Assembly: GCA_947472885.1 (NCBI GenBank)
Contig: CANJBX010000010.1
Coordinates: 1-64,000 of the forward strand
Length of the DNA: 64,000 bases
From: Hyphomicrobiaceae bacterium
Lineage (GTDB): Bacteria; Pseudomonadota; Alphaproteobacteria; Rhizobiales; Xanthobacteraceae
Direction of reading: 5' to 3'
Made by a program: the position numbers and the translations under genes. Shown here in pieces: positions 1-64,000 of the stretch; positions within the stretch are counted from its first letter, which is position 1, and every line of letters begins with the position of its first letter. The notes below the pieces were generated by a model. The model did no database searches and was not told the DNA's origin. It saw only the letters and a list, made by a program, of their open reading frames with translations.

Positions 1-48
1 GCTGAAGGTGCCTGGCTGAACCAGTTTGACGACGTTAGAATTCGACAC
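1..48 (-). CDS. IS256-family transposase, N-terminal fragment (partial, cut by window edge)
   Basis: Read leftward from a GTG codon at 48-46, the strand encodes 16 residues, VSNSNVVKLVQPGTFS, and runs off the window. This matches the start of rhizobial IS256 (Mutator-type) transposases as I know them, which open with an SNS-VVKL-QPG-FS pattern before the catalytic DDE domain. An AAGGAG ribosome site lies at 63-58, nine bases before the GTG. The nearby ATG at 53-51 is in another frame. Only the N-terminus is visible, so whether the gene is intact cannot be judged. Recognition rests on memory of the family pattern, not on a search. Confidence 0.72.
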   Translation of the reverse strand, partial: MSNSNVVKLVQPGTFS

Positions 49-148
49 GGCATATTACTCCTTCGGTGGAGAAGTGGAGGCTTCAACTACCCCCACGATA
101 TGCCGCCTTCCTGATCTACCCCGTCACCAACTTTTGACCATAGCTCTC
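1..148 (-). mobile_element. Right end of an IS256-type insertion sequence
   Basis: The segment between the transposase start and the point where the neighbouring GGDEF gene loses its family sequence (about 148) is read as the end of the element. The outer 25 bases, read on the minus strand from about 148 (GAGCTATGGTCAAAAGTTGG at 147-128), resemble IS256-family terminal repeats, which carry a CAA-TTTTGAC type core. The exact boundary and the expected 8-bp target duplication cannot be fixed because the other end is outside the window. The element supplies the TAG stop (118-116) that ends the interrupted gene. Confidence 0.6.
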
Positions 149-2014
149 CGTCAGCGCATCGTAGTGCGCCATGTGGGCGATACGGGCTTCGGACTGCTTG
201 CGCTCCGTAACGTCCTCATGGGTGGCAACCCATCCGCCATCGGGCATCGGCTGGTTGACGATTGCGATCTGACGCCCGTCCGCCATGTACGCCATCGTGT
301 TTTCGGTCTTGCCGCTTGCAACAAGGTCCAGAACCTCGGCGCGATACGCTTCAGGGCTCTTTGTCAGATGGCCCGTAGCGGCCCGGTACTCAAACAGCTC
401 GATCAGAGTACAGCCGGGCTTCACGACCTCCGAAGACAAGCCATACATCCGGATATATTGCTCGTTCACGACGACAATGCGTTCCGCAGCGTCCATCATG
501 ATAAGGCCCTGCAGCATGTTGCCGAGAGCCGCGTCGAGCTTCAGGGTCGATGATTTGGCCTCTGTGATCGCCTGCTCGGATGCATTCAGGGCTTCTCTGA
601 GCGACTTTTCATAGGCCCTTTGAACGCTGATATCCTCGTGCGTCGCCACCCAGCCACCACCGCTTAGCGGCCGATTGGTAACAAGAATGATGCGGCCATC
701 CTTCATGTGCCGTTCGGCCTGGAAAATCTGCCCCGCGGCGAGGGAGGCGTCAACATCGGCGGTGTATTTGTCGATATTGCCAAGAAACGAGCCGGTCTGC
801 GCAAAATAGCCCACGATCTCGTTGATCGTAACGCCCGGCCTGATGCATTCAGGCGGCAAGCTGAACATCTCAAGATAGCGCGCGTTGTGAACCACGAGTT
901 TTCCGTCGGCATCGAACATGCACAGACCATGCGACATGTTGTTCAAGGCCGCATCGAAAAGCAGGTTCTGCCTGTTGGCAGCTGCACGCGCGCGATTGAG
1001 ATGCCACGCACGCCCGATGCCGAGCCCGATGACAATCACGAGCACCAGAGTCAGACCGGCCGCACCCGCATAATAGTTGCGCTGCAAGCGCCGGTATTCC
1101 GCATAGACTTCACCTTCGCCAAGACCGACGATGACGAAGAACGGAAACTGGTCGATTTTCCGGTAGGAGACAGTGCGTGTGATACCGTCGAGACCGCCTC
1201 TGCTGATGAAATAGCCTGATGGCGCCTGCTGCATGAGACGGAACGGCTGCGTGTTCAATACGGACAGACCAACCCTATTTTCCTTGTAGCCTGCATGGGC
1301 CCGGATAAAGCCGTCCGCGCCAATCAGGGCGATAGAGCCGTCCTTGCCAAGATCGACCGACTCATAAAACCGGGAGAAGTAAAAAGGATCGAGCGCCGCC
1401 GCAACGATACCGCCGAACGACCGATCCGCACCATAAATGCGGCGCGTCAGCAGAATTGATACCTTGCCGGTGGTCTTTCCCACCACGGGCTTGCTGATGA
1501 ACAACCCGTCCTTGTCATTACGAGCATGAAACTGAAAATGCTCGCGGTCGCCAACACTGACGGGCGCAGCGGACGCAGACCTGGAACGCTCAACAAAGCC
1601 GTCCGGACCAAGAACCGAAATCTGCTTGATGATGCCGTCAGCCCCGACAACCGACAGCTGAAGGGCCAGATCGCTGCGGTAATTATTCCCGCCGACCCAG
1701 TCCGAAATAGCGAAATCGCCAGCGTTCCTTTGATAGGCAGCGCGCAGAAACAGCAGCGCGGCATCGGTTTCCTTCATCGAGCGAACGATATTCTCTTCAA
1801 TGGCACGCGCGAGCTTGCCGGAAATCTCGATGGCGTCGTGCCTGGCGTTCTCATATGCGGAGCCAAGAAACGTAACCGCGCCGGCCCAGACAAGGCCGAT
1901 CATCGCGACGCCGAGGAACGTGGTGCCCTGCAGCACGGCGCTGCGCCAGCGCGCGAGCTGGCTCTGCCTGTTATTCTGCAACAGCCGCCTCCATCGTCGC
2001 GAGGCGATCGGCAC
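116..2014 (-). pseudogene. dCACHE-PAS-PAS diguanylate cyclase/phosphodiesterase, truncated by insertion
   Basis: A membrane sensor of c-di-GMP signalling that has lost its output domain. The 632-residue reading frame has a transmembrane helix at about residues 30-52, a periplasmic dCACHE-type sensor region, a second helix at about 317-340, then two PAS-7 type domains (about 350-460 and 490-605; both carry the GWVATHEDIS/GWVATHEDVT ending). After TERKQSEARIAHMAHYDALT, where the GGDEF domain normally continues with D/N-LPNR, it reads ESYGQKLVTG and stops. These last residues are encoded by the adjoining IS end. Without GGDEF or EAL it should have no cyclase or diesterase activity. The rest of the gene may lie beyond the element, outside the window. 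Confidence 0.85.
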
Positions 2015-2280
2015 ACCCGATGAGGATGCCTGCGTGTTCGGATACGCAGGCGGAATCGCGCATGGCCGCTGACGGCGGCATGCTTCTGGCGATCGCGAAC
2101 GGCCTGAAGAGAACTCCTCCTATGGGGAGCAGCATCGTCTAAAAAAGCTGTTTTAAATCTAACTGGAAATTGCCCCGGCCCGGCATTTCCGGCCATCGTC
2201 AACAAACGGTGAAATTCAGGCTGGTAAACGAAGTGTTACCGCGCGGGCCGACGTGCGCCGCGACGCTATTAACATCAAGG

Positions 2281-3066
2281 TTACGTTTGCTCGGCGACAA
2301 ATCGGTTACGCAGGGTGCCCACGCCGGAAATCCCGATTTCCACCACATCGCCCGCCTTGATATCCGGCGATTGGCCGTCCGTACCCATCCAGATCACGTC
2401 GCCGGGCCACAGCGTGAAATACCGGGTCATCTCGGCGATGAACTGCGGAATCTTGAACAGCATGTCGTTGGTGCGAAACGATACCGTCTGCTTGCCGTTC
2501 ACGCACACCGTCGTCTGCATTTTCTCGACATCGGCCTCGGTCTCGATCCATGGCCCCATCGGCTTGAACGTGTCGGCGTTCTTGGCGCGCCACAGGCCCT
2601 GATCGGCGCGCTGCCAGGTCCGCTCGCTGACATCGTTGCCGATGGTGTAGCCAAACACGCAGGACATTGCATCGGCCTCGCTCAGATGCTTGGCCTTCTT
2701 GCCAATGACGACGGCGAGCTCGCCCTCATAGTGAATCTTCTCGGTGGCGCCACGCGGGATCACCACATCTTCATCATGGGCGATCAGCGCATTATGCGCG
2801 CGATAGCCGACCTGCGGGCGATCCGGCACGGCCGGCACTTCGCCGCGCGCATTGGCGGCCTCGGTCAGGTGCTTCACGTAGTTCATGCCGATGCAGTAGA
2901 ATGTCGGCGGCCACACCGGAATTTCGATCTTCACATCGGCCAGCGCGTGGGTCGCCGATGTCTTCGACCACTCGCCGAACATATCGCCGGAGGTTTCAAT
3001 AATGCGATCGTCTTCGACAATGCCGTGACGGGTCTTGCCGCCCGTGGTGAACTTGATCCAGCGCAT
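2281..3066 (-). CDS. Fumarylacetoacetate hydrolase (FAH) family protein
   Basis: A 261-residue FAH-superfamily enzyme, a metal-dependent fold that hydrolyses or hydrates keto-enol acids in aromatic and sugar-acid breakdown. The family core is clear: YCIGMNYVKHLTEA, then the metal-binding HYEGELAVVIGK (E-x-E type site), GYTIGNDVSER, and the C-terminal WPGDVIWMGTDGQ and IKAGDVVEIGISGVGTLRN. The length is normal for the short, C-terminal-domain FAH type. The start has GGAGAA 7 bases upstream. It leads away from the monooxygenase gene at 3178-4524 and may act late in the same unknown pathway. The exact substrate cannot be read from the sequence. Confidence 0.85.
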   Translation of the reverse strand: MRWIKFTTGGKTRHGIVEDDRIIETSGDMFGEWSKTSATHALADVKIEIPVWPPTFYCIGMNYVKHLTEAANARGEVPAVPDRPQVGYRAHNALIAHDEDVVIPRGATEKIHYEGELAVVIGKKAKHLSEADAMSCVFGYTIGNDVSERTWQRADQGLWRAKNADTFKPMGPWIETEADVEKMQTTVCVNGKQTVSFRTNDMLFKIPQFIAEMTRYFTLWPGDVIWMGTDGQSPDIKAGDVVEIGISGVGTLRNRFVAEQT

Positions 3067-3089
3067 GAAGCATTCTCCGGGTGATATTC

Positions 3090-3172
3090 GTAGGGTGGGT
3101 TAGGCGCAAAGCGCCGTAACCCACCCTTTGCTGCGACTTGGTGGGTTACGCGCTGCGCGCTAACCCACCCTA
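3090..3172. repeat. Palindromic intergenic repeat (REP-like)
   Basis: GTAGGGTGGGTTA at 3090-3102 is matched by its inverse TAACCCACCCTAC at 3160-3172. Inside are two further arms, GTAACCCACC at 3116-3125 and GGTGGGTTACG at 3140-3150, so the segment can fold as two adjacent hairpins or one long one. Repeats of this GGTGGGTTA-GCGC type are common between genes in Bradyrhizobium relatives. It sits just after the stop of the gene at 3178-4524 and may end or stabilise that transcript. Confidence 0.8.
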
Positions 3173-3177
3173 CATAA

Positions 3178-4524
3178 TCATCTCCGCCACTCACCCATCT
3201 TCGGCATCGGCAATCCAAGGTTCTCACGCAGCGTCTTCCCGGCATAATCCTTGTGATAGAGCCCGCGTTTCTGCAACTCCGGCACGACATGCTGCACGAA
3301 ATCGACATAGGCGCCGGGCACATGCGTTGCCGCGACAACAAAACCATCGCAGGCGCGATTGACGAACCATTCCTCAAGATGGTCGGCGATTTCCTTCGGT
3401 CCACCGACAATCGAACCATGGGTCTGACCGCGATTATTGTGTTTGAGGAAGTCGCGCGCCGAAGGATTTTTCTTGCCGCTGATCTTCACCACATGGTCGC
3501 GGATCGTCAGCATCCCGGTAAGACTTCCAAGCTCCTGGTCGGTCAGCGGCTCATCCATGCGCTTCGTCGCGAAATCGAAATTTAGCCCCTCGGCCAGGAG
3601 CGAGAGCGCGTCGATCTCCAGCGGCAGTTTTTCAATCGCCGCCATCTTGTCTTCCGCTTCGCTCTTCGTCGCACCCGCAACGCACATCACACCCATGCAG
3701 ATGAAAACATGCTCCGGATCGCGTCCGGCGGCGGTCACTTCGTCCTTCAGCGCCTTGTAGCTTTGCTGGGCAAACTCGGTCGTATGCGCGCTGGAAAAAA
3801 CCACCTCGCCCCAGCGGCCCGCGAATTTCTTGCCGCGCCCGCTGGCGCCCGCCTGGATGATAACAGGATGGCCCTGCGAAGAACGCGGCACTGTGAACGG
3901 CCCGCGCGATTTGAAGAATTTTCCGCGATGGTCCAGCCGCCGCACTTTTTTCGGATCGGCATAGCGGCCGGATTTCTTGTCGATAATGAGCGCGTCGTCG
4001 TCCCACGAATCCCAGTGGCCCATCACCACTTCCATGAACTCGTCCGCGCGGTCGTAGCGCGCATCGTGTTCGAGGTGTTCTTCCTTGCCCATATTCTGGG
4101 CTTCGCCGTCATTCACCGACGTCACGACATTCCAGCCGGCGCGGCCCGCCAGCATCAGGTCGGCGGTCGCAAACTTGCGCGCCACGTCGAACGGCTCGTA
4201 ATAGGTCGTCGATGCCGTCGAGGCGATGCCCATGCGCGAGGTCGCCAGCCCCATCGCCATCATGGTCACGACCGGGTCCATCTTCACGCAGCGAATGCCA
4301 TATTCGACCGTGTGCGCGTGGTCGCCGCCGAAACGATCCGGCATGGCAAAGCGATCGTCAAAGAACGCCATGTGAAACTTGCCAGCTTCCAGTATGCGGC
4401 CGATCTCGGCGTAATAATCCGCCGACATGGAATCGTCGCGCGATTCCGGGTGACGCCACGAACTCGGCAGGTTCGTGCAGTTCTGCGCCTGCAGGAATCC
4501 GACCATCACCATTTGCCGCGTCAT
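3178..4524 (-). CDS. NtaA/SnaA/DszA-family FMN-dependent monooxygenase
   Basis: A 448-residue flavin monooxygenase of the bacterial-luciferase superfamily, NtaA/SnaA/DszA branch. These enzymes use reduced FMN from a separate reductase to oxidise substrates such as nitrilotriacetate or dibenzothiophene sulfone. Family marks: FHMAFFDDRFAMPD near the N-terminus, TASTTYYEPFDVARKFATAD, GRAGWNVVTS, SSQGHPVIIQAGAS, and the C-terminal YAGKTLRENLGLP. AAGGAA lies before the ATG. It is a paralogue of the protein at 11098-12453. No flavin reductase gene was found in the window. The substrate is unknown. Confidence 0.88.
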   Translation of the reverse strand: MTRQMVMVGFLQAQNCTNLPSSWRHPESRDDSMSADYYAEIGRILEAGKFHMAFFDDRFAMPDRFGGDHAHTVEYGIRCVKMDPVVTMMAMGLATSRMGIASTASTTYYEPFDVARKFATADLMLAGRAGWNVVTSVNDGEAQNMGKEEHLEHDARYDRADEFMEVVMGHWDSWDDDALIIDKKSGRYADPKKVRRLDHRGKFFKSRGPFTVPRSSQGHPVIIQAGASGRGKKFAGRWGEVVFSSAHTTEFAQQSYKALKDEVTAAGRDPEHVFICMGVMCVAGATKSEAEDKMAAIEKLPLEIDALSLLAEGLNFDFATKRMDEPLTDQELGSLTGMLTIRDHVVKISGKKNPSARDFLKHNNRGQTHGSIVGGPKEIADHLEEWFVNRACDGFVVAATHVPGAYVDFVQHVVPELQKRGLYHKDYAGKTLRENLGLPMPKMGEWRR

Positions 4525-4563
4525 ATCGTGTTCCTTGTTGCGCGCGTTGCTTCCCGCGTCTTG

Positions 4564-5625
4564 TTACAGTTCGAGTTGACCTGTCAGGCCATACTCCGCC
4601 GCGAGATTGCGCAGCTTGTTCCAGGTCGCATCCTCGACCGCGATGCCGTTCTTCTCGCGCTCACGCTCCTTGTTGAATTCCATTTCGCCGGGATACAGCA
4701 CACCGGAAGAGCCTTCCGATGGCGGCGTGTCCTTCAGGTAATGCGCGAAATCCGTGACTTCTTTGCGGAACGTCGCCAACGGCCGGAACGCCTCGACATT
4801 GAACACCGCCATGAAGCAGCCGTCGTTGTGGCGGCCCGTCGGCTCGACACCGTAGCCAAGGCCGGTCAGCAACCCGCACAGGATTTCAACCATCACGGCA
4901 AGGCCCGAGCCCTTGTAGCCTTCCGCGCCGCCAAGCGGCAGCAGCGCGCCGTTGCTGCCGGGCTTGATGCCCTTGGGGTCCGTGGTGTGGCGGCCTTCGC
5001 CGTCGATGATCCAGCCCTTCGGGATCTGCTCGCCGCGTGACGCCGCCAGCGCCACCTTGCCGAACGCCACGGCGGAGGTCGCCATGTCGAGATAAAGCGG
5101 CCCCTCGAGATCGGACGGTACGCCGATTGAAATCGGGTTGGTGCCAAGCCGCGCCTCGCGTCCGCCGAACGGCGCTACGATTTTCGGCGAACGGCCGGAA
5201 TCCGCGGTGATAAGGCCGATCATGCCGGCTTCCATTGCCATCAGCGGATAGGCGGCAAGCCGGCCGATGTGGCTCTGGCGGAATACGGTGCAGGCGGCGA
5301 CGTTGGATTTCTTCGCCTTCTCGATGGTCAGTTTCATGGCATCGCGCGTGACCGCGTAGCCGAAGCCCCAGTGGCCGTCGATGACGGTCGTGGTGGGGGA
5401 TTCCTGTACGATGGTCCACTTCACGCCCGGCGAGATATGCCCCGCCTTGATGCGGTCGATGTAGTTCGGGACCATGATGATGCCGTGGGAATCATGCCCC
5501 GCCAGGTTGGCGTTGACGCAGCCGGTCGCCACTGCATTGGCTTCGTCCGGCGTAGCGCCGGCAGCCTGCATCAGGGCCTTGCCGATGTGAATCAGACGAT
5601 TGGCTTGAACGGTCGGCATTGGCAT
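4564..5625 (-). CDS. Ldh-family (malate/L-lactate type) NAD(P)-dependent oxidoreductase
   Basis: A 353-residue member of the malate/L-lactate/ureidoglycolate dehydrogenase family, which is unrelated to classical Rossmann lactate dehydrogenase and reduces or oxidises 2-oxo/2-hydroxy acids. Visible marks are LAGHDSHGIIMVPNYIDRI with the conserved DSHG histidine, FRQSHIGRLAAYPLMA, and RLGTNPISIGVPSD, followed by DMATSAVAFGKV. The length is typical. The start ATG is preceded by GGGGAA; a second in-frame ATG lies two codons later. It lies 39 bases upstream of the monooxygenase gene at 3178-4524 on the same strand, so the two are probably co-transcribed. Confidence 0.87.
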   Translation of the reverse strand: MPMPTVQANRLIHIGKALMQAAGATPDEANAVATGCVNANLAGHDSHGIIMVPNYIDRIKAGHISPGVKWTIVQESPTTTVIDGHWGFGYAVTRDAMKLTIEKAKKSNVAACTVFRQSHIGRLAAYPLMAMEAGMIGLITADSGRSPKIVAPFGGREARLGTNPISIGVPSDLEGPLYLDMATSAVAFGKVALAASRGEQIPKGWIIDGEGRHTTDPKGIKPGSNGALLPLGGAEGYKGSGLAVMVEILCGLLTGLGYGVEPTGRHNDGCFMAVFNVEAFRPLATFRKEVTDFAHYLKDTPPSEGSSGVLYPGEMEFNKEREREKNGIAVEDATWNKLRNLAAEYGLTGQLEL

Positions 5626-5715
5626 TTCCCCGATTTCATCACTTGTTTTGCCGTGATGTTCGGAGCGCGCGAGGCGCAGGTCAAGACCGGGCGGCGGGAT
5701 GCCGGTATGATTTCG

Positions 5716-7218
5716 TCAGGACGAAACGAATTCGAAGTCCCGCTTTCTGACCGCCCGTGTGCGCCATTTGTATTCCGTGGCGTAGCCCGGCCAGTTGGTT
5801 GTTATCTTGCCATTTGCAATTTTGAAATATGTGAAGCAATCGGCGCGGGCGGGAACGGTCTGCGACAGCAGTTCCTGCGCCCGCTCGTTGAACACCCTCT
5901 GCACATCTGCCTTCACGTTCATGTAACGCGCGTTTTTCCGGGCCATGGTCTTGAGCCCGCTGACGATGTAACGCGCCTGGCACTCCAGCATGAAGATGAT
6001 CGAGGACGGCGCGTTGGTGTTCGGACCGTACATCATGAAGAAGTTTGGAAAGCCTGTAACCGTGATGCCGAGATAGGCTTCGGCGCCGTTGCGCCAGGCT
6101 TCGTTGAGGTCGCGCCCGCCGAGGCCGCAAATCTGCATCGGCGTGAGAAAGGCCGTCGGCTTGAAGCCCGTGCCAAAAATGATGGCATCGAGCTTGCGGT
6201 GCATACCGTCGCGGGTGACGATACCGTCTTCGACGATGCGTTCGATGGGCGTGTCGATCACGTCAACATTCGGGCGCACCATGGCGTCATAGAATACGTC
6301 CGACACGAGTTGCCGCTTGCAGCCCATGGGATAATTCGGCGTCAGCTTGCGGCGCAGTTCCGGGTCCTTCACCTTGGCTTCGAGCAGTCGCTTGAAAGCG
6401 GCCTCGCCCTGAAGTCGCAGGTGCGGCTTCCAGCGCCGCCGCCAGATGAAGCGCTCGAACATCAGAAAGACCTTGAGCCGCGCCAGCCAGCGCATTCCCG
6501 GCTGCTTCTGCAACCACATATCCCATTCGCCGCCGCCGGGGAAAATCGACTTCGGCATCACATACTGCGGCGAGCGCTGGAACAGGTTGAGCTTCGCGAC
6601 TTGCGGCGCGATTTTCGGAAGAAACTGTACGCCACTCGCGCCGTTGCCGATCACGCCGACCGTTTTGCCTTCGAGATTATAGTCGTGGTTCCAGCCTGAA
6701 GAATGGAACGACACGCCCTTGAACGTATCGCGCCCGGGAACTTCCGGAACGTTGGCTGTATTGAACAAGCCCACGGCTGAAATCAGCACCGGCGTCGTGA
6801 TCTTGTGACCATCGGCGAGGTTGACCGTCCACTCGCCGGCTTTCTCTTCGAATACCGCGCTCAAAACCTCGGCGTTAAAGCGCACATGCTGCCGGATGCC
6901 GAACCGCTCGACCACCTCCAGCGCGTATTGCCAAATCTCGCCTTGCGGTGCGAACGCCTGCGACCATTCGCGATCGCGGTCGAACGAGAATGAGTAGAAC
7001 CGCGAGACCACGTCGCAGGCCGCGCCGGGGTAGGAATTATCGCGCCACACGCCGCCGATGTCGGAGGAACGCTCCAGGATGATAAAATCGTTCATCCCGT
7101 TTTTCTTGAGTTCAATGGCCATCGCCATGCCACCGAATCCGCAACCGATAATGACGGTTGGGGCGGACGTGCGGTTGAGGTTTTGCTGCTCGTTCTGAGG
7201 ATTGAGTTTCTGAAGCAT
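5716..7218 (-). CDS. Baeyer-Villiger-type flavin monooxygenase (NAD(P)/FAD)
   Basis: A 500-residue class B flavoprotein monooxygenase. It has two Rossmann motifs, GCGFGG (residues 25-30) for FAD and GNGASG (191-196) for NADPH. The Baeyer-Villiger fingerprint FxGxxxHxxxW is complete: FKGVSFHSSGW at 166-176. Such enzymes insert oxygen next to a ketone, or oxidise N or S centres. The start shares one base with the stop of the upstream TctC gene (TAATG), so the two are translationally coupled. This suggests that the receptor brings in a substrate or related compound, but the ketone is not identifiable. Confidence 0.88.
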   Translation of the reverse strand: MLQKLNPQNEQQNLNRTSAPTVIIGCGFGGMAMAIELKKNGMNDFIILERSSDIGGVWRDNSYPGAACDVVSRFYSFSFDRDREWSQAFAPQGEIWQYALEVVERFGIRQHVRFNAEVLSAVFEEKAGEWTVNLADGHKITTPVLISAVGLFNTANVPEVPGRDTFKGVSFHSSGWNHDYNLEGKTVGVIGNGASGVQFLPKIAPQVAKLNLFQRSPQYVMPKSIFPGGGEWDMWLQKQPGMRWLARLKVFLMFERFIWRRRWKPHLRLQGEAAFKRLLEAKVKDPELRRKLTPNYPMGCKRQLVSDVFYDAMVRPNVDVIDTPIERIVEDGIVTRDGMHRKLDAIIFGTGFKPTAFLTPMQICGLGGRDLNEAWRNGAEAYLGITVTGFPNFFMMYGPNTNAPSSIIFMLECQARYIVSGLKTMARKNARYMNVKADVQRVFNERAQELLSQTVPARADCFTYFKIANGKITTNWPGYATEYKWRTRAVRKRDFEFVSS

Positions 7219-8198
7219 TATTGCGGCTCTATCTTATTGTCCTTGGCAACCTTGCCATAGAATTCGTAGTCGCGCTTGATGCGTGCACCGAATGCTTCCG
7301 GCGTCCCGCCGACGAGTTCAAGATTTCCCTTGCGCATGAATTCCTTCACTTCGTCCTCGGCGAGGACCTTGTTGAAGGCCTCGTTGAGCTTCATGACGAT
7401 ATCGCGTGGCGTGTCCTTCGGTACCGTGATGCCCTGCCATCCAATGATCTCGAAGCCCGGGATCGTATCGGCGAGCGGCGGCACATCCTTGAAGTCGCCA
7501 CTCGCGCGTTCCTTGCTGGTCAGCGCCAGCGCGCGCAGCCGGCCTTCCTTCACCGCAGCGGCGGAAGAACTGGTGAAATCGAACGCGGTCTGGATTTCGT
7601 TGCGCTCCAGCGCCGCCAGTCCCTGCGCGCCGCCCTGATAGGCGACCATCATCATCGGCCCGGAATTGGCTTGCAGGAGGAAGCAGCTCACGGTCGCGGT
7701 TGCGACCGCGCCGACATTGCAGCCAATGGTGTTCGGCGCAGCCTTGATCTTGGCGACCACGTCAGCGGCAGTCTTGAACTCGCTCTTGGGATTGACGAGC
7801 AGGACGAACGGCCCGGAATTAAGCTGGATCACCGGCGCCATCACGGCGGGATCGACCGAATGCTTCTGAAAATACGGGTTCGTCACCAGCGCCGGCACCG
7901 CAAACGACAATGTCGTGCCATCGGGCGTGCTGCGCGCGACATATTCCATCGCGATATTGCCGCCGGCGCCCGGCTTGTATTCGACGATGGTCGTTTCCTT
8001 GAGGTGGATCTGAAGCTTGCTCGCCAACAGATGCGCGATGACGCCGCCGGGGCCGCCGGGATTACCGGGGATCACGATACGGACGACCTTGCCGCCTACA
8101 TTGGCAATGCCCTGCGCCACGGCCGGTTGCGACAACGACGCTCCCATCAGGCAGCCAGCCACCGCGAAAATTCGCCAAAATGCCGGCCGCTGAAGCAT
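7218..8198 (-). CDS. Tripartite tricarboxylate transporter (TctC/Bug) substrate-binding protein
   Basis: A periplasmic receptor of the Bug/TctC family, 326 residues from the ATG at 8198. That ATG has GGAGAG six bases upstream and is preferred to a TTG five codons earlier. A signal peptide (about residues 1-28, ending AVAQG) precedes VRIVIPGNPGGPGG, VEYKPGAGGNIAMEYVARS, and the family core LNSGPFVLLVNPKS and AYQGGAQGLAALE. These proteins bind small carboxylic acids. No TctA or TctB membrane partner is in the window, as is usual for the many orphan Bug proteins of this group. It is coupled to the Baeyer-Villiger gene downstream. Confidence 0.9.
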   Translation of the reverse strand: MLQRPAFWRIFAVAGCLMGASLSQPAVAQGIANVGGKVVRIVIPGNPGGPGGVIAHLLASKLQIHLKETTIVEYKPGAGGNIAMEYVARSTPDGTTLSFAVPALVTNPYFQKHSVDPAVMAPVIQLNSGPFVLLVNPKSEFKTAADVVAKIKAAPNTIGCNVGAVATATVSCFLLQANSGPMMMVAYQGGAQGLAALERNEIQTAFDFTSSSAAAVKEGRLRALALTSKERASGDFKDVPPLADTIPGFEIIGWQGITVPKDTPRDIVMKLNEAFNKVLAEDEVKEFMRKGNLELVGGTPEAFGARIKRDYEFYGKVAKDNKIEPQ

Positions 8199-8392
8199 CG
8201 CATGCTCTCCCAAAATTCATGCAGGTTCGATCCCGCGTTATGACAAGGCTAGCATGGGCAGTCCGTGAAAACAGCGCTAGGCCCCTGCGGCAGCGGTGTT
8301 ACACTTATGCGCCTGTTGACGAGCTAGCTCCCGCCGTGGGCAAATGTGTGGGACAAGCTCTAGGGGAATCGCCACCGGGATAAGGGATACCA

Positions 8393-9526
8393 ATGCGCCT
8401 TGGATTTTTTACGATGCCGATGCACCCACCGCATCGGAACTGGGTCGAAACCCTCAAGGAAGACCGCCAATCCTTCATTCTTGCCGACGAGCTGGGCTTT
8501 TACGATGCGTTCTGCGGTGAGCATCTCGCCGACACCATCGAGAACGTCACCAACAGTTTCCAGTTCCTGGCGACCCTGATCCACGAAACCAAAACCATCA
8601 AGCTTGCCACCGGCACGGCGAATTTGTCGCAGACACATCCGGTGCTGGTCGCGGCCCATGCCGCGATGTTCGACCACCTCTCCGAAGGCCGGTTCATCTT
8701 TGGCGTCAGCGCGGGCGCGCTTGCAACCGATGCGGAACTCCTCGGCACGCTCGGTGAAGACCGCAGCATGATTTTCCACGAAGCACTGGAAGCGATCCTC
8801 GCGGTCTGGACCACCGACCCGCCGTATAATTTCGACAGGCCGGGCAACCGCTTCAAGATTTCCTCGGCCAAGATGGGCCGGCCGGACTTCGGCCTCGGTG
8901 CCATCGCGCGGCCGTTCCAGAAGCCGCTGCCGGAAATCGTTGGTACCGTCGTCGCGCCGAACTCCTCAAGCGCGGAATATTTCGGCAAGATGGGCCTGCA
9001 CCCGCTGTCGGCCAACTTCCTGATGCCGAAATGGGTCAAGACCCACTGGGAATCCTACATCAAGGGCACCACGTCCATCGGCGCCAAGGCCGATCCGAAC
9101 GACTGGCGCATTGCGCGGACCATCTTCGTGGCCGACGACGACAAGACCGCGAAGCGTTACGCGCGCGACGACGCTGCCAGCCCCTATCGGTTCTACTACC
9201 ATAACCTGATGCGCAAATTCCGCGCGGCCAAGCGCATGTATGTGTTCAAGGAAGACCAGAACCAGCCGGATGAGCAGATTGACGACGAGTACGTGCTCGA
9301 CCGGCTGGTGATCCACGGCTCGGTCAACAAGGTCGTCGATAAAATCCTGGCATTCCATGCGGAAACCGGCGATTTCGGCGAACTCGTCTATGCCGGCATG
9401 GACTGGGTCGATCCGGCGCTGACAAAACGCTCGATGGAACTGATGGCGACGCAGGTAATGCCGCGCGTCAATGCCGCGCTGGAAGCGTCCGGCTGCAAAC
9501 CGGCTGCCGCGCGTTCCGCCGGCTGA
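8393..9526 (+). CDS. LLM-class flavin-dependent oxidoreductase
   Basis: A 377-residue luciferase-like monooxygenase, starting at an ATG preceded by AAGGGA. The N-terminus MRLGFFTMPMHPP and the segments LADELGFYDAFCGEH, IKLATGTANLSQTHPVLVAAHAAMFDHLSEGRF and IFGVSAGAL are typical of F420/FMN-dependent LLM enzymes of the limonene-monooxygenase kind. It belongs to a different branch from the two NtaA-like proteins nearby. It heads a rightward group with the BKACE, AhpD-like and second NtaA-like genes. It is divergent from the TctC gene across about 190 bases that should hold both promoters. The substrate is unknown. Confidence 0.85.
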   Translation: MRLGFFTMPMHPPHRNWVETLKEDRQSFILADELGFYDAFCGEHLADTIENVTNSFQFLATLIHETKTIKLATGTANLSQTHPVLVAAHAAMFDHLSEGRFIFGVSAGALATDAELLGTLGEDRSMIFHEALEAILAVWTTDPPYNFDRPGNRFKISSAKMGRPDFGLGAIARPFQKPLPEIVGTVVAPNSSSAEYFGKMGLHPLSANFLMPKWVKTHWESYIKGTTSIGAKADPNDWRIARTIFVADDDKTAKRYARDDAASPYRFYYHNLMRKFRAAKRMYVFKEDQNQPDEQIDDEYVLDRLVIHGSVNKVVDKILAFHAETGDFGELVYAGMDWVDPALTKRSMELMATQVMPRVNAALEASGCKPAAARSAG

Positions 9527-9557
9527 CGCCGCAATTCATGACCGGAGTTCAGGTGTT

Positions 9558-10436
9558 ATGCCGACCATCCTCACCTGCGCCGTCACCGGCGGCGCCCCCA
9601 TTCAGAACAATCCGGCGGTGCCGGTCACACCGAAGGACATCGCCCAGCAATCCATCGACGCCAGCAAGGCTGGTGCAGCTGTCGCGCATATTCATGTGCG
9701 CGATCCCAAGACCGGCCGCTCCAGCATGGAGCTTGCGCATTACCGCGAAGTGGTCGAGCGCATCCGCGACAGCGGCAGTGACATCGTCATCAACCTGACG
9801 ACTGGCACCGGTGCGGCGTTTTTCCCCGGCAAGGACGATCCGAAGGTCGCAGGCCCCGGCACCGAATATGAAACGCCAGAGGTTCGCGCCCGGCATGTCG
9901 CCGCACTCAAGCCAGATATGTGCAGCCTCGACTTCTGCACCATGTGGTTTCGCAACCGCGCCTTCATCAATTCTCCGGAACATATCGCCGCCATCGCCAA
10001 GACGGCGAAGGAAGCCGGCACTGTCACCGAACTCGAATGTTTCGACGCCGGCGACATCAATCTTGCCAAGCAGATGATGTCGGACGGCCTCGTCGCCGCA
10101 CCCGCGTTCTTCCAGCTGGTAATGGGCGTGAACTACGGCTCCGCCGCCACGACCGAGACGATGATGTACCTGCGCAACCTGATGCCGCCGGGCTCGACCT
10201 GGGCGGCATTCGGCATCGGCCCGCATGCGTTTCCCATGCTGGCGCAAGCGCTGCTGCTTGGCGGCCATGTGCGCGTCGGCCTTGAAGACAATTACTATCT
10301 TGAGAAGGGCGTAAAGGCCCCGCATAACGCCGCACTGGTCGAAAAAGGCGTCGCGATCATGCGTTCACTTGGCCATGAGCCAGCGACACCTGCGGAGGCA
10401 CGCGATATACTGCGGATTACCAAGCGCAACGTCTGA
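9558..10436 (+). CDS. BKACE-family beta-keto acid cleavage enzyme
   Basis: A 292-residue protein of the beta-keto acid cleavage family (Kce, formerly DUF849). The family takes a beta-keto acid and acetyl-CoA and yields acetoacetate and a CoA ester, using a zinc ion. Zinc-site residues appear in GAAVAHIHVRD (HxH), with a further conserved GHVRVGLEDN near the C-terminus. The ATG at 9558 was chosen because the family starts MPTILTCAVTGGAP here; the frame is open another 29 codons upstream but overlaps the preceding gene. The substrate cannot be assigned without its pocket residues being compared with characterised groups. Confidence 0.88.
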   Translation: MPTILTCAVTGGAPIQNNPAVPVTPKDIAQQSIDASKAGAAVAHIHVRDPKTGRSSMELAHYREVVERIRDSGSDIVINLTTGTGAAFFPGKDDPKVAGPGTEYETPEVRARHVAALKPDMCSLDFCTMWFRNRAFINSPEHIAAIAKTAKEAGTVTELECFDAGDINLAKQMMSDGLVAAPAFFQLVMGVNYGSAATTETMMYLRNLMPPGSTWAAFGIGPHAFPMLAQALLLGGHVRVGLEDNYYLEKGVKAPHNAALVEKGVAIMRSLGHEPATPAEARDILRITKRNV

Positions 10437-10446
10437 GGGATATCCC

Positions 10447-10839
10447 ATGGCCCAGCAGCCGATTGAATATGCCGACGCATCGCCAGAAGTACGCGCCGTC
10501 TATGACGATATCAAGCAGTCGCGCAACGTCCCCGACGTCAACAATTTCTGGAAATACCTCGCGCGCGACCCAGCGACACTCAAACGCACCTGGGAAAGCG
10601 TCAAGGAAGTGATGGGACCAGGCGCGTTCGATCCGCTGATCAAGGAAATGATCTACATCGCCGTCAGCGTCACCAATGGCTGCGGCTACTGCATTGCGAG
10701 CCATACCGCCGCCGCGCGCAAGGCCGGTATGACCGACGCCATGTTCGGCGAGGTCATGGCAATCACCGGCATGGCAAACGAAACCAACCGGCTGGCGAAC
10801 GGTTATCGCGTACCGATTGACGCAGCTTTTGAGAAATAA
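10447..10839 (+). CDS. AhpD-like / carboxymuconolactone decarboxylase-family protein
   Basis: A small (130-residue) helical protein of the CMD/AhpD fold. The redox motif CGYCIASHT (CxxCxxxH, with a glutamate in KEMIYIAVS upstream) indicates the peroxidase or reductase-like AhpD branch rather than the true lactone decarboxylase. It starts at the ATG at 10447, ten bases after the stop of the BKACE gene, so the pair is probably one operon. Proteins like this often accompany flavin-oxygenase pathways, possibly for peroxide handling. That role is inference. Confidence 0.85.
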   Translation: MAQQPIEYADASPEVRAVYDDIKQSRNVPDVNNFWKYLARDPATLKRTWESVKEVMGPGAFDPLIKEMIYIAVSVTNGCGYCIASHTAAARKAGMTDAMFGEVMAITGMANETNRLANGYRVPIDAAFEK

Positions 10840-10847
10840 AGATTCTC

Positions 10848-10970
10848 ATATCCCGGACCAGCCTCGCATCGCGAGGCGACGATCCGGGATCCAGGACTAA
10901 ACACTCCGAGCGCCCGGAAAGCCCTGGATCCCGGATCTTCGCGTCGGCTTCGCCGCCACTCGTCCAGGAA
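10848..10970. repeat. Palindromic intergenic repeat (REP-like)
   Basis: A perfect 15-base inverted pair, GATCCGGGATCCAGG at 10881-10895 and CCTGGATCCCGGATC at 10923-10937, surrounded by shorter arms such as GCCTCGC-ATC-GCGAGGC at 10861-10877. Elements of this CTGGATCCCGGATC kind are dispersed between genes in Bradyrhizobium relatives. It follows the stop of the AhpD-like gene and could act as a transcript end. Confidence 0.8.
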
Positions 10971-11097
10971 AAGATGCGAAAATCTTTGCAAGCTATGCAT
11001 TGCGAGATTGGTTCGTTTCGGACGCATTAGCCCGGCAAGGCTCGCGCTCGGCCCGCCAGAAGTAGTATCCTCGCTGGAATAACCGCAGGAAACGACC

Positions 11098-12453
11098 ATG
11101 AGCAAAAAACCAATGATGAAGCTCGGCCTGTTCTTCGAGGGCATCGGGCATCATGTCGTCGCCTGGCGCGATCCAGACACAAATGCACACAGCAAGCTCG
11201 ACCTCGACCACTATATTGAGATCGCGCGCACCGCCGAACGCGGCAAATTCGACTTGTTGTTCACCGCAGATACCAACGCTACTTTCGGCTCCGACGACGC
11301 CGACACTTGGGTGCGCCAGACTTCCGCCTCGCGCCTTGAACCTTTGACACTACTCGGCGCACTCGCTGCCGTTACCAAAAACATTGGCCTCGTCGCCACC
11401 ATGACGACGACTTACTACGAGCCCTTCACCATCGCGCGGTTCTTCGCCTCGCTCGACCAAATCAGCAAGGGCCGCGCCGGCTGGAATCTTGTGACATCGC
11501 TTGCCGCCGCCGAGGCGCTCAACTTCAGCCACAGCGAGCATGCGTCACACGCCGACCGTTATTCGCGCGCCAGGGAATTCACCCAGGTTGTACACGGTCT
11601 GTGGGACTCCTGGGAAGACGACGCGATTGTCGCCGACAAGGAAACCGGCATTTTTTTCGACGCCGAAAAAATGCACTTCCTCAATCACAAGGGAAAGAAC
11701 TTCCAGGTCCGTGGCCCGTTGATGATCCAGCGATCGCCGCAAGGTCATCCGGTCATCGTACAGGCGGGACAATCGGAAGACGGCCGCGACCTCGCGGCGG
11801 AGACCGCCGAGGTGGTGTTCACGGTGCAGCAGGACCTTGGACAGGCCAAGGCTTTCTATGCCGACGTCAAGAAACGCGCCGGCGCCTATGGACGTTCGCC
11901 AGACGCCATAAAAATTCTTCCAGGTGTCATGGTCATTGTCGGCAAGACAAAGTCCGAAGCGGAAGAAAAATACGAGCGGCTGCAATCGCTGATTCACCCG
12001 GACTATGGCGTGAAGCAGCTTTCGACCTATTTCGGATTGGACCTTTCAAAGTTTCCACTCGATGGTCCGGTGCCGGAGCCGAACTATGCCAACGCCGAGC
12101 GCGGGCGGCTTCAGATGATGTACGAACTGGCGCAGCGCGAGAGCCTGACCATCCGCCAGCTCTACAAGCGTGTAATTGGCCAGCGTGCACACCGCACCGT
12201 ATGCGGCACGGCGACGGACATCGCCGATACGCTGGAACACTGGTTCACTGAGAATGCATGCGATGGCTTCAACGTGCTGCCGGTGACATTCCCCGGTGCG
12301 TTGAACGACTTTGTCGATCAGGTCGTGCCGGAATTGCAGCGGCGCGGGGTTTTCCGCAAGGAGTACGAAGGCAAGACCTTGCGCGAGAACCTCGGCCTGC
12401 CAGTGCCGCCGAACCGCTACGCGCAGGCAAAGAAAGCCAGCGCGGCGGAATGA
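11098..12453 (+). CDS. NtaA/SnaA/DszA-family FMN-dependent monooxygenase (second copy)
   Basis: A 451-residue paralogue of the protein at 3178-4524. It shares the layout GKFDLLFTADTNA, TMTTTYYEPFTIARFFASLD, KGRAGWNLVTS, SPQGHPVIVQAGQS and the ending YEGKTLRENLGLPVPP. It requires FMNH2 from a separate reductase, as known for the family. AGGAAACGACC precedes the ATG. Its stop abuts the stop of the convergent permease gene with no spacer, so the two transcripts must read into each other or end inside coding sequence. The substrate is unknown; the adjacent ABC importer may bring it in. Confidence 0.88.
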   Translation: MSKKPMMKLGLFFEGIGHHVVAWRDPDTNAHSKLDLDHYIEIARTAERGKFDLLFTADTNATFGSDDADTWVRQTSASRLEPLTLLGALAAVTKNIGLVATMTTTYYEPFTIARFFASLDQISKGRAGWNLVTSLAAAEALNFSHSEHASHADRYSRAREFTQVVHGLWDSWEDDAIVADKETGIFFDAEKMHFLNHKGKNFQVRGPLMIQRSPQGHPVIVQAGQSEDGRDLAAETAEVVFTVQQDLGQAKAFYADVKKRAGAYGRSPDAIKILPGVMVIVGKTKSEAEEKYERLQSLIHPDYGVKQLSTYFGLDLSKFPLDGPVPEPNYANAERGRLQMMYELAQRESLTIRQLYKRVIGQRAHRTVCGTATDIADTLEHWFTENACDGFNVLPVTFPGALNDFVDQVVPELQRRGVFRKEYEGKTLRENLGLPVPPNRYAQAKKASAAE

Positions 12454-13341
12454 CTACCGCCGCTTCATGGTCGGATCAAGCGCGACACGCATCGACTCAC
12501 CCAGCGCATTGAACGCCAGCGCCGTAAGCAGGATCGCAAAGCCCGGCGCATACATCTGCGCCGGCGCGATCTCGATATAGTTGTAGGCACGCGCCAGCAT
12601 GCCGCCCCAGCTTGCCGCCGGCGGCTGCACGCCCAGCGCAAGGAAACTCAGGGAGGCTTCTGCCAGCAACGCAATCGCCAGCATCAGCGTGATCTGCACG
12701 ATCACCGGCTGGATCGCATTCGGAACGATGTGGCGAACGATGATATGGAACGTCGAGGCGCCAAAGCCCTTCGCCGCATCGACATAGAGCGCGTTCTTCA
12801 CGACCAGCGTTTGTGCGCGCACTAGCCGCGCGAGTACTGGCGCGAACACGATGCCGACCGACAGCATCGCATTGGTAAGACCGATACCAAGCGCGCCCGT
12901 GACTGCAATCGCCAGCACGATGGGCGGGAACGACAACAACGCATCGACAAAGCGGCTTACCGCGTCATCCAGCCAGCCGCCGAGGAACCCGATCAGCAAC
13001 CCGATCGGAACGCCAAGCACGATGGCAACACTCACCGCCAGAAACGAGGCGTAAAGCGAATTGGGCGTACCCCAGATTAGACGACTCAAGACATCGCGGC
13101 CGAGATCGTCGGTTCCAAGCCAGTTTTCCATGTTCGGCGGCAGCAGCAGCTTGCTGACGTCCTGTTCGACCGGCGAGTATGGCGCGATGATCGGCGCGAA
13201 CAGCGCCACCACCGTAATCAGGACCAGGAAGCTGATGCTCAGGACCGCGCGCGGGTCCGACATCATCCAGCGCCAGATCCGGCCGATGCGCGAACGCTTT
13301 GGCGGCATGAGGATGGTGCGCTTGACGGCGGTCTCGTTCAT
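12454..13341 (-). CDS. ABC transporter permease, oligopeptide/nickel type (DppC/OppC-like)
   Basis: A 295-residue inner-membrane permease with the N-terminal OppC-type segment and about six transmembrane helices. The membrane domain carries VDALLSFPPIVLAIAVTGALG and the EAA-type loop VDAAKGFGASTFHIIVRHIVPN that contacts the ATPases. It is the last gene of the five-gene importer operon, and its ATG overlaps the stop of the upstream permease by four bases. The family imports peptides, nickel, opines, glutathione and related solutes. This one is likely to serve the surrounding catabolic block. Confidence 0.92.
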   Translation of the reverse strand: MNETAVKRTILMPPKRSRIGRIWRWMMSDPRAVLSISFLVLITVVALFAPIIAPYSPVEQDVSKLLLPPNMENWLGTDDLGRDVLSRLIWGTPNSLYASFLAVSVAIVLGVPIGLLIGFLGGWLDDAVSRFVDALLSFPPIVLAIAVTGALGIGLTNAMLSVGIVFAPVLARLVRAQTLVVKNALYVDAAKGFGASTFHIIVRHIVPNAIQPVIVQITLMLAIALLAEASLSFLALGVQPPAASWGGMLARAYNYIEIAPAQMYAPGFAILLTALAFNALGESMRVALDPTMKRR

Positions 13342-14291
13342 GACGAGGCAGCCCGCGGATCGAGCAGCGCGTTGAAAATATCGACTGCCAGATTGACGGC
13401 AATGACGATCACGACCAGCACCAGCACCACCCCCTGCACGACGGGAAAATCCTTGTTGATCGCCGAATAGGCGACAAGGCTACCGGCGCCGGGAATGGCA
13501 AACACCGCCTCGATCACCACCGCGCCAGAGAACAAGCGGTTCACCTGAAGACCGAGCAGCGTAAGTAACGTCACGCTGACATTGCGCAGGCCATGCTTCC
13601 ACAACATCGACATTGGGCTAAGGCCCTTGGCACGCAGCGTGCGGTAATGCTGCGAACTCAGCACTTCGATCAGCGCGCTGCGAACCTGGCGCGCCAGTTC
13701 CGCGATCACGCCAACCGCCAGTGCCACGGCCGGCAAGGTCGCGCTCAGCAGCGCGCCTTTTGGATCAACCAGCAGCGGCTTCGCGCCGGTCGCAGGAAAG
13801 AGATGGAGCCCCAGCGAAAGATTCGCCACCAGAATGATCGCCAGCCAGAAGCTCGGCAGCGCGACACCCAGCGACGCAACGCTGGTGACGAGCGTATCGA
13901 TGCGCGAGCCGACACGCGTTGCCGCCAGCACGCCAAGCGGCACGCCGATGAGCGTCGCGATGATCAGGGAATAGGTTGCGATCAGGATCGTGTTAGGGAG
14001 GCGCTGCGCAATCAGCTCGATCACCGGCGCGCTGGACAGCAGCGACTTGCCGAGATCACCCTTCACGGCATGCAATAGCCAGACGCCATATTGCACAATC
14101 AGCGGCTGATCGAGACCATAGAGCTTGCGGATTTCCTCGATGCGTTCCTTCGAGGCGTAGTCACCCGCCAGCGTCACCGCCGGATCGCCGGGGACGAGCT
14201 GCAGCAGCGAGAACACCACGAAGGTCGCGAAAATAATAATCGGCAGCAATTGCCACAGGCGGCGGCCGATCAGGGCGGGAAGCCTACTCAT
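13338..14291 (-). CDS. ABC transporter permease, oligopeptide/nickel type (DppB/OppB-like)
   Basis: A 317-residue integral membrane protein of the DppB family. The family N-terminus LWQLLPIIIFATFVVFSLLQLVPGDPAV is followed by the RIEEIRKLYGLDQPLIVQYG segment and by the coupling loop RTLRAKGLSPMSMLWKHGLRN. It pairs with the DppC-like permease, whose start overlaps its stop. A stem-loop separates it from the binding-protein gene upstream, which should lower its expression relative to the receptor. Confidence 0.92.
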   Translation of the reverse strand: MSRLPALIGRRLWQLLPIIIFATFVVFSLLQLVPGDPAVTLAGDYASKERIEEIRKLYGLDQPLIVQYGVWLLHAVKGDLGKSLLSSAPVIELIAQRLPNTILIATYSLIIATLIGVPLGVLAATRVGSRIDTLVTSVASLGVALPSFWLAIILVANLSLGLHLFPATGAKPLLVDPKGALLSATLPAVALAVGVIAELARQVRSALIEVLSSQHYRTLRAKGLSPMSMLWKHGLRNVSVTLLTLLGLQVNRLFSGAVVIEAVFAIPGAGSLVAYSAINKDFPVVQGVVLVLVVIVIAVNLAVDIFNALLDPRAASS

Positions 14292-14306
14292 CCATTCACC
14301 ATTCTA

Positions 14307-14334
14307 GACGGCCGACCCCTTGGAGCCGGCCGTC
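14307..14334 (-). promoter_or_regulatory. Intercistronic stem-loop between receptor and permease genes
   Basis: GACGGCCG at 14307-14314 pairs with CGGCCGTC at 14327-14334 around a 12-base loop. There is no run of T after it on the minus strand, so it is more likely to stabilise the receptor mRNA or partly stop transcription than to be a full terminator. Confidence 0.6.
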
Positions 14335-14349
14335 AAACGAGCTTTCGCG

Positions 14350-15903
14350 TTACGCGTCGATCCACGTCTCGGTGAACTTAGGCACCGACAGCAGGCTATC
14401 GACGTGGTTTTTCACCTTCGGCGAATGAACGCTGACCGCCGGTGAAATGTATTGCACCAGTTGCAGCGCCTGTTCGGTCACGAATTGCTGGAGCTTCACA
14501 AACGCGGCCTTGCGCTTGTCCTGCTCCTGCGCCTCCATGGTGGCGTCGAGCAATTCGCGAAAGCCCGGCAGTTCGATGCCACTCGGATTACGCAGCGCAG
14601 TCTTGCCAAACAAGGCTTCGTAGAGCTGGCTCGGGTCCGGGTAGGCCGACGATGGGCTGATGAACATCGAGCCCTTCTTTTCAACCATGTAGGCCTGCAC
14701 CGCCTGCTGTGGCGCGAGCGGCGTCAGCTTGATCTTCACGCCGACCTTGGCGAGTTGGGAAATGATGACTTCCTGCCGCTGCATGGCAAGCTGATCCGCC
14801 CAGCCGTAGGTTTCGATTTCCAGCCCGTTCGGATGGCCGGCTTCCGCCAGCAGCCGCTTCGCCTTCTCGGGATCGTATTTGTAGAAATTCTGGTTCGCGG
14901 CGTCGCAAGCCCAGTGTTCCTTGGGCAGGATCGCGCTCGACGGCTGGCCGAGACCGACGGCCGAAATCTTGTTGATCTCGTCGCGGTTGATGGCATGGTT
15001 GAGCGCCTGACGCACCTTGAGATTGTCAAGCGGTGGCTTGCCGTAGTTGAGGAATGCGCCAAACAGCACGAGCGACGGGCTTGCCGTCGCAATGACACTT
15101 GGCGAACGATCCGCCACCGCCTTCTGGGCTGGCTGCAGATTGATCGCGAGATCGGCTTCACCGGCGACCACGGCGCGCACCGCTGTGTTGAGTTCGTTGA
15201 TAATCTTGAAATTGATGCCGTCGAGGTACGGCAGGCCCTTGCGCCAGTAATCCTGGTTGCGCACGACGGAAAGTGCGTCGTTGTCCTGCCAGCTCACGAA
15301 CTTGAACGGGCCGGTGCCGATGGCTGTACGGTCAATATTGCCGCCCGGCGCATCCTTGATGGACTTCGGCGACACCATCAGGCCGACGCGGTTGGTCAGG
15401 ATGTTCGGCATGCCGGCATTCGGACGGTTCAACTTGAGCGTCACCTGCGTTGGGCTGTTGACCTCAACCGAATCAAGCGTCGAGAGGTCGGCCTTCACGT
15501 TTGAACGCGGGTCGCTCTTGTAGCGATCGAGATTGAATTTCACGACCTCGCTATCGAACGCTGTGCCGTCGTGGAATTTCACGCCATCGACAAGTTCGAG
15601 TACCAGCGTCTTGGGGTCCGAGAATTTCCAGGACTTGGCGAGGCACGGCTTGAGATCGAGCGTCTTGGGATCGAAGTCAATCAGGCCGTCGAAGATCGCA
15701 TACAGCGTGTCGAAGTCGGTGAGGTTGCGGCCCGTCATCGGGTCGATGGCGCCGGGATTATAAGGGATGGCAACACGCAAGGTGCCGCCCCGCTTGGCTG
15801 CCTGCGCCCATCCGGTCGCGGGCATCAGCAGCGCGCCGGCAACGGCGGCGGTCCCCTTCATGACGTCGCGGCGGTCGATCATATTCATATCCTTCTTGGT
15901 CAT
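14350..15903 (-). CDS. ABC transporter substrate-binding protein, family 5 (peptide/nickel type)
   Basis: A 517-residue periplasmic receptor (SBP_bac_5). The N-terminus has a twin-arginine-like leader, MIDRRDVMKGTAAVAGALL, ending near GWAQA. Family marks are GGTLRVAIPYNPGAIDPM, PCLAKSWKFSDPKTLVLEL, VKFHDGTAFDSEVVKFNLDR and VRQALNHAINRDEI. The ATG is preceded by GGGAGGACGCA. The gene lies third in the leftward operon after the two ATPase genes. The ligand is not predictable. The receptor group includes binders of peptides, glutathione and opines. Confidence 0.92.
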   Translation of the reverse strand: MTKKDMNMIDRRDVMKGTAAVAGALLMPATGWAQAAKRGGTLRVAIPYNPGAIDPMTGRNLTDFDTLYAIFDGLIDFDPKTLDLKPCLAKSWKFSDPKTLVLELVDGVKFHDGTAFDSEVVKFNLDRYKSDPRSNVKADLSTLDSVEVNSPTQVTLKLNRPNAGMPNILTNRVGLMVSPKSIKDAPGGNIDRTAIGTGPFKFVSWQDNDALSVVRNQDYWRKGLPYLDGINFKIINELNTAVRAVVAGEADLAINLQPAQKAVADRSPSVIATASPSLVLFGAFLNYGKPPLDNLKVRQALNHAINRDEINKISAVGLGQPSSAILPKEHWACDAANQNFYKYDPEKAKRLLAEAGHPNGLEIETYGWADQLAMQRQEVIISQLAKVGVKIKLTPLAPQQAVQAYMVEKKGSMFISPSSAYPDPSQLYEALFGKTALRNPSGIELPGFRELLDATMEAQEQDKRKAAFVKLQQFVTEQALQLVQYISPAVSVHSPKVKNHVDSLLSVPKFTETWIDA

Positions 15904-16039
15904 TGCGTCCTCCCGTTAGCGATGTTGCTTTGTTATTGCAGCGATCCTAGCTGGCTTTGGTGACACGTAGAATAGGCACTCGGAACAGGCTCGCGGCAAA
16001 TAGGAAGCCATCCCACCACCGCCTGCCCACCTCGCGGAT

Positions 16040-17010
16040 TTACGTCGCTGGCACCGGCTGGCCAGCGAAATGACAAGCAACAAACCGGCCCGGCTCGATT
16101 TCCCGCCACTCCGGCTCGCGCGCGACACACTCGGCGACGGCCAGTGGGCAGCGTGTGTGGAACCGGCAACCCGAGGGCGGCGCCAGCGCGCTCGGAATTT
16201 CGCCCTTGAGAATAACGCGCTGCTTGTTGCGCATGTGAACCGGCACGGGCTCCGGCTCGGCCGACATCAGTGCCTGGGTATAGGGGTGCAGCGGCTTTTC
16301 CATCAACGCACCGGCTGGCCCAAGTTCGACGATCTTGCCGAAATACATCACGGCAACGCGATCACTGACATGGGCAACAACACGCAGGTCGTGGCTGATG
16401 AAAACGTAGGTCAGATTGAAATCGCGCTGAAGGTCGGCGAACAGGTTGAGCATGTCGGCCTGGATCGACACATCGAGCGCGGCGACGACTTCGTCGCACA
16501 CGATCAGTGTGGGTTCCAGCACCAACGCGCGGGCGATGTTGGCGCGCTGCTTCTGTCCGCCGGAAATTTCATGCGGATAACGATGGGCGAGTTCCGGCGC
16601 GAGGGCGACACGGTCGATCATCGTCAGCGCTTTGAGCGTGCGCTCGTCGCGCGTGCCGATGCCCGCAACATCGAGCGGCTCGCGGACGCTTTCCAGAATG
16701 GTCATGCGCGGATCGAGCGCGGAATTCGGGTCCTGAAAGATAATCTGGAACGAACGCCGATGTTCGCGCAGTTCGGCCTTGGACAGCGCGAACGGGTCCT
16801 TGCCGAAATGCGTGATGCGCCCGCCGGTCGGCGCCAGCAGACAGACGATGCAGCGGCCGAGCGTCGACTTTCCCGAACCGGATTCGCCGATAACACCGAA
16901 GGTTTCACCCTTGTGGACCTTGAAGCCTATATGATCGACCGCCTTGACGACCTGACCGCGGCTGCGGCCGGCAAAAGCAATCTCAAGATCATCGACGGAA
17001 AGAATCTCGG

Positions 17011-17014
<4 letters not shown>
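16040..17014 (-). CDS. ABC transporter ATP-binding protein, OppF/DppF-like
   Basis: A 324-residue ATPase starting at the GTG at 17014, which overlaps the TGA of the upstream ATPase gene (GTGA). A longer frame to 17104 exists but lies inside that gene. Walker A is GESGSGKSTLGR, the signature SGGQKQRANIARAL, and Walker B LIVCDEVVAALDVS. Here the usual proline after the catalytic glutamate (DEP) is valine. The C-terminal oligopeptide-type extension with HPYTQALMS and CRFHTRCPLAV is present. It works with its partner ATPase at 17011-18150 on the two permeases. Confidence 0.9.
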
Positions 17015-18150
<1,136 letters not shown>

Positions 18151-18288
18151 AACACACTGAAATCGGGATGTAAATGTTGGGATGCTTGCACAGCGCAGTG
18201 GGCACGGTTGCTTTATTGCAACAGAACGCTACGTGGGCAAATGAAGCAGGAATGTGCACCACGGCATGCAGCACCGGGTGATGCTACA

Positions 18289-18870
18289 TCAGGCGTTGCG
18301 GGCGCCCGCGAACAACGAGTCGATTTCGTTCTGCGAAAGATCGGAGCCGTCGCTCTCGGCGACTTCCACCGGCAAGTCGCCCCTGCGGCGACCCTGGCCA
18401 TCCGGGAAGCCCTCGATCTTGAAGCGACGGTCGGGACCATAATACGTCGGCGTCTCGACGAAGCCGCGCTGATCGAATGTCACCCACACGAGGCGGCTAC
18501 AGAGACTCTTGGGCGACAGCGGCTTGGTGATGACCATGTTGGCGCCGGCGTCGCGCGCATTCTTGATTGTCGAAACCCGCGCATCTGTAGTCATGAACAG
18601 GATCGGGATTTTCCGGTACGGCGCTGTCGCGTCAGTGCGCAGACCACGCACGAACTTTATACCGCCATCGGGCGGCAACGCGTAGTCACACAGCAGCACG
18701 TCGATCTTGTTAGTGCCGAGCGCCTCGATCGAACTGCTCCAGTCGCGGGTCTGAATGATCTTGTCAGCGCCGAAGCCCTTCAGCATCGAGAACAGCAGCG
18801 ACGCGAAATACAAATTCGAATCTGCAATCAGAAACGAAATGCCGCGCAGATTGTTCTGGGCCTTCGACAC
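18289..18870 (-). CDS. Receiver-domain protein with C-terminal extension (last gene of che operon)
   Basis: A 194-residue response-regulator protein from the GTG at 18870, which has GGGAG six bases upstream; the open frame to 18918 is not needed. It has a receiver domain with phosphoacceptor D62 (LLCDYALPPDGG), T94/T95 and K116. Only one of the usual two N-terminal acidic residues is present (IADSNL). The extension PTYYGPDRRFKIEGFPDGQGRRRGD has no domain that I recognise and ends with an acidic SDGSDLSQNEIDSLFAG helix. It may act as a phosphate sink or adaptor in the chemotaxis pathway. It has no DNA-binding domain. Confidence 0.8.
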   Translation of the reverse strand: MSKAQNNLRGISFLIADSNLYFASLLFSMLKGFGADKIIQTRDWSSSIEALGTNKIDVLLCDYALPPDGGIKFVRGLRTDATAPYRKIPILFMTTDARVSTIKNARDAGANMVITKPLSPKSLCSRLVWVTFDQRGFVETPTYYGPDRRFKIEGFPDGQGRRRGDLPVEVAESDGSDLSQNEIDSLFAGARNA

Positions 18871-19089
18871 ACACCGCTCCCGGACACCCCGCAAAGCAAT
18901 CGCTTGCCGGAGCCGCACAAAGCCAATCGGAATAATTGTTGTGCATCAATGCCTTTAACATAAATTGAATCGGGTACGATTATGCAGGTCACGAGGCGCA
19001 ATTCAGGTGCGCAGCGCTGTACGCCCTTCAAAAATTCAGGATTTTTTTACCTTGTTCGCCCTTCAAGGGCGGCGCGCAGCATGGCGCAA

Positions 19090-19602
19090 TCAGAACTCGT
19101 CCGTCGTCGAGCCGTCGGGCGTGTCGTTCTGCTCGTACAGCGCCTCGGGATCTGCAACATCTTCACGCATATCTTCCACATCCGGAACCAGCGCAGGCCC
19201 GTTGAGGTGGGTCAGGATGCGGTCCTTCAGGTCGGCAATCGAGATGGCGCCGATCACTTCGTGCTTGGCGTGGTCCTCGCCGGAGCCTTCGGCCCAGCGT
19301 CCGGTCGCGGCGGATTCGCCGGTACGCGCCAACGCCTCACCGAGCGCGGAGAACTCCTGCTGCAGACGGTCAAAATCCTGCAGCGCCAAGATCAAGTCGC
19401 GATCCGTCTTACCCGGCTGGGAGACGATGATCTCGGTAATCCTGGACGAGGTGTGTTCAAACTTCGCGACGGTTTCGTGAAGCAACTTGGCAATGGTGCC
19501 AAGAAAAGATCCGAGGTCCTCGCCCACCTGAGCAGACGGGCCGGACATAGGTTGTTCGTTTTCCTGATCGGAGTTTGATTGGATCAGGTCGGGTGCCGTC
19601 AC
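19090..19602 (-). CDS. Chemotaxis-operon protein with CheZ/CheT-like DxxxQ motif
   Basis: A 170-residue, mostly helical protein starting at a GTG that overlaps the cheY stop (GTGA), so it is translated with cheY. The helix around residues 70-90 reads DLILALQDFDRLQQEFSALG. It contains a DxxxQ pattern (D78, Q82) of the kind that forms the active site of CheZ phosphatases (QDLTGQ in E. coli CheZ), but the alignment may slip by one residue. The C-terminal third is acidic (VPDVEDMREDVADPEALYEQND). The position matches cheT in rhizobial che operons. A role in removing phosphate from CheY is inference. Confidence 0.6.
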   Translation of the reverse strand: MTAPDLIQSNSDQENEQPMSGPSAQVGEDLGSFLGTIAKLLHETVAKFEHTSSRITEIIVSQPGKTDRDLILALQDFDRLQQEFSALGEALARTGESAATGRWAEGSGEDHAKHEVIGAISIADLKDRILTHLNGPALVPDVEDMREDVADPEALYEQNDTPDGSTTDEF

Positions 19603-19988
19603 GTCAGCTTTCCTAGGACCTGTTCGATTTTTTCACGCAGGATCGGTGTGGTGAAAGGTTTGACGAGGTAGTTATTGACGCCAGCCTGTGCCGCCTTGAC
19701 CAACAGTTCGCGGTCACCGCGCCCGGTCAGCAGGATGAATGGCAGCTTGCGCAAGGCCGCGTGGCCGCGCACGGCGCGCAACAGCATCAGACCATCCATT
19801 TCCGGCATGTTGAAGTCCGAAATGATCAGATCGATCGGCTGCACAGTCGCGGTCGCAAATGCAACCTTACCGTCCTCCGCCTCATGAATTTGCTTGATCC
19901 CAAGCTCTTCCAACGTGATGCGGGTCATCTGCCGCACACTATTTTGATCGTCAACGATCAGAACTTTCAGGGTCGATGCGATAGGCAT
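19599..19988 (-). CDS. cheY: Chemotaxis response regulator CheY
   Basis: A 129-residue single-domain receiver. All key residues are present: acidic pair D13/D14, phosphoacceptor D58 (LIISDFNMPEMDG), T88 (LLTGRG) and K110 (YLVKPF). It receives phosphate from CheA and either acts on the flagellar motor or serves as a phosphate sink, as known for the two CheY proteins of rhizobia. It lies 59 bases after cheA and overlaps the next gene. The window encodes a second CheY domain, fused to STAS, at 22231-22971. Confidence 0.93.
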   Translation of the reverse strand: MPIASTLKVLIVDDQNSVRQMTRITLEELGIKQIHEAEDGKVAFATATVQPIDLIISDFNMPEMDGLMLLRAVRGHAALRKLPFILLTGRGDRELLVKAAQAGVNNYLVKPFTTPILREKIEQVLGKLT

Positions 19989-20047
19989 GGTGCTTACTCT
20001 TCTTCGTCTCTAACTCGGAAAATTCATTCGAATTTCGGTCGCTGCCG

Positions 20048-22195
20048 TCAACTCTTGGCGGCAGCAGCCGTATTTTCAAGCCTTGCGTTGTTCATTGCAG
20101 CCGGGGCCTGAACCGCTGCCAGCTCGTACAGCTTTTCAGTGTCGAGAATGAAGGCGACGCGGCCGTTTCCGAGGATCGTCGCAGCGGAGATACCCGGAAT
20201 CGAGCCGTAGCTCTCTTCAATGCTCTTGATAACAACCTGCTGGTGTCCGCACAACTCGTCCACGCGAAGGCCAAACCGGATGTCATCGCCCGCTTCCGTA
20301 ATGATAACAACGCCGCCGTTATCGCCTTCGGTAGAACTTACTTCCAGCAAATTGCCAAGATTGACGATAGGGAGAAGTTCCCCGCGCAGGCGAAGCATTC
20401 CCTGAGTACCTACCAAATCGTGAATATCGGACCGCGCCGGCCGCAGGCACTCGACCATGGCGGACATCGGAACCACATAGGTTTCCTTGCCGACCCGGAT
20501 CACCATGCCGTCCATGACCGCTAGCGTCAGCGGCAGGGCAAGCTGGATCGTCATACCCTTGCCACGCTCGGACTTGAGCGAGATGCGACCGCCAATGTCC
20601 TGAATGTTCCGTTTCACGACATCCATGCCGACGCCGCGGCCTGAAATGTCGGAGACAGCTTCGGCCGTCGAGAAGCCTGGCATGAAAACGAGATTGGTGA
20701 TCTCGTCGTCGGTCAGCGTCGCGTCCGGGCCAACGAGGCCGCGCTCGCGCGCCTTCTTCAGTACGCGATCGGGATTGATGCCGGCGCCGTCATCCTTGAT
20801 TTGAATGACGATGCGCCCGCCGCGATGCTCGGCGGCTAGACGAACTGTGCCTTCCTCGTGCTTGCCGGCGGCTGCGCGGACGTCCGGCGTTTCAATGCCG
20901 TGATCGACCGAGTTCCGGATGATGTGGGTCAGCGGATCGGCAAGCTGCTCGACGATTGAACGGTCGACCTCAGTGTTTTCTCCCGCCATTTCCAGACGGA
21001 CCTTCTTGGAGGTCTTGGTCGCGAGTTCGCCCACCAGACGCGGCATACGCTGGAACACCGCGCCGACCGGCTGGGCGCGCATGGACATCACGCTGTCCTT
21101 GAGTTCGCGGGTGTGGTGGACAACTTCCTCAAGCGTTTGCAGCAGGCGACCGGAAACAGTTTCCGGGAGGTCCTGCACGATCTGCCCGAGCATCGCCTGC
21201 GCGATGACAAGTTCGCCGACCATGTTGACGACGCGGTCGATTTTCTCGAGTACGACGCGCGTGGTGGTAGCGGCGACCTTCTGCGGCGGCGCTTTGGCCT
21301 CGGCGGCAGGGACAGGCTTGCTCGCCATCACGGTTTCGGCGGCGGGCATTGGTGCCGCGGCAATCGTCGCTTCCGGCGCGGCCACCATCGGCAGCTCATT
21401 GTCTGGCAACGGCGTGAAATTGTCGGACGGCAACGTGTCGCCTGCCGGCGTGACGTTCACGATGCTCAGTTCACAATCGTCGACGACGAAATCGAACACG
21501 CCCGCTACCTTTTCCTGCGTGGCTTGTGTCTTCAGCTTGCCGGACCAGGCAAGATAAGGATGGTCGAACTCGATTTCCGCCAGCGCCGGCAAGCGCGAAA
21601 CGTCGGCGGTCAGCTCCAACTCGCCCAACGCCCGCAGTTCACGCAGGATGAACAGCGGCTCGTTGGCTTTCTTCAGCAGTTCGGGCCGGGGCCGGAATGA
21701 AATTTCATACGTCTGCGATCCGTCGGCCTCCTCGTCATCGCCGAACTTCACCGGCGTAAATTCGATGTCGGCGAAGTCTTCGCCGGCAGCGCCGCCGCCC
21801 TCACCTTCGCCGTCACCCATCAGCGCCTCGAGCGCCGTGCGGCATTCGTGACCGTACTCGGAAGTCGGGGTTTCACCCGCGCGCGACATCGCCACGAGAT
21901 CGGACAAGACATCGCCGGCGGTCAGCAACGTGTCGATATTGTCCGGTGTAATGTCCATCCGGTGGCTGCGGATTTCGTCTAGCACCGTCTCGAAGACGTG
22001 CGCGAAACGGACCAGCGCATCGAACCCGAAGATGCCAGCGCCACCCTTGATCGAATGAACCGCGCGGAACACCGCATTGACTGCGTCGTCCGAAGCACCG
22101 GATTCACGGATATCCGTGAGCCCATTCTCGAGCTGCTGCAGGAGGTCGCTGCACTCGTCAAAGAACCTGTGCTTGAGTTGTTCAAAGCTCGACAT
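20048..22195 (-). CDS. cheA: Chemotaxis histidine kinase CheA
   Basis: A 715-residue CheA, apparently intact. The Hpt (P1) domain has phosphorylation site H47 in AVHSIKGGAGIFGF. A middle region follows with a substrate-binding P2-like part and an alanine/proline-rich linker, then the dimerisation domain (LEKIDRVVNMVGELVIAQAMLGQ). The ATPase domain has an N box LADPLTHIIRNSVDHGIE, and IQIKDDGAGI and ISGRGVGMDVV as G boxes. The C-terminal CheW-like P5 domain starts near MDGMVIRVGKETYVVPMSAM. It phosphorylates the CheY and CheB proteins of this operon. Its coupling protein CheW is broken in this cluster. Confidence 0.95.
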   Translation of the reverse strand: MSSFEQLKHRFFDECSDLLQQLENGLTDIRESGASDDAVNAVFRAVHSIKGGAGIFGFDALVRFAHVFETVLDEIRSHRMDITPDNIDTLLTAGDVLSDLVAMSRAGETPTSEYGHECRTALEALMGDGEGEGGGAAGEDFADIEFTPVKFGDDEEADGSQTYEISFRPRPELLKKANEPLFILRELRALGELELTADVSRLPALAEIEFDHPYLAWSGKLKTQATQEKVAGVFDFVVDDCELSIVNVTPAGDTLPSDNFTPLPDNELPMVAAPEATIAAAPMPAAETVMASKPVPAAEAKAPPQKVAATTTRVVLEKIDRVVNMVGELVIAQAMLGQIVQDLPETVSGRLLQTLEEVVHHTRELKDSVMSMRAQPVGAVFQRMPRLVGELATKTSKKVRLEMAGENTEVDRSIVEQLADPLTHIIRNSVDHGIETPDVRAAAGKHEEGTVRLAAEHRGGRIVIQIKDDGAGINPDRVLKKARERGLVGPDATLTDDEITNLVFMPGFSTAEAVSDISGRGVGMDVVKRNIQDIGGRISLKSERGKGMTIQLALPLTLAVMDGMVIRVGKETYVVPMSAMVECLRPARSDIHDLVGTQGMLRLRGELLPIVNLGNLLEVSSTEGDNGGVVIITEAGDDIRFGLRVDELCGHQQVVIKSIEESYGSIPGISAATILGNGRVAFILDTEKLYELAAVQAPAAMNNARLENTAAAAKS

Positions 22196-22230
22196 GAATC
22201 CGCGGCCTTCGTCGGTGGTATTTTTAAATT

Positions 22231-22971
22231 TTAAGGAATGACTTTACGCACGGTAGCAACCAGACGGTCCGGATCGAACGGCTTGACCATCCAGCCGGTC
22301 GCGCCGGCTTCGCGGGCAAGGTTCTTCTTGTCGGTATCGCTTTCAGTGGTCAGCACGAGGATCGGCAGACCCTTGAGTTCGGGCCTGCTGCGCAGATCGC
22401 GGACGACCTCGTAGCCGTTCATGCGCGGCATGTTGATGTCGGTAATGACGAGATCGACCGTCTCGCGATCCATCACTTCGACGCCTTCGCGGCCATCGAC
22501 GGCCTGAATCACTTCAAACCCGGCATCAACCAGCGTCATGCCGAGCATGTCGCGTATCGTCTTGGAATCGTCGATCGTCAAAATGCGTTTGCTCATGACA
22601 GGCTCTTCGATTGTGTTGTCGAGTACGTTCTGATCGTCAGCCGCGATTGTTCCATCATTGCCATCCTGGGATTCAAGGTCCGGTTCCTGCGCCGGAACAA
22701 GATCCGGCGCACGCGGAAAATCGAGACCGAAGTCGGCGAAGGCGCCTTCAAACGCCGCCGACGGGTTAGCCACGCCAAAAGTGCCAGTGCCCTTTGCAGC
22801 AGAAAGAATGAGCTGGACGCAAGGCAGCGTCAGTGTCTCAACACTTGAAGCATCGAGATAAAGCGGTGCGGCGCTGTGCAGCCGCTCGCGCAACTCAAGC
22901 AGGAGGTTTTCGGCCGCCGCAAGATCGAGGACCGGGCCAAGCTTCATGACGTCGGTAGAAACGCTATTCAT
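22231..22971 (-). CDS. STAS domain fused to CheY receiver
   Basis: One 246-residue frame joins a STAS-type domain (about residues 1-90; LYLDASSVETLTLPCVQLILSAA) to a complete CheY (starting MSKRILTIDDSKT; with LVITDINMPRMNGYEV and WMVKPFDPDRL). In many alphaproteobacterial che operons these are two adjacent genes. Here an acidic linker of about 40 residues joins them. The receiver part begins with a methionine (ATG at 22596-22594) at the usual CheY start, with AAGAG upstream, so a separate CheY may also be made. The ATG at 22971 is chosen over a TTG two codons earlier that overlaps the cheB stop. Confidence 0.8.
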   Translation of the reverse strand: MNSVSTDVMKLGPVLDLAAAENLLLELRERLHSAAPLYLDASSVETLTLPCVQLILSAAKGTGTFGVANPSAAFEGAFADFGLDFPRAPDLVPAQEPDLESQDGNDGTIAADDQNVLDNTIEEPVMSKRILTIDDSKTIRDMLGMTLVDAGFEVIQAVDGREGVEVMDRETVDLVITDINMPRMNGYEVVRDLRSRPELKGLPILVLTTESDTDKKNLAREAGATGWMVKPFDPDRLVATVRKVIP

Positions 22972-22973
22972 GG

Positions 22974-24056
22974 TCAACTTGCCCTCGAAGCGGGATGATG
23001 ATGCTTGCTACCGGGTTTGGCTTCGCAAGCGTCGAGGATGGCGTCGGCGACGTGGTCAAGCGCAACCTGAGTCTGCACGGCACCACGCTCGAAAGCGGCG
23101 CGCGGCATGCCGTAGATCAGCGAGGAGTGTTCGTCCTGGCCAATGGTGGTCGCGCCGGCCTTGTGCAACTCGAGCATACCTTCCGCGCCGTCCTTACCCA
23201 TGCCCGTCAGGATGACGCTGACGATCTTGGGTGGCGACAGCCTGAGCGCCGAGCGAAACAGCACATCGACCGACGGGCGGTGGCCGGACATCAACGGACC
23301 TTCGTTAAGCGAACAAATGAACCCGGTGCCCTTGCGCACCAGCTCAAGGTGATGTGATCCGGGCGCGATATAGACGTGGCCATGCTCGACAATATCGTCC
23401 TGCCTGGCCTCGGACACGTTCATCGGGCATTCCCGATTGAGGCGCTCGGCGAAAGCTGCCGTGAAGCGGGGCGGCATGTGCTGCGTGATCAGGATGGGTG
23501 GGCACGAAGCCGGCAAGCCCATCAGCACAATCTTGAGGGCTTCGACGCCGCCGGTCGATGCTCCGATCAGTACGACTTTCTCGCCCGAAGAAACAAACTC
23601 ACGCTTGGGCTTGGCCGGAGCAGCATGCGCCGCTGTCCGGCGTGCGCCAACCTTGGTACGCGCGGCGTTCTTCACCTTGGTCTGAAGCTCGATCGCCAGC
23701 GCCGCAAGTTCCTGCGCCTGGTTGCTGACCGGCTTGGCGATAAAATCGACCGCGCCGATTTCCAGCGCCTCAAGCGTAACTTCCGCACCAGCCTTGGTGA
23801 GCGTCGAGATCATCACCACCGGCATCGGCCGCAGCGTCATGATCTTGCGCAGGAACGATACGCCGTCCATGTGCGGCATCTCGACATCAAGGGTCAGGAC
23901 ATCGGGATTGAGCATCTTGATGCGGTCGCGCGCAACCAGCGGATCCGGCGCGGTGCCGACCACTTCGATCTCAGGGTCCTGCGCAAGCAGCGTGGACAAT
24001 AACTGCCGCATCACGGCGGAATCGTCTACGACCAAAACTCGAACCGGCGTAGTCAT
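22974..24056 (-). CDS. cheB: Chemotaxis methylesterase/glutamine deamidase CheB
   Basis: A 360-residue CheB: receiver domain with D57 (VLTLDVEMPHMDG) and K108 (DFIAKPV), a linker rich in K/A/R, then the methylesterase domain with the full catalytic triad S167 (GASTGG), H193 (TQHMPP) and D289 (GMGKDGAEGM). It removes methyl groups from chemoreceptors when phosphorylated by CheA. It looks intact, but its counterpart methyltransferase CheR is frameshifted, so receptor methylation by this operon would be one-sided. Confidence 0.95.
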   Translation of the reverse strand: MTTPVRVLVVDDSAVMRQLLSTLLAQDPEIEVVGTAPDPLVARDRIKMLNPDVLTLDVEMPHMDGVSFLRKIMTLRPMPVVMISTLTKAGAEVTLEALEIGAVDFIAKPVSNQAQELAALAIELQTKVKNAARTKVGARRTAAHAAPAKPKREFVSSGEKVVLIGASTGGVEALKIVLMGLPASCPPILITQHMPPRFTAAFAERLNRECPMNVSEARQDDIVEHGHVYIAPGSHHLELVRKGTGFICSLNEGPLMSGHRPSVDVLFRSALRLSPPKIVSVILTGMGKDGAEGMLELHKAGATTIGQDEHSSLIYGMPRAAFERGAVQTQVALDHVADAILDACEAKPGSKHHHPASRAS

Positions 24057-24070
24057 AATCTCTTCCCCAT

Positions 24071-24718
24071 CTATTCGAAGAGTTCAATGTCGCCCGCGAC
24101 CTTGCGCGACGACAGTCGGCCGGCATACTCGTTCTCCTGCCGGGCAACCGTGGAATTCTCGTTGCCTGCCAGGATTCGCCGCACGACGCGGCCCGTTGCC
24201 GGGTAATAGTGAATGCGACGCGGGTACACGCCGCCCAGATCCTGTGCAGCGCAGCTCAAGCCTTCGCTATTGAGATACTTCAAAACGAATTCAGAGTTCT
24301 GCGTACCGATGGCCTTACGCGTGTCGGTAACGTTGCCGCCGCCGAACACCTTGATTTCGAGCGAGTTGCGCGAAGCGCCGGCCTTGATGAGTTCGTTGAC
24401 AAGCTTTTCCATCGCGAAGTTGCCATAGCGCGTGGATTTCGCGTCACCGCCCCAGCTTTGCGCTTCACCTTCCGCCAGCATGAAATGATTCATGCCGCCG
24501 ATGCCGAGCCGCGGATCGCGAATGCAGGCGGACACACATGAACCCAGAATCGTGACGAGCACTTCGTCCGACTTGTTGATCGTGCAGAACTCGCCCGGAA
24601 ACACCTTCACCATCCACGCGCTGTTGGCAGCGTCGAAAAATCGCCGCCCGGCGATGGCCGGTTGGGCGTCATCGGAGGTCGTGCTGGAAAGCGTGCGTAC
24701 AGCAGCAGCTACGCTCAC
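24071..24718 (-). CDS. cheD: Chemoreceptor glutamine deamidase CheD
   Basis: A 215-residue CheD, which deamidates glutamines of chemoreceptors and can bind CheY-like proteins. The catalytic pair is present: C61 in VTILGSCVSACIRD and H78 in GIGGMNHFML. KVFGGGNV and IHYYPATGRVVRRIL complete the family core. The start is a GTG that overlaps the cheR TGA (GTGA). The family is often shorter (about 160-200), and the first 25 residues here are not conserved family sequence. Confidence 0.92.
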   Translation of the reverse strand: MSVAAAVRTLSSTTSDDAQPAIAGRRFFDAANSAWMVKVFPGEFCTINKSDEVLVTILGSCVSACIRDPRLGIGGMNHFMLAEGEAQSWGGDAKSTRYGNFAMEKLVNELIKAGASRNSLEIKVFGGGNVTDTRKAIGTQNSEFVLKYLNSEGLSCAAQDLGGVYPRRIHYYPATGRVVRRILAGNENSTVARQENEYAGRLSSRKVAGDIELFE

Positions 24719-25600
24719 GCTTCCCTCCGGTAGATCGTGCGACCCATCAGCGTCAGACCAGGGTGCGATCCGATGAGCGATTCGGAATGGCCGATGTAGA
24801 GCCAGCCGCCCGGACGAAGCTGTTGCGTGAATCGTTCGACCAGTTTCGATTTAGTAGGACCGTCGAAATAGATCATCACGTTGCGGCAGAAGATGGCGTC
24901 GAACTGGCCCTTGATCGGCCACGGCCCAAGCAGGTTGAGTTGGCGGTAAGCGATCAGATTACGGAGAGATTCCGACACCACCACGTTGGATTTCGAAGCC
25001 CCTGGCTCGCAATACTCGTGATATTCCGACGGGATCTCCTCCAGCGCCGTCGCGGGATATTCGGCACGCGCAGCCTTGGCAATAATGTCGGTGTCGATGT
25101 CGGTTGCCAGCATGCGTATGTCATGCTGCCCGATATCGGGAATTTCCTTCTTCAGTACGGCTGCGATCGTATAAGGCTCCTCGCCCGACGAACAGCCGGC
25201 AGACCACAGCCGCATGCGGCCCGTGCCGCCACGAGCTGAACGCGCGAAGGCGCGCGCAACCGTCGGGCCGAAGTGATCGAAATGATGCGACTCGCGGAAA
25301 AACTTGGTGTGGTTCGTCGAGATCGAGTTGATGTAGTTTTCTACCTCACGTTCATTTCCCGCGATATGATCGCGGTAGGCCTTGAACGTCGAAAGATTGA
25401 GCGCCCGTAAACGCCGTGACAGGCGGCTTATAGACCAGGTTACGCTTGCTTTCGCCGAGCACAATGCCCGCCTGCTGATACGCAAGCCGGGAAAGATCCT
25501 GAAAGTCGACATCGGAGAACACGAATTCACGGCGCGCGTCGCTGACTGACGGCAGGTTGTCAGCGGTTGCATCGGCTGTTGCGCGGGTAACTGGGGGCAT
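24715..25600 (-). pseudogene. cheR: Chemotaxis methyltransferase CheR, frameshifted
   Basis: CheR transfers methyl groups from S-adenosylmethionine to chemoreceptor glutamates. The N-terminal part begins at 25600 (MPPVTRATAD, then FQDLSRLAYQQAGIVLGESKRNLVY) and then leaves the family sequence. The family continues in the next frame as SRLSRRLRALNLSTFKAYRDHI, with the SAM-binding LWSAGCSSGEEPYTIA and DAIFCRNVMIYF, to the stop at 24715. One extra A in TATAAGC (forward 25428-25429) explains the break: TAT AGC CGC would be in frame. The rest is intact. This is a recent mutation or a consensus error. Confidence 0.88.
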
Positions 25601-25639
25601 CAGATTTCTTCCGATCCGAAGTTTCTTGGGTTACAGGCG

Positions 25640-26197
25640 CTACGCGGCAGCGGATAACTTGTCAGCTTCACCCTCGTTGGTGAACGATAACAGGAAGCGC
25701 AGGTCTATCAGTGCAATCATCGTGTCTTCGACTGTCACAAGGCCGGCTAGGAAGTTGACGCGCGACGTAGCTGCGATGCGCGGCACAGGCTGAATCTTCG
25801 AAGTGTCAAACGAAACGATGTCGAGTACCCGATCTGCGAGCAACCCGACAGGACGCCCAGAGATCTGGACGATAATGACAATATGCGTCGGCTTGGCTTC
25901 GGTAATGCCCTGACCGAAGCGGCAACGCAGATCGACGATCGGTACGATGACGCCACGCAGATTGAGAACGCCGCGCACATACTACGGCTGATTTGGCAGA
26001 TGCGTGATGTCTGACCAGCCCTTGATCTCACGCACCGCCATGATATCGACGCCATACTGGTCATCACCAATAGCAAAGCTGATGAACTGGGCCGGCGAAC
26101 CGGCGCCGCGATCCGCTCCAGCAGGCTGCCAATCAATCGGCGCCAACTGGTTCGAAGTTGCAGCTTGTGAGACAGATTCTTGACTCATGTGCACCAT
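25640..26197 (-). pseudogene. cheW: Chemotaxis coupling protein CheW, interrupted by an amber codon
   Basis: CheW links receptors to CheA. The frame reads [34 protein letters not shown], then TAG (25984-25982), then continues in the same frame as YVRGVLNLRGVIVPIVDLR to the normal end. CheW proteins have glutamate or a similar residue at this point (P-E-YVRGVLNLRG), so a single GAG to TAG change is the simplest cause. The downstream half alone lacks the first strands of the fold. The start is one of two ATGs, 26197 or 26188; neither has a good ribosome site. It is the first gene of the che operon. Confidence 0.88.
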
Positions 26198-26465
26198 GAA
26201 AAGGGCTGGCTTGGCCCGACAAGGCCCTGCTTGAACAAAGACACTCCGTGATCGCGACCGGGCCGCACTCAGTCACGAGTACGGTCCAGTCACCCATCGA
26301 GATGACGGATGACCACCGCTCCAAGCTGACAGGAATGTTAAAAAATTAGGTTAACCGTCTCGAAATTACGGAACCTGATTGCGTATAAATTTTTAACTAC
26401 TTGTTAAGGAATAAGGCGGCGGAGCCGGAAATATTCAACAGACACAATGCGGCTTATGCAAACGA

Positions 26466-26629
26466 TCAAAGTCCTTCAAGCCAGCCCTGCGCCGATGCAA
26501 AGCGAACAATGTCCGCGCGGGCCTTAAGCCCACCTTGTCGGAGCCCCTCGCCTTGTAGGTTTCAACCGACTTGATTCCCGCGCCCAGCTTGCCGGCGATC
26601 TCCTTGAAAGACCGCATTGCCGGGTTCAT
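26466..26629 (-). pseudogene. LuxR-type HTH regulator remnant (C-terminal, frameshifted)
   Basis: The minus strand encodes the recognition part of a LuxR-type helix-turn-helix: SFKEIAGKLGAGIKSVETYKARGSDKVG, then after a one-base loss near 26527-26530 the other frame continues LKARADIVRFASAQGWLEGL and stops at 26466. Together this matches the usual ending of FixJ/NarL-type domains. No receiver or other N-terminal part is visible: the remnant begins at the stop of the giant TPR gene. It is the leftover of a regulator, probably cut away when this junction formed. Confidence 0.75.
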
Positions 26630-29600
26630 CGCTCAGGCATTTTCACGCCATAAAGGGCAAATTCCTCGGCAATACCGGGCTTGAGAAGCTTGGCCGCCTC
26701 GATGCTGGCAGCGCTCGCCGTCTCGTTGCCATTCATCAGATTGGCCATGCCCCGGCCAAACAGTGCAAGCGGCAGCTTCGGATTGATCCGCAGCGCGGCG
26801 TCATAATCCGCAATGGCTTCGGCAAGCTGGCCCTGCTTGAGATAAATGAGACCGCGATTGTTGAGCGTCTTGGCGTCACCCGGATTAAAGGCAAGCGCCT
26901 TGTTGCAGTCCGCAAGCGCCTCCTGAATCTGCCCCGTCAGCACCTTCGCGCCACAGCGGCTGCTCAGGGCGTCCGCGTTGGAATGTGCGAGTGCAAGCGC
27001 CTCGTCGTAGGAGCGGATCGCGGTATCGTAGTCGCGAACGCCATACGCAAGATTGCCGCGATTATAGAGCGCGATGGCCTGTGTCGTGTTGACCTTGAGC
27101 GCCTGGATGACTTCCTGCGTCACACGGTCGCCTTCGCGCTTGTTTTCAAACGCGCCACCCATATCGGCCAAGGCGATCACGTAGCTCGGGCCAACCTTGA
27201 TCGCCTGATCGTCGTCAGAGATGGAGACATCGTACTCGCGCTTGTCGTCCGCAGCGATGCTGCGTTCATCGAATGCAACGGCATAATTCGGATTGAGTTT
27301 GATCGCCTGGCTGATGTCCTGCTTGGCGCGCACGTAGTCGCGCTTCTGATAGTAGACGAAGCCACGGTTGTAATAGGCCAGCGCATAGTTGGCGTTGAGC
27401 TTGATCGCCTGATCGTAGTCCGCGATGGCACGGCCGGTGTCACCCTTGTGCAGCCATGCAAAACCGCGATTGTTCAACGCCGCCGCATCACCCGGATTGA
27501 TACGAATCACCTGATTGAAGTCCGCGATGGCCCGTTCCGCATCCTGGCGTTCATGATACGACAGTCCACGATTGTTAAAGCCGCGCGCATCGTTCGGATT
27601 GATGGCGATCGACTTGTCATAGTTGGCGATGGCGCGCTCGAAATCACGCTGGTCGTAATAGGCGTTGCCACGATTGAAGAACGCAGCGCCGTAGACCGGG
27701 TCGAGCTTGATAGCCTGATCGAAGTCGGCGATGGCCCGCATGGGGTCGCCTTTGATACGATGCGCAAAACCACGATTGTTGAAGTATACCGCGTTATCCG
27801 CGCTCAACTTGATCGCCTGGTCGAAGTCAGCGATGGCCTTTTCGACTTCGCCCTTGAGGCCGAACGTGACGCCGCGATTATGGAACGCGTTGGAGGATTT
27901 CGGATCGACCTTGATGGCCTGGTCAAAGTCCGCGATGGCGCGCTCCAGATCGCCGCCAGTCCGGTAGGCAAGGCCGCGATTGTTCAACGCAAAGACGTTC
28001 TTGGAATCAAGCTTGATCGTCTCGCTAAAGTCCTGTTGCGCACGGTCGAAATCGCGCTTGCCCCGGTTGACGAGGCCGCGATGGTAATAGGCCAGCGCAT
28101 AGTTGCCGTCGATGCGGATCGCCTGATCAAAATCGGCAATGGCCTGATCGTGGTTGCGCTTGGCGTAGGAGGCGTTGCCGCGATTGTAGAAGGCAATCGC
28201 ATAACGCGGGTCCATCTTGACTGCCTGGGTATAGTCGGCGATGGCGCGGTCGGTATCGCCCTTGTTACGGTAGGCAAGACCACGGCTGTTGAACGCCTGG
28301 GCGTTCTTGGGATCGAGTTTGATCGCTGCATCGAAGTCCGCGACGGCACGATCATTATCGCCCTTGGCGCTGTAGGAAATGCCGCGGTCGTGGAACGCTC
28401 TTGCATTGGCTGGGCTGAGCTTGATCGCCTGATCGAAATTCTGGATCGCGCGGTCGAAGTTGCGCCGCATCTGATAGGCATTGCCGCGCATGTAATAGGC
28501 AAGTGCATAATCGCGGTTCGAGACGAGGGCCTGATCGAAATCGGAGATGGCGCGGTCAAGGTCGCCCTTGGCCCGATACGTCATCGCGCGATTGAAGAAC
28601 GGCTGCGACGCCTTCGGATCTAGCCGGATCGCCTGATCGAAGTCCGCGATGGCGCGATCATGCTCGCCCTTCGACATGAAAGCGACGCCACGGTCGTTAA
28701 GTAAGCCGGCCGAAGCAGCACTGATCTTGATCGCCTGGTCGTAATCGGCAATGGCGCGGTCGTAGTCCTGCTTGATTTCATAAGCGTTGGCGCGGTTATG
28801 CAGCGCTAATGCGTCGGCCGGGTTGAGCTTGATCGCCTGATCGTAATCCAGAATTGCGCGCTCGAAATCACGCATGTCGTAGAACGCGTTGCCGCGATTG
28901 TAGATCGTCAACGCCTGATTGGGGCTGAGCTTGGTCGCTTGATCGAAATCCCTCAGTGCGCGGTCGATCTGCCCCTTGATGCTGTAGGCAAATCCGCGGT
29001 TGCTGAAAGCCGCGGCATTCTTCGGATCAAGCGCCACCGCCTGATCGAAATCCGCAATGGCGTTATCGACGTCGCCGCGTGCACTGTAAATGAGGCCGCG
29101 GTCGTTGTATGCCTTGGGGCTCCGCGCCTCGAGCGTGATCGCCTGATTCAGATATTGCAGTGCACGATCGTAGTCACGCTTGGCAGAATAGACATTGCCA
29201 CGAATATTGAACGCCAACGCGATCTGCGGATTGATGCGAATGGCGGTATCGAGGTCGCCGATCGCCTGATCATAATTGCGTTTGCCATAGCTGGCGATGG
29301 CTCGATTGTAATAAGTGTACGCGTCCATGGAATCGAGCTTGATCGCCAGATCGAAATTCTGGATGGCGCGGTCGTAGTCCTGCTTCTCGTAGTAGGCGAT
29401 GCCGCGGTCACGCACGGCGGCAACATTCCTGGCGTCAAAGCGGGTCGCCTGATCGAAATTCTGAATCGCGCGGTTGAAATCGCGCTTCTCAAAATAGACG
29501 TTGCCGCGATTGTGGAAGGCGGCCGAAAAACCCGGGTCCAGCTTGAGCGACTGATCGAAGTCCGCAATCGCCGCATCGAAATCGCCCTTGGCTGCAAGCG

Positions 29601-32600
29601 AGATGCCGCGGTCGTTGAAGGCCCGCGCAAAATTCGTGCTGATCTTGACCGTCCCGTTGAGGTTGAATATGGCCTGATCGTAGCCGCGCGCGCTGTCGCC
29701 CGACGCCGTGCGGTTGGAACCCGTGGCGGCATTCGGCACGATCTTGATGAGTTGTTCGAAATCCGCTGCCGAACGGTCGAAGTCACTCTTCTCATAGTAG
29801 GCGACGCCCCGGTCGTGTAGCGCGAAAGCATCCTTCGGATCGAGCTTGATCGCCTGAGTGAAGCTCTCGATGGCACGATCAAAATCGCGCTCATCGTAAT
29901 GGGCGCTACCGCGATTGTAGTAAGCCAGCTCGTAAGCCTGATTGAGTTTGATCGCTTGATCGAAATCAGCGATGGCGTGTTCGATGTCCTGCTTGATACG
30001 GTATGTGAAGCCGCGATTGTTGAATGCCACGGCATTCCTCGGGTCGAGCTTGATGGCCTGCTCAAAATCCGCAACTGCCAGTTCAGGCGAACCCATGGCG
30101 CCATAAGCGATGCCACGATCGTTCAGTACAACCACGTCCTCCGGGCTCAGCTCTAGCGCCAACGTTAAATCCTGGATCGCGCGCTCATAGTTGCGCTTAC
30201 CCAGAAGCGCTGCGCCACGACTGCCAAACGCCTTCGCGTGCTTTGGATTAAGCTTCACGACCTGATCGTAGTCAGCGATAGCGCGATCAGCATCGCCCTT
30301 GTTGCGATAGGCATTGCCCCGCATAAAGAACGCCGTATCGTAGTTAGGGTTTAGGGTAATCGCTTGCGTCAGATCGGCGATGGCCTGATCAAACTCGCGC
30401 CTTTCGAAATAGGCGCTGCCGCGATTATTGAAGGCGACTGCATCCCTTGGATTGAGGCTGATGCTTTGATTATAATCTGCAATCGCGCGCTCATAGTCGC
30501 GCTTTTCCAGATACGCATTGCCACGATTTAACAGGCTGGCGTCAAACTTCGGATTCAGGCGAATGGCCTGATCGTAGTCGCGGATGGCCCGGTCCACATC
30601 GCCCTTGCCGTGATATGCAAGACCGCGGTTGTTGTACGCGATATCGTAATTCTGGTTGAGATTGATGGCCTGGTCAAAGTCGGCGATCGCCCTGTCCGCG
30701 TCGCCTTTTGACCGATAGGCAATGCCGCGATTGTTGAAAGCCGCATCGTACTGCGGATTGATCGAAACGGCCTGATCGAAATCGGCGATGGCGCGGTCAG
30801 TCTCACCCCAGGCGCGGAAAGCAAGACCACGGTTGTTATACGCTTCATCGAAGTTGGCGCGCAGGCGAATGGCCTGATCGAAGTCGGCAATCGCCTTTTC
30901 CGGGCGGCCCTTGGCCGCATGCGCGGTGCCACGGTCATTGTATGCCATGGCAAACTTCGGATCGAGCTTGAGCGCCAGATCGTAGTCCGCGAATGCGCGG
31001 TCGTAGTCCCGCTTGCTTTGGAACGCATTGCCACGGCTATCATAGGCCGCAACGAATTTTGGATCGAGCAGGATCGCCTGATCGAAGTCAGCAATGGCGC
31101 GATCATCTTCGCGCTGCTGGCGATAGGCCAGACCGCGGCCGTGCCAGGCCAGCGCAACCTTGGGATTTAGCTTGATGGTCTGTTGAAAATCCGCGATGGC
31201 CTTTGCGTAGTCGCCCTTCTCATAAAGCGAGGCGCCACGATTGTAATACGCCAGCACGAAACGCTGATCGAGTTTGATGACCTGATCGAAATCCGCGATG
31301 GCACGGTCCAGATCGTTCTTGCCTTTATAGACAATGCCGCGATTGTAATAGACCGACGTGGCTTTCGGGTTTAGCTTGATGACCTGCCCAAAGTCAGTAA
31401 GCGCACGCTCGGTATCACCCTTCTCACGGTATGCGATACCTCGACTATAATACGCGGCCTCGTAGTTCGCGTTGAACTTTACCGCCTGGCCGTAATCCAG
31501 GATCGCCCGGTCGTAGTCACGCATGTTCTGGTAGGCATCGCCACGATTGAAATAGGCGGCCGACAAACGTGAATCGAGCCGGACCGCCTGGTCGTAATCT
31601 TGAATTGCGCGCTCTGTGTCGTTCTTGCCGACATACGCCAGGCCACGGATATTGAATGCCAGCGGATAATTCGGCCGAATATTGATCGCCTGATTGAGAT
31701 CCGCGATAGCGCTATCGTACTGCTTCCTCTCAAGCATAATATTGCCGCGCTCATAGTATGATGGCGCGTGATTTGAATTGAGCTTGATGGCTTGATCAAT
31801 GTCTGACGCCGCACGGTCGAAATCACGGCGCTCGCTGTAGACGACGCCACGATTGTAGAACGCCAGCGCGTTCTTCGGATCGAGCTGTATCGACTGGCTC
31901 AGATCGGAGACCGCCTTGTCCGTGATGCCTTTTTCCATGAACGCAAGGCCACGGTTGTAGAACGGCAGCGAGTTCTTGGCATCGATCTTGATCGCTTGAT
32001 CAAAGTCGGCGATAGCGCGGTCGATATCGCCCTTGGCACGGTAAGTGATGCCACGATTAAAGAACCCGAGCGGGTCCTTGGGATCGAGCTGGATGGCCTG
32101 ACTGATATCCGCGATGGCGCGTTCATAGTCCCGCTTGTCGTACCAGACGACGCCGCGATCATAGTAGGCTGGCGCATACTTCGGGTTGATCTTGATTGCC
32201 TGATCGTAGTCGGCGATCGCGCGGTCGTAATCGCGCCTGTCGTAGTAAGCGTTGCCACGGTTATAGAACGCGATGGCGTTTTCGGGATTGAGATCAATAG
32301 CCTGATCGTAATCCGCAATCGCGCGTTCGGTCTCACCCTTGTTGCGGAAAGCCAGCGCGCGATTATTGTAGAGGTTGGCGTCCTTGGGGTTTAACTGGAT
32401 CGCCTGACCGTAGTCCTCGATGGCGCGGTCCGCGTCGCCCTTGGCGAGGTACATCACACCACGCTCGCTTAGCGCAGCGCCATATCCAGGGGTGATCTTC
32501 AGCGCTTGCGTGAAATCCGCGATAGCACGATCGTAGCTGCGCATTTCCTTGTAGAGCATCGCGCGGGTGTAGAAGACCAGCGGGTCGCGCGGATTGAGTT

Positions 32601-33186
32601 TGATGGCAAGCTCGAAGTCGGCGAGCGCGCGATCCCGGTCGCCCTTGCCGCGATAGGCCATCGCGCGGTTAAACACCGTCGGCGCATGTTGCGGATTTAG
32701 CTTGATCATGGTGCCAAGATCCGCAATGGCGAGATCGAACTCGCCCTTGGCAAAGTTAAGCTGACTGCGAATGCCTAGGATGTTCAGATTCCTGGGTTCG
32801 GCCTTCAGAACAACATCAAAATCCTTGAGCGCTGCGTCGAATTCACCTTTGCTCTGATACGAAAGACCCCGGTTGGTCCGCGCCGAAATAATCTTTGCGT
32901 CAAGCTGTATCGCCTTATCGTAGTCGGCAATCGCGCGGTCAAGCTCATTGCGGTCGCGAAGCAGGTTGCCGCGGGCGGTATAGACCATCGCCATGATCGG
33001 CGGCTGATCGCTCGCGGCCTGAATAACGGCGTTACAACTTTCGATCTGAGCGGCCGGCGCAAGATTCTCCCGGCCCAGACACGCATTCACCGCTGAAGGA
33101 TTTTGCGCCATTGCCGGCGCCGCAACAAACGCTGCAGCACATGCAAGAAATGCCCTGAAGAAAAGCCACGCCAGCCGCGTATTCAT
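26626..33186 (-). CDS. Giant exported TPR protein (62 tandem TPR units)
   Basis: A 2186-residue protein with a signal peptide (about residues 1-27, ending APAMAQ) and then almost nothing but tetratricopeptide repeats. I count 62 consecutive units of exactly 34 residues, of the consensus A-AFYNRG-AY--KGD-DRAIADFDQAIKLNP. The unit after VAYYEKSDFDRSAADFEQLIKIVPN is degenerate (contains SNRTASGDSARGYDQ; minus strand around 29640-29745) but keeps its length. Two units near the C-terminus are also worn. TPR arrays form a superhelix that binds partner proteins. This one should be periplasmic. No enzyme domain is present. The binding partner is unknown. It is divergent from the PBP gene. Confidence 0.92.
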   Translation of the reverse strand: MNTRLAWLFFRAFLACAAAFVAAPAMAQNPSAVNACLGRENLAPAAQIESCNAVIQAASDQPPIMAMVYTARGNLLRDRNELDRAIADYDKAIQLDAKIISARTNRGLSYQSKGEFDAALKDFDVVLKAEPRNLNILGIRSQLNFAKGEFDLAIADLGTMIKLNPQHAPTVFNRAMAYRGKGDRDRALADFELAIKLNPRDPLVFYTRAMLYKEMRSYDRAIADFTQALKITPGYGAALSERGVMYLAKGDADRAIEDYGQAIQLNPKDANLYNNRALAFRNKGETERAIADYDQAIDLNPENAIAFYNRGNAYYDRRDYDRAIADYDQAIKINPKYAPAYYDRGVVWYDKRDYERAIADISQAIQLDPKDPLGFFNRGITYRAKGDIDRAIADFDQAIKIDAKNSLPFYNRGLAFMEKGITDKAVSDLSQSIQLDPKNALAFYNRGVVYSERRDFDRAASDIDQAIKLNSNHAPSYYERGNIMLERKQYDSAIADLNQAINIRPNYPLAFNIRGLAYVGKNDTERAIQDYDQAVRLDSRLSAAYFNRGDAYQNMRDYDRAILDYGQAVKFNANYEAAYYSRGIAYREKGDTERALTDFGQVIKLNPKATSVYYNRGIVYKGKNDLDRAIADFDQVIKLDQRFVLAYYNRGASLYEKGDYAKAIADFQQTIKLNPKVALAWHGRGLAYRQQREDDRAIADFDQAILLDPKFVAAYDSRGNAFQSKRDYDRAFADYDLALKLDPKFAMAYNDRGTAHAAKGRPEKAIADFDQAIRLRANFDEAYNNRGLAFRAWGETDRAIADFDQAVSINPQYDAAFNNRGIAYRSKGDADRAIADFDQAINLNQNYDIAYNNRGLAYHGKGDVDRAIRDYDQAIRLNPKFDASLLNRGNAYLEKRDYERAIADYNQSISLNPRDAVAFNNRGSAYFERREFDQAIADLTQAITLNPNYDTAFFMRGNAYRNKGDADRAIADYDQVVKLNPKHAKAFGSRGAALLGKRNYERAIQDLTLALELSPEDVVVLNDRGIAYGAMGSPELAVADFEQAIKLDPRNAVAFNNRGFTYRIKQDIEHAIADFDQAIKLNQAYELAYYNRGSAHYDERDFDRAIESFTQAIKLDPKDAFALHDRGVAYYEKSDFDRSAADFEQLIKIVPNAATGSNRTASGDSARGYDQAIFNLNGTVKISTNFARAFNDRGISLAAKGDFDAAIADFDQSLKLDPGFSAAFHNRGNVYFEKRDFNRAIQNFDQATRFDARNVAAVRDRGIAYYEKQDYDRAIQNFDLAIKLDSMDAYTYYNRAIASYGKRNYDQAIGDLDTAIRINPQIALAFNIRGNVYSAKRDYDRALQYLNQAITLEARSPKAYNDRGLIYSARGDVDNAIADFDQAVALDPKNAAAFSNRGFAYSIKGQIDRALRDFDQATKLSPNQALTIYNRGNAFYDMRDFERAILDYDQAIKLNPADALALHNRANAYEIKQDYDRAIADYDQAIKISAASAGLLNDRGVAFMSKGEHDRAIADFDQAIRLDPKASQPFFNRAMTYRAKGDLDRAISDFDQALVSNRDYALAYYMRGNAYQMRRNFDRAIQNFDQAIKLSPANARAFHDRGISYSAKGDNDRAVADFDAAIKLDPKNAQAFNSRGLAYRNKGDTDRAIADYTQAVKMDPRYAIAFYNRGNASYAKRNHDQAIADFDQAIRIDGNYALAYYHRGLVNRGKRDFDRAQQDFSETIKLDSKNVFALNNRGLAYRTGGDLERAIADFDQAIKVDPKSSNAFHNRGVTFGLKGEVEKAIADFDQAIKLSADNAVYFNNRGFAHRIKGDPMRAIADFDQAIKLDPVYGAAFFNRGNAYYDQRDFERAIANYDKSIAINPNDARGFNNRGLSYHERQDAERAIADFNQVIRINPGDAAALNNRGFAWLHKGDTGRAIADYDQAIKLNANYALAYYNRGFVYYQKRDYVRAKQDISQAIKLNPNYAVAFDERSIAADDKREYDVSISDDDQAIKVGPSYVIALADMGGAFENKREGDRVTQEVIQALKVNTTQAIALYNRGNLAYGVRDYDTAIRSYDEALALAHSNADALSSRCGAKVLTGQIQEALADCNKALAFNPGDAKTLNNRGLIYLKQGQLAEAIADYDAALRINPKLPLALFGRGMANLMNGNETASAASIEAAKLLKPGIAEEFALYGVKMPER

Positions 33187-33563
33187 GCCCGCCTCACAGA
33201 CGCTTCGGGCAATACCGCATCGCCCGAATACTTCCTTGATAAATCAGTTCTAATTTCTAAACCGAGTTGCGGAACACGCCTAGGGCTATTGCCCGGTAAC
33301 ATTAACTCCGGCGCCGGTAAGGTTATCGACTGTGCGTAAGGCACTGCGTAAATATCTTGTTGTTGCGTACTCACGACTCAACGCAGCCCACGTTAAGCAA
33401 TCCGATTAAGATTAAGACGATCAATCCTGCGCGACACACAATTTTCTTGGCGTGTGCGGAAAAACTCAATTACTAGTTCCGTAAGGAAAACTGATCGTCC
33501 GCAGAACATTTCATTAACAGCGGATGCGTAGCCTAACGTAACCAGAGAAGCCAGCCGCAGCAG
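33187..33563. other. Divergent intergenic region between TPR and PBP genes
   Basis: 377 bases without a gene, poorer in GC than the flanks. It must hold the promoters of both divergent genes. I see no convincing sigma-70 pair, operator palindrome, RNA gene or repeat in it. Confidence 0.5.
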
Positions 33564-36221
33564 ATGAATGTCATTCTCGTAAAAATGTTTGCGACGGCAT
33601 TGGCGTTGAGTCAGGTCACGACGAAGCCTGACGCTGTAAAAACGGAATTCGACCCAGTCAACGATCAGGCTGAAGTCGTCGAACTGCTGCAGAACGGTTG
33701 CTCGCACATGCGCAAGGAATTCGACGTCGAGGATCTCAATCTCGACGATCTGATTTCGACCGCGATGGAAGACCCCAAGGCTATTGCAGGCGAAGTAAAG
33801 GCCTTCCGCGGTATCAATTTCGAGGATCTACTGCTGGCATACCGTCAGTTCTGCAAGTACGAGCCGATCGACAATTCGCTATTCGACATGGCGGAAGTGA
33901 TTGCCTTCTACAACAAGGCGGCGTCGAACCTCCCGGACCACACCAAACTCAAGGGACTGAAGCTTCCTGGCACGACTGTCGTCGTGGACGGCAAGAACGA
34001 GAAATTCGCCGAGCTGTTTGAATCGGATCACCGCCGCGTCTGGGTAAAACTCAGCGAAGTGCCGGAATTCGTACAAAAGGCCTTTGTCGCCGCGGAAGAC
34101 AAGCGTTTCTACCAGCACAAGGGCGTCGATGAGCGTGGCCTCATCCGCGCATTTATTTCAAATCTTGCCGAGCCGGGACGTCCGCAAGGCGGCTCCACCA
34201 TCACGCAGCAGGTCGCGAAGAACCTGCTCGTCGGCGATGACGTGAGTTATGAGCGCAAGATCCGTGAAATGATTGTCGCCGTGCGGCTCGACCGTGCGCT
34301 CACCAAGGATGAGATCCTCGAAGTCTACCTCAACTCCATCTACCTCGGGCGCGGCGCCTGGGGCATCGACATGGCGGCGCACGCATACTTCAAGAAATCG
34401 ATCGGCTCGCTCTCGGTGCAGGAAGGCGCCTTGCTTGCCGGCCTGGCGAAAGGCCCCGCATTCTTCAACCCTGATCGCTTCCCCGTTCGTGTCCGTGACC
34501 GCCACGCCTATGTCCTCAAGCGCATGCAAGAGGACAAGATCATCACGCAAGACCAGTGGAAGCAGGCGGTCGCAACGCCGGTGAGCTACGCAATGTACGA
34601 GCGGCCGCGCCGTGAGACGGGCTTCTATTTCATCGACCACGTCATTCGCGAGGCACGCACGCTCGTCGGCATGCAATCCCTGACCGTCGACTCCTATACG
34701 GTCCGCTCGACGATCAACCAGAAGCTCCAACGCGTAACAGAAACCGCCCTGCAGGACGGCCTCGCCAAATACGAGGAAGAGACCCAGCGCGCGCGTTTCG
34801 ACAAGCCGGAAGCCAATCTGGCCGATCTCATTCAGCGCATCGACAACGAACAGCGCACGCGCGCCCAACGCCGCGACAAGGTCGTAAAGACCGTCTGGCA
34901 GCTTGCACTCGAAAGCCAACGCCTGCCGCTCTATGACGTGCACTGGACGCCAGCCGTGGTGATCGAGAAGCGCCGCTCCGACAGTAATGGAAATACTGCC
35001 GTGCGCGTCGGCACGGTGGACGGCAAGACCATGCCGCTGACGACGCAGAACGAGGCGGACCGCAACAAGCTCGCGCTCCACGACGTGGTCTACGTCAAAG
35101 TCGCAAAAAGCAAGACCCCAGGAGAACTTCGCGCCGAGTTGCGCATTCGTCCGCAAGTGCAAGGCGCCGCGCTCGTCATCGAAAACAAGACCGGCCGTAT
35201 TCTCGCGATGGCCGGCGGATTCTCTTATGTGCTGAGCCAGCTCAACCGCACTTCGCAGACATTGCGCCAGCCCGGCTCATCGATCAAGCCGCTCGTCTAT
35301 CTCGCGGCCCTGCACAAAGGCATGCAGCCGAATACACTCATCATGGACTTGCCGATCACGCTGCCGCCGATCACCGGCACGGCGAATGCCCGCTCCTACG
35401 ATTACTGGACGCCAAAGAATTATGACGGCGGCGCGTCGGGCGCGACCACCCTTCGGCGTGCGCTGGAACGCTCGCGTAACATGGCGACCGCACGTCTGCT
35501 CGACGGCGCTATCGACAAGAGCCCCAAGGCAAGTCTCGACGCGATCTGCGACCTCGCACTGCAGGCGAACATCTATCAGGAGTGCATGAGGCGCTACCCG
35601 TTCGTGCTGGGCGCACAGGCCTTGCGCATGATCGACCTCGCCGGTTTCTATGCCGCCATTGCCAGCGAAGGCGCCTACAACCAACCCCACGCCATCGATT
35701 CAATCGAGCTCAAGGGCAAGACCATCTATCGCTTCCCGAACAAGCCGACGATGCTGGCGGGTGGCGACCGCGTCGCCTTCTTCCAGCTTCGCAACATTCT
35801 GGAAGGCGTCGTTGCACGCGGCACCGCGACCGCACTCAAGCACCTGACCGACTATGTCGGCGGCAAGACCGGCACGACCGACAGCGAAAACGACTCGTGG
35901 TTCGTGTCCTTCACCAACGACGTCACGATTGCGGTCTGGGTCGGTTACGACAACGCCGCCGCCCGCCGCACCCTGGGCCACTCGGGCTCCGGCGGACACC
36001 TTGCCGCCCCGCTTTCCGAGCCGATCATTCAGGCCAGCTGGCAGTTCCAGGCACCCAAGGTGCCGTTGCCGCCGCCGTCGGCCGAAGCGCTCAAGCGCAT
36101 GAAGACAGACCGCATTAATCTGCAAAACGGCGCACGCAATTCGCGCGGCGAATTTGTCGAGTTTCTGCGTACCGATGCCAAGGGACGCATAATGGACACC
36201 CATCATGCCCTGGTTCGATGA
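33564..36221 (+). CDS. Class A penicillin-binding protein (PBP1A type)
   Basis: An 885-residue bifunctional peptidoglycan synthase. The glycosyltransferase domain (GT51) has catalytic E178 in FVAAEDKRFYQHKG, QGGSTITQQVAKNLL and YLNSIYLGRGAWGI. The transpeptidase domain has the SxxK nucleophile S572-K575 (QPGSSIKP), SRN at 637-639 and KTG at 768-770. It builds and crosslinks the wall from the periplasmic side. Oddly, the N-terminus (MNVILVKMFATALALSQV) has only a short hydrophobic stretch, then about 110 residues of non-family sequence before the GT domain. A stop codon at 33534-33536 rules out a longer start. Membrane anchoring is therefore uncertain. Confidence 0.92.
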   Translation: MNVILVKMFATALALSQVTTKPDAVKTEFDPVNDQAEVVELLQNGCSHMRKEFDVEDLNLDDLISTAMEDPKAIAGEVKAFRGINFEDLLLAYRQFCKYEPIDNSLFDMAEVIAFYNKAASNLPDHTKLKGLKLPGTTVVVDGKNEKFAELFESDHRRVWVKLSEVPEFVQKAFVAAEDKRFYQHKGVDERGLIRAFISNLAEPGRPQGGSTITQQVAKNLLVGDDVSYERKIREMIVAVRLDRALTKDEILEVYLNSIYLGRGAWGIDMAAHAYFKKSIGSLSVQEGALLAGLAKGPAFFNPDRFPVRVRDRHAYVLKRMQEDKIITQDQWKQAVATPVSYAMYERPRRETGFYFIDHVIREARTLVGMQSLTVDSYTVRSTINQKLQRVTETALQDGLAKYEEETQRARFDKPEANLADLIQRIDNEQRTRAQRRDKVVKTVWQLALESQRLPLYDVHWTPAVVIEKRRSDSNGNTAVRVGTVDGKTMPLTTQNEADRNKLALHDVVYVKVAKSKTPGELRAELRIRPQVQGAALVIENKTGRILAMAGGFSYVLSQLNRTSQTLRQPGSSIKPLVYLAALHKGMQPNTLIMDLPITLPPITGTANARSYDYWTPKNYDGGASGATTLRRALERSRNMATARLLDGAIDKSPKASLDAICDLALQANIYQECMRRYPFVLGAQALRMIDLAGFYAAIASEGAYNQPHAIDSIELKGKTIYRFPNKPTMLAGGDRVAFFQLRNILEGVVARGTATALKHLTDYVGGKTGTTDSENDSWFVSFTNDVTIAVWVGYDNAAARRTLGHSGSGGHLAAPLSEPIIQASWQFQAPKVPLPPPSAEALKRMKTDRINLQNGARNSRGEFVEFLRTDAKGRIMDTHHALVR

Positions 36222-36222
36222 G

Positions 36223-36248
36223 CCGTGGCCGAGAGCGAAGGGCCACGG
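36223..36248 (+). terminator. Possible hairpin after PBP gene
   Basis: CCGTGGCC at 36223-36230 pairs with GGCCACGG at 36241-36248 two bases after the PBP stop. There is no T run downstream, so termination without Rho is not assured. Confidence 0.4.
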
Positions 36249-36365
36249 CGCCGCCTTATTCTTCGCCGTTATAATCGGCCACGGGCGTCGAACGATATGT
36301 GGTCAACGTTCACACGCCAGTCAACGAAACCTGTATAATCACCCAACCGAGAGACGGTGAAAATC

Positions 36366-37388
36366 ATGTTCAAGCGCCCCCTGGCCATCGCACTGTTTGG
36401 TCTTGTTGCTGCGACATCCGGCGTAGCCGCGCAGGAATTTCAGATCGTCAAGGTGCCCTCCGTTACGGCGGCGCCTGTAAAAGACCTCAAGCCGAAGACA
36501 ATCATCTTCAACGATCATCGTGACGATGAAAGCGCCGGCAGCTTCGTCAAGTTCGAGGACTGGGGCCGCGCGGCGCCGACGCAGAAGCAGTTGCTCAGCA
36601 TCTATCCCACTTTCAACGAAGCAACCGTCACGCGTAACGTCGATGGCGTCTCGAAGACCTACAAGGACAAGTTGCAGCTTTACATCGCCGAAGCGCGCTT
36701 CCCGCTCGACAAGCCTGCCGCGTCGATCGATCTGAGCAAATACACCACGATCGGCTTCATGGAAAAGCTCGATCCGCAGATCAAGCACGAGGTCATCAAG
36801 GCCAGCGACTTCCGGTACTCGAAGGACGAGCGCAACGTCAACAACAAGAACCCGGACCGGGAATGGTGCGAAGGCAAGGCCGTCACGCTTTGCCTACGCT
36901 CGAAGTATATGCTCGAAGGAAAGATCCCGATGGGTATCGCGCTGGCCAACAAGCTGCGCGACGGCGACAAGCACCTTGCCAATTTCGTTGAATTCGAAAG
37001 CGAGCTTCGCTTGCTGGGGCCCACGGAAATCGACGAGCTAAGTTTGCGCAAGCTCACGGGCGTCGATGCTCCCGTCACGGCAGTACTTGAGCAGAATATC
37101 TTTGCCATCAACCAGATCATGCGGTTCGGCAAGTTCATCACCGTCATTCAGCAGAATCCCGTGAACCCGAACGGCACCATCATCTCGGCGACGGTCGCGC
37201 TGGCGGTCAGCTCATCGACGCTGGAGATGAAGAAGGGCTACGAGAGCGTGCCCGTGCTGCGCAATCTGGTGCCTTCACAGGTGCTGATGGGCAACAGCTC
37301 GTTCAACACCGGCACGTCGATCAGCTCCGGCCTGCCGAACTATGCGCGCAACCGCATCAAGGCCATTGCTGAAATTCTGGAACGCTAA
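36366..37388 (+). CDS. Exported protein of unknown function
   Basis: A 340-residue protein from the ATG at 36366, with GGTGA just upstream; a GTG three codons earlier is also open. Residues 1-22 form a signal peptide (LAIALFGLVAATSGVAAQE). The mature part has two cysteines close together (EWCEGKAVTLCLRSKY) that may form a disulfide. It also has a stretch GTIISATVALAVSSSTLEMKKGYESVPVLRN without obvious membrane character. I recognise no domain. It is likely periplasmic. It stands alone, ending in a clear terminator. Confidence 0.75.
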   Translation: MFKRPLAIALFGLVAATSGVAAQEFQIVKVPSVTAAPVKDLKPKTIIFNDHRDDESAGSFVKFEDWGRAAPTQKQLLSIYPTFNEATVTRNVDGVSKTYKDKLQLYIAEARFPLDKPAASIDLSKYTTIGFMEKLDPQIKHEVIKASDFRYSKDERNVNNKNPDREWCEGKAVTLCLRSKYMLEGKIPMGIALANKLRDGDKHLANFVEFESELRLLGPTEIDELSLRKLTGVDAPVTAVLEQNIFAINQIMRFGKFITVIQQNPVNPNGTIISATVALAVSSSTLEMKKGYESVPVLRNLVPSQVLMGNSSFNTGTSISSGLPNYARNRIKAIAEILER

Positions 37389-37401
37389 TCGCATGGAAAA
37401 T

Positions 37402-37445
37402 CGCCAGCGCTATACTTGCAGACAGCGCTGGCGCGACTTTTTCTG
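37402..37445 (+). terminator. Rho-independent terminator
   Basis: A perfect 10-bp stem, CGCCAGCGCT at 37402-37411 and AGCGCTGGCG at 37424-37433, followed by CGACTTTTTC. It ends the transcript of the exported-protein gene. Confidence 0.85.
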
Positions 37446-37448
37446 ATT

Positions 37449-37466
37449 TATTTTGAGCTTAAAATA
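37449..37466. promoter_or_regulatory. Candidate MarR operator upstream of the cupin gene
   Basis: TATTTTGAGCTTAAAATA differs in one of 18 bases from the perfect palindrome at 42170-42187 in the divergent promoter of the aryl-CoA cluster. It lies about 220 bases before the cupin gene in an AT-rich stretch. The match suggests control by the same regulator (likely the MarR protein at 43050). This is inference from sequence alone. Confidence 0.6.
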
Positions 37467-37681
37467 AAATAATCACAATAATTTAATACCTTAAGATAAA
37501 TATTTTATCGCCTCTCAAACCCGCCGCGCATTTACTCTGGTTACATTCGACGCGCTTTTTGCCGCAAGCGATTGTTCCGGCAACGCTGCATTCATGGTTG
37601 AATACACACGACCGAGGCCAAGGTCTGAAGCATTTTTCGACGGTGTGATGCGCCACTATCGCTAACGGGAGCAGGATTTCC

Positions 37682-38137
37682 ATGCAGTCGCTGACAGGCG
37701 GTATCACCAAGGCCAACACCGGCATCGATGGCATCAGCTGGAATATTCTCGGCCAGACCTATGTGCCGAAGACCCTCAACGAGAACCAGTTTTCCTGGCA
37801 CGCGACCTTGCCGCCCGGCACCTTCGTGCCGCCGCACATCCACCCGACCCAGGACGAGTTCATCTATCTGTTCGAAGGCCGCATCGACCTGATGCTTGAC
37901 GGCCGCGACTTCGTCGCGACCGCCGGCGATGTCATCCGTCTCCCCATGGGTCTTGTGCATGGCATCTTCAATAAATCGGATCAGGTGGTGAAATGCCTTT
38001 TCTGGGTCTCGCCAACCCGCCGCCTCTACGACCTGTTCTGGGCCATCCACGGCATGAAGGAGCAGAAGCCGAACGAAGTCATCGCGTTGTCAGCCAATCA
38101 CGAAGTCATGTTCCTGCCGCCGCCTTCCGGCGCGTAA
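37682..38137 (+). CDS. Cupin-domain protein
   Basis: A 151-residue single-domain cupin. Both classic motifs are complete: GTFVPPHIHPTQDEFIYLFEG (HxH and E as metal ligands) and GDVIRLPMGLVHGIFN (third histidine). It can therefore bind a metal ion and may be a dioxygenase or isomerase, but the sequence does not say which. GGAG lies upstream of the ATG. It stands apart from the aryl-CoA genes but carries a matching operator-like palindrome, so it may work on an intermediate of that pathway. It is followed by a strong terminator. Confidence 0.85.
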   Translation: MQSLTGGITKANTGIDGISWNILGQTYVPKTLNENQFSWHATLPPGTFVPPHIHPTQDEFIYLFEGRIDLMLDGRDFVATAGDVIRLPMGLVHGIFNKSDQVVKCLFWVSPTRRLYDLFWAIHGMKEQKPNEVIALSANHEVMFLPPPSGA

Positions 38138-38162
38138 CAACCAGCTCCGGGTTCAAGAATTG

Positions 38163-38197
38163 AAAATGCGCGGGAACTTCTCGCGCATTTTTGTTTT
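38163..38197 (+). terminator. Rho-independent terminator
   Basis: A perfect 10-bp stem AAAATGCGCG (38163-38172) and CGCGCATTTT (38182-38191), followed by a T-rich run. It closes the cupin transcript. Confidence 0.88.
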
Positions 38198-38202
38198 GGG
38201 TC

Positions 38203-38353
38203 CGTCATTGCGAGGAGCGCGCCCCTCTTCTCGTCATCGCCGGGCTTGTCCCGGCGATCTCGACAAGGGACGCATAGTGCCCACCTAAGCGAGATGGCCG
38301 GGCATAGGCGAGTCAAGCGACGCGGTTCTTCGAACGGCGATGCCCGGCCATGA
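38203..38353. repeat. Palindromic intergenic repeats (REP-like)
   Basis: Two inverted structures: ATCGCCGGG-CTTGT-CCCGGCGAT at 38236-38258, and ATGGCCGGGCAT at 38294-38305 with ATGCCCGGCCAT at 38340-38351. The CCGGGC/GCCCGG core is typical of dispersed repeats in Bradyrhizobium relatives. The block lies between the convergent cupin and FAD-monooxygenase genes. Confidence 0.75.
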
Positions 38354-38379
38354 CGAAAGCAGAATTATCGATAAACGCT

Positions 38380-39633
38380 TCAACCCGCCTTCGCCTTGTT
38401 GACCTGTTCCTTGGCAAAACCCGCCGACGACGCATAGCCACGCACAATGGCTTTGCGCTGTTCGTAGCCCAGCACATCGTCAATATTGGTGAAACCGTCC
38501 GGCGCGCGTTCATCGATGGCATCGATGACTCCTTCCGGCCCGCCGACACGGTTCATGCGCACGATCTGCGCGGTCGGCGGCAATCGTTCGGTTTCATAGG
38601 CCCACAGGGCCTGCTGCGGATGCTCGGCACTGACCAGCCTGTCCGCCAGCGCACGCGCATCGAGGATTGCCTGCGACGCACCATTGGAGCCTACGGGATA
38701 CATCGGATGCGCGGCATCGCCGAGCAAGGTGACCCGCCCATGCGACCAGTGCGGCAGCGGATCGCGGTCGCACATCGGATATTCCCAGAACTCCGGCGTC
38801 GCTTGTATGAGTGCATGGGCATCGATGTGAGGAACCGTGACGCGCTTGACGTGCGGCATCAGGTCCTCGAAGCGGCCTGGCCGTGTCCAGTCTTCCCTGT
38901 TCGGCGGCAAGCCGTTGCCGCCGTCGGAAATCTTCACCTGCACCGCCCAGTTGGTCAGCATGCGGTCTTCGCGCGTACCCTGCGCAATCGGATAGACCAC
39001 GATCTTCGCGGTCATGCCGCCGGCAATGATCATCGAGCGCCCGGTGAGAAACTTCGGCCACTCGGTAGCACCGCGCCACAGCATCAGACCGTTCCAGCGC
39101 GCGGGTCCTTCCTTGGGATACAGCGTGTCGCGCACCTTGGAATGGATACCGTCAGCACCGATCAGGATATCGCCACGCGCGGTTTTGCGATGCGAACCGT
39201 TGCGATCGAAGAAATAAGCCGTGACGCCGCCCTCGTCCTGCGTGAACGAGCCGAGGCGATGGCCGATGAAAATCTTTGACTCGCCAATGCGCGCACGCAC
39301 GGCCTGATAGATCACGGCCTGCAAATGACCGCGATGAATCGAGAATTGCGGCACGTCGAATCCAGCATCAGTACCGCGCGGCTCGCGCCAGATCTCCTGA
39401 CCGAAACGATTGGTGTAGAAAAGTTCGTAAGTGCGGATGCCGACCTGATCGAGCCGGTCGAGCAATCCAAGTCCGGCCAGTTCCTTGATCGCGTGAGGCA
39501 GCGTGTTGATGCCAACGCCGAGTTCACGCACTGCGTCGGCCTGCTCGTAGATTTCGCAGTCGAGCCCGCGCGCATGCAGCATGAGCGCAGTGGTCAGCCC
39601 GCCAATGCCTCCGCCGACAATAATCGCCTTCAT
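38380..39633 (-). CDS. FAD-dependent aromatic monooxygenase (salicylate hydroxylase/PhzS type)
   Basis: A 417-residue class A flavoprotein hydroxylase. It has GGGIGG near the N-terminus (FAD dinucleotide motif), GADGIHSKVRDTLYP (DG motif) and VTLLGDAAHPMYPVGSNGASQAI (GD motif). Such single-component enzymes hydroxylate activated aromatic rings with NAD(P)H. It lies 150 bases downstream of the fused hydroxylase/reductase gene on the same strand and probably shares its transcript. Whether it acts before or after CoA activation in the pathway is not evident. Confidence 0.88.
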   Translation of the reverse strand: MKAIIVGGGIGGLTTALMLHARGLDCEIYEQADAVRELGVGINTLPHAIKELAGLGLLDRLDQVGIRTYELFYTNRFGQEIWREPRGTDAGFDVPQFSIHRGHLQAVIYQAVRARIGESKIFIGHRLGSFTQDEGGVTAYFFDRNGSHRKTARGDILIGADGIHSKVRDTLYPKEGPARWNGLMLWRGATEWPKFLTGRSMIIAGGMTAKIVVYPIAQGTREDRMLTNWAVQVKISDGGNGLPPNREDWTRPGRFEDLMPHVKRVTVPHIDAHALIQATPEFWEYPMCDRDPLPHWSHGRVTLLGDAAHPMYPVGSNGASQAILDARALADRLVSAEHPQQALWAYETERLPPTAQIVRMNRVGGPEGVIDAIDERAPDGFTNIDDVLGYEQRKAIVRGYASSAGFAKEQVNKAKAG

Positions 39634-39783
39634 GACACCCCGACGCTACACTTACAAAACCTGGGCTTTCCAGCCTCATCATGCCGGTTCGGGCAGTGCT
39701 GTTGCAACCTCGCCAGCCCGATATGGTGACTGGTGAAGATCATTTGTGCTGCCGGCATTAACCGAACCTGGTAACGCCCGCGT

Positions 39784-42129
39784 CTACTCCGCGGCCTGCT
39801 TCCACGTCGTGGCATGGCCCTTTGGCTTTGCCTTCAACCGCAGCTCCATCAGATCCTGCCGCTCGCGGTCGCTGTTGCGGAAGAGGGCGTCGAGGCCAGC
39901 CTGATATTGCGGCGGACAGGCGATATTCTTCGCGCCATACCACGCGGCCGCCTTCATGGTGAACGTGGGATCGACCAGATGGGGTCGCGCCAGCGCGACG
40001 AGGTCAGCGCGGCCGGCAGCCACAATAGTATTCACCTGATCCGCTGTGGTGATCGCGCCGACGCACATGGTCGCGATCCCGCCTTCGTTGCGGATCTGGT
40101 CGGAGAACGGCGTCTGATACATGCGACCGTAGATCGGCTTGGCTTCCGGCACCGTCTGGCCCGTGGAAACGTCGATGAGGTCGCAGCCCGCTTCGGCGAA
40201 CATGCACGAGATCAACACCGCCTCATCCCCGGTGACGCCGCCGTCCACCCAGTCGGTCGCGGAGATACGCACCGACATCGGCTTGTTGTCGGGCCAAGTT
40301 TTGCGGATGGCGCGGAACACTTCGAGTGGAAACCGCATGCGATTTTCGAGCGAGCCGCCGTATTCATCTATACGTTTGTTGGTAAGCGGCGAGATGAACG
40401 TCGCCAGCAGATAGCCGTGCGCGGCGTGCAGCTCGACCATGTCGAAGCCGGCGCGGTCGGCGCGGTGTGTCGCGTTCACATAATCCGCAACGATCTTGTC
40501 CATGTCGGCGCGCGTGAGCGCACGCGGTATCTGACTCTGCGGGTAGTATGGCAACGGCGATGGCGCAACGATCTCCCAGTTGCCGCTTTCCAGCGGCTCA
40601 TCGCTGCCTTCCCATGAAAGCTTCGTCGAGCCCTTGCGCCCGGCGTGACCGAGTTGAATGCAAAACTTCGTCGCGGAATTGGCGTTGACGAAATCGGCGA
40701 TTCGCTTCCACGCTGCCTCGTGCTCATCGCAGTAGATCCCCGTGCAACCCGGCGAGATACGCGCCTCGGCAGAAACGTTGGTCATTTCCGTAAACATCAG
40801 GCCAGCGCCACCGATGGCGCGCGAACCGTAGTGCACCAGATGCCAGTCGTTCGGCGTGCCGTCAGTCGCGGAATACTGGCACATCGGCGAGACGACGACT
40901 CGGTTCTCCAGCGTCATGCCGCGCAGGCGGAATGGCTGGAACATCGGCGCAGCAGGCTTTTCGACACTGACATCGAAGCCCTGATTGCGAACGTCGCGCG
41001 CCGTCACGCGGTCGATCTCATCAACAATGCCCGGCGCACGCAGGCGCAGGTTGTCATAGGTAATCGCCTTGGAGCGCGTCATCAGCCCGAATGCAAACCG
41101 CGTCGGGTCCATGTCCCGGAAACGATCGATATGCTCAAACCACACAAGTGATACGTCCGCTGAATGCTGGGTTTTCTCGACTTCCTCGCGGCGCGTCACT
41201 TCGAAATGCCTGAGCGCTTTCTTCACATCGGCGCCGCCAACCGCACGGAAAGCGTCGTACAGCGCGCCGGCGTCTTCCATCGCGAGCTTGGTGCCCGAAC
41301 CGATAGAGAAATGCGCCGTCGCCTTGGCGTCGCCGATCAGCACGACGTTGTCCATTACCCAATGATCGTTCGAGATGCGCGGGAAGTTGCGCCACAGCGA
41401 ACGGTTGATCATCAGCCGGTGGCCTTGCAGCTCTTCTGCAAAGACCTTTTCCAGAAAATCCGCCGACTGCTGTTCGGTAAGCTTGTCGAGGCCGGCGCGC
41501 TCAAACGTATCGGCCTGCACTTCCATCACCCAGGTCGAGCGGTTCGGCTCGTACTGGTAGCAATGCGCAATGAAGATGCCGTGTTCGGTTTCCTTGAAGA
41601 AGAACGTAAAAGCATCGAACGGCTTGGTCGAGCCCATCCAGGCGAACTTGTTAGGCCGATAGTCGATCTGGGTGCCGAACTTTTCCTGGTACGCGGTGCG
41701 AATGGCGCTGCCGATGCCGTCGGCGGCGACGATCAGGTCCGCATCGCGGTGCGCCGCGAGGGTCGGATCGACCTCGGTCTGGAACTTCATCTCGACACCG
41801 AGCTTTTTGGCGCGCTCCTGCAACAACCGCAGCAATGTCGTGCGTGCACAACCACAGAAACCATTGCCGCCGACGCGATGGGTCTTGCCCTTGAAGTTGA
41901 TCTCGACGTCATCCCAGTAGGAAAAGTTATCGATGATCGCGCGATAGGTTTCCCGGTCATATTTCTCGAACGTCGCCAGCGTCTGGTCAGAAAATACCAC
42001 GCCGAAGCCGAACGTATCGTCGGCCCGGTTGCGCTCGAATACCGTGACCTGCGTGTTCGGCCACACATTCTTCATGAGAATTGCGAAATAGAGCCCCGCA
42101 GGCCCGCCGCCGACGACATGGATATTCAT
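39784..42129 (-). CDS. Bifunctional aryl-CoA hydroxylase / old yellow enzyme reductase (salicylyl-CoA 5-hydroxylase or 2-aminobenzoyl-CoA monooxygenase type)
   Basis: A 781-residue fusion starting at the ATG at 42129; the frame stays open to 42753, but that part is antisense to the SDR gene. Residues 1-about 370 are a class A FAD hydroxylase ([49 protein letters not shown]). Residues about 395-760 are an old yellow enzyme ([67 protein letters not shown]). The same fusion is known in 2-aminobenzoyl-CoA monooxygenase/reductase, which hydroxylates and then reduces the aryl-CoA ring, and in proteins annotated as salicylyl-CoA 5-hydroxylase. The gene neighbours favour the former. Confidence 0.9.
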
Positions 42130-42169
42130 CCTCGCCTCCGCACCCGCGCAAAATGCACGGCAATCGATA

Positions 42170-42187
42170 TATTTTAAGCTTAAAATA
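42170..42187. promoter_or_regulatory. Candidate MarR operator 1 (perfect 18-bp palindrome)
   Basis: TATTTTAAGCTTAAAATA is a perfect inverted repeat centred on AAGCTT, 41 bases before the start of the fused hydroxylase gene, in the divergent promoter region. MarR regulators bind palindromes of this size. The likely binder is the MarR protein encoded in the rightward operon. Confidence 0.65.
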
Positions 42188-42226
42188 ATTTCCGGGCAAC
42201 GGCTCCTGGCCGCTTGCCGGTAAAAA

Positions 42227-42242
42227 ACTTCAAGCTTAAAGT
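42227..42242. promoter_or_regulatory. Candidate MarR operator 2 (near palindrome)
   Basis: ACTTCAAGCTTAAAGT has the same AAGCTT core as the site 57 bases to the left, with one mismatched pair. It stands 44 bases before the SDR gene, so each divergent operon has its own copy. Confidence 0.55.
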
Positions 42243-42285
42243 ATTTGAGTTCACGATTTTGCGTGATCTTGGACCGCAATAGAAC

Positions 42286-43047
42286 ATGACGGCGCTTGCA
42301 GGTCATCATGCTGTTGTTACCGGCGGCGGACGCGGCATCGGCCGCGCCATCGCAGCAGCGCTGACGGCCGCCGGCGCAAGCGTCACCGTCGTCGGACGCG
42401 CGGAGGCGCTCCTGAAGGAAGCCGTCAGCAAGGGCCACGCCCGCAGCTATCAGGTCGCTGACGTGACCGACGCCATGGCCGTGAAGGCTGCATTCAAAAA
42501 CGCCGCAGATGCCCACGGCCCGATCAGCATTCTCGTCGCCAATGCCGGCGGTGCGCAAAGTGCATCCTTCGCCAAGACCGATCCCGACACGTTCCGCCGC
42601 ATGTTCGAAGTCAACACGCTCGGCGTCGTTCATGCTGCGCAAGCCGTGCTGCCGGACATGATCGCGCGCAAGTCCGGCCGCATCATCACCATTGCCTCGA
42701 CAGCGGGCCTGAAGGGCTACGCGTATGTCTCGGCCTACGTTGCCGCAAAACACGCCACCGTCGGCCTTGTCCGCGCGCTGGCGGCGGAAACCTCGAAGAC
42801 CGGCGTCACCGTCAACGCACTGTGCCCTGGCTATACCGATACTGATCTCGTCGGCGACAGCCTGACCCAGATCACGCAGGCGACCGGCCGCACGCGCGAA
42901 GCGGCGCTGGCCTCGCTGCTCAAGGACAGCCCGCTTGGCCGATTGATCAGACCCGAAGAAGTCGCCGCCGCCGCCTTGTTCCTCTGCTCGAACGAAGCGG
43001 CCGGCATTACCGGCACGGCGCTGCCGATTGCCGGCGGAGAAATCTGA
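42286..43047 (+). CDS. SDR-family oxidoreductase (probable 3-hydroxyacyl-CoA dehydrogenase step)
   Basis: A 253-residue classical short-chain dehydrogenase: TGGGRGIG for NAD(P), NAG at the core strand, catalytic S and YxxxK in [22 protein letters not shown], and PGYTDTD after strand six. In an aryl-CoA pathway that runs through beta-oxidation-like steps, an SDR beside enoyl-CoA hydratase and acyl-CoA dehydrogenase probably oxidises a hydroxyacyl-CoA. This is from context. First gene of the rightward operon, and divergent from the fused hydroxylase gene. Confidence 0.85.
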
Positions 43048-43049
43048 AT

Positions 43050-43565
43050 ATGGAAGATGCCGTCACCATCCCGCTCGATGCGGAAACCAAAGCTGCCGAG
43101 CGCCCCGGGGACCACAAGGCCGAACTGCGCCTGTGGCTGCGTCTCCTCACCTGCACCACCCTGATTGAAGGCGAGATCCGCCGCCGCCTGCGCGATACCT
43201 TCGATGTCACGCTGCCGCGCTTCGACCTGATGGCACAGCTCGACAAGACACCGTCCGGCATGACGCTTGGCGAGTTGTCGTCACGCATGATGGTCTCGAA
43301 TGGCAACGTCACCGGCCTCGTCGAACGCCTCGTTTCCGATGGACTCATCGACCGCCGCCCCGCGCCGAAGGACCGCCGCGCCCAGATCGTCAGCCTCACC
43401 GCCGAAGGCCGCCGCACGTTCCGCGCCATAGCGCGCACGCACGAGGCCTGGATCGCGGAAATTTTCGAGAGCCTGTCGTCATCGGACACCGAGACGCTGA
43501 TGCGCATGCTGGCAAAGACAAAGACCTCGGCGGGCAACGCCATCCGTTCGGAGAAAAGCCGATGA
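43050..43565 (+). CDS. MarR-family transcriptional regulator
   Basis: A 171-residue winged-helix regulator. The MarR core is visible as [72 protein letters not shown], with the DRR wing typical of the family. It starts two bases after the SDR stop, and its own stop overlaps the next start, so it is autoregulated with the operon if it binds the AAGCTT palindromes. MarR proteins in aromatic-CoA operons are commonly released by the acyl-CoA, but the ligand here is unknown. Confidence 0.88.
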
Positions 43566-44395
43566 CCGCCGCCAATCCCGTCACGCTGCCATTGAGTACC
43601 TACAAGGCGCAGCATGTACGCCTTGAGGTCGATGGCAAGGTCGCGATGCTGACGCTCAACCGGCCGGACCGGAAAAATCCGCTGACATTCGAGAGCTACG
43701 CCGAGATCGTCGATATCCTGCGCGCCGCCGCGAAGGACAAGGAAATCAAGGCGATTGTCGTGGCCGGCGCGGGCGGGAACTTCTCGTCCGGCGGCGATGT
43801 GTTCGAGATCATCGGCCCGCTGGTCGAGATGGATACGGTGCAACTCCTTGCGTTCACCAGAATGACCGGCGAAGTCGTCAAGGCGATGCGCGCCTGCCCG
43901 CAACCGATTGTCGCCGCCATTGACGGCATCTGCGCGGGCGCCGGCGCAATCATCGCCATGGCGTCCGACCTGCGCATCGGCACAGCAACGGCGAAGATCG
44001 CCTTCCTGTTCAACCGCGTCGGCCTTGCCGGCTGCGACATGGGCGCCTGCGCGATCCTGCCACGCATCGTCGGCCAGGGCCGCGCCGCCGAATTGCTGTT
44101 CACCGGCCGCACGCTGGGCGGCGAGGAAGCCGAGCGTTGGGGCTTCCTCAACAGGCTCGCGGCGCCCGACACCGTGCATGCCGAGGCGAAGAAGCTCGCC
44201 GCGGAACTCGCGGCTGGCCCAACGTTTGCCAACGCCATGACCAAGCGGATGCTGGAAATGGAATGGGCGATGTCGGTCGAACAGGCGATTGAAGCCGAAG
44301 CCGTCGCGCAGGCGCTGTGCATGCAGACGGAAGATTTTGCCCGCGCCTATCGCGCGTTCGCGGCGAAGCAAAAGCCGGTATTCGAAGGCAATTGA
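43562..44395 (+). CDS. Enoyl-CoA hydratase family protein
   Basis: A 277-residue crotonase. The oxyanion-hole and CoA regions are [18 protein letters not shown] and [24 protein letters not shown]. The start overlaps the MarR stop by four bases (ATGA). It should hydrate the ring-opened or ring-reduced unsaturated CoA thioester, or hydrolyse the ring, as crotonases do in related aryl-CoA pathways. The precise reaction is not readable from the sequence. Confidence 0.88.
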
Positions 44396-44396
44396 C

Positions 44397-45584
44397 ATGC
44401 TCGACGAAACCATCCGCTGGCCGTTCTTCGACGACACACACCGGCGCTTCGCCGCGGACCTGTCGCGCTGGGCCGACGCAACCATTCCGTCATTGCCGCA
44501 TGACGATGTCGATGCCGCGTGCCGCGCGCGCGTCAGGGCACTGGGTGAAGCCAAATTTCTCGACGCCGTCGTGCCGCGCGCCTATGGCGGCAGCCATGAC
44601 TCGTTCGATATGCGCACGCTGTGCCTTGCGCGCGAAATTCTCGGCTACCGCGATGGACTCTCAGACTTCGCCTTCGCCATGCAGGGCCTTGGCTCAGGCA
44701 CGATCACCCTGTTCGGATCAGAAGCGATCAAGCGCCGCTATCTTCCCGCCGTGCGCGAAGGCAAGGCAATCGCGGCATTCGCATTGTCGGAGCCGGAAGC
44801 AGGTTCCGATGTTGCCGCGCTGGCGATGACCGCAAAGCCGGATGGCCCCGACCACTACCGGCTCGATGGCCGCAAGACCTGGATTTCCAACGGCGGCATC
44901 GCCGACTTCTATGTCGTGTTCGCGCGCACCGGCGAAGCACCGGGCGCCAAGGGGCTTTCGGCTTTCGTCGTCGATGCCGACACGCCGGGTTTCTCGATCA
45001 CCGAACGCATCGACATCATCGCGCCGCATCCACTGGCGACGATTTTCTTCGATAGCGCGCGCGTGCCCGCGGAGCATCGCCTTGGCAATCCCGGCGACGG
45101 TTTCAAGGCTGCGATGGCGACGCTCGATGTGTTCCGTTCCACCGTCGGCGCGGCAGCGCTTGGCTTTGCGCGGCGCGCACTCGACGAGATGACCGACCGC
45201 GCCGCGACCCGCAAACTGTTCGGTGCGCCGTTGGCCGAACTACAGCTTACACAGGCTTCGATTGCCGACAGCGCAACCGATGTGGATGCCGCCGCACTGC
45301 TCGTCTATCGCGCCGCATGGACCAAGGATAAAGGTGCACCGCGCATTACCCGCGAAGCCGCAATGGCCAAGATGTTCGCCACCGAGATGGCCCAACAGGT
45401 CATCGACCGCGCCGTGCAACTGTTCGGCGGCCTCGGCGTTACCAAGGGCGTCAAGGTCGAGGAGCTTTATCGCGAAATCCGCGCGCTGCGGATCTACGAG
45501 GGCGCAACCGAAGTCCAGAAAGTCGTGATCGCACGCGAGACATTGAAATTGCGCAACTCGAAACCGGCTTTGGCCGCCGAATAA
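44397..45584 (+). CDS. Acyl-CoA dehydrogenase
   Basis: A 395-residue FAD-dependent acyl-CoA dehydrogenase beginning at the ATG at 44397, one base after the hydratase stop; a longer frame runs back into that gene. Core marks are [32 protein letters not shown] and, towards the C-terminus, [40 protein letters not shown]. In the last, YEGATEVQ provides the usual FAD/substrate region. It oxidises a saturated CoA thioester of the pathway. Confidence 0.9.
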
Positions 45585-45598
45585 CTGTGGAGCAAGGC

Positions 45599-47245
45599 AT
45601 GAGCGCTTCCGCCCACCTCGACACATTCACCGCCGATAATCTTCCGCCGCGCGACGCGTGGCCCGAGTTTCGTTTCACGCTGCCGGAGTTGCGTTATCCC
45701 GAACGATTGAATTGCGTGGCCGAATTGCTCGACCGCTGGATTGCCAGTGGCAAGGGCGACCGCACCTGCCTGATCTCCCCCAATGAAACCCTGAGCTATG
45801 CGGCGCTTCAGGAACGCGTCAACCGGATCGCCAACGTGCTGACGCGCGATCTCGGCATGGTGCCGGGAAATCGCGTGCTGCTGCGCGCACCGAACTCGCC
45901 AATGGCGGCGGCTGCGCTGCTTGCGGTGATGAAAGCCGGCGGCGTTGCCGTGCCGACCATGCCGCTGCTGCGCGCCAGGGAAATCGGCTATCCGCTGGCC
46001 AAGGCGAAGATTGCGCTTGTCCTGTGCGACGGCCGCCTCGCCGACGACATGGAAAAGGCGAAGCCGCTTTCGGCGGAACTCAAGCGCATCGTTTACTGGA
46101 GCGGCGAAGCCAACGGCGAACTCGAAACGCTGATGCGCAAACCGAGCTATGAAAGCTTCACCGCCTGCAACACTTCGGCGGAAGATGTCTGCCTGATTGC
46201 ATTCACATCGGGCACGACTGGCGAGCCGAAAGGCACCATGCATTTTCATCGCGACCTGCTGGCGACCTGCGACAGCTATGGCCGCCATGTGTTGCGCCCC
46301 GACCCATCGGACCGTTTCATCGGCTCGCCGCCGCTCGCATTCACCTTCGGCCTTGGCGGACATCTGCTGTTTCCGCTGCGGGTCGGCGCGGCCTCGATCC
46401 TGATCGAACGCGCCGGACCGGATGACTTTCTCGCGGCCATCGAGAAATTCCGCGCCACGATCTGCTTTACCGCGCCGACGGCCTATCGCGCGATCCTTGG
46501 AAAACTTGCCGGCCGCAGGATTTCATCGCTACGCAAATGCGTCTCTGCCGGCGAGGCGCTGCCGCGCGCGACCTTTGACGCATGGCTCGCCGCCACCGGC
46601 ATCCGCATTCTCGACGGTATCGGTTCGACCGAAATGCTGCACATCTTCATCGGCTCCCCCGAAACCGAGAATCGCGCCGGCTCCACCGGCCGCGCGGTTC
46701 CCGGCTATGAAGCGCATGTGGTCGACGATGACGGCAACGACGTGCCGCCCGGCACCGTCGGCCATCTCACCGTGCGCGGTCCCACCGGCTGCCGCTACCT
46801 CGCCGACGCAAGACAGCGCAAGTATGTCCAGCGCGGCTGGAACATTACCGGCGACACCTACATGATGGATAGCGATGGTTACTTCTGGTACCAGGCCCGC
46901 TCGGACGACATGATCGTGTCCTCCGGCTACAACATTGCAGGGCCGGAGGTGGAATATGCCTTGCTCATGCACGCCGCCGTCGCCGAATGCGGCGTCGTCG
47001 GCGCGCCTGACGGCGAGCGCGGCATGATCGTCAAAGCCTATGTTGTCTTGCGCGCGGGCGAGACCGGCGATGCAGCAATGACAAAAGCGCTGCAGGAGCA
47101 TGTGCGCTCGACGGTGGCGCCTTATAAATATCCGCGCGCTATCGAATACATCGAAGCCCTGCCGAAGACACAGACCGGAAAATTGCAGCGCTTCGAATTG
47201 CGAAAGATGGCGGCGACGACCGCCGGCCAAAAAATAGCATCCTGA
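45599..47245 (+). CDS. Benzoate-CoA ligase family protein (probable 2-aminobenzoate-CoA ligase)
   Basis: A 548-residue adenylate-forming ligase from the ATG at 45599, with GGAG six bases upstream (a GTG four codons earlier is also open). The AMP-binding motif is IAFTSGTTGEPKGTMHFH. GIGSTEMLHIFIG and the C-terminal hinge DGYFWYQARSDDMIVSSGYNI and catalytic-lysine region PKTQTGKLQRFELRK follow. It activates an aromatic acid to its CoA ester with ATP, the first step of the pathway. The benzoate/2-aminobenzoate assignment follows from family resemblance and from the hydroxylase/reductase partner. Confidence 0.87.
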   Translation: MSASAHLDTFTADNLPPRDAWPEFRFTLPELRYPERLNCVAELLDRWIASGKGDRTCLISPNETLSYAALQERVNRIANVLTRDLGMVPGNRVLLRAPNSPMAAAALLAVMKAGGVAVPTMPLLRAREIGYPLAKAKIALVLCDGRLADDMEKAKPLSAELKRIVYWSGEANGELETLMRKPSYESFTACNTSAEDVCLIAFTSGTTGEPKGTMHFHRDLLATCDSYGRHVLRPDPSDRFIGSPPLAFTFGLGGHLLFPLRVGAASILIERAGPDDFLAAIEKFRATICFTAPTAYRAILGKLAGRRISSLRKCVSAGEALPRATFDAWLAATGIRILDGIGSTEMLHIFIGSPETENRAGSTGRAVPGYEAHVVDDDGNDVPPGTVGHLTVRGPTGCRYLADARQRKYVQRGWNITGDTYMMDSDGYFWYQARSDDMIVSSGYNIAGPEVEYALLMHAAVAECGVVGAPDGERGMIVKAYVVLRAGETGDAAMTKALQEHVRSTVAPYKYPRAIEYIEALPKTQTGKLQRFELRKMAATTAGQKIAS

Positions 47246-47255
47246 GGAAACAACA

Positions 47256-47675
47256 ATGCTGGACCGAAAAAAGCACACCCGCGGACCCGCCATTCTCCTG
47301 CCGGAAGGATGGCCGACGCCGAAAGGTTACGCCAACGGCATCAAGACACGCGGCGACCTGATCTTCATCGCCGGTCAGATCGGCTGGGATACCGAAGGAA
47401 AATTCGCGCAGGGTTTCGTGGCGCAGGCACGCAAGGCGCTGGAAAACGTCATGGCCGTGCTGGTCGAAGGCGACGCGGGCCCTGAGCATCTGGTGCGCAT
47501 GACGTGGTACGTCACCGATATGCCGAGCTACCGTAATTCACTTGCGGAAATTGGCGCCGCTTATCGTGACGTCGTCGGGCGTCACTATCCAACGATGACG
47601 CTCGTCGAAGTGAAATCGCTCGCCGAGCCGCAGGCATTGATCGAGATCGAAGCGACCGCCGTCTTTCCGGAATAG
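47256..47675 (+). CDS. RidA-family (YjgF/UK114) protein, probable enamine/imine hydrolase
   Basis: A 139-residue RidA protein with GAGGAAACAAC before its ATG. The family core is present: KTRGDLIFIAGQIGWDTEGKF, and LVRMTWYVTDMPSYRNSL with the conserved arginine that contacts carboxylates; the ending YPTMTLVEVKSLAEPQALIEIEATAVF is typical. RidA enzymes release ammonia from enamines or imines. In a 2-aminobenzoyl-CoA pathway the ring-reduced product is an enamine, so a dedicated deaminase here makes sense. This is inference. Its stop lies three bases from the stop of the convergent molybdenum-enzyme gene. Confidence 0.88.
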   Translation: MLDRKKHTRGPAILLPEGWPTPKGYANGIKTRGDLIFIAGQIGWDTEGKFAQGFVAQARKALENVMAVLVEGDAGPEHLVRMTWYVTDMPSYRNSLAEIGAAYRDVVGRHYPTMTLVEVKSLAEPQALIEIEATAVFPE

Positions 47676-47678
47676 CGA

Positions 47679-50075
47679 TCAGACCTTGCCGAGCGCCTTC
47701 AGGACGCGCGCCGGCGTGAACGGCATCTCCACCAGCAGCTTCGCGCCGAGCGGCTGCAACGCATCATTGAGCGCGTTCATGATGGCGCCCGGCGCGCCCG
47801 CCGTTCCGGCTTCGCCCGCACCCTTGGCGCCAAGTTCGGAATCCGCCGTCGGCGAGACAACGTGGCCGACTTCAATGTCCGGCATCTCGCCTGCCATCGG
47901 CACCAGATAATCCGCCATGTTGCCGTTGAGCATCTGCCCGCGCTCGTCGTAAAGGCAGTTCTCGAACAACGCACCGCCAATGCCCTGCACAATGCCGCCG
48001 CGCACCTGCTCATCCACAAGCTGCGGATTGATAATGGTGCCACAATCTTCGACGCACCAGTGCTTGAGCAGTTTCACAAAGCCCGTATCGGTATCGACCT
48101 CCAGCCATGACGCCTGCACGCCGTTGGTGAACGCGAAGGCGTAAGCACGCGGCACGTAATGGCGGGTCGCCATCAGTTCGGCCTGGAAGCCCGGTGGCAG
48201 CGTGTCAGGACGGAAGTAGGCAATGCGCGCAACCTCGTTGAGGCCGATGCGCTCGTTACCCGTATCCTTGTCGACCACCACACCGTTGCGAATATCGAGC
48301 ATCTCCCGCTGCGCCTGCAGAATGGACGCCGCAACCGCCAGCACATTGGCGCGCAACGCCTTGCCGGCCTGCCACGCGGCTTCGCCGCCGATGCCCGCCG
48401 CACGCGACGCCCAGGTGCCGCCGCCATAGGGCGTATTGTCAGTATCGCCCATGATGATGCGCACGCGCTCGATCGGCACGCCAAAAGACGATGCCGCGAC
48501 CTGCGCCATCACGGCTTCCGCGCCCTGCCCCTGTTCGCTGACGCCGGTATGCACAACGACGTTACCCTGCGCGTCGAGCTTCATGGCCGCGCCGTCCTGC
48601 GACGAAATATGCGCGCCGCCGACGCCGTAGAACGCCGCCGAAGGGTTGGTGATCTCGACAAAACTCGTGATGCCGATGCCGCGATAGATGCCTTGCGCAC
48701 GCAGGCGCTTCTGCTCGGCGCGCAGGCCATCGTAGTCCATCATTTTCAGCATTTTATCGAGCGCCGCGTGGTGCGAGAGCTTCTCGAACTTGATGCCGGA
48801 CGGCGCGGTCGCGGGATAGGCGTCATCGCGCACCAGATTGCGACGGCGGATTTCCACCGGATCCATGCCGATCTTCATCGCCGCGAGATCGACCAGCCCT
48901 TCCGTCACCGCAACCGCAATCGGATGCCCGACCGCGCGGTACTGACACATGACGTTCTTGTTCTGCATCACCACGGTGCACTGGCCGCGATAGTTCTGGC
49001 AGGTATAGGGCGCGGCCGTAAGATTGACGACCTGGTTAGCCTCGATGCCGCTGGTGCGCGGATAAACCGAGTAAGGGCCGATGCCGGTGAGGTCGTCGAT
49101 CTCCCATGCAGTGATCGTGCCGTCCTTCCTGACGCCGATCTTCGCCTTGACGCGGTGATCGCGCGCATGAATGTCGGTGACAAAGCTTTCCAGCCGGTCA
49201 GCGACGAACTTGACCGGACGGTTGAGCATCCTGGACAGCGCGACTACCGCCATCTCATCCGGATAAACATGTACCTTGATGCCGAACGAGCCGCCGACAT
49301 CCTTGGTAACAACACGAACCTGTTGTTCTTCCAGTGCCAGATGCTTGGCAAAAATATTCTGCATCATGTGCGGCGCTTGTGTGCCGTGATAGACGGTCAG
49401 CCGCTGCTCGCCTGGATTCCAGTCGGCAATGATGGCCCGCGGCTCGTTGGTGACGCCGGTGTGGCGGCCGAACACAAACGTCGTCTCGACGATTTCGTCG
49501 GCATCCTGAAAGCCTTTGTCAACATCACCGGCCTCATGCTTGCGCGCAAACGTGAGATTGTCGCCAAGCTCGGGATGGATGACCGGCGTGCTGGCGGCGA
49601 GCGCGGTTTCCATATCGGTGACGGCAGGCAGCGGCTCGTAATCGACTTCCACAAGCCCAACGGCGTCTTCCGCCTGTGCGCGCGTTTTCGCGACGACGGC
49701 GCACACCGCCTCGCCCTGCCAGCAGGCGCGGTCAATGGCGATGGCATGTTGCAGCGCCGACTTGATGCCCTTGAGATGGGTCAGCACACCCACCCACGGC
49801 GTCATCACCTTCGCAAGTTCAGGCCCCGTGACGACGGCGACAACGCCGGGAGACTGCTTCGCCTGCGCGGCGTCAATGCTACGGATACGGGCATGTGCGT
49901 GTGGTGAGCGCACGTAGGCGACGTGCACCATGCGCAGCAGCACAGTGTCGCTGACATAGTTTCCCCGCCCCTGCGTCAGGCGCTGGAGATTAGGCCGCGG
50001 CACCGAACGGCCAATGTACGAATTCGGCCGGTCGAGCGCGGAGAGTACGGACGGCTGATCGGGTGAGATTTTCAT
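47679..50075 (-). CDS. Molybdenum hydroxylase large subunit (xanthine dehydrogenase/CoxL-type)
   Basis: A 798-residue molybdopterin cytosine dinucleotide subunit. GGSFGIKVHVYPDEMAVVALS, YRGQCTVVMQNKNVMCQYRAVGHPIAV, TGVSEQGQGAEAVMAQVAA, GGTWASRAAGIGG and the catalytic-glutamate region LGAKGAGEAGTAGAPGAIMNALNDAL are all present. The loop that in CO dehydrogenase reads AYxCSFR and in form II proteins AYRGAGR reads QYRAVGH here, so it is neither CO dehydrogenase form. It probably hydroxylates an aromatic or N-heterocyclic carbon. It starts within the stop of the iron-sulfur subunit gene. Confidence 0.9.
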   Translation of the reverse strand: MKISPDQPSVLSALDRPNSYIGRSVPRPNLQRLTQGRGNYVSDTVLLRMVHVAYVRSPHAHARIRSIDAAQAKQSPGVVAVVTGPELAKVMTPWVGVLTHLKGIKSALQHAIAIDRACWQGEAVCAVVAKTRAQAEDAVGLVEVDYEPLPAVTDMETALAASTPVIHPELGDNLTFARKHEAGDVDKGFQDADEIVETTFVFGRHTGVTNEPRAIIADWNPGEQRLTVYHGTQAPHMMQNIFAKHLALEEQQVRVVTKDVGGSFGIKVHVYPDEMAVVALSRMLNRPVKFVADRLESFVTDIHARDHRVKAKIGVRKDGTITAWEIDDLTGIGPYSVYPRTSGIEANQVVNLTAAPYTCQNYRGQCTVVMQNKNVMCQYRAVGHPIAVAVTEGLVDLAAMKIGMDPVEIRRRNLVRDDAYPATAPSGIKFEKLSHHAALDKMLKMMDYDGLRAEQKRLRAQGIYRGIGITSFVEITNPSAAFYGVGGAHISSQDGAAMKLDAQGNVVVHTGVSEQGQGAEAVMAQVAASSFGVPIERVRIIMGDTDNTPYGGGTWASRAAGIGGEAAWQAGKALRANVLAVAASILQAQREMLDIRNGVVVDKDTGNERIGLNEVARIAYFRPDTLPPGFQAELMATRHYVPRAYAFAFTNGVQASWLEVDTDTGFVKLLKHWCVEDCGTIINPQLVDEQVRGGIVQGIGGALFENCLYDERGQMLNGNMADYLVPMAGEMPDIEVGHVVSPTADSELGAKGAGEAGTAGAPGAIMNALNDALQPLGAKLLVEMPFTPARVLKALGKV

Positions 50076-50560
50076 CGCGCACTTCCCGCGCGTGCCTGAG
50101 CGGTTGCTTCAACGGCATCGACGATGGCGTGATAGCCAGTGCAGCGGCAGTAGTTGCCGGACAGATGCACGCGGATTTCCTCGCGGCTCGGTACGCCACC
50201 ACGCAGCAGCAACTCCTGCGCGGCAAGCAACATGCCGGGGGTACAGAAGCCGCATTGCAAGGCGTTGCGCACGCGGAACGCTTCCTGCAGATCGGCTAAT
50301 TCGTTGCTGTCGGAAGCGCCTTCGATGGTTTCGACGCGTTTACCATTGCATTGCACAGCGAGCGTCAGGCATCCGCGCACGATCACGCCATCCAGGCGAA
50401 CGGTGCAGGTACCGCAGACACCATGCTCACAGCCCAGATGCGTTCCTGTGAGGCCGAGCGTATCGCGCAGAAAGTCCGCCAGCGTCATGCGCGCCTCAAC
50501 GGTCTCGCTGACCGCTTCGCCATTCACCGTCAGCGCGACATTATAAGCTGTGTCACTCAT
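50072..50560 (-). CDS. Molybdenum hydroxylase small subunit, two [2Fe-2S] clusters
   Basis: A 162-residue electron-transfer subunit. Plant-ferredoxin-type cluster ligands are C44, C49, C52 and C64 (LGCEHGVCGTC). The second, alpha-helical cluster uses CGFC and CRC (LQCGFCTPGM, GNYCRCTGY). It passes electrons from the Mo site to FAD. Both ends overlap neighbours by four bases (ATGA), so the three subunits are translated in a coupled way. Confidence 0.93.
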   Translation of the reverse strand: MSDTAYNVALTVNGEAVSETVEARMTLADFLRDTLGLTGTHLGCEHGVCGTCTVRLDGVIVRGCLTLAVQCNGKRVETIEGASDSNELADLQEAFRVRNALQCGFCTPGMLLAAQELLLRGGVPSREEIRVHLSGNYCRCTGYHAIVDAVEATAQARAGSAR

Positions 50561-51405
50561 GCACGCGCTTCCTGAAGCTGCCTGACCACGCGCCGCAGCA
50601 AGACCCCGGCGAGGTGCAACTTGACCTCCGCCGAGGATTCCAGGTCGGCGGTCGGCAACAGGTCTTTCGACAACGCCGCAGCGGCGCCATCGATATCGCC
50701 CGCGGCAATCGCACTTTCCGCGCCCCTCGCGCGCACCGGCGCATCGCCGACGCTGAAATAGACCAGCCGCACATCGCTCAATTTCGCCCCAGCCACCTGT
50801 GCGGCCGCAGCAAGACCGACAATGGCGTAGTCGCCATGGCGGCGCGCCAGCTCTTCAAAACCGACGCGCGTCTGTGCGGTCGCCGCCGGCACGTGAACGG
50901 CAACCAGCATGTCATTCGGGCCGAGCGCCGTCTCAAACATGCCCTTGAAGAAATCTTCTGCAGCAACGACGCGGCGGCCCTGCAGACCGGCGATTTCAAG
51001 TTTCGCGCCCAGCGCGACCATGCAGGCCGGCAATTCCGCCGCCGGGTCGGCATAGGCCAGCGAGCCGCCGATGGTGCCACGATTGCGAATCGCTGCATGC
51101 GCAATGTGCGGCATGGCGCGCGAAATCAGCGGCGCGTGTTTCGCGATAATGGACGAACGTTCGACATCGGCGTGGCGCGCCATGGCGCCGATCAAGACAT
51201 GCCCATCGGTCATGTCTATGCGGTCGAGGCCCGCGATGTCGTTGATATCCACCAGCATTGGCGGGCTGGCGAGCCGCATGTTGAGGGAGGCGATGAGGCT
51301 CTGGCCGCCGGCGAGAAGACGTGCCTCTCCGTCATGTTTGCCCAGCAGTTCGACCGCGTGTTCGATCGAATGCGCCTTGGCATAGGCAAATGCCGCCGGT
51401 TTCAA
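50557..51405 (-). CDS. Molybdenum hydroxylase medium subunit, FAD-binding (CoxM-type)
   Basis: A 282-residue FAD subunit with LLAGGQSLIASLNMRLASP (FAD pyrophosphate site), IRNRGTIGGSLAYADPAAELPA (second FAD motif) and the CO_deh_flav_C part. It starts at a TTG at 51405 with AGGGGCG before it. It is the first gene of the medium-small-large operon, and no dedicated MoCo-insertion chaperone (CoxD, CoxF or XdhC type) follows in this window. No regulator sits next to it, so the substrate cannot be inferred from one. Confidence 0.9.
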   Translation of the reverse strand: MKPAAFAYAKAHSIEHAVELLGKHDGEARLLAGGQSLIASLNMRLASPPMLVDINDIAGLDRIDMTDGHVLIGAMARHADVERSSIIAKHAPLISRAMPHIAHAAIRNRGTIGGSLAYADPAAELPACMVALGAKLEIAGLQGRRVVAAEDFFKGMFETALGPNDMLVAVHVPAATAQTRVGFEELARRHGDYAIVGLAAAAQVAGAKLSDVRLVYFSVGDAPVRARGAESAIAAGDIDGAAAALSKDLLPTADLESSAEVKLHLAGVLLRRVVRQLQEARA

Positions 51406-51649
51406 CGCACGCCCCTACCCTGGAAATACCGGACAATGCCGATTTATTGATCTTGTGTTGAACAGCCTACAGCCGGAAGCCCGCGCGCGGCCAGCCCCCA
51501 AATAAACAATTGTCCTCACAAGCCTATTTGCCGCGCAGTGCGGGCTTTTGACGCGCAGAATTAGCCACATGGAACTCACAAGACATTTGGCCGCACAATT
51601 GCTTCATATCGGTCGTTGTCCGGTGGACCTGACGACGGTAGTAAGAGAC

Positions 51650-52825
51650 ATGCTTGAAATACCATCCCGAAAAGCCGCTGCGACGGGCGTTCGCTTGCGC
51701 GTTGCGCTCGCGCTGATCCTTGGCACGTTCCTGCTGCCGCAAACCGCAGCAGCCCAGGGCACAAAACCGGCAGACCAGCGCACCGTGACGGACATCTTCC
51801 TGCCGATTGACGACCGCGGCATTCGCGCTGCCGGCATCGCCATCTCCCTGATCGAGCGTGAGCGTGGCGGCGCAGACCTTCTGCTGCCCGGAACAGTCGC
51901 TATTCCGCAGCAGCAGATCCGCGTAATCGCAGCTCCCGCCGGCGGACTGGTCGAGGAAATGCTCGTCTCGGCAGACGAGCCGGTGAAGGCCGGCCAGCCG
52001 ATTGCGAAGCTGCGTTCCCCTGCCATCGTCGAAGCGCAACGGCAGTTCCTGGCGGCAATCGCCGACGAGGCCCTTTCAACTGACCGGCTGCGCCGCAGCC
52101 AGCTCCTGTTTGAAGGCAAGGCGCTGCCCGAGCGCGACTTGCGTGTCGCCCAGACAGAATCCGTACAGGCAAGATCCCGCCTCGACGAGCGCACGCAAAT
52201 TCTTTCGCTGATGGGCATGACCGAGCAGGAGGTCGATGCGCTGCGTGAAGCGCGCCGTATTTTCCCGACGGTGACGCTGTTCTCGCCGATGGCCGGAACG
52301 GTCACGATCCGCCACGTCGGCCCCGGCGAACGCATTGAGCCGGCAGCCCCGGTGTTCACCATCGCGGTGCTTGATCCGCTGTGGGTCAATATCCAGGTGC
52401 CCGCCGCGCGGCTTGCGAACATCACGGTCGGCTCGGCAGTGCTGCTGCCGGCGCAAGACGCGCGCGGCCAGATCATCCGTATCGGCCGCACCGTCGAATC
52501 CGCCACGCAATCGACCATCGTGGTTGCGGAAATCAGTTCCAACAATGGCGCGGTGCGCCCCGGCCTTGCGGTCAGCGTTTCGGTCCACGTCGAATCGAAC
52601 GGCGGCAACGAATGGTCCGTGCCGAGCGCGGCTGTCGTGCGCCATCGCGACCGCTCATGGGTGTTCGTGCGCAGCAAGGATGGTTTTCAGGCCCGTCCGG
52701 TGCAGGTTGTCAGCGAAGGTGCGCGTGGCGTGTTGATCCGCGCGACCTTCTCCTCCAACGATCAGGTTGCCGTGCGCGGCATGCTTTCGCTTCTCGCGAC
52801 CCTCGCGGAAGTCGATAAGGACTGA
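51650..52825 (+). CDS. RND efflux periplasmic adaptor (membrane fusion protein)
   Basis: A 391-residue adaptor from the ATG at 51650; the open frame starts earlier (51548), but the signal peptide (LRVALALILGTFLLPQTAAA) belongs to the later start. A lipoyl-like half (VEEMLVSADEPVKAGQPIAKLRSP), helical hairpin (QRQFLAAIADEALSTDRLRRSQLLFEGKALPERDLRVAQTE) and beta-barrel (FSPMAGTVTIRHVGPGERIEPAAPVFTIAVLDPLWV) are in the usual order. It links the inner-membrane pump encoded next to an outer-membrane channel that is not in the window. Closest in style to CusB/CzcB adaptors. Confidence 0.88.
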   Translation: MLEIPSRKAAATGVRLRVALALILGTFLLPQTAAAQGTKPADQRTVTDIFLPIDDRGIRAAGIAISLIERERGGADLLLPGTVAIPQQQIRVIAAPAGGLVEEMLVSADEPVKAGQPIAKLRSPAIVEAQRQFLAAIADEALSTDRLRRSQLLFEGKALPERDLRVAQTESVQARSRLDERTQILSLMGMTEQEVDALREARRIFPTVTLFSPMAGTVTIRHVGPGERIEPAAPVFTIAVLDPLWVNIQVPAARLANITVGSAVLLPAQDARGQIIRIGRTVESATQSTIVVAEISSNNGAVRPGLAVSVSVHVESNGGNEWSVPSAAVVRHRDRSWVFVRSKDGFQARPVQVVSEGARGVLIRATFSSNDQVAVRGMLSLLATLAEVDKD

Positions 52826-52828
52826 TCG

Positions 52829-55800
52829 ATGCTGAACCGGATCATCGGCGTCGCGCTCCAGCAACGATTGCTGGTTTTCCTTGGCGCGGTCGCGCTCGCG
52901 GTCTGGGGCGCCAACGCCTACCTGCGCATTGCCATCGATGCATTCCCGGATGTGGCCCCCGTTCAGGTGCTCGTCACGATGCGCGCGCCGGGGTTGGCAC
53001 CGGAAGAACTCGAAAGCCGTATCACCGCACCGATCGAAATCGCCATGCGCGGCATACCCAATCTCGCCGGCATGCGCTCGCAAACCAAGTATTCCGTCGC
53101 CCTGATGACGTTCGAGTTCACCGACGGCACCGATATTTTCTGGGCGCGTGCACAGGTCAACGAACGTCTGCAGGAAATTCGCGACCAGCTTCCGTCCGGC
53201 GCAGACGGCGGGCTTGCTCCCATCGTGACGCCGCTTGGTGAAATGGTGATGTTTACCATCGAGTCGGAAACACTGAGCGCGCAGGATATACGCAGCCTTG
53301 TCGACTGGGTGATCCGCCCGGCGCTGCGGGGCTTGCCCGGCGTCGCCGATGTCAACGTGCTGGGCGGCTATGTCCGCACGTTTGAAGTCGTGCCGTCCGC
53401 GCCGGCCATGGCTGCGCGCGGAATTACGACACAGGCGCTGGAAACCGCGATCACTTCAAACAACCGCAACGACGGCGCAGGCCGCCTGCGCGAAGGCGAA
53501 GAAGCCCTGCTGGTGCGCTCCGAAGGGCGCATCAAGACCCTCGACGACGTGCGCAACATCGTTGTCGCGACGCGCGGCACGACTTCGATCCGTGTCGCCG
53601 ACGTGGCCGACGTCCGCTTCGGCGCCATGCCCCGCAATGGCGTGGTGACGACGAATGCGGATCGCGAGGCCGTATGGGCTTCGGTGCTTGGTCTGCGCGG
53701 GGCCAACGCCAAGGCCGTCGTCAACGCCGTCAAGGCAAAATTCGAAGAACTCAAGCCCCGCATGCCGCCGCAGACACACATCGCCATCTTCTATGATCGC
53801 AGCGACCTGATCGAGAAGGCCGTCAACACGGTGCAGGAAGTGCTGATCGAGGCCGTTGTCCTTGTCATGATCCTGCTGGTGCTTTTCCTCGGAAATCTGC
53901 GCGCCGCCCTGGTGGTGTCGGTCATTCTCCCGCTCGCTACATTGACTACGTTCGGCGTGCTGCGCATGGCCGGATATTCCGCCAACATCATGTCGCTCGG
54001 CGGCCTCGCCATCGCCATCGGCCTGCTGGTCGATTGCGCCGTGGTGGTGATCGAGAATGTCGAACACCGGCTTGCCCATGGCGGCACCGCCGACATGAAG
54101 AAGCGTATGCGGCTGACACTTGAGGCAACCCGCGAAGTCGCGGTGCCGCTGGTCTCGGGCGTTGTCATCATCATCACGGTGTTCATGCCGCTGATGGCGT
54201 TGCAGGGGCTTGAAGGCCGCCTGTTCCGGCCGGTCGCGCTGACAATTGCGTTTGCGCTTACGTCCGCGTTGATCCTTGCGCTCACGGTCATCCCGATGCT
54301 GGCGGCCTATCTGTTGCGTCCCGGCACAACGCAGGAGCCATGGCTCGTCCGGCAATTGCACAGATACTACGATCCCCTGCTTGAGCGCACGGTGAAGCGG
54401 CCCTTCGCAGTTGGCGTCGTCGTCCTGGCCGGACTTTGCGTGGCCATCGTGTGCTACCTGCATATCGGCCAGACCTTCATGCCAGTGATGGATGAAGGAA
54501 CGCCGGTGGTGTCGATCCGCAAGTATCCCACCATTTCGGTCGATGAAGCGGCGCAAACCGATCTTCGGATCGAACGCGAGCTGATGAGCCGCATCCCGGA
54601 AATCCGCCGCATCATGGCGCGCGCGGGAGCCGACGAACTGGGCCTCGATCCCGCCGGCCTCAATGAAACCGACATGTTCATGACGCTCGCGCCCCACAAG
54701 GAATGGCGCGGCAAGGGAACGGCGTGGCTGATCGACGAAATGCGCAAGGTGCTGGAAAGCATTCCGGGCATTTCCTTCGCCTTTGCACAACCCATCGACA
54801 TGCGCGTGCAGGAAATGATTATCGGCGCACGCGGCGACGTCGTCGTGAAAGTGTTTGGCGACGATATCGAGACGCTTAACCGCATCGCGCGCGACATCGC
54901 CAACCAGATTCGGAAAATCCCCGGATCGACCGATGTGTTCACGCTGCGCAACACCGGCATGAAGTATTTTACGGTTGCCATCGACCGCGACAAGGCCGGA
55001 CGCCTCGGCCTGAACGCCACGGAAATCCAGGACTCGCTGCGCGTGTGGGTCGATGGCCGGCAGCTTGGTCTTGTGCTGGAAGGTTCGATCCGCACGCCGC
55101 TGTTCATCCGCGGCGAGGACAAGCTGCGTGCCTCTGCCGCCGATCTTGCCCGCGTGCCGATTGTCCGCGCGACCGGCGGCACCGTCGAGCTTTCGCAGAT
55201 TGCGGACATCAGGGTCGAAGACGGTCCCATTCAGGTCATCCGCGAAGGCGGACAGCGCTTCGCCAACGTCCTCGTCAACGTGCGCGGCCGTGACCTTGTC
55301 GGCTTTGTCGCCGACGCCAAGGCCGCCGTTGAGAAGAATGTCCCGATGTCGCCGGAATACACGCTGACCTGGGGCGGCCAATTCGAGAACCAGCAGCGCG
55401 CGGCAGCGCGCCTTGCGCTCGTGCTGCCGATGGCGCTCGGCATCATCTTTCTCCTGCTCTACCTGACCTTCCAGTCGGTGCGGCAGGCGGTGCTGGTATT
55501 CTGCAACGTGCCATTCGCGACCATCGGCGGCGTGATCGCGCTATGGGCGTCAGGCGAATTCCTCTCGGTGCCGGCATCGGTCGGCTTCATCGCGCTGATC
55601 GGCATCGCCGTGCTTAACGGCGTTGTGATGATTTCATACATCAACGAAGTCGTTGCCCGCGGCACATTGCAGTTCCGCGAAGCCGTGATGGAAGGCGCAC
55701 GCCGCCGGCTGCGCCCCGTCGTACTCACCGCAACCATTGCCGCGCTCGGCCTGACGCCGTTTCTGTTTGCGACGGGTCCGGGCGCGGAAATCCAGCGTCC

Positions 55801-56008
55801 GCTCGCCATCGTCGTGATCGGCGGTCTCGTGACTGCCACCCTGCTGACGCTGATCCTGCTGCCGATCCTCTATGACCGTTTCGCCCTGCCACGCGCCGAG
55901 CGCGCGAAGGTCGAAGCGTTCATCGCCAATAAGCAGGCTATCGAAGCTGCCGCAAATGCACGGCTGGCAGCGTCGCCCCAGAACGTCACACGGCCACCGG
56001 CCACGTAG
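52829..56008 (+). CDS. RND efflux permease, CusA/CzcA-like
   Basis: A 1059-residue proton-driven inner-membrane pump with twelve predicted transmembrane helices and two large periplasmic loops. Helix four reads GLAIAIGLLVDCAVVVIENVEHRL, where heavy-metal exporters have D-G-A-V; the aspartate is kept. Other family pieces are FPDVAPVQVLVTM, MDEGTPVVSIRKYPTISVDEA and SEFLSVPASVGFIALIGIAVLNGVVMISYIN (here ASGEFLSV). Resemblance is to the heavy-metal branch, but the methionine and carboxylate sites of CusA and CzcA were not all confirmed, so the substrate may be metal or organic. It starts three bases after the adaptor stop. Confidence 0.87.
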   Translation: MLNRIIGVALQQRLLVFLGAVALAVWGANAYLRIAIDAFPDVAPVQVLVTMRAPGLAPEELESRITAPIEIAMRGIPNLAGMRSQTKYSVALMTFEFTDGTDIFWARAQVNERLQEIRDQLPSGADGGLAPIVTPLGEMVMFTIESETLSAQDIRSLVDWVIRPALRGLPGVADVNVLGGYVRTFEVVPSAPAMAARGITTQALETAITSNNRNDGAGRLREGEEALLVRSEGRIKTLDDVRNIVVATRGTTSIRVADVADVRFGAMPRNGVVTTNADREAVWASVLGLRGANAKAVVNAVKAKFEELKPRMPPQTHIAIFYDRSDLIEKAVNTVQEVLIEAVVLVMILLVLFLGNLRAALVVSVILPLATLTTFGVLRMAGYSANIMSLGGLAIAIGLLVDCAVVVIENVEHRLAHGGTADMKKRMRLTLEATREVAVPLVSGVVIIITVFMPLMALQGLEGRLFRPVALTIAFALTSALILALTVIPMLAAYLLRPGTTQEPWLVRQLHRYYDPLLERTVKRPFAVGVVVLAGLCVAIVCYLHIGQTFMPVMDEGTPVVSIRKYPTISVDEAAQTDLRIERELMSRIPEIRRIMARAGADELGLDPAGLNETDMFMTLAPHKEWRGKGTAWLIDEMRKVLESIPGISFAFAQPIDMRVQEMIIGARGDVVVKVFGDDIETLNRIARDIANQIRKIPGSTDVFTLRNTGMKYFTVAIDRDKAGRLGLNATEIQDSLRVWVDGRQLGLVLEGSIRTPLFIRGEDKLRASAADLARVPIVRATGGTVELSQIADIRVEDGPIQVIREGGQRFANVLVNVRGRDLVGFVADAKAAVEKNVPMSPEYTLTWGGQFENQQRAAARLALVLPMALGIIFLLLYLTFQSVRQAVLVFCNVPFATIGGVIALWASGEFLSVPASVGFIALIGIAVLNGVVMISYINEVVARGTLQFREAVMEGARRRLRPVVLTATIAALGLTPFLFATGPGAEIQRPLAIVVIGGLVTATLLTLILLPILYDRFALPRAERAKVEAFIANKQAIEAAANARLAASPQNVTRPPAT

Positions 56009-56017
56009 CCATTGGCA

Positions 56018-56467
56018 CTACAATGCCGGACCGAACACGAACTCGCGGTTCATGGACATGCTGGCGATTTTCCACTGTCCGTCCCATTTCGCCATCTGCC
56101 CCGGCACCACCAGAAGCAGGGCCGGCATCTGGATTTTTGGCGGGTCAACAACTTTGGCGCCGCTGTCGTGGATATAGGCCGTGACATACAACAGGAACCC
56201 GGCGGAAGTTTCGTCCTTCACATCGATCTGAACATTGGTGATGACGTGCCGCACGGTCTGGGTACGCGAACGCTTGTTCAGCTCGGCGACGATGACATCC
56301 CTGCCCTGCAGTGCCTTGCCTGCCCGGTGCCACACGCCGTCGGGCGCGAACAGGTCGGCCATGTCTTCATAACGCCACCGATCGAAGTCATTGAAGAACC
56401 GCGTCAGCGCCTGTGCACAATCCCATTCGATGGCGCGCGCAGTTTCGCGGGTCGGCGTGCCAGTCAT
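56018..56467 (-). CDS. NTF2-like/SnoaL-type small protein
   Basis: A 149-residue protein of the NTF2-like fold from the ATG at 56467, two bases after the HpaI-type stop. The start of the domain, RETARAIEWDCAQALTRFFNDFDRWRYEDMADLFAPDGVWHRAG, and HVITNVQID are typical. Members include ring-dioxygenase beta subunits and SnoaL-like isomerases. Next to a Rieske oxygenase alpha subunit it could be a distant small subunit, but the alpha subunit here belongs to the type that works without one. It ends the leftward operon. Confidence 0.75.
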   Translation of the reverse strand: MTGTPTRETARAIEWDCAQALTRFFNDFDRWRYEDMADLFAPDGVWHRAGKALQGRDVIVAELNKRSRTQTVRHVITNVQIDVKDETSAGFLLYVTAYIHDSGAKVVDPPKIQMPALLLVVPGQMAKWDGQWKIASMSMNREFVFGPAL

Positions 56468-56469
56468 GT

Positions 56470-57243
56470 TCAGCGCGGCATTGCGTTGAGGCGCTTGACG
56501 AGGCCGTCGGCCGCGCCGACCAGCAGGCCGACTTCGGAGCCGACGGCAACAACCTGCGTACCGGCCTTCATGTAACGCTCGGCCTGCGCTTCGCCGCACA
56601 GGATGCCGGACGCCTTGCCGAGTTCCTTGCAGCGTTTCATGCCGGCTTCCATCCTGGCCATGACGTCCGCGTGCCCCGGCTGACCCAGCAGACCGGAGTT
56701 CGCCGCAAAGTCGTTGGGGCCAAAGAAGATCACATCGACACCATCGATCGCGGCGATGGCGTCGAGATTGGCGAGGCCCTTCGGCGTCTCGATCTGCGCC
56801 ATCAGGCAGACATTGGCGTTGGACGAGGCGTAATAGCCCGCCGCGTTACGGAAATAGTTGGTCGAGCGCATACTGCCACCGACGCCGCGATAACCCTGCG
56901 GCGGATAGCGCATCATGCGCACGACTTCGCTGGCCTGATCGGCGGTTTCGATATTTGGCACCATCAGCGCGTCGGCGCCAATATCGAGATAGGACTTCAC
57001 AAGGTTCGGGTCCTGCGACGCGATACGCACCACCGAAGCCGTATTCACATGCGCCAGCGCCATAAGCTGCGTGTGGACCAGCGCCGGATTGGTCGGCGCG
57101 TGTTCGGCATCGAACACCATGAAATCGAAACCCGACGACGCCATCACCTCTATCGTCTGAAACGACGGCAGGCAGATAAACGTGCCGAATAACTGGCGGC
57201 CTTCGCGCAGGGCCTTCTTCATCACAACAGACTTCGGATCCAT
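56470..57243 (-). CDS. HpcH/HpaI-family aldolase
   Basis: A 257-residue class II (metal-dependent) aldolase from the ATG at 57243, with GGAG nine bases upstream (a GTG five codons earlier is also open). Family signatures are FDFMVFDAEHAP, GADALMVPNIETADQA, GYRGVGGS, LMAQIETPKG and GVDVIFFGPNDFAANSG, where the E and D residues hold the metal. HpaI enzymes split 2-keto-3-hydroxy or 4-hydroxy-2-keto acids to pyruvate and an aldehyde, a normal end step for aromatic degradation. Confidence 0.88.
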   Translation of the reverse strand: MDPKSVVMKKALREGRQLFGTFICLPSFQTIEVMASSGFDFMVFDAEHAPTNPALVHTQLMALAHVNTASVVRIASQDPNLVKSYLDIGADALMVPNIETADQASEVVRMMRYPPQGYRGVGGSMRSTNYFRNAAGYYASSNANVCLMAQIETPKGLANLDAIAAIDGVDVIFFGPNDFAANSGLLGQPGHADVMARMEAGMKRCKELGKASGILCGEAQAERYMKAGTQVVAVGSEVGLLVGAADGLVKRLNAMPR

Positions 57244-57258
57244 CAAGAACTGCTCCAC

Positions 57259-58605
57259 TTAGTGCTGGGCGGGGGTTGGCTGCGCGCGGCCAATCGGGTT
57301 TCCAAAACGCAGGGTCATGACTTCGGCAAGCGGCTTCGACGAATGCGCGACCGTGCCGCCGGCGCGGATCATGTAGCTTTCCGGCTTGCCGGCGGCAGGA
57401 GGCTCCTGCCCCTTGTTCAACAATGCCTTGGTCTGTTCGAGGATCATGCGGCGAAACCGCACGATGCCGAGATCGGTCGGCCCGAGCATTTCGCGCGTGC
57501 GGTCCGCAATGAAGCCCTGGCTGTCCTGCACGCAGGCATCCTGCTCGGAGACGCCGGTGATGCCGGTAAAGCTGACATGCTTCTGCTCGTCGCGGTCGAT
57601 CAGGTAGTCGTTTTCACGATTGCGAATGGGTACGTAGTTCTTGTCCACATTGGCGTGAACCGTGTGGCCCTTGCTGAAACGCTCGCGCTCCATGTTGGTC
57701 AGCGGGCGCTCGGGATTCCAGGTGTAGGTGTAAATCCAGCACAGTTCGTCGTCGATCGGAACGAAGGTCTGGCCGTGATAGTTCTCGCCGGGGAACGTGC
57801 TTGGCGCGAGCGCGTGGCTCGGCATCATGAACTGGCTGAGACGCCAATAGAGATCGTCGTTGTCGGCGGTACGCGCCGCGCCCATCAGCAGGCCGGCTTC
57901 ATGTTCGGTGATCGAGAAGCGCGGCATGCCGTCATTTTTCATCCAGCGCACGCGATTCTTGTCGCCGCTCGCCGCGGCTTCCGACTGGTTCATGATCTTC
58001 ATGGCGCGATCGTCGTCATCGTCCTCGCCGACCGACATGTGCAGGAACGAGAAATGCGCGGTGTCGAGCGCGCCTTCGCAGGCCTGCGCCCAGTTGCACT
58101 GCTGGAGTTTCTTGGAAACGAAGGTGTTGGCGCGCGGCAGCTTCATGAATTCGAATTCCGGCAGCGGCGGCATGTGTTCCGCCGGTCCCATGTAGGCCCA
58201 GACGTAACCGCCGGCTTCCTGCGTCGGATAGGACTTCAGCCTGGCTTCGCCGCGCAGCTTTTCGTAGGCCTCGTTCTTGGGCACCGTCGGCATTTCGAGG
58301 CAGCGGCCCTGGAAGTCGTATTTCCAGCCATGGAAGGCACAACGGATGCCGTTTTGTTCGTTTCGGCCCCAGAACAGGTTGGCGCCGCGATGCGCGCAAT
58401 GCGGCTCGATCAGGCCGACGCGATTGCTGGTGTCGCGAAACGCCAGCAGCTTCTCGCCCATGACCTGCAGGCGCACCGGCGGACAATCCGGCTGCGGCAG
58501 TTCTTCCGAGAGCAGCACGGGAAGCCAGAACCGCCGGAACAATTGGCCCATTCCGGTCAAGGGTCCGGTCCGCGTCAGCAGTTCATTGTCTTCAGCGCGC
58601 AGCAT
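57259..58605 (-). CDS. Rieske non-heme iron oxygenase, alpha subunit (phthalate-dioxygenase type)
   Basis: A 448-residue ring-hydroxylating oxygenase. The Rieske [2Fe-2S] ligands are C70/H72 and C89/H92 (CAHRGANLFW and CAFHGWKYD). The catalytic iron site is the DTAHFSFLH motif. The length and absence of a beta-subunit-type partner suit the phthalate 4,5-dioxygenase/vanillate demethylase class. It needs a reductase, which is not among the adjacent genes; the Rieske protein at 62870 might supply electrons. Second gene of the leftward operon. Confidence 0.9.
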   Translation of the reverse strand: MLRAEDNELLTRTGPLTGMGQLFRRFWLPVLLSEELPQPDCPPVRLQVMGEKLLAFRDTSNRVGLIEPHCAHRGANLFWGRNEQNGIRCAFHGWKYDFQGRCLEMPTVPKNEAYEKLRGEARLKSYPTQEAGGYVWAYMGPAEHMPPLPEFEFMKLPRANTFVSKKLQQCNWAQACEGALDTAHFSFLHMSVGEDDDDDRAMKIMNQSEAAASGDKNRVRWMKNDGMPRFSITEHEAGLLMGAARTADNDDLYWRLSQFMMPSHALAPSTFPGENYHGQTFVPIDDELCWIYTYTWNPERPLTNMERERFSKGHTVHANVDKNYVPIRNRENDYLIDRDEQKHVSFTGITGVSEQDACVQDSQGFIADRTREMLGPTDLGIVRFRRMILEQTKALLNKGQEPPAAGKPESYMIRAGGTVAHSSKPLAEVMTLRFGNPIGRAQPTPAQH

Positions 58606-58620
58606 GGTCGCACCTGTTGG

Positions 58621-59391
58621 TCAGTGAGTTGAAGCTTCATCGCCGCCCATGGCGGCGGCAATTTCCTGATGCAGCTCGCGCACGCGTGCCGGATCGGCGC
58701 GATCCGCCGCGGTCGGCCGCACTTCCAGCATCACCCGCGCCGGGATATCGAGCACCAGAATGCGATCGGCCATCTCGATGGCGTCGTCGATACGGTGGGT
58801 GATCAGGAGGCACGTCTTGCCGAGCGTGCGGACCAGTTCGGAGACGTCGCGGCGCAGCGACTTCGACGTGACGTGATCGAGCTGGCTGAAGGATTCGTCG
58901 AGCAGCAGGATCTGCGGATCGACCGCAAGCGCACGCGCCAGCGAAACACGCTGTCGCATGCCGCCGGACAATTCATGCGGGTGCTTGTCGCCGGCGCCCG
59001 CCATCTTCACGCGGTCGAGCCACTCGGCGGCGCGGCGCCTGGAAGCGACCTTGTCGACGCCCAGAATCTGCAGGCCAAGCTCGATATTCTCCGAGGTCGT
59101 GCGCCACGGCAGCAGGCGGTCGGTCTGGAAACTGACGGCGAGCTTGCCACGCAGCTTGTCGAACTCGGCATGCGGATCGAAACCGGCCACGCGCACGGTC
59201 CCTGAAGACGGGGGAATGGTGCCCATAATGAGGTTCATCGCCGTACTCTTGCCGGCACCCGTGCGGCCGAGCAGCGCGACAATCTCGCCATTGCCGACGG
59301 TAAACGACAGGTCGCGCACAGCCGCGGCATCGCCAAACTTGCGCGTCACGTTCACCAGTTCGATTTCGGCGGAACCTGTCCCGGCCGACAT
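58621..59391 (-). CDS. ABC transporter ATP-binding protein (SsuB/TauB type)
   Basis: A 256-residue ATPase with Walker A LLGRTGAGKSTAMN, signature [15 protein letters not shown], Walker B ILLLDESFSQLD and switch HR in LLITHRIDDAIEMADRI. GGGAGGCAAT precedes the ATG. Its partner permease and receptor are encoded on the other side of the IclR gene, on the other strand. The family takes up sulfonates, nitrate, taurine or aromatic acids. Here the neighbours suggest an aromatic acid. Confidence 0.9.
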   Translation of the reverse strand: MSAGTGSAEIELVNVTRKFGDAAAVRDLSFTVGNGEIVALLGRTGAGKSTAMNLIMGTIPPSSGTVRVAGFDPHAEFDKLRGKLAVSFQTDRLLPWRTTSENIELGLQILGVDKVASRRRAAEWLDRVKMAGAGDKHPHELSGGMRQRVSLARALAVDPQILLLDESFSQLDHVTSKSLRRDVSELVRTLGKTCLLITHRIDDAIEMADRILVLDIPARVMLEVRPTAADRADPARVRELHQEIAAAMGGDEASTH

Positions 59392-59499
59392 ATTGCCTCC
59401 CGCATTCTCGCTGTTGCATCGACGGAAACCCTGAAAGGGCGCCGCCCGCGCGCGAATTACCTTCCAGACTGCGCGCAGGCGGCGCGCCCGGCAAGGTGT

Positions 59500-59517
59500 G
59501 TTTCGATATTCTGAATA
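59500..59517. promoter_or_regulatory. Candidate IclR operator, copy 1 (upstream of ABC ATPase operon)
   Basis: GTTTCGATATTCTGAATA on the plus strand has a palindromic core ATATTC-T-GAATAT at 59506-59518. It matches, inverted, the copy at 60408-60425, and similarity runs on for about 14 more bases (TTTTG-TAT). It stands 109 bases upstream of the leftward ABC ATPase start. Confidence 0.65.
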
Positions 59518-59541
59518 TGATTTTGTTATGCGAAGCCGGGG

Positions 59542-60360
59542 TCAGAGCGCCGCGAGGCTGCGCACCATGGCCGCGAGCTTCGGCCCGATATCGTTCCGGA
59601 TCTGCGCCGGCTTCACCAGCAGCGACTGCATGGCGCAGTTGAACACCACAATTTCGCCGGTCGAGAGGAGCCGCAGCGGAACGCCCACCGCATGCACATC
59701 GCGCCGCAGATCGCCCCACGACATGCAGAAGCCGAGCTTCTCAAAATCGGCGAGACTCTGGAGTACCTTCTGGTGGTGCCGCTCCCACATCTCCGGCGTC
59801 TTCATGCGAATCTCATTGAATATCGACTTGCGATCCTCCGGCGCGCAGGCAGCGAGGTAGGCGCGGCCGATGGCCGTCGCCATGATCGGGTGCGACAGAC
59901 CGATGTCGGACAGTTGCCGCGAATACATCGAGCTTGAGCGGCTTGTCTCCACATAGACGATGTTGAGCCGGTCGCGGACGCCCAATGAAACCGAGCCGCC
60001 GGCGTAATCGGCAAACTCCTTCATCGGCGCGCGGGCAATTTGCCGCAGCGTGATCGTCGCCAGCAAAGGGTGCGCCAGCGCCACCACCGCCGGACCCAAT
60101 TGATACTTGGAAGAAATATGGTCGGCCTTGAGATAGCCGAGACGCGACAGCGTATAGGTGAAGCGCGAAATGGTCGGTTTTGGCAGGCCCGTCAGCGCGG
60201 CGAGGTCCTTGTTGCCCAGAACCGCAGCTTCCGGCGTGAAACAGCGCAGGATTTCCAGCCCGCGCGCGAGCGTGGTTGCGAATTGCTTGTCGCCCTCGAA
60301 CTCCGCGAAACTGTCCAGGACGCGGCTGGTCCGCGCGGCTTTCGGCTTTGGCTTGCGCAT
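59542..60360 (-). CDS. IclR-family transcriptional regulator
   Basis: A 272-residue regulator from the ATG at 60360 (MRKPKPKAARTSRV), preferred to an upstream start at 60402 because of the GGGAG near it. An N-terminal winged helix (TTLARGLEILRCFTPEAAVLGNKDLAALTGLPKPTISRFTYTLSRLGYL) is followed by an effector domain (SRQLSDIGLSHPIMATAIGRAYLAA, with MSWGDLRRDVHAVGVPL). It lies between the two halves of the transporter and catabolic genes. Paired 18-bp elements on both sides of it are the likely operators. Confidence 0.9.
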   Translation of the reverse strand: MRKPKPKAARTSRVLDSFAEFEGDKQFATTLARGLEILRCFTPEAAVLGNKDLAALTGLPKPTISRFTYTLSRLGYLKADHISSKYQLGPAVVALAHPLLATITLRQIARAPMKEFADYAGGSVSLGVRDRLNIVYVETSRSSSMYSRQLSDIGLSHPIMATAIGRAYLAACAPEDRKSIFNEIRMKTPEMWERHHQKVLQSLADFEKLGFCMSWGDLRRDVHAVGVPLRLLSTGEIVVFNCAMQSLLVKPAQIRNDIGPKLAAMVRSLAAL

Positions 60361-60407
60361 ATTTCGGCATCTCCCTGCCACGGGCGTACCATAGGATAGC
60401 AAAACTG

Positions 60408-60425
60408 TATTCAGAATATCGAAAC
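60408..60425. promoter_or_regulatory. Candidate IclR operator, copy 2 (upstream of IclR and ABC permease)
   Basis: TATTCAGAATATCGAAAC is the reverse complement of the copy at 59500-59517 over all 18 bases. It lies 48 bases before the IclR start and 119 bases before the rightward permease start, so it can serve both. Confidence 0.65.
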
Positions 60426-60543
60426 TGCGGTTGGTATTTGCAGGAAGATGGCGCAGGTTTGGCGATCACGACTGACGGGTGCGGCCACCGGGAAGTAAAT
60501 CCCGCGATGACCGCGTAAAAACCCGCTTTAATCGAGGGTGAGG

Positions 60544-61389
60544 ATGACGGCCAATACCGACGAGCCGCGGAAAACAGGTCCGCTGTTGACCGTCCCGGCA
60601 CCGGGACGTGCCAAGGCGGCGGACGACCGCGCGCCGTGGCAGATGAGCGACCATTTCGCCACCGCTATCGTCGTCGGCATCATCGTCATTGCGATGCAGA
60701 TCTCATCGTATTTCGTACCCGCCTACATCATGCCGTCGCCCGTCGCCGTGGTGAAGTCGCTGGCTGACAGCCTCGTCACCGACTATGCGCAAATCCTGAT
60801 CACGATGCTGCGGCTCGTCATCAGCCTGATGATCGCGATAGCCTTCGGCACCGCCATCGGAATCATTACCGGCACGATCGCTTCCGTTCGGCCCTATCTG
60901 CGCGCGCTGGTGTTCATCGACACCGGCATCCCGGCGCTGTCCTGGATGCTGATGGCCGTGTTCTGGTTCAAGGACCCGGAAGTCCGGATGTTCTTCATCC
61001 TGTTCGTCATCATCGTGCCGATCTACGCGCTCAACATTCACGACGGCATCCGCGCGATGTCGAAGGACTGGCTGGAGATGTGCGAGAGCTTCCGGCCGAC
61101 ACGACTGCAGGTGCTGCGCTATCTCATCATCCCGCACATCATTCCGTATGTGTTGATGACCACCAAATCGACGGTGGGTTACGCTACCCGCATGCTGATC
61201 TTCGCCGAACTGATCGGCTCCTCGCTCGGCATCGGTGCGCGCATGGGTCTGGCGCAGGCGACATTCCACATGGATTCAGTGATCGCGTGGACTGTGCTGC
61301 TCGTCGTCATCAACATGCTGGCGCAGGGTTCCGTCGGACTGGTCGAACGCTATCTATTGCGCTGGCGCGACGAAGCCGCGGTGCGCTGA
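60544..61389 (+). CDS. ABC transporter permease (SsuC/TauC type)
   Basis: A 281-residue inner-membrane protein with about six helices. The coupling loop reads WLEMCESFRPTRLQVLRYLIIPHIIP (EAA-type), and the N-terminal part YIMPSPVAVVKSLADSLVTDYAQIL is typical of the taurine/sulfonate class. The ATG at 60544 follows GAGGGTGAGG; a GTG two codons earlier is possible. It pairs with the ATPase at 58621 and the receptor encoded directly downstream. Confidence 0.9.
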   Translation: MTANTDEPRKTGPLLTVPAPGRAKAADDRAPWQMSDHFATAIVVGIIVIAMQISSYFVPAYIMPSPVAVVKSLADSLVTDYAQILITMLRLVISLMIAIAFGTAIGIITGTIASVRPYLRALVFIDTGIPALSWMLMAVFWFKDPEVRMFFILFVIIVPIYALNIHDGIRAMSKDWLEMCESFRPTRLQVLRYLIIPHIIPYVLMTTKSTVGYATRMLIFAELIGSSLGIGARMGLAQATFHMDSVIAWTVLLVVINMLAQGSVGLVERYLLRWRDEAAVR

Positions 61390-61427
61390 ACGAAACGCTC
61401 AAACTAAAACCTGGAGGGAAGAACGCC

Positions 61428-62423
61428 ATGAACAAGATCATCACCCGCCGCAGCGCACTCATCGGAACCGGCGCACTCGCCACTACCGCCCTCATCGCCA
61501 AGCCCGCCATCCTGCGCGGACAGGCGGCGATGCCCCGCGTCAGCTACGTGACGCTCGCCACGGGCTTCAACGTCATTCTCAATGAATACATGGCGGCCAA
61601 GCGCTTCGACCTGAAGCATGGCGTGAATATTGAAGTCATCAATTCCTACGTCTCGGTGACGAACTACTACAATGACTTCACCGCAGGAACGTTCGAGATC
61701 GGCATCGGCGCCTGGGACACCTGGGCGTCGCGCTACCTCGCCGGCGTGCCGCTGAAGGTCGTCTCAACCGTCACCGACTACGACATGCTCTACATCGTCG
61801 CGATGCAGGGCGGACCGAAGACGGTCGAAGACCTGCGCGGCAAGACGCTGTCGGCGACGCTGTCGTCCGGGGCTTACCGCGTAACAAAGCATGCTTTGTC
61901 GGCATTCCATAAAATGGAAGCGGACAAGGACTACAAGATACAGAACACCGAAAGCCCGGCTGGCGCCGTCGCCATGGTTCTCGGCGGCAGCGCGGAAGGC
62001 GGCCTGACCTGGGAGCCGAACGTCAGTGTCGGCCTTGAACGCGAACCCAAGCTTCAGACGATCTTCAACGTCGGGCAGGACATCCAGAAGAACGCCGGCA
62101 TCCTGCTGCCGTACTTCGCGATTGCATTGCGCGACGAAGCCGAGAAACGCCACCCCGGCGTTTCCAAGCTGGTTTCCGCCGCCTTCAACGATTGCATTCG
62201 CGGGGTGATGGAAAATCCGGAAGAAGCCGCAAAACTTTCCGCCGCCAAGATGAAGGTGTCGGAAGCAGCATTGCTGTCGGCATTCACCAGCAAGCGTCTG
62301 GTGTTCCGCCCGGCCTCCATGACCGATCCGGTCGGCCGCGAGAAGCTGATGAAGGCGGCCGAATACATGACCAGGAACGGCATGCTCGACAAGACCGTTC
62401 CTGCAGGCTTCATCGCCTCGTAG
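61428..62423 (+). CDS. ABC transporter substrate-binding protein (SsuA/TauA/NMT1-like)
   Basis: A 331-residue periplasmic receptor beginning at the ATG at 61428, with GGAGGGAAG upstream. A twin-arginine-like leader (ITRRSALIGTGALATTALIA) precedes RVSYVTLATGFNVILNEYMAAKRFD, YNDFTAGTFEIGIGAWDTWASRYLAGVP and KTVEDLRGKTLSATLSSGAY. It belongs to the NMT1/OMP_decarboxylase-like solute-binding group. The ligand is likely the aromatic or sulfonated substrate of the Rieske oxygenase, by context only. Confidence 0.88.
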   Translation: MNKIITRRSALIGTGALATTALIAKPAILRGQAAMPRVSYVTLATGFNVILNEYMAAKRFDLKHGVNIEVINSYVSVTNYYNDFTAGTFEIGIGAWDTWASRYLAGVPLKVVSTVTDYDMLYIVAMQGGPKTVEDLRGKTLSATLSSGAYRVTKHALSAFHKMEADKDYKIQNTESPAGAVAMVLGGSAEGGLTWEPNVSVGLEREPKLQTIFNVGQDIQKNAGILLPYFAIALRDEAEKRHPGVSKLVSAAFNDCIRGVMENPEEAAKLSAAKMKVSEAALLSAFTSKRLVFRPASMTDPVGREKLMKAAEYMTRNGMLDKTVPAGFIAS

Positions 62424-62436
62424 ACAAGCAGCTCGC

Positions 62437-62772
62437 CTACTTCGGCGTCACCTGCTTTTCAGGCGGCGGGACCATGATGGCGTCGCCAGTTGCCGGCGGC
62501 GTGACGTAAATGCCGGAGTCCGCCTGCGCAGGTGGCTTGATGACGCCATCGGTGCGATCCAGCCGCTCGCTGAGGTTCTCGCCCTTCCGCTGTGCTTCCT
62601 TCGATTGTGAATCGAATTGCGACGGTGCGTTCTGCATGGGCGCCGGCGCGTTCGCTCCGGGCGGATTAGCAGGCGCACGCTGCGCCTGCACAACAGCCGC
62701 CATGGGCCAACCGCAAACGCCAGCCACCAGCAGCATTGTCAGCAACGTTTTTTTGGGTGTGATCGCAGTCAT
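62437..62772 (-). CDS. Small exported proline/alanine-rich protein of unknown function
   Basis: A 111-residue protein from the ATG at 62772, with GGGAG six bases upstream. A signal peptide (KTLLTMLLVAGVCGWPMAAVVQAQ) is followed by a low-complexity region rich in P, A, N and Q and ending YVTPPATGDAIMVPPPEKQVTPK. No domain is recognised. It is convergent with the receptor gene and probably unrelated to the transporter. Confidence 0.65.
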   Translation of the reverse strand: MTAITPKKTLLTMLLVAGVCGWPMAAVVQAQRAPANPPGANAPAPMQNAPSQFDSQSKEAQRKGENLSERLDRTDGVIKPPAQADSGIYVTPPATGDAIMVPPPEKQVTPK

Positions 62773-62869
62773 GGGGCGCTCCCTCTTCATTCACCGGAGG
62801 AAACGCGGGGTACGTCATAAGGGTTCCGCGTCGAGGTGACGCGGCGGGTAACAACGCACCGGCGCGATA

Positions 62870-63247
62870 TTACGCCTTGGGCGTCACCGACACATAGACC
62901 GCGCCATCCAGTACCTTCACGGGGATACGGCGCAACCGGACCCTGGAATCCATTGGGTGCATGCCGGTGCGGATATCGAACTCGAAGCCATGCCACGGGC
63001 AAACGACATTCATTTGCGTTTTTGAGAAGACGCGGCCGTTACTGGTGCCATCCCGCTGAATATCCTCGGTCGCCAGCGGCAATATCTTGCCCTGACACAC
63101 CGGCCCTTCAAGATGCGGACACTTGTTTTCATAGGCGAAGAATTCGTCGCCAAGCCGGAATATCCCGACCTCGATTCCCGCCACTTCCACGACCTTGCGG
63201 CCGGGGTTTTCGAACGCTGCAAGTTCGCTCACGCGGACATCGGGCAT
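62870..63247 (-). CDS. Rieske [2Fe-2S] ferredoxin-like protein
   Basis: A 125-residue Rieske protein from the ATG at 63247 (GGGGGA seven bases upstream), four bases after the preceding stop; an ATG at 63283 would overlap that gene by 32 bases. Cluster ligands are C43/H45 (CPHLEGPV) and C83/H86 (CPWHGFEF). It can pass electrons to a Rieske oxygenase such as that at 57259, or be the iron-sulfur part of another oxygenase upstream, outside the window. It ends a leftward operon. Confidence 0.88.
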   Translation of the reverse strand: MPDVRVSELAAFENPGRKVVEVAGIEVGIFRLGDEFFAYENKCPHLEGPVCQGKILPLATEDIQRDGTSNGRVFSKTQMNVVCPWHGFEFDIRTGMHPMDSRVRLRRIPVKVLDGAVYVSVTPKA

Positions 63248-63251
63248 ACGG

Positions 63252-63542
63252 TCATCCCCCACGATGATTGCGTGGCCGTCCATGCCACATGGAAAGATCG
63301 AACAGGTTGATATCGACCGCGCGGATCATCTCGCTCGCCGTAATCGCCACATCGGTCGCGGTGACTTCGCCGGCCTGCAACGGCACCGGATACTGATCGC
63401 GTGCTTCTGCGCGCGCGGCATAAAGCCGGACGGCGAGGGTCATGACTTGCGCCAGATCTTCGTCCGAAAGCTGCCCTGCCTCCGGCTGCAACAAGTCCTG
63501 CTGCGCAAGCCTTGCGAAATCAGCGATGCAGGCGAACGCCAT
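63252..63542 (-). CDS. Small protein of unknown function in Rieske/amidohydrolase operon
   Basis: A 96-residue, largely helical acidic protein. Its ATG at 63542 overlaps the stop of the amidohydrolase gene (TGATG), and its stop lies four bases before the Rieske start. Segments such as LSDEDLAQVMTLAVRLYAARAE and VAITASEMIRAVDINLFDLSMWH show amphipathic helices. I recognise no domain. Tight coupling on both sides suggests a role with the two enzymes, perhaps as a small accessory subunit. That is inference. Confidence 0.65.
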   Translation of the reverse strand: MAFACIADFARLAQQDLLQPEAGQLSDEDLAQVMTLAVRLYAARAEARDQYPVPLQAGEVTATDVAITASEMIRAVDINLFDLSMWHGRPRNHRGG

Positions 63543-64000
63543 CACGATGCCGCCTGCCGTTGACGCGCCAGCACTTCGGCAGCGCGCGGCCGCAGGCGCT
63601 TGACCGGCAGCCCAAAGGCGCGGGCGGCATTCAAGCCCAGAATGTTCCGCTTGGCCTTGTCGCTGAGGAATGGCAACGACGTGATCGCACTTGGCGGATC
63701 GAAATCCCAGTGCGGCCAATCGGATGAGAACATCAGCTGCGTCTCGGCGTTGATCTTCTTCATGGTCATCTCGAGCAATTCGAGATCGTTCCGCTCCAGT
63801 GGCTGGCTGGAGTAATACATCTCACGCATGTATTCGCTTGGCAGACGCTTGAGGCCCGGCGCCTCGCTTTGGCGCATCATGACTTCATGGTCGAGGCGCT
63901 GCATCAGGTACGGCACCCAGGCGAGACCGCTTTCAACCCATGCAATCTTCAGCCTGGGGTAACGCTCCGGCATCGCGTTGATGATCCAGTTCGTCATGTG
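63542..64000 (-). CDS. Amidohydrolase-family protein (ACMSD-like), C-terminal part, cut by window edge
   Basis: The last 151 or so residues of a metal-dependent hydrolase/decarboxylase of the amidohydrolase-2 (ACMSD, 5-carboxyvanillate decarboxylase) group. Present are the conserved PRLKIAWVESGLAWVPYLMQRLDHEV and LMFSSDWPHWDFDPPSAI, where the aspartate binds the metal. The N-terminal metal HxH motif lies beyond 64000. It heads the visible part of a leftward operon with the small protein and the Rieske gene. Non-oxidative decarboxylation or hydrolysis of an aromatic intermediate is likely. Confidence 0.85.
   Translation of the reverse strand, partial: HMTNWIINAMPERYPRLKIAWVESGLAWVPYLMQRLDHEVMMRQSEAPGLKRLPSEYMREMYYSSQPLERNDLELLEMTMKKINAETQLMFSSDWPHWDFDPPSAITSLPFLSDKAKRNILGLNAARAFGLPVKRLRPRAAEVLARQRQAAS

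Follow-up and report, generated by a model that had tools for sequence, protein, structure and literature searches.

Gene Organization of the Locus

Every gene named in a preliminary description of the locus, including the added FAD monooxygenase and cupin, was found at positions 37682–47675 of the window (the whole stretch of DNA analyzed, 64,000 nucleotides). A single-domain, metal-type cupin of 151 aa (37682–38137, forward strand; Pfam Cupin_2, 63.6 bits) is followed by two genes on the reverse strand: a PhzS-like FAD monooxygenase of the PRK07538 subfamily (38380–39633; NF005720, 582 bits, cut-off 400) and a fused 2-aminobenzoyl-CoA monooxygenase/reductase (ACMR; 39784–42129; NF006101, 1122 bits, cut-off 1078), which has an ATG start at 42129 and comprises two Pfam domains, FAD_binding_3 and OYE. 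The forward strand then encodes an SDR dehydrogenase (42286–43047), a MarR-family regulator (43050–43565), a crotonase of the PRK08258 family with a conserved Asp159 (43562–44395; NF006107, 464 bits, cut-off 330), an acyl-CoA dehydrogenase (ACAD; 44397–45584), an anthranilate-CoA ligase by homology (about 45599–47245, starting with ATG at 45599 or GTG at 45587) and a Met-type Rid protein (47256–47675; PF01042, 78.6 bits; Rid fold). The SDR, MarR and ACAD genes are conserved near ACMR. From SDR to Rid, the genes form a tight same-strand run with intergenic gaps of 2, −4, 1, 14 and 10 bases.

Judged from its sequence, the region 39784–47675 is an abm-type aerobic 2-aminobenzoyl-CoA cluster, which as such is an already known kind of bacterial gene set. 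The ordered set that had been described is thus real, but two of its labels were inexact: the "RidA" lacks the residue of RidA deaminases, and the "hydratase" is an Asp159 crotonase.

Conservation of the ACMR Neighborhood

Conservation was followed in 101 ACMR loci, made up of 100 of the 148 ACMR matches listed and the window itself; 12 of the 101 are shorter than 17 kb. Relatives above the bit thresholds were present for the SDR in 82 of these loci, for MarR and the crotonase in 78 each, for the Rid in 75, for the ligase in 70 and for the ACAD in 68. Since the partner genes recur across the 101 loci, their arrangement is not due to chance. No Rid lies within reach in 26 of the loci, some of which are cut by contig ends, and none was found in a Comamonas plasmid stretch. 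Fourteen of the 101 loci include a tryptophan 2,3-dioxygenase gene, and 10 have a relative of the alpha/beta hydrolase that adjoins the dioxygenase of Ruegeria pomeroyi. An apparent ligase–Rid fusion in locus L107 was dismissed because the long ORF that precedes the Rid has no ligase match and seems to be out-of-frame sequence.

Among approximately 652 genomes, Rid and ACMR occurred together in 141, ACMR only in 5, Rid only in 4 and neither in 502. The genomes are related and just 10–14 Rid candidates were scored in each, so that a Fisher test on this tally does not yield a fair probability. In a set of loci chosen solely for their Rid sequence (best 80 of 595 candidates), 71 of the 80 contained ACMR, crotonase, ligase or SDR. 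Part of the exceptions to co-occurrence look like cut contigs: the ACMR contig of genome G114 carries a partial Rid match, ACMR is truncated at the end of the Rid contig in G047, and in G024 the contig begins at the SDR-to-Rid run, on the side on which ACMR would be expected. Genome G228, which has an intact Met-type Rid without a full ACMR, is a true exception. A decayed Rid in G228 was considered and rejected; the stop is the gene's own final one.

Assignment of the Pathway

The previously claimed 2-aminobenzoyl-CoA-type pathway is supported by the tryptophan dioxygenase in the 14 loci and by identity to proteins encoded on plasmid pAL1 from Arthrobacter Rue61a. The ACMR is 50% identical to that of pAL1, and the ligase is 51.6% identical to the pAL1 ligase, compared to 33.9% for a benzoate-CoA ligase. 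In a PDB search, the best match of the ligase was an anthranilate-CoA ligase, 4wv3. Against the benzoate-CoA ligase model TIGR02262 it scored 375.0, marginally below the cut-off of 375.25, while the ligase of locus L240 scored 807. According to excerpts of PMC3534580, the pAL1 ligase has been demonstrated to act on anthranilate.

Asp159 of the crotonase corresponds in position to the PaaG-type Asp; it is present in 128 of 128 relatives scoring >340 bits. Classical enoyl-CoA hydratases have two catalytic glutamates; no Glu was seen in columns 130, 131 and 151, the three examined, of an alignment that holds no characterized hydratase. A kynurenine origin of anthranilate in the host organism was rejected, the tryptophan dioxygenase and kynureninase families not being found in a search of its own genome, and the anthranilate should therefore come from elsewhere.

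The Met-Type Rid

By its predicted residues, the Rid of the window is not an ordinary RidA: the catalytic Arg105 is replaced by Met (Met114), whereas Tyr25 and Glu130 occupy the places of Tyr17 and Glu120. The protein is 32% identical to E. coli RidA, and a PDB sequence search returned no close relative (best match 65.7 bits). Its AlphaFold2 model (pLDDT 92.9) has the Rid fold, with a Foldseek TM score of 0.80 to 5v4f. It thus resembles RidA and RutC in fold and in the Tyr17 and Glu120 places, and differs from them in having Met for Arg105 (Arg104 in RutC).

Met was found at the Arg105 place in all 75 close Rids adjoining ACMR, in all 80 Rids chosen by Rid sequence alone (best 80 of 595 candidates), and in the Rids of pAL1, P. 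denitrificans and R. pomeroyi, but in none of 30 other Rid paralogs. A 76th, distant ACMR-linked Rid (locus L134) has Asn. The Tyr17 and Glu120 places are conserved in 76 of 76 ACMR-linked Rids and in 80 of 80 Rid-picked ones (best 80 of 595). Six further Rid genes are present in the host's own genome. Among nine loci with sister Met-type Rids, KorAB adjoins in six, five of which also have a benzoyl-CoA reductase; the anaerobic-type gene order is BcrC-KorA-KorB-Rid-MDR, at times with a tryptophan dioxygenase. We know of no measured activity for any Met-type Rid.

The Arg of Rid deaminases is described as binding the substrate carboxylate. In the accessible portions of PMC4433059 and PMC8113886, it is necessary for deamination (its loss inactivates RidA and RutC), and all Rid deaminases described retain it. 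The earlier proposal that RidA is suited to release the ammonia therefore does not hold as worded: this is not a standard RidA, and the Arg that marks deaminases is missing. To assign it a deaminase role, one must further argue that it acts on a CoA thioester, which lacks the carboxylate that the Arg binds. RutC, as reported in the available text of PMC8113886, deaminates a beta-enamine, 3-aminoacrylate; the Rid fold is therefore capable of such chemistry.

The FAD Monooxygenase, the Cupin and a Neighboring Molybdenum Hydroxylase

The FAD monooxygenase and the cupin form a recurring pair, present in 16 of the 101 ACMR loci (window included) and adjoining an ABC importer in several. The best PDB matches of the monooxygenase were 2rgj and 3c96, both named "flavin-containing monooxygenase", which we take to be PhzS. 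In two Acetobacteraceae it carries a fused crotonase, an indication of CoA esters. The HxHxxxxE and His ligands of the cupin are invariant in nine aligned rows, and its best Foldseek matches were the quercetin 2,4-dioxygenases 8hfb and 2h0v (TM score, by query, 0.73–0.75). The cupin also occurs without the monooxygenase in ACMR loci L102, L159, L161 and R. pomeroyi, as well as far from ACMR. It is only an idea that the pair might serve a quinolone route, with a hydroxylation and then a ring cleavage of the quercetinase type that yields an N-acyl anthranilate. The quercetinase folds nearest to the cupin speak for it; against it, the FAD enzyme and the pAL1 FAD monooxygenase are not orthologs, the cupin is found without the FAD enzyme and away from ACMR, and the crotonase fusion suggests CoA esters.

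A molybdenum hydroxylase at 47679–51405 was rejected as a cluster member, no close homolog being found in 180 related loci. At E ≤ 1e-4, its large subunit matched nothing in the other 100 ACMR loci; at E ≤ 1e-6, the 80 loci chosen by Rid sequence (best 80 of 595) gave a single weak match, in L351 (42.6 bits). Counting against this rejection are a 30% identical molybdenum hydroxylase near the R. pomeroyi operon and weaker relatives near two sister Rids (L240 and L243).

Comparison with Known Systems

The abm cluster of Azoarcus evansii, reportedly described by Schuhle in 2001, is said to encode the 2-aminobenzoyl-CoA monooxygenase/reductase pathway and to include a "putative translation inhibitor" (Rid). 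The cluster reportedly shares with the window the fused monooxygenase/OYE protein, the ligase, three beta-oxidation-type enzymes and MarR. The window differs in having the PhzS-like FAD monooxygenase and the cupin adjoining ACMR, and in the absence of a transporter gene from its immediate run.

The quinaldine/anthranilate region of pAL1 (NC_009453) likewise contains ACMR, ligase, a Met-type Rid and a cupin gene. However, its cupin is not a close homolog of that in the window (25.7% over 70 aa), the two FAD monooxygenases are not orthologs, judging by the portion compared (26% over 128 aa), and pAL1 has FAH hydrolase and thioesterase genes, unlike the window. The operon on the megaplasmid of R. 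pomeroyi DSS-3 has the order ACMR-SDR-MarR-ECH-ACAD-cupin-ligase-Rid. Its cupin, 52% identical to that of the window, lies within the operon, a tryptophan dioxygenase adjoins it, and the PhzS-like FAD monooxygenase is absent from the stretch.

Proposed Scheme and Alternatives

The predicted enzymes of the proposed scheme, and their order, are shown by homology. The ligase would convert anthranilate to anthraniloyl-CoA, and ACMR, like its Azoarcus counterpart, would hydroxylate and reduce the ring, yielding 2-amino-5-oxocyclohex-1-ene-1-carbonyl-CoA; this product would be a beta-enamino thioester. The Met-type Rid would hydrolyze its C–NH2 bond to give ammonia and 2,5-dioxocyclohexane-carbonyl-CoA, to be opened and shortened by the crotonase, SDR and ACAD. 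Tyr25 and Glu130 would preserve the Rid site, and we infer that, with the carboxyl bound as a CoA thioester, Met114 has replaced the Arg that otherwise binds a carboxylate. The cupin and the FAD monooxygenase would form a separate accessory pair that feeds the pathway or branches off it. The best reading is that these Rids would form a subfamily hydrolyzing the enamine-CoA made by ACMR. The scheme as a whole, from ligase and ACMR through deamination by the Met-type Rid to ring opening, with its accessory pair, is one that we favor with modest confidence. In favor of it are the Met conserved at the Arg105 place, the co-occurrence of Rid and ACMR, the action of RutC on a beta-enamine and a CoA ester observed in Rue61a.

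The statement that ammonia release lacks an assigned enzyme agrees with the accessible open-licence literature on the anthranilate-CoA pathway, in which no Rid assignment was found; the available parts of PMC2842291, PMC4539516 and PMC7118221 contain none. The closest case is a predicted Rid in the Thauera BoxR regulon (PMC6449761, in excerpt). According to excerpts of PMC3534580, Rue61a grown on anthranilate yielded a CoA ester of C7H8O4, which matches the deaminated product in formula. This ester was recovered by acid extraction (formic acid, pH 3.5 buffer), under which the enamine is unstable, and it may therefore be an artefact. Counting against the scheme are the 26 of 101 ACMR loci without Rid within reach, the Comamonas plasmid stretch, genome G228 and the Arg requirement of Rid deaminases.

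Absence of the Arg by which Rid deaminases are commonly recognized would also suit a pathway enzyme that acts on aryl-CoA-derived esters without deaminating them, by hydrating, tautomerizing or aiding cleavage of a dione or enone ring, with ammonia leaving spontaneously or via the crotonase. The sister Met-type Rids in benzoyl-CoA reductase clusters are consistent with such a role, the usual substrates of that reductase having no amino group. However, the Tyr17 and Glu120 places are kept throughout (76 of 76; 80 of 80, best 80 of 595), and two bcr-type loci (L245 and L246) contain a tryptophan dioxygenase, which makes nitrogen plausible there too; we regard a non-deaminase role as rather unlikely. 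Damage control, in which the Rid would remove a reactive ACMR by-product (a quinone-imine, or an imine from 5-hydroxyanthraniloyl-CoA) outside the main line, appears quite improbable. Available text reports that 5-hydroxyanthraniloyl-CoA arises under limiting NADH (PMC3534580) and that Rid proteins frequently pre-empt damage (PMC4433059), but the near one-to-one co-occurrence with ACMR and the presence of Rid in 75 of 101 loci fit a main step at least equally well.

It is very doubtful that the compound degraded is salicylate or some other ortho-substituted benzoate, with an unrelated job for the Rid, although the NCBI name of NF006101, on which ACMR scores 1122, is salicylyl-CoA 5-hydroxylase. 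The ligase is closer to the one demonstrated on anthranilate (PMC3534580), the tryptophan dioxygenase and the alpha/beta hydrolase relative recur in 14 and 10 of the 101 loci, and an indole degrader is reported, in excerpts of PMC6221969, to depend critically on a 2-aminobenzoyl-CoA cluster to use anthranilate. Cupriavidus metallidurans CH34, as described in part of PMC8879955, has abm genes and grows on salicylate, possibly by other routes, but not on anthranilate; this observation favors salicylate and counts against our scheme. It is hardly credible that the Rid adjoins the operon by chance and serves as a usual housekeeping RidA that acts on 2-aminoacrylate: the Rid fold would allow it, but Arg105 is missing, the genome has its six other Rid genes, and the linkage and co-occurrence with ACMR go far beyond accident.

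Implications for the Rid Family

We tentatively suggest, as possible rather than probable, that Met-type Rids are an unrecognized subfamily of enamine deaminases for dearomatized aryl-CoA thioesters, acting in aerobic ACMR clusters and in anaerobic benzoyl-CoA reductase clusters, where they would expel ammonia from reduced 2-aminobenzoyl-CoA. If so, no Rid deaminase before them would have lacked the "essential" Arg, and the Met would mark a thioester in place of the carboxylate. A widespread Rid that is tied nearly one-to-one to ACMR and has an invariant Met at the position from which Rid deaminases are predicted means either that the Arg rule is broken or that there is a new Rid reaction, and either outcome would alter how numerous catabolic-operon genes of the "RidA family" are annotated.

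Gene Content and Distribution of the Cluster

All genes named in the preliminary description were present in the window, as judged from open reading frame calls and family scans. The fused 2-aminobenzoyl-CoA monooxygenase/reductase (ACMR; 39784–42129, minus strand) consists of an FAD_binding_3 monooxygenase fused to an old-yellow-enzyme domain, and scored 1122 bits against NF006101 (cut-off 1078). Divergent from it, the genes for SDR, MarR, crotonase, acyl-CoA dehydrogenase (ACAD), ligase and a Rid protein (47256–47675, plus strand) form a run with gaps of no more than 14 bases. Beyond the 3′ end of the ACMR gene lie a cupin (plus strand) and a PhzS-like FAD monooxygenase (minus strand). The source genome is a 3.88 Mb draft, and the nearest named Rid loci are from Xanthobacteraceae (69%) and Pseudorhodoplanes (67%).

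The operon adds a new member to a pathway type that is already known, the aerobic 2-aminobenzoyl-CoA (abm) type, and this cluster type is widespread. ACMR was found (E ≤ 1e-250) in 98/297 genomes drawn from the order and in 71/398 drawn from the phylum, the two draws overlapping. We collected 101 ACMR loci: the window and 100 of the 148 matches listed, fetched with 8.8 kb on either side unless the contig ended sooner. Above bit thresholds set here, relatives of SDR occurred in 82 of them, MarR in 78, crotonase in 78, ACAD in 68, ligase in 70 and Rid in 75; among the 89 loci that reach 17 kb, 71 have the Rid. The same gene set is also found on plasmids of Paracoccus, Ruegeria, Roseivivax and Paroceanicella, with the Rid annotated as “RidA family protein”, while no Rid was seen within the stretch examined in Comamonas. 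Such a Rid gene was reportedly already there in the Azoarcus cluster of a 2001 paper. According to a review, there is genetic proof that a 2-aminobenzoyl-CoA cluster is essential for an indole degrader to use anthranilate (PMC6221969). Counting against this, C. metallidurans CH34 is reported to have abm genes, yet not to grow on anthranilate (PMC8879955).

Several other features of the window were observed. On the strand opposite to rid, and ending 3 bases away from it, is a three-subunit molybdenum hydroxylase of the CoxL/xanthine dehydrogenase family (47679–51405). Neither the other 100 ACMR loci nor 80 Rid loci held a close homolog of the large subunit, but a relative with 30% identity lies near the R. 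pomeroyi ACMR operon. A 2186-residue protein (26626–33186) consists almost entirely of TPR-like repeats. An FAA hydrolase, luciferase-like monooxygenases, an FMO-like enzyme and a BKACE protein near a peptide-type ABC transporter (2281–12453) perhaps constitute a further catabolic region, and a LigXa-like Rieske oxygenase adjoins an HpaI-type aldolase at 56470–58605.

Probable Substrate and a Possible Ring-Opening Enzyme

ANTHRANILATE is the most likely substrate of the operon. The window's ligase shares 51.6% identity with that of pAL1, a plasmid of Arthrobacter sp. Rue61a, which is reported as a demonstrated anthranilate-CoA ligase (PMC3534580), and 33.9% with the benzoate-CoA ligase of another locus (L240). 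Its score against a benzoate-CoA ligase model fell just below the cut-off (375.0 vs. 375.25), and its best solved relative is an anthranilate-CoA ligase (4wv3). Tryptophan 2,3-dioxygenase was present within 14 of the 101 ACMR loci, and 10 of the 101 have a gene related to the alpha/beta hydrolase that adjoins the R. pomeroyi dioxygenase. A family search of the window's own genome found neither tryptophan dioxygenase nor kynureninase. The NCBIfam name of NF006101, “bifunctional salicylyl-CoA 5-hydroxylase/oxidoreductase”, is attached to ACMRs including that of pAL1, where the context is anthranilate, and may be misleading.

The gene previously described as a hydratase is present; its product belongs to PRK08258 (464 bits vs. 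a cut-off of 330) and carries Asp159. This residue is fixed in 128/128 relatives scoring >340 bits and aligns with the Asp of PaaG-type proteins, which has a catalytic role there. The enzyme may plausibly contribute to opening the ring, in a C–C or isomerase role.

A Methionine in Place of Arg105

The label “RidA” did not hold: on alignment, the window Rid has Met114 at the place of E. coli RidA Arg105, and is thus not RidA. Among the 76 Rids found in ACMR loci, Met occupied this place in all 75 that scored 212–266 bits to their own profile; the 76th (L134; 34 bits) had Asn. The places of Tyr17 and Glu120 were Tyr and Glu in 76/76. We also scanned named genomes with the stretch around TWY, excluding the Met itself, and the best 80 of 595 candidates had Met, Tyr and Glu in every case. 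Met was likewise present in the Rids of P. denitrificans and R. pomeroyi, and in that of the actinobacterial plasmid pAL1, which is only 38% identical. The window's genome has seven Rid genes. In a non-random draw of 30 other PF01042 paralogs (those returned as loci among 121 matches in 15 genomes), the place was occupied by Arg (17), Ser (3), Trp (3), Asp (3), Ala (2), Asn (1) or Cys (1), and never by Met. The predicted model of the window Rid is confident (pLDDT 92.9) and matches Rid structures, best 5v4f (TM 0.80); no close relative was found among solved structures.

Co-Occurrence of Rid and ACMR

With a Rid profile (E ≤ 1e-35; best 10–14 candidates scored per genome), the Rid was found in 99/297 order and 69/398 phylum genomes. 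Comparison of the genome lists by eye gave, for the order draw, 95 genomes with both, three with ACMR only (G114, G176, G202), four with Rid only (G024, G047, G078, G228) and 195 with neither; for the phylum draw the numbers were 69, two (G557, G608), none and 327. The union comprised ≈652 genomes, if the genome handles are gapless: 141 with both, five with ACMR only, four with Rid only and 502 with neither. A Fisher test was run on this tally, in which the genomes include kin and are therefore not independent.

As for the exceptions, the ACMR contig of G114 shows a partial Rid match, and in G047 ACMR runs past the end of the Rid contig. In G024, an SDR–MarR–ECH (crotonase)–ACAD–ligase–Rid run abuts the contig start, and single-domain ACMR relatives occur elsewhere in the genome; G078 is 76% complete and has a single-domain relative. 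In G228 the Met-type Rid is intact and a full ACMR is absent. The surroundings of this Rid (locus L249) include a crotonase, an SDR, a ferredoxin and a P450-like gene, possibly another aryl-CoA pathway. ACMR was present in 51 of the 80 Rid-picked loci (39 of the 50 of at least 20 kb), and one or more of the genes for ACMR, crotonase, ligase and SDR were present in 71 of the 80.

The next-best Rids of the order genomes (131–169 bits to the same profile) were considered sister Rids. The 20 fetched comprised nine with Met (L238–L246), the Met-type Rid of G228, eight with Ser and two with Ile. KorA and KorB adjoin six of the nine; all of these except L239 (L238, L242, L244, L245, L246) additionally carry subunit C of benzoyl-CoA reductase together with an MDR oxidoreductase, and L245 and L246 also have tryptophan 2,3-dioxygenase. 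In L246, BcrC, KorA and the dioxygenase passed curated cut-offs, and KorB was slightly under one. The L240 Rid adjoins the benzoate-CoA ligase. In a tree of 96 Rids (140 columns, column 105 omitted, many forks unresolved), the sister Rids grouped with the ACMR-linked ones with an SH-aLRT of 94, a value too low for the program's star, and the tree required two switches between Met and other residues. Within the window's family, eight genomes have Ser-type sister Rids (L250–L257); no obvious catabolic genes were seen around those inspected.

Cupin and Second FAD Monooxygenase

Of the 101 ACMR loci, 19 had the cupin, 18 the FAD monooxygenase and 16 both (15 plus the window), adjacent to each other with gaps of at most 244 bases; both were also present in 8 of the 80 Rid-picked loci. 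The pair is therefore a recurring accessory module and not a peculiarity of the window. In Roseivivax, Paroceanicella and plasmid pLA6, a Liv-type ABC importer is followed by the pair in one run; no ACMR was seen within the stretch of pLA6 examined. R. pomeroyi has the cupin without the FAD monooxygenase, between ACAD and ligase. Cupins of this kind were found in 71/297 order genomes (E ≤ 1e-28), often far from ACMR. For the window's cupin, the best solved relatives, by sequence and fold, are quercetinases. In two Acetobacteraceae (L296:861–2876 and L297:7658–9667), a PhzS-like FAD monooxygenase is fused to a PRK06143 crotonase near a Met-type Rid; a cupin also lies near the fusion in L296.

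Proposed Role of the Met-Type Rid

Arg105 is reported to hold the substrate carboxylate, and its replacement by Ala to nearly abolish imine hydrolysis (PMC4433059); the Arg was proposed to be necessary and sufficient for predicting deaminases (PMC5619798). RutC, described as a 3-aminoacrylate deaminase, has the Arg and is inactive as R104A (PMC8113886), and the pocket residues listed for AmnE include Arg117 (PMC6742747). By this rule, the window Rid, which lacks the Arg, would not be called a deaminase. In the ACMR product, however, a CoA thioester occupies the position where those substrates have the carboxylate, and a charge partner would therefore be useless there. As in the RutC substrate, the amino group is beta to the carboxyl. 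Because of these two features, we consider it most likely, by analogy, that the Met-type Rid hydrolyses the enamine-CoA produced by ACMR. A C7H8O4 CoA ester was reported from anthranilate-grown Rue61a cells, which according to the authors might be cyclohexanedione-carboxyl-CoA (PMC3534580). The ammonia loss behind this ester may have been non-enzymatic, the samples having been acidified.

A Rid subfamily with an invariant Met, which co-occurs with ACMR and has a sister group in bcr clusters, is worth specialist attention.
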